42,478 nucleotides of DNA from Chrysophaeum taylorii (Eukaryota; Sar; Pelagophyceae; Pelagomonadales; Pelagomonadaceae). The notes below the pieces were generated by a model, which had not been told where the DNA came from, searched no databases, and saw nothing but the letters and a program-made list of their open reading frames with translations. Shown one piece after another: positions 1 through 42,478 of the stretch (within the stretch, counting starts at the first letter, position 1; each line of letters opens with the position of its first letter). Made by a program: the position numbers and the translations under genes. Location of the stretch: positions 1-42,478 of the forward strand of contig JAQMWT010000272.1 of the NCBI GenBank assembly GCA_029834535.1, read 5' to 3'.

Positions 1-723
1 TACCTTGCAACGCGAGCGTTGACGCTCAGGTGAGGTACATGAGCATTATCTGCACCAAGCTCCAAACGCTCCACTGCGTAATTGTTAGCCGCACTGCATC
101 GCCCCGCGCGGACTACCATCGCGCAACGCTACCTTATCCACACGCCTTGAGCGCGTCTGCCGCTTCGACGGTGCCATCTCAGCTTGTCGCCACAAGCGCT
201 TGGCGCTGAGCTGCGTCAGCTTTTTTGACTCCACCACCTGCCTCCGCCTTCCTGCTCGAAGGGGGTGGTGCAATCGCTCCTGCGCCGACCCCTCAGCCCC
301 GCCGCCTTTGTTGGCACGGCGGCCCGCGCCCTCCCACCCTCGTCGACTTCGCGATCCTACGCTGGTGCCGGGAGGTCCCTGGCTACCCCCTGCCTCGCCT
401 CGGTCCTGTGCCACTTCTTTCGCACAGGTAAATCTGTCCACCGTTACACACTCTCGCATCTGGTTGCCGCCTGGGGCGGCCACTCGAGACTGCGTGGACG
501 GACTTCTGGCTGATCTCCGCATCACACGCTGGCTTCTCACGGCGGCGCTGGTTCCGGCGACTGCTGTCGTTCATCCTTTCGATGTCCTTCTCCTACGCAT
601 TCTGTCTCCATGGGCGTCCTCGTTTACCCTGCCATCCTCGACCTGTGTCGCTTACCCTGCGTGCTCTAACCTCCCTGCGATGCTTCGGGTCATACCCAGC
701 GCCTTGCGGCCACCCTTCCCATC
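1..723. other. Unassigned left flank of gypsy element G1a
   Basis: No gene is recognised here. A frame on the plus strand stays open from about 200 into the LTR, but its translation is rich in Pro, Ala, Leu and Arg with no motif I can name, and the opposite strand is open as well, as expected for GC-rich DNA. The right edge is set by the LTR of G1a, which starts at 724. The sequence resumes beyond that element at 3573, where an endonuclease-like ORF lies, so this stretch may be the upstream part of that same older element; I could not prove a joined reading frame. Confidence 0.4.
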
Positions 724-1415
724 TGTGGCAGTAACGCCCATTCCCCCGCTTGCCTGCCTGCCACCTGACTTACGCTGGTTGTTGCTCTGGTACTGACCTT
801 GCAATTATGGGGGGGGGGTCATCTTGACACCCTCACCTGCGCTTCCACTGAACCCAATGAAACTAACTAACTAACTTCAGACCTCTCCCGAGCATGGGAG
901 CCAGGCCGGGCCGACAGGAGCCAGTCCGGAATCACGGGCCTGTAGACGAGGAGCGCCGAAAGGCCGGTCGGCGGAGAGTGACCATCAATCGCCACGCGAC
1001 GAGGAGACCGCGATGTGACTGACAACCAACTCGTCGATAACCTTCCGTCTTCGCCCCCCGGCCATACACCGTCCCACTGCGAACGTTCCGGCTGCCAACC
1101 GGCCCGCCCGGGAGGCGAATAGGTGCCAACCTACGCCGGGAGGGCGGATGCCCTCGCAAGGCACAGGATTCATGAGACGCCGTCCTCCATCGCAACCGCA
1201 GTCGGCGATCAGGGTAAGTATGTACCAGGCATTAATATTGCTTTCTTACTGTCTTCTTGCTATTACCCTCATTTGATTGTCCGATTTCGTGATGGCGTGA
1301 GGTATTACGCTGAGATCGGCCGTGTGGTGGTTTCACCCGCGGTTCGGGTTGGGAGAAAGGGTTGTTGAGGCCCCTGGTCCGGCCAAGAGGGGCGGGTATC
1401 TGAGAGAAAAACCAC
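724..1415 (+). repeat. 5' LTR of G1a, interrupted by a retroposon
   Basis: Positions 724-859 and 1220-1415 together match the second LTR at 3244-3572, giving an LTR of about 330 bp. The 360 bp between them is a separate insertion, described in its own entry. A run of nine or more Gs lies at about 810 and is shared, with length variation, by the 3' LTR. Confidence 0.8.
860..1218 (-). mobile_element. SINE-like retroposon, copy 1
   Basis: Reading on the minus strand, the element starts CTTACCCTGATCGCC and ends in a (TTAG)n tail after AGAGGTCTGAAG. Two more copies lie at 19591-19962 and 25258-25906, all sharing the same 5' start and tail, so this looks like a defined short retroposon rather than random LINE truncations. 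It is inserted in the G1a 5' LTR: the intact 3' LTR reads CCCAATGTACCAGG across the empty site, and ATG flanks both sides of the insert (857-859 and 1220-1222). I found no convincing tRNA-type A and B boxes, so its transcription origin is unknown; the 3' end of an unseen LINE is the alternative. Confidence 0.7.
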
Positions 1416-1437
1416 GACCGTGATCTCAGACACGGGA

Positions 1438-1466
1438 ATCGATAGTCCAACTCCCGGACTATCGAT
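1438..1466. other. Perfect 11-bp stem hairpin downstream of the G1a LTR
   Basis: ATCGATAGTCC, then a 7-base loop, then GGACTATCGAT. It lies just inside the 5' LTR of G1a, in the untranslated leader, where primer-binding and packaging structures usually sit. The function is not known. Confidence 0.5.
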
Positions 1467-2062
1467 CTCCTGTTTTCCGGCGGCGAGTCGGTTCGTAACG
1501 GTCGAGTGAGTGCGAAGCCGACACATTTGTGGGTGAATATCCAGGGGATCACGGGTACCGCCGCGGGTTCATTTTACGATTCGCATCGAACTGGGAGCGG
1601 AGTCAATGCGACTCATTTTGCATATTTTTGCACATCGTAACTGAGGGGCATTGTTACGTCCTAACCTAGCTCTGCGCGAGGCAGACCACCTCCTGACGGC
1701 GAGCGACAGCACCACACGGCCGTTCGCGTCTTCTCGCGCAAGGCAAAAACTTGGTAAGTCCAGCGCACCGGTACAGCGCGCAGTCAGACGGCTGCCGGCG
1801 ACTGTCGTCTGACGACGAATAGAATAAAAACGAGTTGGAGCGTTCGATTAATCCTATTATCCATGCGCGCGGTCATATGGCGCCACCACAGAACGACTGC
1901 CGTGGTTTCGGACGCCACGGCTGCCCGCAACGATTCAGTGCAGCGACTCTGTTCTCGTCTATTGAAGAACACCGTTAGTACGCCTTTTCCACGGCCGGAA
2001 GCCGAGGAAAGCGGCATCGGAAGAGAGAGTCATCTCGAGCGGAACCCGGACCGTTTACGGCG

Positions 2063-2968
2063 ATGCGTGGACCAGAGGAGAGTGCACCTCCTAGGCCACC
2101 ATCCGCGAATACGAGAGCGACAGATTTTCGCGTGGATGCCGATCCCGAGATTCTGCAGACCATCAACGAACGATTCGAGATGTACCAGTCGCAGATCGAG
2201 CAAGTCCTTCGTGAACTTGAGCGCGCCCGCCGCGACGCGCAACAAGAACGCTCAGAGACCGATGATCAGCCACCGCGAAGTCGACCGGAGCCTACCTCGC
2301 ACATCATACTGACCCCGGTTCAGCGCGTCCTCGTGACGAAGAAGAGATATTCACATGTCCAATGTCGCGCGTATGACTATCACGCTTTCGAATATCAGTG
2401 GGCAAATTACGAAGGACCGTAGGAGGTGAATGTGGTGGATGCAATTGCGGCGTATGATGGAAGGCAGAATTGAAAAGCCATCATCAGCGATGAACGTGAT
2501 TGGAGGCGAGTATCAACTCGCCCTATGGGAAGCTTATCGCAAATGGGAAGCCGAACGGCTGCGTGTTGGCCATACAAGGAAGGAATCATCATTAAAAGAT
2601 TGCGCCAGCATGATGAGGACTGTCTGGATGCTATGCAAGAGGCGACGAAGCTTCCTTGCCCACCTCGGGCTACGGTTGAGGAGCTTGAACGTGAATGGTT
2701 CAATTTACGGCAAGGGAATTTGTCATTGAATAAGTATATTGCGCGATGGGTGCAGAAATTCGGCCAGTGACGAGCAATGTCAGGTCGCGATACTGATCCT
2801 GCAGCGATCCGTTCGCACTTCATTGCTGGGCTCAATTCTGAGCGCTTGCGGACGAGCGTCGAACTTGCTCAGGCCTCACCCCATGTGAAAGCATCTACTT
2901 TCACGCTCAATGATGTCATTCAATTGACCATCCAGATCTCCGAGATTTTGGAAACTAGAGGAGACTGA
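2063..2968 (+). pseudogene. Broken gag of G1a
   Basis: Starts at an ATG followed by MRGPEESAPPRPP. The N-terminal 100 residues are charged and heptad-like (QSQIEQVLRELERARRD), consistent with a coiled coil. After a frame change near 2420-2530 the sequence carries the typical retrotransposon gag pattern: an EREWFNLRQGNLSLNKYI block, then after a TGA at 2767-2769, FIAGLNSERLRTSVELAQ. These resemble the W..L and F..GL blocks of the Retrotrans_gag family. At least one frameshift and one stop make it non-functional. It ends at 2968, where the family's pol should begin but is deleted. Confidence 0.7.
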
Positions 2969-3007
2969 CGTTTGTTTTGCGACCGCTTCTGCTGAAGAAC
3001 GACGCTT

Positions 3008-3208
3008 AAGACCGGAAGACAACCGACGGAGGTAGCTTCGCTCGCCTACGAACGAATATGGACGGCGGTGAACCTTGTGGCTGACTTTCGCCCGGATGAA
3101 ATCGATGTCCTCGTCAGTAACTTCGGCCTCCACATCAACAAAGTTCCTGCTGATGTAGCTGACCGAGCTTATCGTACCATTCGTGAGCGTGACCTTCGTC
3201 ACCCTTGA
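3008..3208 (+). pseudogene. C-terminal tail of G1a pol
   Basis: After one frame change the sequence reads FRPDEIDVLVSNFGLH and ends RERDLRHP followed by TGA at 3206-3208. The same tail closes the G1b pol on the minus strand near 20526 and a relative closes G2 near 15736. It is the extension beyond the integrase C-terminal domain seen in these gypsy families. The polypurine tract and LTR follow 35 bp later. Confidence 0.7.
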
Positions 3209-3243
3209 AGTCGCGGACGACTTCATCTCAAGTAGGGGGCTTC

Positions 3244-3572
3244 TGTGGCAGTAACGCCCATTCCCCCACTTGCCTGCCTGCCACCTGACTTACCCTGATT
3301 GTTGCTCTGGTACTGACCTTGCAATTATGGGGGGGGTGTCATATTGATACCCTCACCTGCGCTTCCACCGAACCCAATGTACCAGGCATTTGTATTGCTT
3401 TCTTGCTGTCTTCTTGCGATTACCCTCATTTGATTGTCCGATTTCGTGATGGCGTGAGGTATTACGCTGAGATCGGGCGTGTGGTGGTTCCACCCGCGGT
3501 TCGGGTTGGGAGAAAGGGTTGTTGAGGCCCCTGGTCCGGCCAAGAGGGGCGGGTATCTGAGAGAAAAACCAC
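3244..3572 (+). repeat. 3' LTR of G1a
   Basis: A direct repeat of 724-1415 without the inserted retroposon, 329 bp, starting TGTGGC and ending AACCAC. It serves as the empty-site reference for the insertion in the other LTR. It contains a G7 run near 3330. Confidence 0.8.
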
Positions 3573-4616
3573 TACACATCACCGATGCACTTCGAGTAGC
3601 GGCGTCCTCATGGGATCGCTTCTCGACCACGTTCATCAGCTCGTGGCCCAGCTCCTCCCTTCAAATCCCCAACCGCTGCTGGGCTGAGATGTGTGCCCAG
3701 TACTTTGGCTACCCCTCTCCAGCTTGTTCCGGCCTTGTGGGCACTCGCATTCTGGGCACTGGCGTCGTTCTCGACGCTCACGGCAAGGTGCTTCTCACGC
3801 AGGCCAACCTTGTGAACCGCGGAGGAGCGCGGACCACCTGGCACGACGGCCTGCTCGAGTGCGTCCTCTGCATCGTCAAAGAGGCCGGCATCCCAGCCCT
3901 GTCCGAGGTTTTCGGCATCTTTGCTGACTTCGTCGCCCCTACCATTCGCACGCGCCTCTACGGACGGTACCGAGGCAATCTCGCCCGACGCCAAGTCGTC
4001 CCAGACATCCTCACCACGCTCGACAACAAGGAGCAACTCTACGACCTCAAAACCCTCGCTTGGGGTTCGTTATACACCGCCACGCCCTCCATCCCTCCCA
4101 CCCGTCGCCTGTCGATCGGCGCGCAGCGCTAGTCCACTCCGAATACCTCGCTCACGCCCGCGGCATCGACGCCATCATCCCCCAGCCGGGTACAGCACCA
4201 CCGCCTGGCTTCTTGGGCCCTGTCGAACAGCGGCTACGTAGCTACGGCACCGTCGCCGGCCTCGTCTTTGGTGCCTTCGGTGAGGCCAGCGCGGCGTGCC
4301 ACGCCCTCGCCCAAACATGCGCTCTGCGCATCGCTGCGCGAACCTGGGTGGCTGCGCCAACTTCACAGAGGCAAAGGCGGCCCAAACTCGCCGCATCTAC
4401 CGTGAGTGGGGGATCGCCAACGCATTAGGCCAGGCTCGCTGTGCCCTCACCGCCCTCACCCATGTCGCCGCCTCGGGGAGCCCCACCCAGGCCGCCCGAT
4501 CCCAGCAGGACGTCACCCTTCGTCGCACATACGTCCGGCGGCAGCATGCGTACGACGTACGTGCGGGGCCCGTCCTCTCTTCGCCTGCCCCACGACTCGG
4601 CGATGACCCCGACTAG
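3573..4616 (+). pseudogene. Endonuclease-like C-terminal domain, probably of a non-LTR element (copy 1)
   Basis: The translation runs GTRILGTGVVLDAHGKVLLT, then YGRYRGNLARRQVVPDIL, then EQLYDLKTLAWG. The spacing PD-x12-D followed by LK fits the PD-(D/E)XK restriction-like endonuclease pattern used by some LINEs. After a frame change near 4075 comes RRAALVHSEYLAHARGID, GPVEQRLRSYGTVAGLVFG and AFGEASAACHALA, and a third frame ends DDPD with TAG at about 4614. At least two frameshifts break it. A second, similarly broken copy lies at 6126-6988 and a 3' fragment at 5797-5930. No reverse transcriptase is present, so the LINE assignment rests on the endonuclease pattern and on the 3' tail module. 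A domesticated or viral nuclease is the alternative. Confidence 0.5.
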
Positions 4617-4659
4617 GTCCCGCATACTTATCTCCGCCCGTCAGGCACATCCCTCCTAC

Positions 4660-4758
4660 CCCACAAAACCACCCACATCCTTCACGCACCACACACACAC
4701 CCCCCTCTTAGCGGTCGACCTTTAAAGACAGAAAAACATCTGCCAATAAGTAGTAAAG
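4660..4758 (+). repeat. Shared 3' module T, copy 1
   Basis: Reads CACCCACATCCTTCA, a (CA)n/(C)n stretch, then GTCGACCTTTAAAGACAGA and an imperfect GACA-type tail. The same module ends every endonuclease-ORF copy (4660, 5931, 7032) and also closes the PIF1 units (5703, 19377). It looks like the common 3' end of a mobile family. Confidence 0.65.
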
Positions 4759-4762
4759 ACAA

Positions 4763-5095
4763 GTGCAGGCCAGTAAGTTCACATAGCCCCAATCTCTAAC
4801 CCAAGTAAGTTCACCTGGTCCCAGTAAGTTCACCTAGTCCCAATCTCCAACCCCCGTAAACTCGGCGTAAACCATGCTCACATCCACTCACCCCACTCTC
4901 CTTTGAACTCGTCGCTCTCACCCCCGCCAATCTAAGCTGCTTTGATCCGCACACGCCGCTAACCTTTGAGTTTACTCTAAAAACCTCAGTAAGTTCGCTT
5001 GGTCCCAGTAAGTTCGCCTGGTCACTAAGTTCACCTAGTCCCAATCTCTAACCTCAGTAAGTTCACCTGGTCCCAGTAAGTTCACCTACAGTGCG
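4763..5095 (+). repeat. AGTAAGTTCACC array, copy 1
   Basis: Begins CAAGTGCAGGCCAGTAAG and holds at least seven copies of AGTAAGTTCACCTGGTCCC or AGTAAGTTCACCTAGTCCC, separated in part by AATCTCTAACCCC. The same start and array recur at 11268 and, shorter, at 18403. It always lies directly beside the stop end of an antisense PIF1 remnant, so it is part of that unit. Confidence 0.75.
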
Positions 5096-5690
5096 CGTGT
5101 AGACGCCGGGAGGAGGCTTATCGGTATTGCGCAGCACGAATGGGGTAGGGTGGAGTCGTCGACCCAGAAGAGCAAGTCCTCGGGGTTGCCGATCGACAGA
5201 GAGCCACGTAGAGCTGGACGTGACAGAAGACGGGCTTGGGCAAGAGGACGCCGACCTTGCGGGGCGTCTGCCTCTGGCTCTTGTTGATCGTTTGGCGTCG
5301 GTGGGGCTTAAGGGATACTGGTTGGAGGAGCCTCGGTGACACGACACGATCGATGATGTATCGGGTGCCGTTGCAGTGGCCGTACGACGGGTCGAGGTTG
5401 CGAAGACTTTAAGCTCGAGATCAAAGTCAGCATGCCGTTGGTTGTCAGGGAGTTGAAAACTCGACTGTAAAGAGCGAGGCGTCGTCTTCCGACCCAACCT
5501 AGTCGGCCGAAAGAACTCCGACGCCTCGTCTCCGGGAAAAAAAGGCCGCGGTCATTCGCGCGTTGTCAGCATCGACAACATCGTTTCGACGGGGCGTGAG
5601 AATGGCGCGCTGAAAGAGCCGCCGCGGGTCGTGGAAACAGTCTGCAAGGTCGCCGTAGACGGCTTGGAGGATCACTGTCTGGCTCGCGGG
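5090..5690 (-). pseudogene. PIF1-type helicase C-terminus, copy 1 (broken)
   Basis: On the minus strand several frames together give the end of a PIF1/Helitron-type helicase: a GTRYIIDRVVS-like block, TINKSQRQTPRKVGVLLPKP (motif V, normally TINKSQGQT) and CHVQLYVALCRSA (motif VI, normally HGQLYVALSR). Frameshifts separate the blocks, and the ATP-binding N-terminal half is absent. Copies 2 and 3 at 11600 and 18722 cover the same segment, so the truncation is a fixed property of the repeat, not of this copy. Helitron Rep-helicase or a captured nuclear PIF1 are both possible. Confidence 0.7.
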
Positions 5691-5702
5691 CCTACCTGAT
5701 CC

Positions 5703-5794
5703 TTACCCTGGATCGGGGAACAACCCACCCACATCCTTCATGCTCCCCACACACACCCCCTTCTTAGCAGTCGACATTTAAAGACAAACAGACA
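5703..5794 (+). repeat. Shared 3' module T, copy 2
   Basis: CACCCACATCCTTCATGC, CA-rich stretch, GTCGACATTTAAAGACAAAC and a short GACA tail. It closes the first PIF1 unit and runs straight into a fragment of the endonuclease-ORF element. Confidence 0.65.
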
Positions 5795-5796
5795 AA

Positions 5797-5930
5797 CATA
5801 CGTCCGGCGGCAGCATGCGTACGACGTACGTGCGGGGCCCGTCCTCTCTTCGCCTGCCCCACGACTCGGCGATGACCCCGACTAGGTCCCGCATACTTAT
5901 CTCCGCCCGTCAGGCACATCCCTCCTACCC
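5797..5930 (+). repeat. 3' fragment of the endonuclease-ORF element
   Basis: Near-identical to 4530-4665: the last codons (ending DDPD, TAG) and the start of the 3' untranslated region. It is a 5'-truncated copy of about 130 bp, as expected from target-primed reverse transcription. Confidence 0.7.
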
Positions 5931-6111
5931 CACAAAACCACCCACATCCTTCATGCCCCCCCCACACACCCCCCTCTTAGCAGTCGACCTTTAAAGACAA
6001 ACAGACATCCTTCATGCTCCCCACACACACCCCCCTCTTAGCAGTCGACATTTAAAGACAGACAAACTGACAAACAGACAGACAGACAAACATCTGTCGA
6101 TTAGTAGTTAG
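5931..6111 (+). repeat. Shared 3' module T, copies 3 and 4 in tandem
   Basis: Two successive modules, the second starting at about 6003 and ending in a longer (GACA)n tail with AACATCTGTCGATTAGTAG and TTAGGA. The second copy carries only the module and no coding sequence. A new endonuclease-ORF copy starts just downstream. Confidence 0.65.
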
Positions 6112-6125
6112 GACAGACAGACAAA

Positions 6126-6988
6126 CGGGCACTCGCATTCTGGGCACTGACGTCGTTCTCGACGCTCACGGCAAGGTGCTTCTCACGCAGGCCAACCTTG
6201 TCAACCGCGGAGGAGCGCGGACCACCTGGCATGACGGCCAGCTCGACTGCGTCCACGGCAGCGTCAAAGAGGCCGGCATCCCAGCCCTGTCCGAGGTTTT
6301 CGGCATCTTTGCTGACGTCGTCGCCCCTACCATTCGCACGCGCCTCTACGGCCGGTACCGAGGCAATCTCGCCCGACGCCAAGTCGTCCCAGACATCCTC
6401 ACCACGCTCGACAACAAGGAGCAACTACGACATCAAAACCCTCGCTTGGGTTCGTTGTACACCGCCCACGCCCTCCATCCTCCCACCGTCGCCTGTCGAT
6501 CGGCGCGCAGCGCAAGTCCACTCCGAATACCTCGCTCACGCCCGCGGCATCGACGCCATCATCCCCAGCCGGGTACAGCACCACCGCCTGGCTTCTGGGC
6601 CCTTTCGAACAGCGGCTACGTAGCTACGGCACCGTCGCCGGCCTCGTCTTTGGTGCCTTCGGTGAGGCCAGCGCGGCGTGCCACGCTCTCCCCAAACGCG
6701 CAGAGCGCATCGCTGCGCGAACCTGGGTGACAAGCGGCTGCGCCAACTTCACAGAGGCAAACGGCCCAAACTCGCCGCATCTACCGTGAGTGGGGATCGC
6801 CAACGCATTAGGCCGGGCTCGCTGTGCCCTCACCGCCCTCACCCATGTCGCCGCCTCGGGAACCCGCCCAGGCCGCCCGATCCCAGCAGGACGTCCCTTC
6901 GTCGCACATACGTCGGCAGCATGCGTACGACCTACGGGCGGGGCCCGTCCCTCTTCGCCTGCCCCACGCCTCGGCGATGACCCCGACT
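6126..6988 (+). pseudogene. Endonuclease-like C-terminal domain, copy 2 (broken)
   Basis: Close relative of 3760-4616, starting at GGGCACTCGCATTCTGGGC, so it is more 5'-truncated than copy 1. It keeps the VVPDILTTLDNKEQL segment, but a deletion beside it shifts the frame and removes the YDLK residues of the putative active site. Further frameshifts follow before the shared DDPD and TAG end. The differences from copy 1 are mostly single-base indels, which suggests old, neutrally decaying copies. Confidence 0.55.
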
Positions 6989-7031
6989 AGGTCCCGCGTA
7001 CTTATCTCCGCCCGTCAGGCACATCCCTCAT

Positions 7032-7122
7032 ACCCCACAAACCCACCCACATCCTTCATGCTCCCCACACACCCCCCCCCCCTCTTAGCAGTCGACATTT
7101 AAAGACAGACAGACAAACATCT
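7032..7122 (+). repeat. Shared 3' module T, copy 5
   Basis: CACCCACATCCTTCATGC, a C-rich stretch, GTCGACATTTAAAGACAG and (GACA)n, then AACATCTGTGAGC where the array ends and unique-looking sequence begins. Confidence 0.65.
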
Positions 7123-7149
7123 GTGAGCTCTATGACTAGCTAATCTGAA

Positions 7150-7250
7150 CGCTGATTGGTTCGTTTAGCTAGTCACACGTCAGCAGTGACTCAGCACCAG
7201 CCAATGAGAGGCCAGAATAGGTCGTCACACGTCATCATACGTCATCATTT
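7150..7250 (+). promoter_or_regulatory. Promoter-like block with CCAAT and ACGTCA motifs
   Basis: In 100 bp there are an ATTGG (inverted CCAAT box) at about 7156, a CCAAT at about 7201, and three ACGTCA motifs (CRE/bZIP half-site complement) near 7176, 7225 and 7234. The spacing and density look like a eukaryotic polymerase II promoter. It lies 70-170 bp before the first in-frame ATG (7319) of the coding-like stretch that follows. The assignment is from motif content only. Confidence 0.4.
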
Positions 7251-7318
7251 TGCGGGGTGCTGCTCAAGATTTCTGAACGAGCAAGCAACATCGGCCGAAC
7301 ACTGACCCTGACCGAACG

Positions 7319-8568
7319 ATGCCCCGGGGGAGGGACCTTCAGCAGCGAAAGCGCATCGCGACAAGCGTACTGAGGAACAGCAGGGAGCTGTGAAACAAAG
7401 GCGACGCTGCAGAGGCTCGAAGCGCCTTCTTCCAGCTGCGACCAGCTGCGAGGAAACGAGCCAAGTCCGTCAGGGACAACGGTGGAGTGCGTGACGACGA
7501 GGACGACGTACACAATGAGGTGATGTCCGAAGCAGAACCGGTCAGGCCAACTCCTGGAAGTACCGACCCGAGTGACCTCCACGTCGACGTGACCGATTTG
7601 AATCCAAGCAATTTGTGTGGGCTCGGCGCCTTCGACCTGCAAAAGTACAGAGCCCTAGCGTCGGGTTTTGTACCGACAGCACCTCGATCGCGAAGGCGTC
7701 ATCCCGGGCGAGCTCCTGCGCGGATGGACAATTATGTCTCGTTCAGCTGACGGCGGTCGCTCTTGACCCCAAGGAATTGTCCTCCGTCCTGCGGAAGCCG
7801 ACACGACGCTCTGTTCGGTGCGAATGGGCAACTCGGTAGTCGACCTCTTGTTGGCCCCGTCGCACTACAGGGATGGGCTTAGCGTCGCGGCTTCGGAACC
7901 GCCCCCTTGGTTTCGGATCGTACGCAATGCAGATTTCGCCGACGTGATGCGCAGTCTTATCGACGAGCAAATGACGGAATGCGCACGCCGACGGTAGAAC
8001 GAGGTGGGCGACGGGCACTGTGGCAGCCGCGGTAGCGTGCGGCAGGTTCTCCTGAAGCGCTGTAATTGCGTCGACTCAATCACTGCCGCGTACGTCAAGA
8101 TGTCGCGCGATGTGGCTGCAAGAGGATTGGAGGACAACCCTGAAGCCATCGTCAGCAGTCACTCGACCCGACTCCGCGGAGCACGTTGCAAGGAGAGCAT
8201 CGGATCTTCGTGGACCCGTCGACTGCACTCGGCCCTGCGACCGCCCCTACTGGTTCGGCGGCACCGACTCATGGAAGGTCTAGTCCCAGGCCAATGTTTA
8301 CTCGACTTCGCTTTTGGACATCGCTGTTCAGAGATTCAACGCTGATGGAACCTTCGAAGACGTGCCGATCAGTCGCTGGACACCGAGTCTGGGTGACCTG
8401 GTATTTGAGCACGAAGGCAGAGTTCACTACACATCCTGTGTGAGCGTCGAACTTGAGCAGGCTGCCATCACAGTACATAGATGGCTACCCGCAGCCTGGT
8501 TATGCGCTCGCAACGAGCGACACTTAGTGCTAGTGCTCGCGCTTGCCGCATCGACTGAAGATACATAG
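7319..8568 (+). pseudogene. Unknown gene or pseudogene in several frames
   Basis: From the ATG at 7319 one frame runs to about 7680 with a single TGA at 7391. It includes a basic stretch RPAARKRAKSVR and an acidic part DDEDDVHNEVMSEAEP, then LCGLGAFDLQKYRALASGF. Coding-like sequence continues in other frames: HLDREGVIPGELLRGWTIMS, MGNSVVDLLLAPSHYRDGLS and MRSLIDEQMTECARRR up to about 8000, then VDSITAAYVKMSRDVAARGL, and last ISRWTPSLGDLVFEHEGRVH to about 8540. I do not recognise the protein. Either it has unseen introns or it is a decayed copy; the in-frame TGA favours decay. The nearby promoter-like block may belong to it. Confidence 0.35.
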
Positions 8569-8632
8569 TGCGCAAGCTAGATAGGGCGCGGGAGTGCGAG
8601 GTGCGAGCTCGACCCATCAGCGTCGAGACGAG

Positions 8633-9275
8633 GACGAACTTCCTTCTTCTGTCTTTTCGCACACCAAAACAATAGAATTTCTAGAGCTCGCGCTATAAAA
8701 CCAGAGCCGGATAGATAGCAGGTCACTTGGTGGCGTTGAAAGCGAAAGATCGCCCTCCCAGTACCTCCGGCTCGTCCTTGGACAGTCGCTCAGGACTCCG
8801 GCAGGACCGATAGCAACGAGTGAAGTAGCGTTTAAATACACGAAGTTCCCTTCTTTTTTTTCCTCTACTGTTTTAATAAAATTTCTAGAAGTCACTATAA
8901 AATCAGAGCCCTTTTATTTTCACGGTCGCTCCCCACAAACAACATGTTTTTGAGGCCGCCCCCTCAATACATAAAGAATCCAACGTTGTACCCCCCCTAA
9001 CAGCCACATCACCCAATTGCATTATCACGCGCTTGGATCCAGTGTAGATAGAGGGCTGCGTGGTGGCGCCGCGGGCGAAAGCGTACAAACATCTCCGGCT
9101 TGTCCCTTGAAAGTCGGTCAGGACTCGGGCAAGACCGATGGTAGCGCGCAGGCGGTGGCACGCGGGGTGGTGGCACGCGGGGTGGCGCTGAATGACACGA
9201 AGTTCCCTTCTCTCTCTTATTTCCTCGTATTTTTCTAACAAAATACCCAAGAGGTCGCGCCACGAAATCAGCGCC
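8633..9275. repeat. Short repeat present as three imperfect tandem copies
   Basis: Three related 3' segments end at about 8710, 8915 and 9275. They share ACGAACTTCCTTCTT or ACGAAGTTCCCTTCT, then a pyrimidine-rich stretch, AAAATTTCTAGA and CTATAAAATCAGAGCC. Two copies also share the upstream part CTCCGGCTTGTCCCTTG and GTCAGGACTC. The third has an internal duplication of GGTGGCACGCGGGGT. TATAAA-like boxes recur in each unit. No coding potential is evident. Confidence 0.55.
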
Positions 9276-9785
9276 GAATAACAGCGCACGGCAATGTTCA
9301 ACGAACAAGAACAGCCTGATGTGATGTAGCCATGCGAGGAAGCAGCGCAGGCACATAAGCGCACGACGAAGACCCGAAGTACGAGTTGGCTCGCTATGGA
9401 GTCCTGTACACAGCATACATCCAAGGTGCTCTAACTAGAGCAGCTAGTTGCAGCGAGACAGAGTGGGGGTGTGCGTTAATGACCTTCAACCCGAAGCCGC
9501 CAGTAGCGGCCGGCAGCGGCTCTCCTGCCCCTTTACGCAGTCGGCTCTTTACCACCTCGAGACCCTTCGCAGCCTCCCCCACCGCAGTCGGTTCTCTAAC
9601 ACGGTCTGCCTACTCAGCGGGGATACGAGGGTGGTATCCTGGAAACCACAGGGCACAGTGTGGCTCGGCTTTCACAAATTCCATGGACAGCTGATCTGGG
9701 CCACAAAAGAACATACACTGCTTGCTTCTGCGCTTGCATGTTCAGATAATCGCCCTGAGCACACAAGAATCGCTTCATAAGGCCT
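9276..9785. other. MAPK 3' flank without a recognised gene
   Basis: A plus-strand frame (9448-9780) contains DTRVVSWKPQGTVWLGFHKF, which reads like protein, but it has no family I recognise and ends six bases before the stop codon of the MAP kinase on the other strand. I treat it as the 3' untranslated and intergenic region of the kinase unless transcripts show otherwise. Confidence 0.3.
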
Positions 9786-10955
9786 TCAAGGTGTCGTGGG
9801 TGCCAATAAGTTAGCTTCAGGATTCAAACCAATCTTTCGCGGGGTGCCCTCCGAGCTCACAGCAAATGTTTCGAGTACGTTGTGGCAGTCAATTGCCGAG
9901 GAGGCGTGCCGCGAGAATATTTTGTTCTCATTCTGGAAGAAAGAAATTTCGCGGAGAATTTCGTCACGCAGCTCATCGACACCGAGGCTCTGAGTTTCGA
10001 ATTCAAAAGCATCAAGAGTGATGTCGGGTCCATTGGGTTCATCCTCTGGGTAATGAAGTTGCGATAAGTATACGTGTTCCAGTGCCTGTTCAACGTCAAA
10101 ACGGCGTTCTGGGTCAAACACGAGAAGCTGCCGAAGTAGGTCACAAGCGAGGGGGTTGCCTTCAGGGTAGAGTTCATTGAAGGCAACACAGCAGGATTGG
10201 GGGATAGAGTCCACGAATTCGCGTATTTCAGGTTGCTGAATTCGTGAAATCGCCTCTGGTGGTGGTTTACCAATGCACTGACAAATAAGTCCGAGTTGAT
10301 GCTGCGAATCCGATCCTGGCCATAGGGGCTTGCGACCGAGCAGCTCTGCGAGAATGCATCCGACGGCCCACATATCTACAGCTTTGGTGTATTCAACATA
10401 CCCAGTTATTATCTCTGGAGCACGGTACCATCGGGTTGCGACATAGTCTGTCATCGCCTTAACTTTGGCAACACTTGATCCCTCAAAATCAACGCGTGCC
10501 AGACCAAAGTCACAGATTTTGAGGTCACAGTTCGAGTTGACGAGTAAATTGCGAGGCTTCAGATCACGGTGAGTAACTGTGGGTATGGAGGTGTGTAAGA
10601 ACTTAACGCCCCTCAACACCTGGTAAATAAAAAACTGGACGTGGTCATCGGAGAGTGGCTGCGGAGATTTGATAACTGATGCAAGATCAGTTTCCATCAG
10701 GTCAAGTATTATGTACAAGTCCTTGAATCCATCAGCTCTCACTGGGGGTAGCAATGTGCGCAAACGGATGATATTATCATGTTGTAAAAGTCGCAGGAGT
10801 CGGATTTCCCGAAGTGTCCTTTTCGCGCACGTCACGTGCTCGAAGGGATTGAAAATCTTTTTTATTGCGACACTTTCATCCCTGTCTTCATCGTGTGCTG
10901 CGCAGACGACACCGTAGGCACCTTGGCCCACCACATCCAGGACGTTGTATCGGAC
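9786..10955 (-). CDS. MAP kinase, TDY type, 5' end incomplete
   Basis: A cytoplasmic or nuclear serine/threonine kinase that acts at the bottom of a MAPK cascade. Counting from the GTG at 10934, visible landmarks are the glycine loop VGQGAYGVV (2-10), catalytic lysine in AIKK (25), C-helix Glu in LREI (43), HRDLKPRN (122-129), DFG (142-144), activation loop TDY (162-164) and RAPE (171-174). A CD-like docking site, LHYPEDEP, lies at 293-300. The frame is free of stops for over 380 codons and ends in TGA. No ATG precedes the glycine loop: TAG occurs at 10956-10958. The protein normally starts 10-30 residues earlier, so an upstream exon is likely, with TATAG at 10956-10960 as a possible acceptor. 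An ATG at 10976-10978 lies in another frame. TDY rather than TEY occurs in plant, algal and protist MAPKs. It is the only clearly intact gene here. Confidence 0.93.
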   Translation of the reverse strand, partial: VRYNVLDVVGQGAYGVVCAAHDEDRDESVAIKKIFNPFEHVTCAKRTLREIRLLRLLQHDNIIRLRTLLPPVRADGFKDLYIILDLMETDLASVIKSPQPLSDDHVQFFIYQVLRGVKFLHTSIPTVTHRDLKPRNLLVNSNCDLKICDFGLARVDFEGSSVAKVKAMTDYVATRWYRAPEIITGYVEYTKAVDMWAVGCILAELLGRKPLWPGSDSQHQLGLICQCIGKPPPEAISRIQQPEIREFVDSIPQSCCVAFNELYPEGNPLACDLLRQLLVFDPERRFDVEQALEHVYLSQLHYPEDEPNGPDITLDAFEFETQSLGVDELRDEILREISFFQNENKIFSRHASSAIDCHNVLETFAVSSEGTPRKIGLNPEANLLAPTTP

Positions 10956-11267
10956 CTATACCTTATGTCACCTACCATGAAAACAATGCGAGAGTCGACT
11001 GACATCTACATCAAATCGAACACCCATGACATTATAGCGCTTGAGCTCGCGGGTGAAAACATGCTCGCCGGTAACCTGTTAAAGACTCAATGCTGCCAGC
11101 AAAACGTTACGAACGAGTTTGCCGTCCGTTTCTCTCCCTTCCTCATACTTGTTCTCTTCGTTGCATTCCGCTCGATTGGCTTGATTCGGTTTGCGCCACA
11201 ACCGTGCACTGCTCGGCATATGAGAAAATTGAAACGTAGCGGTGGCTATATGTGTCACTTTTTATAA
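10956..11267. other. 5' flank of the MAP kinase
   Basis: This should hold the missing first exon, any short intron and the promoter. No exon could be defined with confidence: the only nearby ATG (10976-10978, minus) is out of frame by one base with the kinase ORF. The stretch ends at 11268, where a PIF1 unit starts with TACAAGTGCAGGCC. Confidence 0.4.
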
Positions 11268-11600
11268 AATACAAGTGCAGGCCAGTAAGTTCACCTAGTC
11301 CCAATCTCTAACCCCAGGAAGTTCAGGTCTGGTCTCAGTAAGTTCACCTTAGTCCAAATCTGTGACCGCAGTAAGTTCGGTGTAAACCCACTCGTGCTCA
11401 CACCAACTCCTTCGAGCTCGTCGCTCTCGCCTCCGCCAATCTAAGCTGCTTTGATCCGCACGCGCCGCTAACCTTTGAGTTTACTCTAAAACCCCCAGTA
11501 TGTTCACACTTGGTCTCAGTAAGTTCACCTGGTCACTCAATCCACCTAGTCCCAATCTCTAACCCCAGTAAGTTCACGTGGTCCCAGCAAGTTCACCTAT
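11268..11600 (+). repeat. AGTAAGTTCACC array, copy 2
   Basis: Same organisation as 4763-5095: CAAGTGCAGGCCAGTAAG, several AGTAAGTTCACC units, a unique middle part with CTAAGCTGCTTTGATCCGCA, and more units up to the antisense PIF1 remnant. About 300 bp align with the first copy with scattered indels. Confidence 0.75.
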
Positions 11601-12205
11601 AGTGCGCGTGTAGACGCCGGGAGGGGGCTTATCGGCATTACGCAGCACGTGTGGGGTAGGGCGGAGTCGTCGACCCAGAAGAGGATATCCTCGGGGTTGC
11701 CGATCGACAGAGAGCCACGTCGAGCTGGACGTGGCAGAAGACGGGCTTGTGGGCAAGAGGACGCGAACCTCGCGGGGCGTCTGGTCCTGGCTCTTGTTGA
11801 TCGTTTGGCGTAGGCGGGCCTTAAGCGATACAGGTTGGAGGAGCCTCGGTGACAACGACACGATCGATCATGTATCTGGTACCGTTGCAGTGGCCGTGCG
11901 ACGGGTCGAGGTTGCGAAGACATTAAGCTCGCGCTCAAAGTCAGCATCCCGTTGGTTGTCAGGGAGTTGAAAACTCTACTGTAAAGAGCGAGGCGTCGTC
12001 TTCCGACCCAACCTAGTCGGCCGAAAAGAACTCCGACGCCTCGTCTCCGGGAAAAAAAAGGCCGCGGTCATGCGCGCGTTGTCAGCATCGACAACATCGT
12101 CTCGACGGGGCGTGAGAATGGCGCGCTGGAAGCGCCGCCGCGGGTCGTGGAAATAGTCTGCGAGGTCGCCGTAGACGGCTTGGAGGATCACTGTCTAGCT
12201 CTCGC
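11600..12205 (-). pseudogene. PIF1-type helicase C-terminus, copy 2 (broken)
   Basis: On the minus strand the remnant begins with ILQAVYGDLADYFHDPRRRF and RAILTPRRDDVVDADNARMT, the block before motif V in PIF1 helicases. It continues through INKSQDQTPREVRVLLP (motif V) to a broken motif VI and ends GVYTRT. It is collinear with copies 1 and 3. The unit continues right to 12335 through a threefold CTCGCGCCTACCTGATCC-like repeat (12200-12270) and a GACA tail followed by AACATCTGTCGATTAGTAG. Frameshifts rule out a working enzyme. Confidence 0.7.
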
Positions 12206-12335
12206 GCCTACCTGATCCTTACTCTCGCGCCTACCTGATCCTTACTCTCGCGCCTATCTGATCCTTACCCTAAATCGAGGGACAAACAAACAAACAGACA
12301 GACAAACATCTGTCGATTAGTAGTTAGGATTTGTT

Positions 12336-12596
12336 ACAAGTGCCATTCTTTAGGAGAATTTAATTGTTATCCGTGTCATTTTTTTACGACTATGTATGGA
12401 GAGAGGTAGCTGTAATTGTGGTCGAGTTGTGTGAATTAGACCCGTTCTCTACCGGCTGAAATGGACCAAGTCGTCAAATGGGCCGAATAATCAGGGCGGG
12501 GTATTAGGCGCATTTTTGAATAATCGGACTTCATTTGGCCCGGGTTTTGAGGGCGTCAAAGTGAACTTGTAAGAATATCCCGACTATGGGGACGAC
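12336..12596. other. No gene seen
   Basis: AT-richer spacer between the second PIF1 unit and gypsy element G2. I see no open frame of interest and no repeat shared with the rest of the window. Confidence 0.5.
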
Positions 12597-12752
12597 TGTG
12601 GTGGGAACTACCGCTACTTAGGGCTTACCCTACTTCTTAGGGCTTACCCTGCCTCCTAAGGCTTACCCTACTCCCTTCACTCTGACGTAGATGTCATCTG
12701 TCTTGGCGACGTTAGTCCCTTTAGGACTTTCTTTTCTTCATCAAGAGTATCT
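12597..12752 (+). repeat. 5' LTR of G2, left part only
   Basis: Matches 15781-15950 from TGTGGTGGGAACTACCGC to CATCAAGAGTATCT. It contains three tandem units of about 20 bp related to TTAGGGCTTACCCTACTTC, which the 3' LTR also has. The match stops exactly where the inverted-repeat cluster begins. Confidence 0.75.
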
Positions 12753-13022
12753 CATATCCTCCACAATCTGTAGCAGAAAAATGATGGGCGGCTTCTCCAA
12801 AAGGGGGCGCCTGTGGCAGTCCCAACCTTATACAGCGAAAACTGTATGGTCAATCAGGCTAATCCGGGGAAGCCGCCCATCATTTTTCTGCTGCAGATGG
12901 TGGAGGATATGAGATTCGATCTGCAGCAGAAAAAATGTGTGGCTTCTCCAGATCAGCCTGATTGACCGTGCAGTTTTCGCTATGTAAGGTTGGGACTGTC
13001 ACAGGCGCCCCCTTTTTGAGAA
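12749..13022. repeat. Inverted-repeat cluster (foldback or MITE pair)
   Basis: A 47-bp arm at 12749-12795 is repeated inverted at 12869-12915 with two mismatches. The 74 bp between them (12794-12867, with GGGGGCGCCTGTGGCAGTCC) recurs inverted at 12948-13022. A third copy of the arm's inner part lies at 12921-12949. The order is X, Y, inverted X, X', inverted Y. The DNA or its transcript could fold into long alternative hairpins. It splits the G2 5' LTR. Confidence 0.75.
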
Positions 13023-13221
13023 AGGACGCCGTCTCCGGCGTTCCTCGTAACGCTGAGGTTCGAACGCTCGCCATAGGCGCAACTATGGCGCCGCCTCGGC
13101 GAAAATTTGGAGGCTACTTCGTCCCCGTCAAGGTGGGGGTAAGAGAAAGAAAGTGCGGACGTTGAAGTCAGGGGTAGATTTGAACCAGGGACCATGAGTA
13201 CGGTCGCGAATCCTCCACCAT

Positions 13222-13410
13222 CTGTACAGCAAAACGTGTGATCCTTCCTCATATTCGACATCCACGTGATCAGCATTGTAGGCCAATTTCTGCAAACGCC
13301 GAGCTTGGTCATGAGCATCTCCAACGACTTTCGTGTGGAACTTCAACGCTTCTCGGGTCTCTTTCAGCGCATCTGCACGGGTCTTTGGCAATCTCCTGTT
13401 CTCCACCACC
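13222..13410 (-). pseudogene. Inverted fragment of G2 integrase
   Basis: On the minus strand it reads RRLPKTRADALKETREALKF and then KLAYNADHVDVEYEEGSHVL. It is the same segment as plus-strand 14930-15110 of G2, with a few substitutions and without that copy's stop. It lies directly inside an inverted LTR end, so it may be the interior of a short, internally deleted relative that inserted in opposite orientation. Confidence 0.7.
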
Positions 13411-13575
13411 TGTGGCAGTAGAAACTGCACCTGACCTCGCTGAGGGGTATTTCGCCGACACGCCGGAGACCTCTAAGCTCGAGGCCGGCGCTAGGCGAGG
13501 GGTCGGCCGTTCGTCGCCACTCACAACTCGCTCGCCAGGCCTCTCAACTCGAGGCTGGGAGTTGGTTTAAGATAA
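13411..13575 (-). repeat. Inverted right part of a G2-family LTR
   Basis: Reverse complement of about 15955-16119: it reads TGTGGCAGTAGAAACTGCAC on the plus strand, which is the complement of the LTR end. On the minus strand the LTR ends GCCACA and is followed by GGTGGTGGAGAAC, a possible primer-binding site starting TGG. Confidence 0.7.
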
Positions 13576-13617
13576 TGACAATCTGGCGTTCTTACCCAAG
13601 GCTACTCACTCTTCTGA

Positions 13618-15736
13618 ACGCTTGCTCGCTGGGCTATGCGACTCGCAAACTTTGACCCTGAGCTGGGTTGCAAGCCCGGAAAATCTCCAGGAATGAGCAT
13701 CCCTGACTGTCTCTCACGCAATCCTGTCGATCACGTCGTCGAGACGGACGAGTTCGGGGAGCCTCTCAACCATACTTGTTTGGTGTTCGAAGAGCTTCCC
13801 CGACCTATTGATGATAAAGGAGTGCCGTTATCTGGATGTCGTGTCATATTGAAATTTGTCACGACCGACATGCCAGAGGAGAAAGATGATCGTTCAGACG
13901 ATCCTATGCGGCTAGCAATGTCCAATGCGACGAGACAACGTCAGAAGCGTCGATTGCAGACTCAGCCTAATGTCTTTCGCGACGCTGCCGCGTACCACGA
14001 GTATATCGATAAGATCCCTGACAACCTGACGCTCGAGGAGATAATTCGAGAGCAGAAGGAATATCACGCTTGTGAAAACATCCTCTCACGGATGGCTCAG
14101 GGCCACTCTCTCCGTCGTTATGGAGCGAATACCCGCTTCGAGCGTGTCAAAGAAGTTCTTTACCGAGCTGCAGTCGATTTGCACCCTATGATCGTCGCTC
14201 CCGCTACGCTACGCCAGCGCATCATCCGACTTTACCACGACAGCCCTGTCGACGGTGGTCATAAGGATCGCCAGATTACATTCCAGTCTATATTGGAGCA
14301 TTTTGGTGGCCGCACATGTCGAACGAGGTTGGACCTTTTATCGCTCAATGTCTGGTATGTCAGGAGGCTCGTACGCCCGAGCCGAAGAGAGCCAGTCTCC
14401 TACAGCAACCCGTGTATGATGGTGATTGTGCCGTTCTTTGTATGGACCTGTTTGGACCCTTGCCTAGTGCCGGTCCCGAGACGTATCTTGTCGTGTTTTT
14501 CGACCCGTTTTCGCACTTATTGATTTTAGACGTTCTTCACAACAACAAGACCGCTGCGTCGATCTTCGAGTCCTTCGTCACCAATATCTTGCTCGAATGA
14601 TATTTGCCTCGGCCGATCCGTACGGATAACTGTAAAGAGTTTGTCAACAAGCTAATGCAAGAGTTTTGTCACCTCTTTAACATCCGCTACCAGACTACAA
14701 TCCCTCATCATGCCCGGTCGAACCCCGCTGAGCGTGTCAACCGCTTCGTCAAGGCCTTCCTTTGTGCCTGCCTCCAGGATCGGAATATGCGGATTGGCCT
14801 GCCATTGCTCAATACATCGCGCTTTGCTACAATCGTAAGTTCATTCCTGGCACGCAGATCTCTCCGTTCATGCTTCGGCTCAACCGCCAGCCCTTGCTTC
14901 CGACCGATTACACGCTTATGGATATGGACACTCGGAGATTGCCGAAGACCCGTGCAGATGCGCTGACTGAGACCCGATAAGCGTTGAAGTTCTACACGAA
15001 AGTCGTTGGTGATGCTCATGACCAAGCTCGGCGTAAGCAGAAATTGGCCTACAATGCTGATCACGTGGATGTCGACTATCAGGGAGGATCGCACGTTCTG
15101 CTGTATATTCCCTTTCTGCAGAACAAGCTGCGTCCGGGATGGCGAGGCCCGTTTGTGGTCGTCGAGCGACTTTCACCTGTAACCTAGATCGAACCTCTTG
15201 ACTCACCGCCGGAGCGACGCTATGCTCATATCAGTCAAATCACGCCTGTTATGGTCCCTCCGATCGTTGATCGCGCAATTCCCAAGCCGAAAGAAACTTT
15301 CCGAGATGACTACCAACATGGTAAGTTTGTTGTTTTCCGGATTCCGGATCACACAAAGTCCAATTGGCGCAAGAAGATATGTGTCGCCGAAGTTTATGAG
15401 CCTTATGATTATGCAAATGGCCGTGTTGCTCTACACTTATACTCTGATCTTGGGCCGCAAGACAAAGTTTCGTACTTTAAGCCTACTTTTCATCTTCCCA
15501 CCCGCAAGCTGAAGCAAGAATATAAGGATGTCGATGGTCGAAGTTTCACCGATAGGTCCAAGCTGACCAAAGATACTACTCCCTGTGTTACTGACTTTTC
15601 TCCGCACGAGATCGATGTGTTGGTTCCCAAGTTCACGCTTCGCAGTGGTCGGGTTCCTGACTCTGTCGTCAAGCGAGCGTACAAGCTCATCCGTCTCCGA
15701 GATGCTCAAGATGCTACGGCTCGCGCTGCACGTTGA
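13618..15736 (+). pseudogene. G2 pol: RNase H connection, integrase and tail (broken)
   Basis: Starts with RLANFDPELGCKPGKSPGMS, the connection after RNase H. The integrase zinc-binding part follows (RIIRLYHDSPVDGGHKD, and after a frame change QCLVCQ). The core has Asp in VLCMDLFGPL, Asp in IRTDNCKEF and Glu in NPAERVNRF, so the D,D-35-E residues are all present. A GPF-type module, RPGWRGPFVVVE, follows near 15130. The tail reads WRKKICVAEVYEPYDY and FSPHEIDVLVPKFTLRSG and ends in TGA at 15734-15736. Stops at about 14598, 14978 and 15186 and frameshifts near 14310 and 14810 inactivate it. ACTGGGGGAGTCC, a polypurine-like tract, precedes the LTR. Confidence 0.8.
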
Positions 15737-15780
15737 GAGCCGCTCGCTGTGGGCAGCTCGTAATCTCACTGGGGGAGTCC

Positions 15781-16119
15781 TGTGGCGGGAACTACCGCTA
15801 CTTAGGCTTGCCCTACTTCTTAGGGCCTACCCTGCTTCTTAGGGCATACCCTGCCTCCTAAGGCTTACCCAACTCCCTTCACTCTGACGTAGATGCCATC
15901 TGTCTCGGCGACGTTTGTCCCTTTAGGACTTTCTTTTCTTCATCAAGAGTATCTTTATCATAAACCGACTCCCAGCCTCGAGTTGAGAGGCTTGGCGAGC
16001 GAGTTGTGAGTGGCGACGAACGGCCGACCCCTAGCCTAGCGCCGGCCTCGAGCTTAGAGGTCTCCGGCGTGTCGGCGAAATACCCCTGAGCGAGGTCAGG
16101 TGCCGTTTCTACTGCCACA
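15781..16119 (+). repeat. 3' LTR of G2
   Basis: 339 bp with inverted ends TGTGGC and GCCACA. It carries three to four tandem units of CTTAGGGCTTACCCTGC type near its start, which the partial 5' LTR shares. The match to the 5' side is split into a direct and an inverted piece. Confidence 0.85.
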
Positions 16120-16378
16120 AATACCACGAAGGAAGCGCAGCGGCGGGCGGCGACGCTGAAGATAAAACCCGACTGGGCTGCGATGACGATGCAGAGCTGT
16201 ACCCCGAAGGTGACACGGCCGGAAAACAAAACACCTCGTGGCGGAGTGCAGGGAAATCTGTAGTCTCTAGCCGTTGTGGCGTCCGTCGAGAACGACATCT
16301 CTTCCTTGCCATTCTTCTTCCCTTCTACACAACCTCTTAGTCTTCTGAGTTGTGCTCACGCTCTTCATCATGGATTAG
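16120..16378. other. No gene seen
   Basis: Spacer between G2 and the TIR element. Short open frames occur on both strands, but none has a recognisable motif. Pyrimidine-rich stretch at 16300-16345. Confidence 0.45.
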
Positions 16379-17255
16379 GCTTGGCGACAGCCGCATCTGA
16401 GTGGGGGGGGGGCGCGAGAGCAGCGTGTTACTGGGCGAGGGGGCCGCCACCCCCCAGCGCTAAAGTTTTGTGTCCGGGGGGGAGTCTGCAACCTCCCAGC
16501 ACGAAAGCTTCGTGCTAGGGGGGTGTCTGACCACCGCGCACGCACTCTAGAAGTGGCCTTGAATGCTTGCCGAGCGCCCAGGTGGTCAGCAGAGCTATAG
16601 AACTACAGACGGCCTCGGACTGCGTGCCGGCGACTCGGCCGGGAGGGAGCGCCTCTGCTAGCCTCGCGCTCTTCGCGGGCATGGGCGTTAAAAGAATCGG
16701 ACCAGAGCCAGAGGAGGCGCGGCTGCAGGAAAATCACTGTGCCTTAGCCATGCGCGCGACTCCGAGCCATAAAACTTGTCGGGATATTGTACGCGTCCTG
16801 TCCTCAAGACGACGATGATGACGACAACGAACCGCCCCCCGTGAACATGGCGAGGTCTACGAGCCAGACTCCGTCGACGAGCCCGCCCTCGATGCGGAGG
16901 AAGATGAGAGCCCAGCTCCCGAGGAGAACCTCCGCGACTACCTCATGGACCTCGGAGACGCCACATTCTACCATGAGGCCGCTACATTCCTTGCGACCCC
17001 ATTCAGCGTCGCCAAACACCGCCCTCGAAACCCAATTTCCCTATTTCCCTGCCAATCTGTAGCCTGCATTTTAGAGCCACTCAGGTGCTGCGGTACCCGT
17101 CGTCCTAGGGGGGGGGCACCGATCCCTCCGCGATATAGGGGAGGCCTAGGGGAGGGGATACCGACCCCCCTGCGCTAAGCTTTCGTGCTGGGGGGATGTT
17201 CTTTTCGTGTTCTCGCGCTCGCGCCCCCCCCCCCCGGATGCGGCTGTCGCCAAGC
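16379..17255. mobile_element. 877-bp DNA element with perfect 19-bp terminal inverted repeats
   Basis: The ends are GCTTGGCGACAGCCGCATC at 16379-16397 and its exact complement at 17237-17255. Just inside each end are a run of 10-14 Gs (on the inward-reading strand) and then GCGCGAG, so the subterminal parts are also inverted. Further inside, AGCACGAAAGCTTCGTGCT is a perfect hairpin near 16500 with a relative near 17190. A plus-strand frame at about 16850-17075 looks coding (DSVDEPALDAEEDESPAPEE, then NLRDYLMDLGDATFYHEAAT) but is short and unknown, perhaps a host fragment or a transposase remnant. No clear target duplication is seen (TTAG against TTTG). It is probably a non-autonomous TIR transposon. 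Confidence 0.75.
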
Positions 17256-18387
<1,132 letters not shown>

Positions 18388-18721
18388 ATTTAGAAGTAAG
18401 GACAAGTGCAGGCCAGTAAGTTCATATGGTCCCAATATCTAACCCCCCATTCACTTGGTCATCTCAAACCCCACAAAGTTTTGTGCTGTGCTGACTTCGA
18501 CGGTCCCTCGCAAACACCCGCCTTCAAGTGCAGGCCAGTAAGTCCACTTGGAACCAAAGCTTAAACCCTTTTAGTTCTGCGCTCAATTCGACCCGGTCCC
18601 TCGCAAACCCTCGCCCTTCTAAGGGTGTTCCGCTTCTTCGTTCTCTGTTCAACACGCATGAGTCGGTGCTGCGGCCTGCTGAGGTCTGAACCCAACGACT
18701 CTGCAGCAAGAGAGAGGGCGG

Positions 18722-19370
18722 CTACCCGAGGACCTCGCCGTAGACGACAGTATGCGTGTAGACGCCGGGAGGGGGCTTATCGGTATTGCGCTGGACGTGT
18801 GGGGTAGGGTGGAGTCGTAGACCCAGAAGATGATGTCCTCGGGCTTGCCGACTCGGCTGAAAGCAACGTAGAGCTGACCGTGGCTGAAGACGGGCTTGGG
18901 CAAGAGGACGCCAACCTTGCGGGGAGTCTGGCCCTGGCTCTTGTTGATCTTTTGGCCAAGGCGGGCCTTAAGGGAAACTGGGTGGAGGAGCCTCGGCGAG
19001 ACGATATGATCGATGATGTATCGGGTGTCGTTACAGTGGCCGTGCGACGGGTGGAGATTGCGAAGACTGTAAGCTCGCGCTCAAAATCGGCATGCCGTTC
19101 GTTGTCGGGAAGTTGAGAAACTCGACTGGAAAGGGCGAGGCGTCGTCTTCCGACCCACCTCGTCGTCCGAAAAGAATTCCGACGCCTCGTCTCCGGGAAA
19201 GGCCGCGGTCATGCGCGCGTTGACAGCATCGACAACATCGTTTCGGCGGGCGTGAGAATGGCGCGTTGGCTGGAAGAACCGCCGCGAGTCGTGGGAATAG
19301 TCTGCGAGGTCGCCGTATACGGCCTAGACCTAAGGTCTGGCTCTCGCGCATACCTGAGCCTAAACCCTGA
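18722..19370 (-). pseudogene. PIF1-type helicase C-terminus, copy 3 (best preserved)
   Basis: Minus-strand blocks in order: RRNDVVDAVNARMTAAFPGD, then in another frame FPVEFLNFPTTNGMP, a CNDTRYIIDHIV block, KINKSQGQTPRKVGVLLPKP (motif V) and VFSHGQLYVAFSRVGKPEDI (motif VI). The end is GVYTHTVVYGEVLG followed by TAG at 18722-18724, which matches the natural C-terminus of PIF1/Helitron helicases. Three or more frameshifts break it. The N-terminal ATPase motifs are absent, as in the other copies. Whether it came from a Helitron or a host helicase cannot be decided from this part alone. Confidence 0.75.
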
Positions 19371-19376
19371 TTAGGG

Positions 19377-19484
19377 CGACAGGCACATCCTCCACACAAC
19401 ACACCAAAACCTACAAGCACCCCCCCATCTTTGCAGTCGACCTTTAAAGACAGACCGACAAACACAAACAGACGAACTTTTCCC
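19377..19484 (+). repeat. Shared 3' module T, divergent copy
   Basis: GGCACATCCTCCACACAACA, a C-rich stretch, GCAGTCGACCTTTAAAGACA and a GACA-like tail. It closes the third PIF1 unit and ends just before the right-hand 15-bp repeat. Confidence 0.6.
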
Positions 19485-19590
19485 ATTTAGAAGTAAGGAT
19501 GAGATCCGTCGTCTAGTGTCCTCACACTAGGAGAAAATCCACCCTTGCGTGCCGTAAGGCCCAGAGTCTATTGTTTATCTGGCAATAGCT

Positions 19591-19962
19591 CCTTACCCTG
19601 ATCGCCGACCGCATGGTTGCGATGGAGGACGGTGCCTCATGAATCCTGAGCCTTGCGAGGGCATCCGCCCTCCCGGCGTAGGTTGGCACCTATTCGCCTC
19701 TCGGGCGGGCCGGTTGGCAGCCGGAACGTTCGCGGTGGGACGGGGTATGGCCGGGGGGCGCAGACGGAAGGTTATCGACGAGTTGGTTGTCAGTCACATC
19801 GCGGTCTCCTCGTCGCATGGCGACAAGCTTGATGATCACTCTCCGCCGACCCACCTTTCGGCGCCCCTCGTCTACAGGCCCGTGATTCCGGACTGGCTCC
19901 TGTCGGTCCGGCCTGGCTCCCATGCTCGGGAGAGGTCTGAAGTTAGTTAGTTAGTTAGTTAG
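19591..19962 (+). mobile_element. SINE-like retroposon, copy 2 (full length)
   Basis: Starts CCTTACCCTGATCGCC and ends GAGGTCTGAAG plus five TTAG units, about 370 bp. TAGCT flanks it at 19586-19590 and 19960-19964, a possible short target duplication that overlaps the tail. It shares over 90% of its bases by eye with the copies at 860-1218 and 25258-25906. It sits 165 bp from the LTR end of G1b. Confidence 0.7.
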
Positions 19963-20128
19963 CTCTGTTCCTCGTTGTCAGTGCGAAAGCCTCTCCGGGA
20001 TCTATCGCCCCTGGGGAGTGAGGAGCTTAATCCCTACCTTGTGTAGTAGCTCGTGACATGCGGGATGGTCTAGTCGCACCGAAGACCGCACGCGGTCTCT
20101 ACCATACACCCAGAGAGGGTCTAATCTC

Positions 20129-20490
20129 TGTGGCGGTTCCTCAGTTCACCCGCCCCTCTTGGCCGGACTGGCGGTCACCACGCGGCCTTTCAAATAGCCC
20201 ACTGTCGCGGGTGGTTCCGCCACACGCCCAACTCAGCGCTTACGCTTGCGCCATATCAATGTCGGACAAGTGGTTCCGCCACACGCCCAACTCAGCGCTT
20301 ACGCTTGCGCCATATCAATGTCGAACAATCAAATTATGAGGGTATATAGGGAGGAATTAATATAGGTCCTCAGTACATAGGTTCCAGTGGAAAAGCAGGT
20401 GAATGTGTCAGGGTGACACCCCCAGATTTTCAAGGTAACAGGCAGGGTAACAGGCAGATAAGTGGGGGGGGGATAGACGTTACCGCCACA
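20129..20490 (-). repeat. 3' LTR of G1b with a 59-bp tandem duplication
   Basis: On the minus strand it begins TGTGGCGGTAACG, right after the polypurine-like tract AAGTAGGGGGCTCC, and ends CCGCCACA at 20129. It is related to the G1a LTR (shared TCCGGCCAAGAGGGGCGGGT). Positions 20211-20269 are repeated at 20270-20328 with one difference, a feature absent from the G1a LTRs. Confidence 0.75.
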
Positions 20491-20525
20491 GGAGCCCCCT
20501 ACTTGAGATGAAGTCGTCCTCGACT

Positions 20526-22812
20526 TCAAGGGTGACGAAGGTCGCGCTCACGAATGGCACGATAAGCTCGCTCAGCGACATCAGCAGGGACTTTGTTGCT
20601 GTGGAGGCTGAAGTTACTGACAAGGACATCGATCTGATCGGGTCGGAAGTCAGTTACACAAGGTTCACAGCCGTCCATATTCGTTCGGAGACGAGTGAAG
20701 CTACCTCCGTCAGGGTCTTTGTATTCTGGTCTTGAACGTCGCTCGCCCAGAGGCTTGGTAGGATCGAAGACGCGAGGATCATCGCGCGGACCCATGTCGG
20801 TGTAGTAGTGAAGCGCAACAGTATCATTGTCGTGATCATAATATTCGTAGACTTCGGCAACGAGATGCGCTTCTTCCAGGCATTAGATCGTCCTTTGACC
20901 TAAAGATCGCAAATTTGCCATGCTTGAAATGGGTGCGATCCGAAGGCAATGCAGAGGGTATGAAGAAGTGTCGATAGTCGGCACTTTCAAAGGCACAGAC
21001 TGCTGCACGGACACTACCATAGATTCGGCATCGTCGTCGTTGACGTCTTTAGTTTCGTAGACAACAGGGGAAATCTTCTTGGTGACAATGTATGGACCAA
21101 AATTGGCCGCAACTTGTGACGTGTCTTAGGTACGAAACGCAGGACATAATCGCCAGGAGAGAATTGGATGTCGATCTGATGTGCATCGTAGTTGATCTTC
21201 TGGCTTTCCTGGGCCTTTTGATGAGCTCGTGTAACGAGTTGACTGTAGAGTTCAAACTTATTCTTGAAGTCCGTCAATATCTGCTGACGCGATTGATGTA
21301 GACCGCGATGTTCGCTCAAGATATTGTAATCCGGCGGTAGCAGAGGCTGCTTGCCAGTTCGCATCATAACAGGTGAAATTTTCGTTCCAGGGATGTACAT
21401 ACGGCTGTACATGAAAGCAACTATTGGACGAAAATCGACCAATCAGGTTGACGCTGTTCATCAATCGCAGCCCGCAAGAAAGCTTTGATGAATCGGTTGA
21501 CACGCTCGGTATGATTGCTCTGCGATGTGATAAGGGATGGTAGTCCGGTAACGAACGTTAAATTGACGGACGAACGTCCGGAACAACTTATTCGCGAACT
21601 CATTTCCATTATCCGTAACTATGCACCGTGGGAGACATCCCTCGAGCAGAATCTTGTCAACAAACGCGTTCAAAATCGAGTAATCATGCTTGGTATTGAT
21701 CAAAGCCAATTTAAGAAAATGCGAAGCCGCATCGTACATCGCGAGGATATACGTGTGCAAGTCAGCATCTTGCAATGGTCCAATAAGATCCATGCCCAGG
21801 ACATGGCAATCTCCGATGTGATTCGGTTTGCAGAGTAAGCCATGGCGCTTAGGCACGGTGGATCGGACTTTCTGACTATAACGCACGCGCTGATGAACTC
21901 ACTGACCGAAGACTGGACGTTCGGCCACCAGTACCGTTCCAAGATCTGATTCGCTGTTGAATCTCGTCCTACATGGCCTCCAAACAATCCTCGATGATGC
22001 ATGGCGATCACACGCTCTTGCATCGATTGAGGTACCACAATAAGGCGTCGAGAGTCCGAATCATCAGCCTTGTACAAAACGTCGCTGTCGATCTCATATG
22101 GTACTGATGACTGCTCGTTTTTATCCTTCTGTTCCGAATCGAGGCTTTGGCGGATTCGCTTGCAAGTTTCATCCTCCGTCTGTTCTCGAGCTATCTCCTC
22201 GAGAGTGATTTCATCTTCAGCCTGATCGGCAAAAGGGAGATGTTCGACGGGGTCGACTGGTTCGGATTCGTACGCAAATTGAGGCGGCTGCACGTTTTGC
22301 GTACTAACTGCTGCCAGTGCTGCGGTAGGTTCGCTGTCCGTCGGTACAGGCATCGTCACTGACGAGAAAGTGAAACAAGCTGTGCCAGGAACATCAGTGG
22401 GAATCTCCTCGAAGATCAAATAAGGTTCATTTGTTGGTTCCCCGTCTTCATCCTGCTCGATCAACTTGTCGATGGGATTGCGCGACAAGCAATCGGGGAT
22501 TCTCATGCCAGGGGAGTTCCCTGGCTTGTATCCGAGCTCCCTGTCCAACGCAGCAAGCCGCATAGCCCATCGCGCTAGCTGTCCATATGAATAATTAGAA
22601 TTTCGAAGGAACGTCAAATTACGATGATCCGTCTCTAATTTCGTCTCATGCCCTTCGATGCAAAAGCGGGAATTCCAAAGAGCTGAGAGTACTGCGAGGA
22701 ATTCCAAACGTCGAGGATCATACTTCCTCATCGATTTGGGAACAGTTCGACTCCAGTACTCAATGACTCTCTCTTCCACTCGTTCTTTTCCGTCGTCGCC
22801 AACGACCGGCAC
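20526..22812 (-). pseudogene. G1b RNase H end, integrase and tail (frameshifted)
   Basis: The first frame (22812-21700) holds the RNase H part with KLETDHRNLTFLRN, the connection YKPGNSPGMRIPDCLSRNP and the integrase zinc finger (MHHRGLFGGHVGRD, then C..C). After a frame change the catalytic core shows Asp in VLGMDLIGPL and Asp in CIVTDNGNEF. The Glu region is reached in another frame, NHTERVNRFIKAF. Next come the C-terminal part with YIPGTKISPVMMRTGKQPLL and a tail ending RERDLRHP with TGA at 20526-20528. Four or so frame changes mean no integrase can be made. The protein cuts and joins element ends to host DNA in intact relatives. Confidence 0.85.
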
Positions 22813-23325
22813 TTACTGAAAAAATAGGCCCCGAGTCCATGCGCGGAAGCATCAGTCCGAATGTAGAAAGGGAGCGAGCACTCAGGATGGTATACTCCTT
22901 TAGAAGTGACAATAGCCTCAATGATGGCATCCCACGCCTCTTGACACTCTTTCGTCCACTCAAATTTCACGTCTGGCAACGTCAATTGTCTTAACGGCTC
23001 AGTGACTTTCGCGATGTTGCGCACATAGCGACGACAAAAACTCCCCATTCCCAAGAAGGAACGCACGTGCTTCTTGGGGTCAGCATCTGGCAAAGTACCT
23101 GGGATTGGCATGTGCCTGATAGCCTCTAAGGATCTCGGTGATGGAAGAAGCCCGTTTGGGGTATACAAATGACCCAAACACTCTATGACTTCCTTCATGA
23201 AATTAATCTTCTTTATCTAGGCGCTGTATCCTTTCAAAGCTAATTGGGGAATAACCTGAACAAGGCATTCCAGATGATTCCTTGTATCTGCACGTCCAGC
23301 AAGGATATCGTCAATATGCCACAAG
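22728..23325 (-). pseudogene. G1b reverse transcriptase end and RNase H start
   Basis: Begins with the catalytic box as HIDDILAGRADTRNHLE (normally YIDDIL), then a stop at about 23217. It continues ECLGHLYTPNGLLPSPRSLE, HVRSFLGMGSFCRRYVRNIA and the RNase H motif FYIRTDASAHGLGAYFF, with its first catalytic Asp in TDAS. The fingers and most of the palm that should precede the box are missing: the preceding frame stops just after PYRPSKEK, the normal start of the domain, so an internal deletion of roughly 100 codons removed the central polymerase. Confidence 0.85.
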
Positions 23326-23326
23326 A

Positions 23327-24900
23327 TCACGATATAGTCAAGCAATCGATCTTTTCCTTCGACGGCCGATATGGCGATATGTTGATGGGGTTCGGGTTCT
23401 CTTCTTTGAATCGCAGCTTGACCTCAGGTGAGGCGACAGGTCTAATCACATCATCGAAAAATGCCCACGAATGCGAGATGAGGTGTTTCATCATGAGCTT
23501 CTCGTCATCATCTAATGCAGGATGCTCTGTAATGCCCAACTCGGCTATCACCTCCTCGACCAGCGCGATGGTCGGAGGGATGACCGCCATGCTCTCTTGA
23601 TCAGCTAAATGAGGAGGCATCACTTGTAAAGGATTACCATGTTCGTCGTGAGGCGCGTCCGCCCACGGAACTTCGTACTTATTGAAATATGCTGGTTGCT
23701 CCTTCAAGGCGCCTTCTTCTTCTTCAGCAGTCGCGGAGGATTGGCTGCTCTGCATCACAGCAGTGGCGACGGTGCCCCCTGCAAAAGACTGAGCCGCCCC
23801 AGGCGATATAGGCGAAGGGGGTGGTGGGGTGGTGGTGGACACAAGGGATGGTGCAGGACTCGGAGCTGGACTGGTGTGCGAGTACAATTCATCCTGGTTG
23901 AACCACGACACGCTCCGGGTGTCGGGGTCAAGCATTGGAATGCGCGACTCGATAGCAAAAGGTGAAAACCGTAGATGGTGATCAGGATCTGCTATCGTCG
24001 CAGTCGTTATATTCCGTAGCTTACCAAGATTTCGGATCGAATGATCAAAAGAGTTGTGTACTGCCAGTGCAATCCGCGTCACAGTCACGGGTGGCACCGT
24101 ACCGAGCATCTTAATGGCTGCTGTCTGCGACACCTCACCCCATTGCCACGTACGTGGAACGGTCATGATTTCCTGGTGCATGTCCAACGAAAGTGGTCGC
24201 GTGTTGGAGAAATGAGGGCCCATCTGCAACTTATTGCGAGTTACTATAAAGGCTGGTCCAATGGCTGGTCGCGTAGAAGAGAAGCTATTAACCACGAGCA
24301 GCGGGTGACCACTCGTAAATCCTAACGCTGGCCCAAAACGATCCTGTAAGTTGGGTGGTACACGCGTCAATAGTGGCAGCGCCAAACGAACATTGCACGC
24401 AAGTAGGCGCGTGCGCGAACACAGCAATTCCGGGGTGATGCTATAAAAGTCGACCACGCGCGGAACATAAAAACTGTGATTCACAAAAGGTAAGACGGAT
24501 TGTTCCTGCTCTAACGTCCATCGTCCAATCACTAGATGTGCGTTACGAAAATGGCGTAGAACCCAGGAAGTGATTGCAGCACCCTTACGTGCGTCCATGT
24601 AGTGCAAATTTGCGGTATATGCATAAATGCAGGGGGGACTCGCATGAAACTAAGAGTGCTTCCAATAGTCCTGGTGCAGATATGACAAAACCAAGTCATA
24701 CGTGCGACCGTGAGATTTCCCAATGTCATGTAAGACATAAGGGATCTTAGGAAAATTGAGCTGGAAAACACCTCGAGCTTGTGGACAAGAGTCCAAAGCT
24801 AAAACAATGCGGAAAGAAGTCCCATGGACTTCATTGCATCGACGGATACCCAAAGACGATCCACCCGCGCCGGCGAAGTACACGACAACGAAAGTGTACG
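23327..24900 (-). pseudogene. G1b C5 cytosine DNA methyltransferase fused to the start of RT
   Basis: Intact relatives transfer a methyl group from S-adenosylmethionine to cytosine C5. Motifs occur in order in one frame: I, VYFAGAGGSSLGI (24877-24860); II/III, LALDSCPQARGVFQLNFP and LHDI; IV, ASPPCIYAY with catalytic Cys at 24629-24631; VI as WTLEQ (Glu at 24509-24511, EQ instead of ENV); VIII, CSRTRLLAC; IX, RPLSLDMHQEIMTVP; X, MLGTVPPVTVTRIAL, matching the usual GNAVPP. One TAG at 24650-24652, just before motif IV, breaks it. A Pro/Ser-rich and acidic linker follows, then RT begins with NPINISPYRPSKEK. No chromodomain, BAH or other DNMT accessory domain is seen. The full motif set makes the family call firm; the specificity is unknown. 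Confidence 0.9.
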
Positions 24901-25246
24901 TGATTGTATCCAGACCAAAGAGGCGTGCTTAGCGAGCAGCTCTTTAGTAGTCTCCTCCATTTCGGATGATGCTTTTTTTGTCTCTTCCTCTGGAGGAGGT
25001 TCAGGAGGAGGTCTTTCACTCAAAACCTCCTCTTCTACTTCAGTTTCGTCTTCGTCAGCCGAAGCGGTCACCAAACAAACGTCAGTCTCCTCTTCAGCGG
25101 CTTCCAGCTGAACGTTGATGCAGCCCTCATGCCGCACGATTTCCCCTTCAACCATGGGGACATCAGGGTCGATGCTGATGGGTCCTTCTCCAATATGCGC
25201 CACGGCCACGCGAACTTCGTTGGCCTCATGGGGCAATAGGACGAGA
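24900..25246 (-). other. Acidic linker between G1b protease and methyltransferase
   Basis: Minus-strand reading: IGEGPISIDPDVPMVEGEIV, then a strongly acidic, Pro-rich part with DEDETEVEEEVLSERPPPEP, then ETTKELLAKHASLVW. The frame changes near 24910 into the methyltransferase. The part nearest 25246 could be the end of the retropepsin-like region (VAVAHIGEG). The retroposon insertion at 25247-25917 separates it from the rest of the protease. Confidence 0.55.
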
Positions 25247-25257
25247 AGGATCCTGGT

Positions 25258-25906
25258 ATATCCTCCATCGCAACCATGCGGTCGGCGATCAGGGTAAGGG
25301 TATTCATTGCGGTGCGTCATGAATCCTGAGCCTTGGGTAGGGTCGGATAAGAAAACGAGACTAGCCCGCGCCGCAACGACGGGTCCTACAACGCGTGGGC
25401 TTTTTCCTTTTTTTGCGTGAGGGGACGAAAGGATGCCGACTTCACTATGGGGACTAGTTCCATCGCGACGATCTCGCGGCGTGGCGGCACATACTGCTTG
25501 AGTACAAATGAACATAGCTCAGCGATCCGTTGAGTATGTCTTAGTACAAACTGAAACATAGTTAACGGCTCGTACGAACTTTCTTATCCGACCCTACCTT
25601 GGGAGGGCATCCGCCCTCCCGGCGTAGGTTGGCACCTATTCGCCTCCCGGGCGGGCCGGTTGGCAGCCGGAACGTTCGCAGTGGGACGGGGTATGGCCGG
25701 GGGGCGCAGACGGAAGGTTATCGACGAGTTGGTTGTCAGTCACATCGCGGTCTCCTCGTCGCATGGCGACAAGCTTGATGATCACTCTCCGCCGACCCAC
25801 CTTTCGGCGCCCCTCGTCTACAAGCCCGTGATTCCGGACTGGCTCCTGTCGGTCCGGCCTGGCTCCCATGCTCGGGAGAGGTCTGAAGTTAGTTCGTTCG
25901 TTAGTT
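25258..25906 (+). mobile_element. SINE-like retroposon, copy 3, with 5' inversion and a nested TIR element
   Basis: AGGATCCTGGT flanks the insert exactly (25247-25257 and 25907-25917), an 11-bp target duplication inside the G1b gene. The first 40 bp (to about 25299) are the normal 5' end of the family in inverted orientation (TCCTCCATCGCAACC through GATCAGGGTAAGG). The rest runs forward to a (TTAG)n/(TTCG)n tail. Inversion of the 5' end with an intact 3' tail is the signature of twin priming during target-primed reverse transcription. The copy is further split by a 263-bp TIR element at 25336-25598. Confidence 0.85.
25336..25598. mobile_element. 263-bp MITE-like element with 19-bp TIRs
   Basis: Ends are GGTAGGGTCGGATAAGAAA and its exact complement. 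TTG precedes (25333-25335) and follows (25599-25601) the element, and the other retroposon copies have a single CCTTG at this place, so the duplication is 3 bp. Small size, no coding frame, G-rich TIR start and a 3-bp duplication resemble PIF/Harbinger-type MITEs, but the superfamily is inferred only. It is the youngest insertion in a three-level nest. Confidence 0.85.
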
Positions 25907-25917
25907 AGGATCCTGGT

Positions 25918-26768
25918 GTCACACGAAGATCAGGGTGTAGCGACCGATAATAAGGTCGGTGCGCCCAACATCTCATCAGCGGCACATCGCACTCGAGCTC
26001 CAGCATATAGGGATGGCTGGGCAGAAGATAGCAAGTGTTCGTCACAAACGCGAAGTGAGGGACGAAGGTCCTATCCTCTCGAGAGGGTCGACGTTGACTG
26101 TCCGTGTCCCAGCTGTGTCATTCGCGACGCGGCCATCATCCCCCAACAGAGGTTCCCTATGGTAGCGGCGATGATGGTTGGCCCTATATCGAATGGATCG
26201 AAGTAGCCTGCCGTAGCGCAAGGGAGGGCTAAAAGGCTTGCACTGCTTCGCGTTCCCATCTTGTACGGCGAGCTTGGCCGTTGGGAACATCGGCACCACT
26301 GTTGGAGTTGTATCGAACGCTTCATTGTAGAGGACGACCCCCTGATAATCTAGGGGCAGATCGGAGTTTTTTCTTTTGATGACTCCAATGGCAACCTCGG
26401 AGCGACGAAAGATAGCCGTCTCTGAGGTGTAGTCCACGATTGCACCCAACAGACGTAATTCTCGTGCTCCTATACGCAGTTGTCCATTCGTCTGCCCTAC
26501 GAAAAAACATCGGCAGCGTTGAAGTCCCTGGCGCCGAAGAGACGCGAAGGATGATCCATTCCTCGATGGCAGCTCCAGACCCACCTGATCCACTGAGAGT
26601 ACGCGTGGATGGTAACGGCTGACGATATATGATTTTGCCATCGCGACTAAGTTTAGTGCACAGCCTATGGTCGATGTACGGCGAGTCGGCCATGCCATCC
26701 AAGCCGAAAGCAATGACAGAATGCGTCGAACCATATAAAGAGGAAACAGCGACAGGGACGTACGTCAA
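25918..26768 (-). pseudogene. G1b protease (retropepsin-like) region, broken
   Basis: Two minus-strand frames overlap here. One reads SVIAFGLDGMADSPYIDHRL, where a retropepsin would have D-T/S-G in the same setting, so the active site looks lost or diverged. The other continues with GARELRLLGAIVDYTSETAI and LPLDYQGVVLYNEAFDTTPT, typical of the later part of a gypsy protease. Position between gag and pol supports this. Frameshifts near 26700 and 26330 inactivate it. It would cleave the polyprotein in intact copies. Confidence 0.55.
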
Positions 26769-26789
26769 GCAAGTTGACTTGGTCCCATC

Positions 26790-28030
26790 GTACGTAACCG
26801 ATCTTCACGCGGGTCCGAGCTCCCTACGGAGTTCATTGCTGTCTGAGGGCGGAAGTCCTCGAAGTCTGATGAGATGCTGGGGTACGCAGCAGAGCGATTG
26901 GCGAAGTTCTCTTCGGCGGGACCACATCGATAGCGAATACATTATCCCGCCTGCCAAGCAAAATTGGTTACTCGTGCTCCCACGTCTTAGCTCCCGCTCG
27001 AAAGGGGATGATCGGCGGAATTTTGTACACCTCAGTACCACATCACTCTTCCGCCTTCCAAGCCTCCTCCGTAATCACCAGAAAGGAAGGTGGTTCCATA
27101 GGCTCATCATGGAAGCGATATTCCTCGGACGGGTGACTATCATCATCACTTTCGTCCTCATCATTTCCGTCCGACAAGTTTCCTTCCATCAGTTCGGAAT
27201 TCTGGACAGTGCAACTTCCAGACCGCTTACTGTCATCCTCATCCTCACCCAGAACGTCGAGCCATCGAGCTGCGGCTCCATCGTTGCGCTGACTGGTGCT
27301 CGCCTTCTGCTGCTGCTGCTCCCTTGCCGCACTAGTCGTCTGGTGGGCTTGACGTATCTACGACATTGTGTTTAAAGCGTTCGCAATATCCTCCACTCTC
27401 ACGGAAGTCTGCGCGACATGCGGCGCGGCGGACTGCTGCTGGACCACCTGCGCACCTGTGATCACCTGTGGTTGACCTGCACCTGTGCCCTGTGCTGCTG
27501 TGTAGACCATCTGCGGTGGCTGTCCAAAGGGTCCCTGTACTCGTTGAGTCCCTGAAGCTTGACTCGCGACAATATCTTGCCTATACTGTTCCTGTCCTTC
27601 AGCGGTCGGTGGGAATCCAGCATCTCTCAACGTGCGGGTGGCGCGTGTTTTCCTCCGAGGGTTGCCCGGTCGAGGGCAGGTCCTGTTTTCGTGCCCAAAG
27701 TTACGGTCCCTTCCGCAGTAGTCCAAGCACGTCGTCACCGCTTGACGCGAATCAGGGTCAAGACCCGAGGGCAGCCAAGGTGGCGCTTCGGAGTTGGTGA
27801 CATGCCCGGCCAGCTGCTGCTGCCGCAGCCCTTCCTTCTTCCGTGCCACTCGTTCTTTCTGACTTTCCTGCTTATTCTTCTTCGATTCGCCCTCTTCATC
27901 AACCGACGGATTGGCCTCAAGATCTCATAGCCGTTCTCCACCGGCTTCAAATCATCAAAGTTGCAGGATTTGCTAAGTTCGATTTTGTCAACTTTGATTT
28001 TCAGGCTCTTATTTTCGAGCCCTAGCGAGG
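26790..28030 (-). pseudogene. G1b gag C-terminal part with variant zinc knuckle
   Basis: The clearest part (27849-27358) reads ARKKEGLRQQQLAGHVTNSE, then CLDYCGRDRNFGHENRTC, a Cys/His box spaced C-x3-C-x7-H-x4-C instead of the usual C-x2-C-x4-H-x4-C. A Gln/Pro/Ala-rich segment and VEDIANALNTMS follow. Beyond it (to about 26790) an acidic stretch with SDDDSHPSEEYRFHDEP bridges to the protease in another frame. The N-terminal half of gag is not recognisable, and the element's edge near 28030 is unclear. Gag packages the element RNA; this copy is broken. Confidence 0.55.
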
Positions 28031-28071
28031 CACCCCTCAAAGTCGATCGAAGTTGTTCAAACGCCAAGTTG

Positions 28072-28700
28072 ATGGCTCGAGGGGTGTCGGAAGAGCAGAA
28101 GCGGTCGGCGTTGCGGTCGATCGCGCCCGGGTGGACCCGCATGACCAAGCAGGCCTGGTATCCGCGTGGTACGTGCCCCGACAACACTTCCTTGAAGACG
28201 GAGATAGCGCGGCGGGCTAAAATTCTCGGAAAGGAAGCGCCGCGCGCCTCGAATTGGAACTGGCAGGCATTGGTTGACTGGCTGGCGAGGCATGAATCAC
28301 CGAACGACGAGGACGACGACTGGAACGAAGCCGGCGCCGACACCGCGTACACGGTCATACCGGGACCAGCTGCCCTCGGTGTTCCGTCGACCTTTAGCAC
28401 AGCCACTCGCGGATGGTCAACGTCTTTGTCAAGCTGCGGGCAGACTTTCTCACAAGGGACCAGACGGCGACTCGGGCCGAGCTGGACGCTAAGGACGCCA
28501 ACTGGTTCTGGAAAAAGGCGGCCACTACCTTCAACACGCCCTACGACGCCGAGGTCTACACGAACCTCTTCCTTAGCAAGGACTGCAACCCCGAGGATCT
28601 CACCAATCTCACCCCGTTTCCCAGCCCTGGCCTTGTCGCCAGCGCCACCACTATCAAGAAAAAGTTTTGCCGACCTGCGCGCCCATATGCGCCCGCTTGA
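28072..28700 (+). pseudogene. Decayed DNA-binding-like protein, convergent to G1b
   Basis: Starts MARGVSEEQKRSALRSIAPG and holds SLKTEIARRAKILGKEAPRA followed by SNWNWQALVDWLARHES, reminiscent of a small helical DNA-binding or SAP-like module. After two frame changes near 28340 and 28400 it continues VNVFVKLRADFLTRDQTATR and DANWFWKKAATTFNTPYDAE, resembling the Myb/trihelix-like modules found with transposons in algae and stramenopiles. This resemblance is from memory and not a firm family call. It is likely a fragment of another mobile-element gene. The reverse strand is open in part but shows no motif. Confidence 0.4.
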
Positions 28701-29065
28701 CCTCTACGGCTCTCTGAACTCCCGTTCCCGACCAGAAAAAATGTGTATCTTAAAGCTATGCGGTCGCACGTTTAGGCGGGTACACCGGGTTTAGGTGGAC
28801 AACAGGCAGCGGCGTGGGCCCGCGGCGCGTGCCGCGGCGTCCCGCTCGTCGCAATCCATGAGCGCAATGAGGCGACGACGCTTTGCAACTCGCAAGACGG
28901 CCTCGAGCATCCTTTTCCGCTCGAGCCTCCTCTTCCGCTCACATCATCGAAGTACTTTGCAGATTCGACCATTTCACTTTTGACCTTGCCCTCCCCGGTA
29001 GAGAACGGGCTCGCGAACGTTGCAAAAGAGGGACTTGGCAAATTTTGCAACTTTGATCTGGCTAG
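28701..29065. other. No gene seen; left flank of copia element C1
   Basis: Spacer with GCGGCGTGCCGCGG-type GC-rich sequence at 28820-28850. Ends GATCTGGCTAG at the LTR boundary. No duplication of the 5 bp next to C1's other end (AAATG) is found here (GCTAG). Confidence 0.5.
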
Positions 29066-29260
29066 TAGAGAACAGTATTCACAACTGTGCTACCCTTCAG
29101 CAGAGCGCGAGAACAGTGGTAGTCTGTCCTCGAATCTGTCTCTTAATCGAGGACAGCCGGTGTGAATAACACAGCGTTTTCTTAGATCAAAGGTGGCAAA
29201 GTTAAGCGAACTAACCCTATAACAGGGGGTACTAACCCTAGTTCGGATTTTCTATCTCCA
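29066..29260 (-). repeat. 3' LTR of C1
   Basis: 195 bp, on the minus strand from TGGAGATAGAAAATCCG to TACTGTTCTCTA. It matches 38249-38445 with roughly a dozen differences by eye. It follows the pol stop codon (TGA, 29266-29268) by only 5 bp, so there is almost no room for a separate polypurine tract outside the coding end. Confidence 0.85.
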
Positions 29261-29265
29261 CGCCC

Positions 29266-32200
29266 TCACAGATTGAACGCGGGGAGCGAAATCTGGATCA
29301 AACTAAGCGGGAAGCGTCTTACCATCGACAAGAATGTAGAGAGTGTTCTGGACAGAGTCGTACGGTGGAAGAGTAGCTGAAAGAGTAACTTGATGTGATG
29401 GTGGGGAGGATGAAGTGGAGTGAACGCCGTAGGCGTTTTTGAACTTGAGAAACAAGTTGCGTTGAAGGAGCTTCGAAAATGATCAGCGACCTGGTAGAGA
29501 GTAGGGCACCAGAGAGGTCTAATGATCGAATTAGCTTGGTAGTCGCGAATGCGAAATTCCCGTAAGTTGATATGACGAGAAGGAGCACTGACTTTAGGAT
29601 GATTAGCGACATGTAGTGCGCTAGCGTTGTCAATAAGTAAGAGGATAGCGTGAGCTTGATCACACGAAAACAGATAGGGGTGGGAGGAGAAAAGCTTGTA
29701 GAACCAGTGACATTCATCAGCGGCTGCGCTGGCGGCGATGAGTTCAGCTTCCATGGTGCTCTTGGCAGTGAGAGTCTGGCGTTTGCTAGACCAAAATACG
29801 AGGTTGCCAAAGACGAATATACATGCACCAGAATTGGATCGTAAGCGAGCGTCGGAACGATCAGCAAAGCTTGCATCAGCAAAACAGATAATAGGTGAAC
29901 GAAGATGATGCAGTTCAGGATAGTGAGCGATCAGATGCTGAATAAAGGGGGTAATAGACGGGCTGTCGGATGAATAGTCAAGGGAGTCATTCGGAGTGCC
30001 CTTTGAATAGCGAAGTAAAACATATAAGTGCATAAGGTGTGTTTGGTCGGGGTTGTGCATCCCTTTGCAGCATTTGTTGCACAAGGTGGTGATGTCCGGC
30101 CGACATGTGACAGACAAATAAATGCTGGTGCCACAATAGAAAGGGAAGTTTTGGCGTAATACATCTAAGGTAGTAGCCAAGTCCGAGAGAAGCTTAGTAT
30201 AAGGTTTTTGGACGAGGATGTCCGAATAGGGGACGTGTAGGCTATGTAGGTTGAGCTTATGCTCAGCAAGCATCTTGTTGATCTTCGCTGCTACATCCAT
30301 AGTGAGATGACCAGCGGGGACATTGTAGTTGACATCGATGCCAATAAAGGATCGGATGTTGTCATGCCATGTACCCTTGCCATATTCGGCCTCTAGAGCG
30401 GTGCGAAGAGACGCAATTTTGGCAGTGTTGGTACCAGTGATCAATAGGTCATCGACTGAAACGGATAGTAATACCCATTGGTTGATAGATCGATCCTAAT
30501 TGATATGAAGACAAGTATCGACTTGTGAGCGTTCGAACTCATGTTGTCGAAGAAATGAGTCGAGCTTAATATTCCACAACAAAGCTGACTGTTTGAGGCC
30601 ATAGAGAGCCTTGACGAGTCGGAGAGCGAGCTTCGACTCTGGATGGTTCTTCTGTATCTGCTGGATAAGATTTGGCGAGACACGTATTCCTCGAGGAAAG
30701 TCGATCCATACGGGGCGATCGAGTGCCGATTGGATGAATGCCTAAGGAATGTCCGCGTGCGCGACCGGGAGCTTGTGCTTCACGGCGATGGCGAGCAGTA
30801 GCCGGTTGGTAGCGAGCATTGCGGTTGGTGAGGATGTGGCATAAAAGTCAATGCCTACACGTGCCAAGAAACCTCGGGCGACTAGACGAGCTTTGTAGCG
30901 GTCTGGAGTGCCGTCAGCAAAATACTTGATCTTCAGCACGAGCTTCGTCGAGATAGACGAACGGTCTGGTGGTAAAGGCTCAAGCTTGAAGACACCATTG
31001 GAGCACAATCCTTCAATTTCCTTGCGAATCGAAGCGATATGCTTTAACTTGTCTTCTTCGCTGAGTCCTTTGAGTTCGACAATCTTTTCAGGCTCATGGA
31101 CGATATCTTCAGCGGTCACAAGTTTTAACACGACATGATCGATGTGCTGCAAATCATAGTCCATGACTTCTTGTATTATGTCTTGATTCGGATCACTTTG
31201 ACTTCGGAAGAGGTGTCCGAGTTCGCCAGAATCATGCATGAAGGCATGCCTGTGACGAGAAGCTAGATGGCAGTGTTGATGCGCCGAGATGTCCCATAAA
31301 AGAGAGGAACCCATACAACAGAATTCTTGATTCCATTGACGCGCATAGTACTCTGCCAGTGACATTTCGTCATGGCACATGTAGTTCTCGAGAACAGAAT
31401 TGTCGTTATCAAGGTGGTCAACCAACACAGACGAGTGGTATGGCTTCCTGGGGAAGTCAACGTACAAGAGTTCCGCGTCGGTTTCTCTCTGCAAATCCAG
31501 TGCGGTGCCGCCCATGATACCATAGTCTTGTGTGGTACTTGCTAGGAGACATCCTTTCGGGACATCATTAGGCGGCTTAGTTTCTCTTCGAATGTCGAGA
31601 GCAGAGGCGATGCTGGCGGCGTGGCCCTGGTGCAGAGCGCTGACACGGATGAGGAACATCAATGTGCTGGACATGTTGGCTGTGGCGTGAGCCGTGGATT
31701 GCTCCTGCTGGTATTTCCAGTTGCGACCATACTCTGAGGCGATACTGCGTCTGGTGACGAGTTTTCCATCGTCAACACGTTTCACGATGTAGAGTTGATC
31801 CTTAGGGATGCGGAATCCACGTTCGTCATTGAGATCTGCCTTGAGCTTATCGCTCTGGTTGCGATGCACGAGAACTGGAGTAAAAACTGAATCGTCGAGA
31901 ACAACCTCTTTTCGTTTGGGCATCGGAATGCTACCATCCGGCGGAGGTGGCCGGTTGAGGAACGAACAATCCTGTTCAGGTGTCGCGTCGCTGACGGGAC
32001 TTGAATCAGCAGCGGGAGTTGGATCCAGTTCTCTGTGTTTGTCGTCATCGCTAGGTTGGTCATCGTGCTCGTCTTCGTGAGTCTCGCCCTCATTTTTTGA
32101 TTCCTGTCTAATTTCCGGCATTTGCTGTTCGCTTGTAGCTCGTAGCGGGTCCTCTTGTCGTGCCTTTGGTGGGATCTGTGCAAGTGCTTTGATCCGTTCG

Positions 32201-34239
32201 ATCTCCTTGTTTCGGTTGACTGGCATGTCCGCGTCGACATGAAAGTCGTTTGAGGTGACGATTTTTCCATATCGCCCTTGACGTACAAGCAAGATAGAGC
32301 TGTGAACATCACGCATAAATCGGTCCGTTCCGGGGAGGTTCGGGCGATAGTTGTTACTATGAAAGTAAGAGGCAGAAACGCTGGAGGGTTCCAGCTTGTG
32401 ACTTTGAGGGTAGACAAAAGTGACAGGTTCGCCAAAGGGGGGGAGTTTCAAGAGCGGTACCGTGGGTGACATGATACGCCGGGGAACGGTGCATGGCATG
32501 TGTGTGCGCGAGGGCAGGCCATGAGAGCGCTGGTTGTCGGCTTGGATCTTATGCAGGAGAGCAAATGGGTGATAATACTCAGCGGCAATAGACTTTCCTT
32601 CGATGCGTACACTGCGAAGGTTGAGGAGACGAACCACGGTGCCTCGGGTGTTTTCTTTGATAATGTTTTCAGCAAGGTTCCGCTGGTGGAGGTGGCGACC
32701 AAGGATTTGGAATTGGAGACCAAGCTGCACCTTGAGAGGGTGGAAGGCTTCAGAGCGAACAGTCGAGAATGCGTCAGAGGATATAATCTTGACATGGACA
32801 TCGAATTCGACTTTGATCACGTTGACCACATAGAGGATGCCGGCCAGAACATCCTGTGCGTCTAATTTCCGTAGGAAATAAACCCATTTGTGTGCTGAGA
32901 TGATACACACGAAGTGCATGATATAGCGAAATCCGCCGTAGCACTTGTGGATGCTCGGGTATGACACATCCATGTGGAGGTGTTGGCCAGGAGCATAGGC
33001 CAGTTCAGCCTGTGACCAGGCAGTGTTTTTGTGACTGAAGCTTATGTGCGATTGGCAGCGCTTGCATTCACTGCAGTCTTGCAGATACCGATCATCACCT
33101 GGGCGGAGATTCGTTACATTAGCAGCGATCGTGCGGCGAATAATCTCTGGTTGCTGGTGGTGTATGCGGTGCCAGCGAGTGACCAAAAGCACTCTTTTGG
33201 CGTGCTGAGTGGTGCCGGGCTGGTGCAAGGGAAGCAGAGTGGCCGTCGAAGCGCCGGGGGGGCTGGGTCGCTTGTCGACTCGGATTTTGGTAACGGTTGC
33301 CTCGGCAAGCAGCGTCTCGAGGTTTGTCGATTTGCTTGGTCTGCGGGTCGTATCATGGTGAGCATCTGCAACGGCATTGAAGAGGGAGGTGAGGTTCAGG
33401 TCTTCCTCTGCTAAGAGACGGCTGGAGATGGCTGAGAAGAATTCTGCAACCTGGTGGATGTCTCCGGGGCTGAGGGTGCCATTGCGTATTGTAGCCCATT
33501 CGACGTGAAGGTTCACGTGGCGGTGCGATTCGTGGAATGCGAGGGCAGCGCTGTACTTTGCCTGCAACATGTGGTGCGGGACGGCGTTGGCCAGTGCCTT
33601 GAACGCGAAGTACGGCGGGTGCTGTTTGAATAGTCGGAGCAGTTCCGGGTCCGAGTGGTGTCCAAACTTTGCGATTTCGTTGAGGGTCGCGTAACGTATG
33701 TGGTCTGGAGAGATCAGCAGCAAGGCATTGGAGTAGCTCGTGTTGGTGGGGTACGAGCCAGTGACCGAGTAGCACTTGGTGCTCTTCTGAAGCGTGTCTC
33801 CGATGTGGCCGACATAGTTCGCGTAAGTGGGACGTGCTTTGGACATTAGGAGTCCCTTGGGGTCATCGAGGGCAATTCGCCCTTGTGAGTCGATCGCGGC
33901 AAAGCCAGGATGCGAACGATTCATATAGTGGACCCAAGTGGACGGGCGCGAACAGCTATGAGCGGCGGCCAAGGAGGTGGTGTAAGCGACGACCAGAAAG
34001 GCGGTGCCCTTGGGAACATCCAGGGAAAAGGAGTGCGTTGGGGAGAAGACTGCGGGTTGATGGGAACAGTCCAAAGTCTGAGGGGGCCTGGAATGTAGTG
34101 TGAGGGAGGCGCGCGAGAAGTATCCACATGCGACGGCAGTAGCGGCGGTGCCGGTGATGGCTTCATCCAAATGGTAAGCACATTGAGACTCTGAGACATG
34201 AAAACAGCGGATGGTGTTCCAAGCGGCGAGAGTGGGGTG
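29266..34239 (-). pseudogene. C1 integrase, reverse transcriptase and RNase H
   Basis: Integrase first: an HHCC finger (HRIHHQQPEIIRR, then CSECKRCQSH), core Asp in LHMDVSYP, Asp in KIISSDAFS and Glu in NLAENIIKENTRG. A Pro/acidic linker with GETHEDEHDDQPSDDDKHRE follows. Reverse transcriptase begins VFKLEPLPPDRSSISTKLVL and DRYKARLVARGFLARVGIDF, and has WIDFPRGI, ALYGLKQSALLWNIKLDSFL and the catalytic box as SVSVDDLLITG (Tyr before VDD replaced by Ser). RNase H shows CFADASFADRS, SNSGACIFVFGNLVFWSSKR and STMEAELIAASAAADECHW. Stops at 30742-30744 and 30496-30498 (both TAG) lie in the polymerase. The end codon is TGA. This is the part that copies and inserts the element. Confidence 0.92.
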
Positions 34240-35370
34240 TTACGACAAATGATTGTGCAGGAGCGTGAAAACCAGTAGGTGGGAAATGGACGCCATTGTG
34301 GCGTAGGGGGTGCCGTCGGCATCTAGACCGAGGTCCGTAAAGGGCTTGGTGAGACGTGCGAGCATTTGGCAGATGCGGGCATTCTCGGAAATCGAGAGTT
34401 GCGAGGCGTTGGCGGGCTTGTAGGAGTAGGAGGCCTTGTGCTGGTAGTAGTCCAATGTGGAACGGGGCACTGTACCTCGAAGGGCGGGTTTGGCGATCCA
34501 GAGATCGTCAGGGATGGTGTGACTGGGATCCAGGAGAGGGACCATGCTCGGAGGCGAGGTTAACCAAGTAGACGCGGTTTTCTCGAGGTTGTAGCCGGTG
34601 AGCGGATGCCGGGCATACACAGCGAGATAGCGTGTCTTGCTGATGACGTCACCAAAAGCAGAGGCATTGTAGACGCCGGAGTGGCGGAAGTAGCCTAAGC
34701 ACTGATAACCTTATGCGAGTTGAGTATACTCATGGTGAGTTCGGGGGTTGGGAGGTACGTTCTCGACAATGGCATAGGTCGGGAGCGTGAAACGAACGAA
34801 GCGGAGTTGTTCTTTGACGAAAAGGTCGGCGGTGACCGGAGTGGCATAACCGTCGTAGTCTTTCATTACACTCAGATGTTGGCAGGGCAATGTAAAAACT
34901 GCTAGGTCGAATGTAGGGAGTCGTATTTTGCCGGTCTGGAGTGCGGCATTGAGTTTTCTGAGGTCCGCATAGTGCTTGGCATGCGGACAGAGGTGTTGCG
35001 CACGGGTGCGCAGGATATCGTTGATTTCACAGGTGACTACGACAGTTAGGCGTTTGTCGAATCGTTTGCGAAAAGTGTCGAAACCTTCCTGGTGGAGTCC
35101 ACCTGCAATAATGGCTGTTTTGAGCAGAGGGGGTGGCGACTGCGCAGAGAGGTCTACTGAGCCATTGAAGGTATAGTGGACGACAGGAGATTGGAGGTTG
35201 AGCAGTTCGGTAAGATACATGGAATGATTTTGTAACTTCGCGAAGTCAAGCGTGTGTGATTTTGACCGTGTCTTTGCGACATGCTTTGTGATGTGTGCAA
35301 TCCCATCTTTGAGTGACATTCGTTTTCTTGTGTGAAAGCTGACCACAGTGGCGAATGTTTGCTTGGGATG
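34240..35370 (-). pseudogene. C1 C5 cytosine DNA methyltransferase domain
   Basis: Lies in frame with the integrase, directly after the protease. Motifs in order: I-like AIIAGGLHQEGFDTF (about 35115-35071); II, VVVTCEIND with Glu; III, HYADLRKL with Asp; IV, FTLPCQHLS with catalytic Cys at 34882-34884; VI, YAIVENVPP with Glu at 34762-34764; VIII-like, YNASAFGDVISKTRYLAVYA; IX-like, LSISENARICQ. Motif X is not evident. Stops: TAA at 34711-34713 between VI and VIII (the C2 copy has AAA there), and TAA at 34240-34242 (C2 has CAG). The PCQ and ENV versions set it apart from the G1b enzyme. About 370 residues is usual for a bare catalytic domain. In intact copies it could methylate element DNA; that role is inferred. 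Confidence 0.9.
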
Positions 35371-35397
35371 GGATGGGATGGGAGGGACAACAGGCCG

Positions 35398-36009
35398 TTA
35401 CGCTTGCGAGTGGCAAGTACGACCGGCGGTCTTTCCTATAAGTGTTGCATAATTGTGGGGGTCTGAGGTTGAGGAATTTAGGAGCTCAGAAAGGTAGGGC
35501 ACGTGGGGCAGTGGCGGGTCTGTTGCTTGTACATGCAGAGCTTTGAGCTGAGATGTTGCTATAACTTGAAGACCTTGTCTGAATTGCGGGACGACCATAA
35601 ATACGAGATATAAAGCGTAACCGGTTGTGTCTTTTGTATCCTTTGAAGAGAGACCTGCAGCCTGCAGATACACCGGTTTAACACCGATGAAGTGAATGGT
35701 AAGAGTCCCTCGGCCCATATGAATGGTGTGTTCGGGAATTCGGCGGATGGTCTCGGGAACAAAAATTTGAACTGTGCGCGTAAAGCAAAAAGATGCGCCA
35801 CCGTCAATCAATGAGGTTTCAGTGCCGGGGCCATTGCATCCGTGCAGTGAGCTAGTCTCCTTCGAGGTCTTGTCTGGAGTGTAAGCTGCACAAAGAAAAT
35901 CTGCAACTCGCGTGGAAATAGTTGATGAAGTCGGGAAATTCGTCATATGGGAGTTTGGTGCCTGATGAAGTAAGGTGTGGTTGGCGGCACAGGCGTCGTC
36001 GGCAACCAT
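35398..36009 (-). pseudogene. C1 aspartic protease
   Basis: From an ATG at 36009 (MVADDACAANHTLLHQAPNS) it runs to the active-site block TETSLIDGGASFCFTR, where DGGAS replaces the usual D-S/T-G-A. It continues TIRRIPEHTIHMGRGTL and GYALYLVFMVVPQF. Compared with C2, an extra G near 35425 shifts the frame, so the ORF ends early (SQA, TAA at 35398-35400) instead of continuing into the methyltransferase; C2 keeps that join open at this point. It would process the polyprotein. The Gly in place of Ser or Thr is shared by both copies, so it is a family trait, not decay. Confidence 0.85.
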
Positions 36010-36320
36010 CGGCGAAAAAGCCGACCCTGGTGGAGAGCACGCATGTAGTCACTGTGACGTTTAGCGTAGTCTTCGGCGGAGTCATCTTCATCATTGGTTT
36101 CGGGAATGGCGTCGTCGTAGAGGTCTAGCTGACCTTTGTCGTCATAGAAGCCGAGATGTCCTTTGTCGTCTTGTTCATCGGTTTCGGCTTCGCCCTCATC
36201 AGATTGATCGTCTTGGGGATCGGACGTTAACATCTGGAGGAATTCGGCGGCGTCATTTTCGGCTTCGGAAAGAAGTATCTCGTCGGAAATGGTGGTGATG
36301 AGGTTGATTAGCTTGTTCAT
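35943..36320 (-). CDS. C1 acidic spacer protein between gag and protease
   Basis: Starts MNKLINLITTISDEILLSEA and becomes strongly acidic (DPQDDQSDEGEAETDEQDD), then KGQLDLYDDAIPETNDEDDS and DYMRALHQGRLF. The same ORF exists in C2 with about 85% identity by eye, which supports translation as part of gag-pol. Its end overlaps the protease ORF start by 67 bases in C1, with the protease one base back in frame. No known domain is seen. It could be the end of gag or a separate linker. Confidence 0.6.
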   Translation of the reverse strand: MNKLINLITTISDEILLSEAENDAAEFLQMLTSDPQDDQSDEGEAETDEQDDKGHLGFYDDKGQLDLYDDAIPETNDEDDSAEDYAKRHSDYMRALHQGRLFRRWLPTTPVPPTTPYFIRHQTPI

Positions 36321-36329
36321 ATGCTCGGA

Positions 36330-38164
36330 GCTGGACGTATGTTGGCGACCGGCTTGGCTGAGATTCCGTGTGGTTTGGAGCTTGCGACGGACTTCACGAA
36401 GGGGACCTTGAAGCGTAGGTCTGGAGTAGATGGTTTGGGGGGGTGGGTTTGTGTGGGGAAGGTGACCTTGCGAAGATGCGGGTGCTCTCGTTTGTCAGGG
36501 GTGACAGGAGGAGCGCGGGGACGGTGCTTGTTCTTCGATGGGGTGACAGGGGTGGGCTTGGCTTAGGACTGTCATTGACGTCGAATAAGACGGGGAGCGA
36601 GGACTAGGAGGCTTTTTGCCTGGAGGGGGCTTTTTGACGTGCCGCGAAATATGCTTCTTGCGGTAGGCGTGTAGTTGGTGAATGAGATCATTGTCTTCCT
36701 CTTCATCAAGATTGGCCCCCGTGAGAAAAACGGCGACGGGGTCGGTGTCTTCAATGGGGTCCGGTGGGGTGTCGTCTTCAGAGGGAAGGTGTCATCATCG
36801 CATTCGGTGAGGTGGAGACCATGATGGCGGGAGCGAAAGCGGGGGTTGTCTTTGTCTTTTGTGGGCAGACGACCAACGTCCGTAACGAAGCGCAAAGGCT
36901 TGAGATTAAGAGTGGGATGAGGCTTGAGGTGAGCCCGAAAGTTGCGCTCGAACGTCGAGATGACGGTGATGCGAGCGATGAGCTTAGGAAGGTGGTGGAT
37001 GGCGTCCTTGTCTTCGTCGAGTAACAGCGAATCGTTGGGAGTGCGCAGACAGTTAGCAAGACGTGCAAAGCCCTTTATGTGTGTTGGGGCGCGGGAGTCA
37101 AGCAAGCTTGGGGGGTACTTGAATAGGAGAATTTGGTGAATTTCTTCGAAAATCTTGTGGTCAGGAAGTTGGAGAGAAGTGTCCGTGGTGATCTGGCGGA
37201 GTTGCTGCTGGACATGACGCATGTAGTCGATGTAGTGAGCTGGCTCATGGATCTCAGGGTTGAGCGGCGTGTCCAGAAAGGCATTGTAAACATAATGCGC
37301 ATGGTGGATGTGGTTCTGGCCCGTATGCTTATCGAGTGCGAGGCGAACTTGAAGCACGAATTCGAGTCCTATCGGGTAGGAGGATCCGAGTGCATCGATT
37401 TCGTCGTATGCTGGATGCGCGACAGAGTTGCTACCGGCATGTAGGAAACGACGAAAGAGGGGGTGTACGGTCTCGCGGAGATATAAGATGAAGTCGGCTT
37501 CTTTTCCTTGGAGATGTGGTTGAGTTATTGGATATAACTCGCCTTTTGTCATATCGGTTGGGTCCTTGTCTTGGTTCTTGAGTTGTGGAAGTTTTGGCTC
37601 GTAGACGTTGTCCAGGAAGTGTTTGCCGAACTTGTGGTAGACACCCTTGTAGTAGACGTAGCGGCCTTGGGGATCTTGCGTGTTCCCAGCGGTAGAGTGG
37701 TTGTCGGGGTCCTTGTCGTATTCGTCGATACAATGGCCTAGGAGAGCGTCAGCGAGATCGATAGATCCGCGCAGGACGGATTCCCACGTGTAGAAGCCCT
37801 GTTTGAAGTACTGTGTTATACCTGTTTCAGGCACCAGATGTTCGACGAACAATTGCATGACACGAAACGAGAGCATTTGGGGTGTGACTTGCGCCGAGTC
37901 CATGGACTTGAGAACGGCACTTGGTGGGTCACTAAAGGTGTTGATCTTAGACTTGGGATCTTGTTGAGCCGGAGTGGGAGGCGGAGCCGCAGCAGCGACG
38001 GCAGGTGGTGTCTGCATGGCATTGAGTTGTGCTTGAAGTGCTTGTAGCGCTTGAGCTTGTGCTTGTATCATTTGTTGTCGTGCTTGCATCTCCCTAGTAT
38101 ACTCTGCCTCTATGCGAGCTTCTTGGTCCTTCATCTCCTTTTGGGGTTCTTGGTTCGTCGGCAT
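36330..38164 (-). pseudogene. C1 gag
   Basis: Starts MPTNQEPQKEMKDQEARIEA. The first 55 residues are Gln-rich and heptad-like (coiled coil), then a Pro-rich hinge PAVAAAAPPPTPAQQDP. The main body holds SFRVMQLFVEHLVPETGITQ, YVYYKGVYHKFGKHFLDNVY and FVLQVRLALDKHTGQ, conserved in C2. It resembles no gag family I can name precisely and has no zinc knuckle. Relative to C2, one base is missing near 36775 (ACCTTCCC against ACCTCTCCC), so the frame that should continue with SEDDTPPDPIEDTD is lost and the ORF ends in the wrong frame at 36572. It would form the virus-like particle. Confidence 0.85.
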
Positions 38165-38233
38165 TTTGCTTGGGCTCAGGAACGTCAGTTAACTTGACTT
38201 GTCTGGAAATCCTGGGACTCTGCTGATACCGGG

Positions 38234-38248
38234 ACTGGGCCCATAACC
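38234..38248 (-). promoter_or_regulatory. C1 primer-binding site, half-tRNA type
   Basis: Immediately after the 5' LTR end (CTCTA) the minus strand reads GGTTATGGGCCCAGT. Its complement, ACTGGGCCCATAACC, is the anticodon stem-loop (CAT anticodon) of eukaryotic initiator tRNA-Met. This is the arrangement of Drosophila copia and yeast Ty5, which prime from a cut initiator tRNA rather than its 3' CCA end. The position next to the LTR fixes the LTR boundary. Confidence 0.9.
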
Positions 38249-38445
38249 TAGAGAACAGTAATCACAACTGTGTTACCCTCCAGCAGAGCGTGAGAACAGT
38301 GGTAGTCTGTCCTCGAATCTGTCTCTTGATCGGGGACAGCCGGTGTGAATAACACAGCGTTTTCTTGAATCAAAGGTGGCAAAGTTAAGTGAACTAACCC
38401 TGTAACAGGGGGTACTAACCCTATTTCGGATTTTCTATCTCTACA
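38249..38445 (-). repeat. 5' LTR of C1
   Basis: 197 bp, on the minus strand from TGTAGAGATAGAAAATCCG to TACTGTTCTCTA. It is a direct repeat of 29066-29260 relative to C1. On its outer side the first codons of C2 gag begin only two bases away. Confidence 0.85.
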
Positions 38446-38447
38446 AA

Positions 38448-40200
38448 ATGCCGACGAACCAAGAACTCCAGAAGGAGATGAAAGAACAAGAAGTTCGTTT
38501 CAAAAGAGACATGCAACAGCAAGCTCAAGCGTACGAAGCTCGGCATAAACAAGAGATGTTAGACCAAGAAACTCGCTTGATGGCACAAATAAGCGCTTTG
38601 TCCACCCAAGTGCAAGCAACGCAAGCACCACCACCTGCCGTCGCTGCTGCGGCTCCGCCTCCCACTCCGGCTCAACAAGATCCCACGTCTAAGATCAACA
38701 CTTTTATTGATCCACCAAGTGCCGTTCTCAAGTCGATGGACTCGGCACAAATCACACCGCACATGCTTTCGTTTCGTGTCATGCAATTGTTCGTCGAACA
38801 TTTGATGCCGCAAACAGGTATAACTCAATACTTCCTACATGGCTTCTACACATGGGAATCCGTCCTACGCGGATCTGACGATCTCGCTGACGCTCTCCTA
38901 AGCCATTGTATCGCCGAATACGACAAGGACCCCGACAACCACTCTACCGCCGGGACCACGCAAGATTTTCAAGGCCGTTACGTCTATTACAAGGGTGTCT
39001 ACCGCAAGTTCGGCAAGCACTTCCTGGACAACGTCTACGAGCCAAAGCTCCAAGAACTCAAAGCCCAAGACAAGGACCCGACCGATATGACAAAAGGCAA
39101 GGTATATCCGATCACTCAACCTCACCTCCAAGGAAAAGAAGCCGACTTCATCGTATATCTCCGCGAGACCGTGCACCCCCTCTTTCGCCGTTTCTTACAT
39201 GCCGGTAGCGACTCCGCCAAGCACCCAGCATACGACGACATCGATGCACTCGGATCTTGCTATCCGATAGGACTCGAATTTGTGCTTCAAGTTCGCCTAG
39301 CACTCGACAAGCACACGGGCCAGAACCACGTCCACCATGCGCATTATGTTTACAATGCCATTCTGGACACGCCGTTCAGCCCTGAAATCCAGGAGCCAGC
39401 TCACTACATCGACTACATGCGTCATGTCCAGCAGCAACTCCGCCAGATCACCACGAACGCTTCTCTCCAACTTCCCGACGACAAGATCTTCGAAGAAATT
39501 CACCAAATTCTCCGCTTCAAGTACCCCCAAGCTTGCTTGACTCCCGCGCCCAACATCAGGCTGCATTTGCGCAACTGTTTGCACACTCCCAACGATTGCT
39601 GTTACTCGACGAAGACAAGGACGCCATCCACCACCTTTTAGCTCATCGCTCGCATCACCGTCATTTCCACGTTCGAGCGCAACTTTGGCTCACCTCAAGC
39701 CTCACCTCACTCTCAACTTCCAGCCTTTGCGCTTCGTAGCGGACTTTGGTCGTCTGCCAACAAAGGACAAAGACAACCCCCGCTTTCGCTCCCGCCGTCA
39801 TGGTCGCCACCTCACCGAAGACGATGATGACACCTCTCCCTCTGAAGACGACACCCCACCGGACCCCATTGAAGACACCGACCTCGTCGCTGTTTTTCTC
39901 ACGGAGGCCGATCTCGATCAAGAGGAAGACAACGATCTTATTCACCAACTACACGCCTACCGCAAGAAGCAAATTTCGCGGCACGTCAAACCCCTCAGGC
40001 AAAAAACCTCAATCCTCGCTCCCCGTCTTATTACGACGTCAATGACAGTCCTAACCCAAGCCCACTGCGTCACCGAAGAACAAGCACCGTCCCCCCTCCT
40101 GTCACCCCCGACAAACGAGAGCACCCGCATCTTCGCAACCTTCCCACACAAACTGCACCCCCAAACCAATCGCTCCAGACCGGCAGGTCCCCCTTCGTGA
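38448..40200 (+). pseudogene. C2 gag (one frameshift)
   Basis: MPTNQELQKEMKEQEVRFKR opens the frame, followed by a Gln-rich coiled coil that differs most from C1, then the conserved body (SFRVMQLFVEHLMPQTGITQ, YVYYKGVYRKFGKHFLDNVY). Near 39530 a frame change occurs; the original frame continues from about 39685 with HLKPHLTLNFQPLRFVADFG and the acidic DDDDTSPSEDDTPPDP, ending at 40198-40200 (TGA). This preserves the part that C1 lost. No zinc knuckle. Confidence 0.8.
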
Positions 40201-40273
40201 AGTTCGTCGCAAGCTCCAAACCATACGAAATCTCAGCCAAGCCGGTCGCCAACATACGTCTAGCTCCGAGCAT

Positions 40274-40585
40274 ATGAACAAGCTCATCAACCTCATCACC
40301 ACCATTTCCGACGAGATACTTCTCTCCGAAGCCGAAACTGACGCCGCCGAATTTCTCCAGATGTTAACATCCGATCCTCAATACGATCAACCTGATGAGG
40401 ACGACGCCGACACCGATGAACAAAAAGACAAAGGACATATCGGCTTCTATGACGACAAAGGCCAGCTAGACCTCTACGCCGACGCCATTCCCGAAACCCA
40501 AGCTGAAGAAGACTCCGCCGAAGACGACGCCAAACGTCACAATGACTACATGCGTGCCCTCCACAAGAGTCGGCTTTTTCCCTGA
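40274..40585 (+). CDS. C2 acidic spacer protein
   Basis: MNKLINLITTISDEILLSEA, then an Asp/Glu-rich stretch and DYMRALHKSRLFP. The stop TGA (40583-40585) overlaps by one base the ATG of the protease ORF (40585-40587). In C1 the stop is CGA, so the spacer frame there reads further. A one-base stop/start overlap can serve reinitiation, and a -1 shift is the alternative. Confidence 0.6.
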   Translation: MNKLINLITTISDEILLSEAETDAAEFLQMLTSDPQYDQPDEDDADTDEQKDKGHIGFYDDKGQLDLYADAIPETQAEEDSAEDDAKRHNDYMRALHKSRLFP

Positions 40586-41109
40586 TGGTTGCCGACGACG
40601 CCTTTGCCGACAACCACACCTTACTTCATCAGGCACCAGACCTCCAGATGACGAATTTCCCGACTTCATCAACTAGTTCCACGCGAGTCGCCGATTTTCT
40701 TTATGCCACTTACACCCCAACCCAGACCTCAAAGAAAACTAGCTCCTTGTACGGCTGCAATGACCCCGGCACTGAAACCTCATTGATTGACGGTGGCGCA
40801 TCTTGTTGCTTTACGCGCACAATTCAAAATTTTGTTCCCGAGACCATCCGCCGAATTCCCGAACACACCATTCATATGGGACGAGGCACTCTTACCAGTC
40901 ACTTTATCGGCGTTAAACCGTGGTATCTGCAGGCTACAGGTCTCTCTTCGAAGGATACAAAAGACAACACAGGTTACGTAATATATCTCGTATTTATGGT
41001 AGTCCCGCAATTTCGACAGGGTCTTCAAGTTTTCGCAACATCCCAGCTCGAAGCTCTGCATGTACAAGCAACAGACCCGCCACTGCCCACGCGCGCTGTA
41101 TGGCTTTAA
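40585..41109 (+). pseudogene. C2 aspartic protease
   Basis: MVADDAFADNHTLLHQAPDL to the active-site block TETSLIDGGASCCFTR, the same DGGAS as C1. It then reads PETIRRIPEHTIHMGRGTL and GYVIYLVFMVVPQF. The ORF ends early at TAA (41107-41109). One frame away, YATLIGKTAVVLAARKPNGL leads without a stop towards the methyltransferase, which suggests protease and methyltransferase were once one reading frame. Confidence 0.8.
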
Positions 41110-42210
41110 AATCCTCGACCTCAGACCCCCACAGTTACGCAACACTTATAGGAAAGACCGCCGTCGTACTTGCCGCTCGCAAGCCTAACGGCCTGTTGTC
41201 CCTGCCATCCCATCCCCGGAAAACATTCGCCACTGTGGGTTGCTTTCACACAAGAACACAAATTCGCACAGCGACTTCGCGAGATTACAAAATCATTCCG
41301 TCTCGCCGAGCTGCTCATCAAGATCTCCTGTCGTCCACTACGCGTAGGCATCAAGCCCTAACAGAACGGCTCAAATCGCAGGTGGACTTCACCAGGAAGG
41401 TTTCGCCACTTTTCGCAACGATTCGACAAACACCTGACTGTCGTAGTCACCTGTGAAATCAACGATATCCGCGCGCACCGTGCGCAGCATCTGCCCGCAT
41501 GCCAAGCATGCGGACCTCAGAAAATCAATGCCGCACTCGAAACCGGCAAATCCGACTCCCTACATTCGACCAGGCAGTTTCATTGCCCTGCCAACATGAG
41601 TGTAATGAGAGCGCCATGTTGCTGGCCTCCGGTCACCGCCGACCTTTTTGTCAAAGAACAACCGCTTCGTTCGTTGCACGCTCCCGACCATTATCGTGAG
41701 AACGTCCTCCCAACCCCCGAACTCACCATGGTATGCTCAACTCGCCAAAGGTTATCAGCGCTTAGGCTACTTCCGCCATTCCGGCGTCTACAGTGCCTGC
41801 TTTGGTGATGTCATCAGCAAGACACGCTATCTCGCTGTGTATGCCCGGCACCCGCTCACCGGCTACAACCTCGAGAAAACCGCCTCTCCAGTTACCTCGC
41901 CTCCGAGCATGGTTCCTCTCCTGGATCCCAGTCACATACGGATCTAAACCCGCCCTTCTTGGTACAGTGTCCCGTTCCACATTGGACTACTACCAGCACA
42001 AGGCCACCTACTCCTACCCGCAAACGCCTCGAAACTCTCGATTTCCGAGAATGCGCATCTGCCAAGTGCGCACGTCGCCACAAGCCTTCACGGACCTCGG
42101 TCTCGATGCCGCGGCACCCCTGCCTTCTCATGGCGTCCATTCCTGGTTTTCTGCTCCTGCAATCTTTGTCCCGCAGCACCCCTCTGCCCTTATACCATCC
42201 GCTGTTTTCA
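41110..42210 (+). pseudogene. C2 C5 cytosine DNA methyltransferase (decayed)
   Basis: Collinear with the C1 domain but in pieces. Recognisable parts are the N-terminal FATVGCFHTRTQ, the motif IV segment IRLPTFDQAVSLPCQHE (catalytic Cys kept, near 41590), the motif VI Glu in an ENV read in another frame (about 41698-41706), and GDVISKTRYLAVYARHPLTG (motif VIII, about 41808-41870). The rest follows as GTVSRSTLDYYQHKATYSY. Many single-base gaps separate them. It shows which of C1's stops are private: C1's TAA at 34711 is AAA here, and its TAA at 34240 is CAG. Confidence 0.8.
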
Positions 42211-42478
42211 TGGCTTAAGAGTCTCAATGTGCCTGGTGCCAGGATGAAGCCATGCCGGCTTTGCCCGCTACTACCGCCAGCCTGCGGCTACTTCAGTACG
42301 CCTCCCTGCACCCTCCATTCCAGGCCCCTCAGACTTTGGACTGTGGCCCATCAGCCTGATCTTCCCCAACGTGCCCGCTTCCTGGATGTTCCCAAGGGCA
42401 CCGCCTTTCTGGTGAGTAAACACACCACTCCTTGGCCGTCGCTCATAGCTGTTCGCGCCCGTCACTTGGGTCCACTAG
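42211..42478 (+). pseudogene. C2 start of the integrase region, cut by the window end
   Basis: Aligns with C1 34239-33930, the segment between the methyltransferase and the integrase finger (GGACTGTGGCCCATCAGCC, CTTGGCCGTCGCTCATAG). Frame is not maintained. The finger itself lies beyond the window. Confidence 0.6.

What the first reader, a model, noticed from the sequence alone, without database searches (positions are those of the whole stretch)
23327..24900. A Ty3/gypsy element carries a full C5 DNA methyltransferase between protease and reverse transcriptase
Seen: motifs I (FAGAGG), II/III, IV (SPPC), VI (WTLEQ), VIII (SRTR), IX and X (GTVPP) in order and in one frame, joined in frame to the start of a gypsy RT (NPINISPYRPSKEK). 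Known: these are the defining C5-methyltransferase motifs. From memory, captures of DNMTs by LTR retrotransposons have been reported in a dinoflagellate (copia type) and a charophyte alga (gypsy type), so the idea has precedent, but this family should be compared directly. Inferred: the element may methylate its own or host DNA, either to hide extrachromosomal cDNA, to keep itself quiet between bursts, or to alter host silencing.
Basis: partly seen in the sequence, partly recalled or inferred. Interest (0 to 1): 0.95.

Follow-up and report, generated by a model that had tools for sequence, protein, structure and literature searches.

The report
Alga retrotransposons carrying DNA methyltransferases
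In an unidentified alga, a multi-copy family of jumping genes carries its own enzyme domain of the kind that adds methyl tags to DNA, and a second jumping-gene family in the same stretch carries a different one, which suggests that such elements repeatedly gain from tagging DNA themselves.

Summary
On the minus strand, a Ty3/gypsy element carries a C5 cytosine-methyltransferase (DNMT) domain at 24032-24904, upstream of RT. The window copy is dead: an in-frame TAG between motifs III and IV, about 133 RT codons deleted, the first part of gag missing. It belongs to a family: 102 matches in the own genome (96 of 1178 candidates scored). Of 32 copies read (mostly the best-scoring), 17 hold the 293-aa domain open. 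One copy has 331-bp LTRs 99.4% identical. Catalytic residues survive in 30-32 of these 32. Between subfamilies DNMT dN/dS is 0.06-0.08, about as low as RT, below the linker (0.22-0.26): the domain is selected. Protein searches found no relative. Unexpectedly, a Ty1/copia-type family in the same window carries a different DNMT, also after a protease-like segment; 55 of 57 listed Pfam DNMT matches in the genome lie in it, the other two look like DNMT2 and DNMT5. Ty3-DNMT capture has a published precedent (Klebsormidium, PMC5890265), so this is a new variant of a known kind. Methylation itself is untested; element bodies show no clear CpG-decay footprint.

The parts
24032..24904 (-). C5 DNA methyltransferase domain (motifs I-X in order) of the Ty3/gypsy copy, with an in-frame TAG at 24650-24652
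   Evidence: family-level Pfam/NCBIfam/PHROG matches
23333..24031 (-). linker between DNMT and RT, and the first residues of RT (NPINISPYRPSKEK 23351-23392)
22746..23336 (-). C-terminal part of RT and start of RNase H; about 133 RT codons upstream are deleted
   Evidence: tblastn with sister polyproteins; PF17919
20532..22824 (-). RNase H and integrase (H2C2, rve), in more than one frame
   Evidence: PF17917, PF17921, PF00665
24907..25227 (-). polyprotein segment just before the DNMT
26171..26920 (-). protease-like segment (inferred from position and residues; no Pfam match)
26911..27921 (-). later part of the gag-like region; the first about 480 residues of the sister polyprotein are not found here
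20270..20520 (-). remnant of the 3' LTR, by alignment to the LTR regions of L034 and L035 (inner end estimated)
29066..38441 (-). Ty1/copia-type element with its own, different DNMT; repeats 29066-29258 and 38249-38441, 94% identical (exact LTR ends not determined)
34240..35112 (-). copia-type DNMT domain, broken by in-frame stops in this copy (IIAGGLH 35092-35112, TLPCQ 34879-34893, VENV 34756-34767, SKTR 34630-34641, ARICQMLA 34357-34380)
   Evidence: PF00145 21.4 bits, E 2e-4, just under the cut-off of 22, for window:34714-35346; open copy P0007 30 bits

Best explanation
Shown: this is an old copy of a multi-copy Ty3/gypsy LTR retrotransposon family whose gag-pol reading frame includes a C5 cytosine-methyltransferase domain between a protease-like segment and RT. 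The capture predates the split of the sampled subfamilies and the domain has been kept by selection. Inferred: the DNMT is made as part of Pol, is packaged in the virus-like particle next to RT, and methylates the element's own double-stranded cDNA before or soon after integration. The mark makes the DNA look like host DNA, or seeds methylation that the host's DNMT5-like enzyme can copy at each division, so that the element survives as a tolerated, quiet insertion.
For: Identity: Pfam, NCBIfam and PHROG matches, motif order and residues. Family: 102 matches, 96 of 1178 candidates scored; 90 RT/RNase H matches, 86 of 1340 scored; 38 of 66 RT matches that reach the 5' end have a call-7 DNMT match within 1.5 kb. 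One frame: P0002 gag-like region, DNMT, RT and RNase H in 2128 aa; L034 DNMT, RT, RNase H and integrase in 2114 aa. Mobility: LTRs of 331 bp, 99.4% and 96.1% identical in two copies, TG...CA ends, 4-bp duplications, PBS-like and PPT-like tracts read by eye. Selection: dN/dS 0.06-0.08 between subfamilies at dS above 1. Catalytic residues kept in 30-32 of 32 copies read. A second family has a DNMT at the corresponding place. Host has SRA (1), MBD (5) and DNMT5-like matches. L035 LTR CpG observed/expected is 0.61, but over 331 bp only. Published: DIRS-borne DNMTs methylate CG de novo in yeast (PMC5890265 passage).
Against: No activity data. CpG observed/expected is 1.03-1.10 in five gypsy element or ORF stretches: lower than four host loci (1.26-1.46) but not depleted, and like other parts of the window (0.99-1.08 in three stretches); transitions at CG are hardly in excess (0.0162 against 0.0143 at CHH and 0.0232 at T). 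In yeast the Klebsormidium gypsy DNMT showed no activity, which its authors call inconclusive. DNMT-less derivatives exist, e.g. C335. The motif I aspartate is replaced and about 20 residues stand between the aspartate at 70 and PPC. PDB by sequence: no hit; AlphaFold model useless, pLDDT 30; hhalign to a 7-sequence DNMT panel only 22.5% probability, E 9e-4. The 32 copies are biased to the best-scoring ones.
Confidence: 0.45

Rival explanations
1. The domain is an active methyltransferase but its substrate is RNA (the element's genomic RNA, tRNA primer or host RNA), protecting or sorting the RNA in the particle.
For: No clear CpG mutational footprint in the element bodies. RNA methylation was proposed for the Symbiodinium LINE-borne DNMTs (PMC5890265 passage). 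DNMT2, of the same superfamily, methylates tRNA (PMC9998398 passage).
Against: The best-scoring profiles are named DNA methyltransferases, though profiles do not tell DNA from RNA substrates. The DNMT2 hallmark CFT tripeptide (recalled, from no call) is not in the aligned copies A1.
Confidence: 0.2
2. The enzyme acts in trans on the host: it alters host methylation or silencing so that the family is less well repressed, or it represses the family itself between bursts.
For: Many copies and long retention under selection. Host has likely 5mC readers (SRA 1 match, MBD 5 matches) and a DNMT5-like gene.
Against: Trans effects are shared with all other copies, so selection on each copy's own DNMT is easier to explain by a cis benefit.
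Confidence: 0.2
3. The domain has lost catalysis and is kept as a nucleic-acid-binding or structural part of Pol.
For: The motif I aspartate is changed (VVVYFAGAGG) and the spacing before PPC is unusual.
Against: PPC, motif VI Glu and motif VIII RxR are kept in 30-32 of 32 copies although 10 of the 32 already have stop codons in the domain; dN/dS is low in I-VIII and in the stretch between VIII and IX.
Confidence: 0.13
4. Chance resemblance, or a one-off insertion of a methyltransferase gene into one element copy.
For: Window pieces alone score below Pfam's cut-off.
Against: Sister copies pass it, 102 matches in the genome, same place in Pol in separate insertions, purifying selection.
Confidence: 0.01

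Closest known systems
KnitGypsy-Dnmt3 of Klebsormidium nitens (de Mendoza et al. 2018, PMC5890265; section 9 and passages seen)
   Same: C5-MTase domain inside the Pol reading frame of a Ty3/gypsy element; many intronless copies; key residues kept; purifying selection (Ka/Ks below 0.2 there; 0.06-0.08 between subfamilies and 0.19 within the main group here).
   Different: That DNMT groups with DNMT3 and the legend calls its repeats DIRS-like; here the DNMT has no assigned class and no relative was found, and the LTRs are ordinary direct repeats. No direct sequence comparison was possible.
SymbioDIRS-Dnmt3 and SymbioLINE-Dnmt of Symbiodinium (same paper)
   Same: Retrotransposon-borne C5-MTases; more than one retrotransposon class carries DNMTs in one genome, as here.
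   Different: DIRS and LINE classes, not LTR Ty3 and Ty1; the paper states that Symbiodinium copia elements lack a DNMT.
Methylase-bearing Ty3/gypsy and DIRS retrotransposons listed in an opinion paper (PMC6338049, passages seen)
   Same: It states that such elements, with adenine (DAM) or cytosine (DCM) methylases, occur in many eukaryotes, stramenopiles among them.
   Different: The passages do not say which clade and lineage has which methylase and show no sequence; no copia element is named in them.
AlkB-bearing Ty3/gypsy elements of Phalaenopsis orchids (PMC9289625, passages seen)
   Same: A Ty3/gypsy lineage that captured an enzyme acting on methylation marks.
   Different: RNA m6A demethylase in an additional ORF, not a DNA methyltransferase within Pol.
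ParB/N4C- or N6A-methyltransferase gene of the Sola1 transposon of Ectocarpus (PMC12477816, one passage seen)
   Same: Algal mobile element that carries a DNA methyltransferase.

Membership tests
C5 cytosine-specific DNA methyltransferase (PF00145) | Profile match above the curated cut-off | tested here: met
   Open sister copies 33.0, 30.8 and 28.2 bits against 22 (P0001, P0002, L034). L035 at 17.5 bits (its frame starts after motif I) and the two window pieces at 18.5 and 12.6 bits fall below.
C5 cytosine-specific DNA methyltransferase (PF00145) | Ordered motifs I, IV (PC), VI (Glu), VIII (RxR), IX, X (labels recalled) | tested here: met
   The motif I Asp is replaced and the spacing before motif IV is long.
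C5 cytosine-specific DNA methyltransferase (PF00145) | AdoMet-dependent MTase fold | tested here: inconclusive
C5 cytosine-specific DNA methyltransferase (PF00145) | Methyl transfer to cytosine | not testable with these tools
   Needs an assay.
Ty3/gypsy LTR retrotransposon | RT, RNase H, integrase in this order in Pol | tested here: met
   RVT_1, RT_RNaseH, H2C2, rve in order in L034 and L035 (rve below its cut-off in both).
Ty3/gypsy LTR retrotransposon | Direct LTRs with TG...CA ends, target duplication, PBS and PPT | tested here: met
   L035 and L040: 331-bp LTRs, 4-bp duplications, TGGTCTCAGAAACGGGAATCG after the 5' LTR, purine tract before the 3' LTR (read by eye). Not met in the window copy, which keeps only a 3' LTR remnant.
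Retropepsin-containing Pol | Aspartic protease domain upstream of the DNMT | tested here: inconclusive
   No Pfam protease hit at E up to 0.5; position and residues suggest one.
DNMT3 / KnitGypsy-Dnmt3 | Groups with DNMT3 in a tree | not tested
   No eukaryotic DNMT1/3 set was gathered; similarity too low for a trustworthy tree.
Ty1/copia element with DNMT (second family) | RVT_2-type RT, terminal repeats, DNMT profile match in one frame | tested here: met
   P0007: RVT_2 E 1.6e-12 and PF00145 30 bits, E 4.6e-7, in one 1768-aa frame; repeats of 193 bp, 94% identical in the window. No Pfam integrase match; integrase residues by eye only.

The most novel reading that the evidence does not exclude
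The alga's own C5-MTases that I could detect are only a DNMT2-like and a DNMT5-like gene, DNMT5 being described as a maintenance enzyme. Two LTR retrotransposon families, with DNMTs not detectably alike, supply all the other C5-MTases detected. They may be the de novo arm of the host's DNA methylation: retrotransposons write new marks on their own copies and the host enzyme perpetuates them.
Probability: 0.15. Interest if true: 0.95.

Novelty: new variant of a known kind. Interest (0 to 1): 0.75.

Why it matters
It adds what looks like an independent case of LTR retrotransposons keeping a DNA methyltransferase under selection about as strict as that on RT, and it shows a Ty3 and a Ty1/copia-type family in one genome each with a different DNMT, both just after a protease-like segment. 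Repeated, parallel capture argues for a real benefit of carrying such an enzyme. If the host has only a maintenance DNMT of its own, the old question of where de novo methylation comes from in DNMT5 lineages becomes directly testable with methylation-aware long reads.

Tried and rejected
Frameshift in the window DNMT: rejected, it is one in-frame stop. Chance or one-off insertion: rejected. Relatives among about 5.8 billion proteins, at this search's word-based sensitivity and E up to 0.01: none for the gypsy DNMT (6041 candidates), none for DNMT plus linker among full-length polyproteins (8000 scored), none for the copia DNMT (6555 candidates). Relatives in IMG/VR: none. PDB by sequence: none for gypsy, marginal for copia (9 sequences at E up to 1, best 0.017). 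Gypsy and copia DNMTs are not detectably alike (hhalign probability 0.5%). Structure: uninformative; no fold search made. CpG decay: no clear footprint. Host species: not named; none of the 8 papers listed for '697 contigs' holds that phrase and the rRNA search did not complete. On re-checking I dropped the word 'clean' for the C335 deletion: upstream and downstream parts lie in different frames there.

Full report
WHAT IS IN THE WINDOW. The window is a whole 42,478-base contig (C272) of a 70.8-Mb genome in 697 contigs. On the minus strand a Ty3/gypsy copy runs from about 27,921 (gag-like) to a 3' LTR remnant near 20,270. That frame is broken once in the DNMT, by a TAG at 24650-24652 between motifs III and IV. 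Right after the start of RT about 133 RT codons are missing, the first about 480 residues of the sister polyprotein are not found, and a roughly 300-bp repeat that occurs elsewhere in the window sits at 25597-25908. This copy is therefore dead.

IS IT A METHYLTRANSFERASE. The window pieces alone are below Pfam's cut-off. Open sister copies are above it: PF00145 33.0 bits, E 5.6e-8 in P0001; 30.8 bits in P0002; 28.2 bits in L034; L035, whose frame starts after motif I, stays below at 17.5. PHROG DNA methyltransferase E 1.7e-11 and 8.9e-12; NCBIfam dcm E 4.8e-5 and 6.8e-5, far below its curated cut-off. Profile-profile comparison with seven DNMTs (six phage, one host DNMT2-like) aligned the stretch from motif I to the PPC of motif IV at E 9e-4 but only 22.5% probability. 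No PDB sequence matched and the AlphaFold model was useless. The domain is thus a very divergent but recognisable C5-MTase; the motif labels are recalled knowledge.

FAMILY. A search of the own genome with the 440-aa window piece gave 102 matches, 66-100% identical, some of them pieces of one copy; 96 of 1178 candidates were scored, so counts are lower bounds. Some contigs are probably haplotypes of one another (C6/C268; C25/C521), which inflates counts. I read 32 copies: the 30 best-scoring loci plus L033 and L034, picked for long frames, so they are biased to well-kept copies. Of these, 17 hold the whole 293-aa domain in one frame without a stop (duplicates removed) and 22 have no stop codon in it. 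P0002 runs 2128 aa from a gag-like region through DNMT and RT into RNase H; L034 runs 2114 aa through DNMT, RT, RNase H and integrase; no Pfam gag model reached its cut-off (P0001 E 0.085). L035 has 331-bp LTRs 99.4% identical, L040 96.1%, with 4-bp duplications (GCCG; CTAG), a PBS-like and a purine tract. These are recently mobile LTR elements.

DO COPIES LACK THE DOMAIN. Of 90 RT/RNase H matches (86 of 1340 candidates scored), 66 reach the 5' end of the query; 38 of these have a call-7 DNMT match within 1.5 kb and 28 do not. I read 1.6 kb upstream of 5 of the 28: C111 and C619 do carry a DNMT (C619 about 69% identical and broken); C335 has lost it by a deletion that leaves the upstream and downstream parts in different frames, though its RT frame is open; C6 shows only the last 63 residues before RT; C681 (RT 66% identical) keeps the motif IX-X end and the linker at 39%. 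So the domain is typical of the family and old in it, but DNMT-less derivatives exist; 23 of the 28 were not read.

SELECTION. Nei-Gojobori dN/dS. L003 against L033: DNMT 0.062 (bootstrap 0.036-0.093), linker 0.233 (0.150-0.334), RT 0.057 (0.030-0.102; 202 of 1000 replicates saturated). L003 against the window copy: 0.083, 0.215, 0.061 (RT on 138 codons). L033 against window: 0.083, 0.255, 0.157. L003 against L002, a nearer pair: 0.114, 0.193, 0.266. Within the main group of 28, where dead copies dilute the signal, the ratio of sums is 0.19 for DNMT and 0.34 for linker and RT (378 pairs). Synonymous distances above 1 are near saturation. Key residues among the 32 copies: motif I F and two G, motif II D, VI E, VIII both R and X first P in 32; D70 31; IV first P 31, second P 30, C 31; X G 31, second P 31. 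Distances in DNMT and RT correlate over all pairs (r 0.86) but not within the main group (r 0.06), where recombination or noise may act.

SECOND FAMILY. At 29066-38441 (minus) lies a Ty1/copia-type element with terminal repeats of 193 bp, 94% identical, and another DNMT (TLPCQ, VENV, SKTR; PF00145 21.4 bits, just under the cut-off). An open copy, P0007, has PF00145 at 30 bits and RVT_2 in one 1768-aa frame and 49 matches in the genome (27 of 2092 candidates scored). Its DNMT gives 151 matches, some of them pieces of one copy (150 of 423 candidates scored). Of the 57 PF00145 matches in the genome (123 of 474 candidates scored), 55 lie in this family (23). In 12 copies TLPCQ is kept in 12 and VENV in 11; dN/dS is 0.13-0.16 in 66 pairs, against 0.14 for the stretch before and 0.32 (45 pairs) for the stretch after. 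The two DNMTs do not detectably match each other, and the copia one matches the phage panel much better (95.7%), so two captures are likelier than one. Both DNMTs follow a protease-like segment.

HOST. 84 light-harvesting matches. Of two proteins compared with PDB, L055 matches fucoxanthin-type antenna chains best (9ygv 'FCP6 and FCP10', 229 bits); for L054 the top four rows are multi-domain LHCI chains of 9vfj, followed by FCP- and VCP-type chains. I infer an alga, probably with chlorophyll a/c-type antennae; the species is unknown. The two PF00145 matches outside the copia family are a DNMT2-like gene (C634, SPPCQPHTRQ; hallmark recalled) and a single-copy gene (C621) whose 2086-aa open frame also holds an SNF2 match 1.7 kb downstream, the DNMT5 layout. 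One SRA and five MBD matches were found. The PF00145 scan did not list the gypsy DNMTs, so a divergent or intron-split host DNMT1, DNMT3 or DNMT6 could have been missed too.

MECHANISM. I favour methylation of the element's own cDNA by a Pol-borne enzyme, with the host DNMT5-like enzyme copying the mark. Shown: anatomy, copy number, recent mobility, selection. Inferred: packaging, substrate, benefit, link to DNMT5. CpG observed/expected is 1.03-1.10 in five gypsy stretches, 1.01-1.10 in three copia stretches, 0.99-1.08 in three other window stretches and 1.26-1.46 in four host loci; one LTR (L035, 331 bp) has 0.61. Transition rates are 0.0162 at CG, 0.0128 at CHG, 0.0143 at CHH, 0.0165 at A and 0.0232 at T. 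So there is no clear footprint of CG methylation in the element bodies: the context may not be CG, marks may be short-lived, or the substrate may be RNA.

PRECEDENT AND NOVELTY. PMC5890265 (section 9 and passages seen) reports DNMT3 in the Pol frame of a Klebsormidium gypsy element, and DNMTs in Symbiodinium LINE and DIRS elements, with copia lacking them. PMC6338049 (passages) states that retrotransposons of the Ty3/gypsy and DIRS clades with adenine or cytosine methylases occur widely, stramenopiles included, without saying which has which. PMC12344493 (passages) speaks of copia and DIRS elements with DNMT3, citing PMC5890265; given that paper's own words this may be a slip. PMC10538959 (passages) describes DNMT5 as a maintenance enzyme and Cryptococcus as lacking de novo activity. 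In the rows listed (20 of 310; 6 of 6; none; 2 of 2; 15 of 4,760; 10 of 20; 7 of 7) I saw no title or abstract start that reports another LTR element with a C5-MTase; the library holds open-licence papers only. Hence: new variant of a known kind.

Noticed in passing
window 29066-38441 (-): Ty1/copia-type element with its own, different C5-MTase; 151 DNMT matches of this family in the genome (150 of 423 candidates scored).
   Followed up: partly
window 38537-42478 (+): Second, decayed copy of the same copia family, head to head with the first, its DNMT region broken by several stops.
   Followed up: partly
window 723-3576 (+): Internally deleted gypsy derivative: LTR pieces, part of gag and 3' LTR of the DNMT-bearing family, with pol (DNMT included) missing.
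   Followed up: partly
window 861-1161, 19651-19962, 25597-25908; L035 6327-6616: A roughly 300-bp repeat, 94-98% identical, sitting in an LTR, in the gypsy copy and in the gag region of another gypsy copy.
   Followed up: no
window 13621-15703 (+): Remains of a distant Ty3 element (37-51% identical to RNase H/integrase parts of the DNMT family); whether it ever had a DNMT was not tested.
   Followed up: no
window 18649-19080 (-): Reading frame that resembles the end of a Pif1-type helicase, as in Helitrons (recalled resemblance, not tested).
   Followed up: no
window 17557-18383: Long AGAC-type tandem repeat array.
   Followed up: no
G000:C621:16962-20237: DNMT5-like host gene: DNMT and SNF2 matches in one 2086-aa open frame, single copy.
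   Followed up: partly
G000:C6 and C268; C25 and C521: Matches at nearly the same positions on two contigs: probably both haplotypes are assembled, so copy counts are inflated.
   Followed up: no
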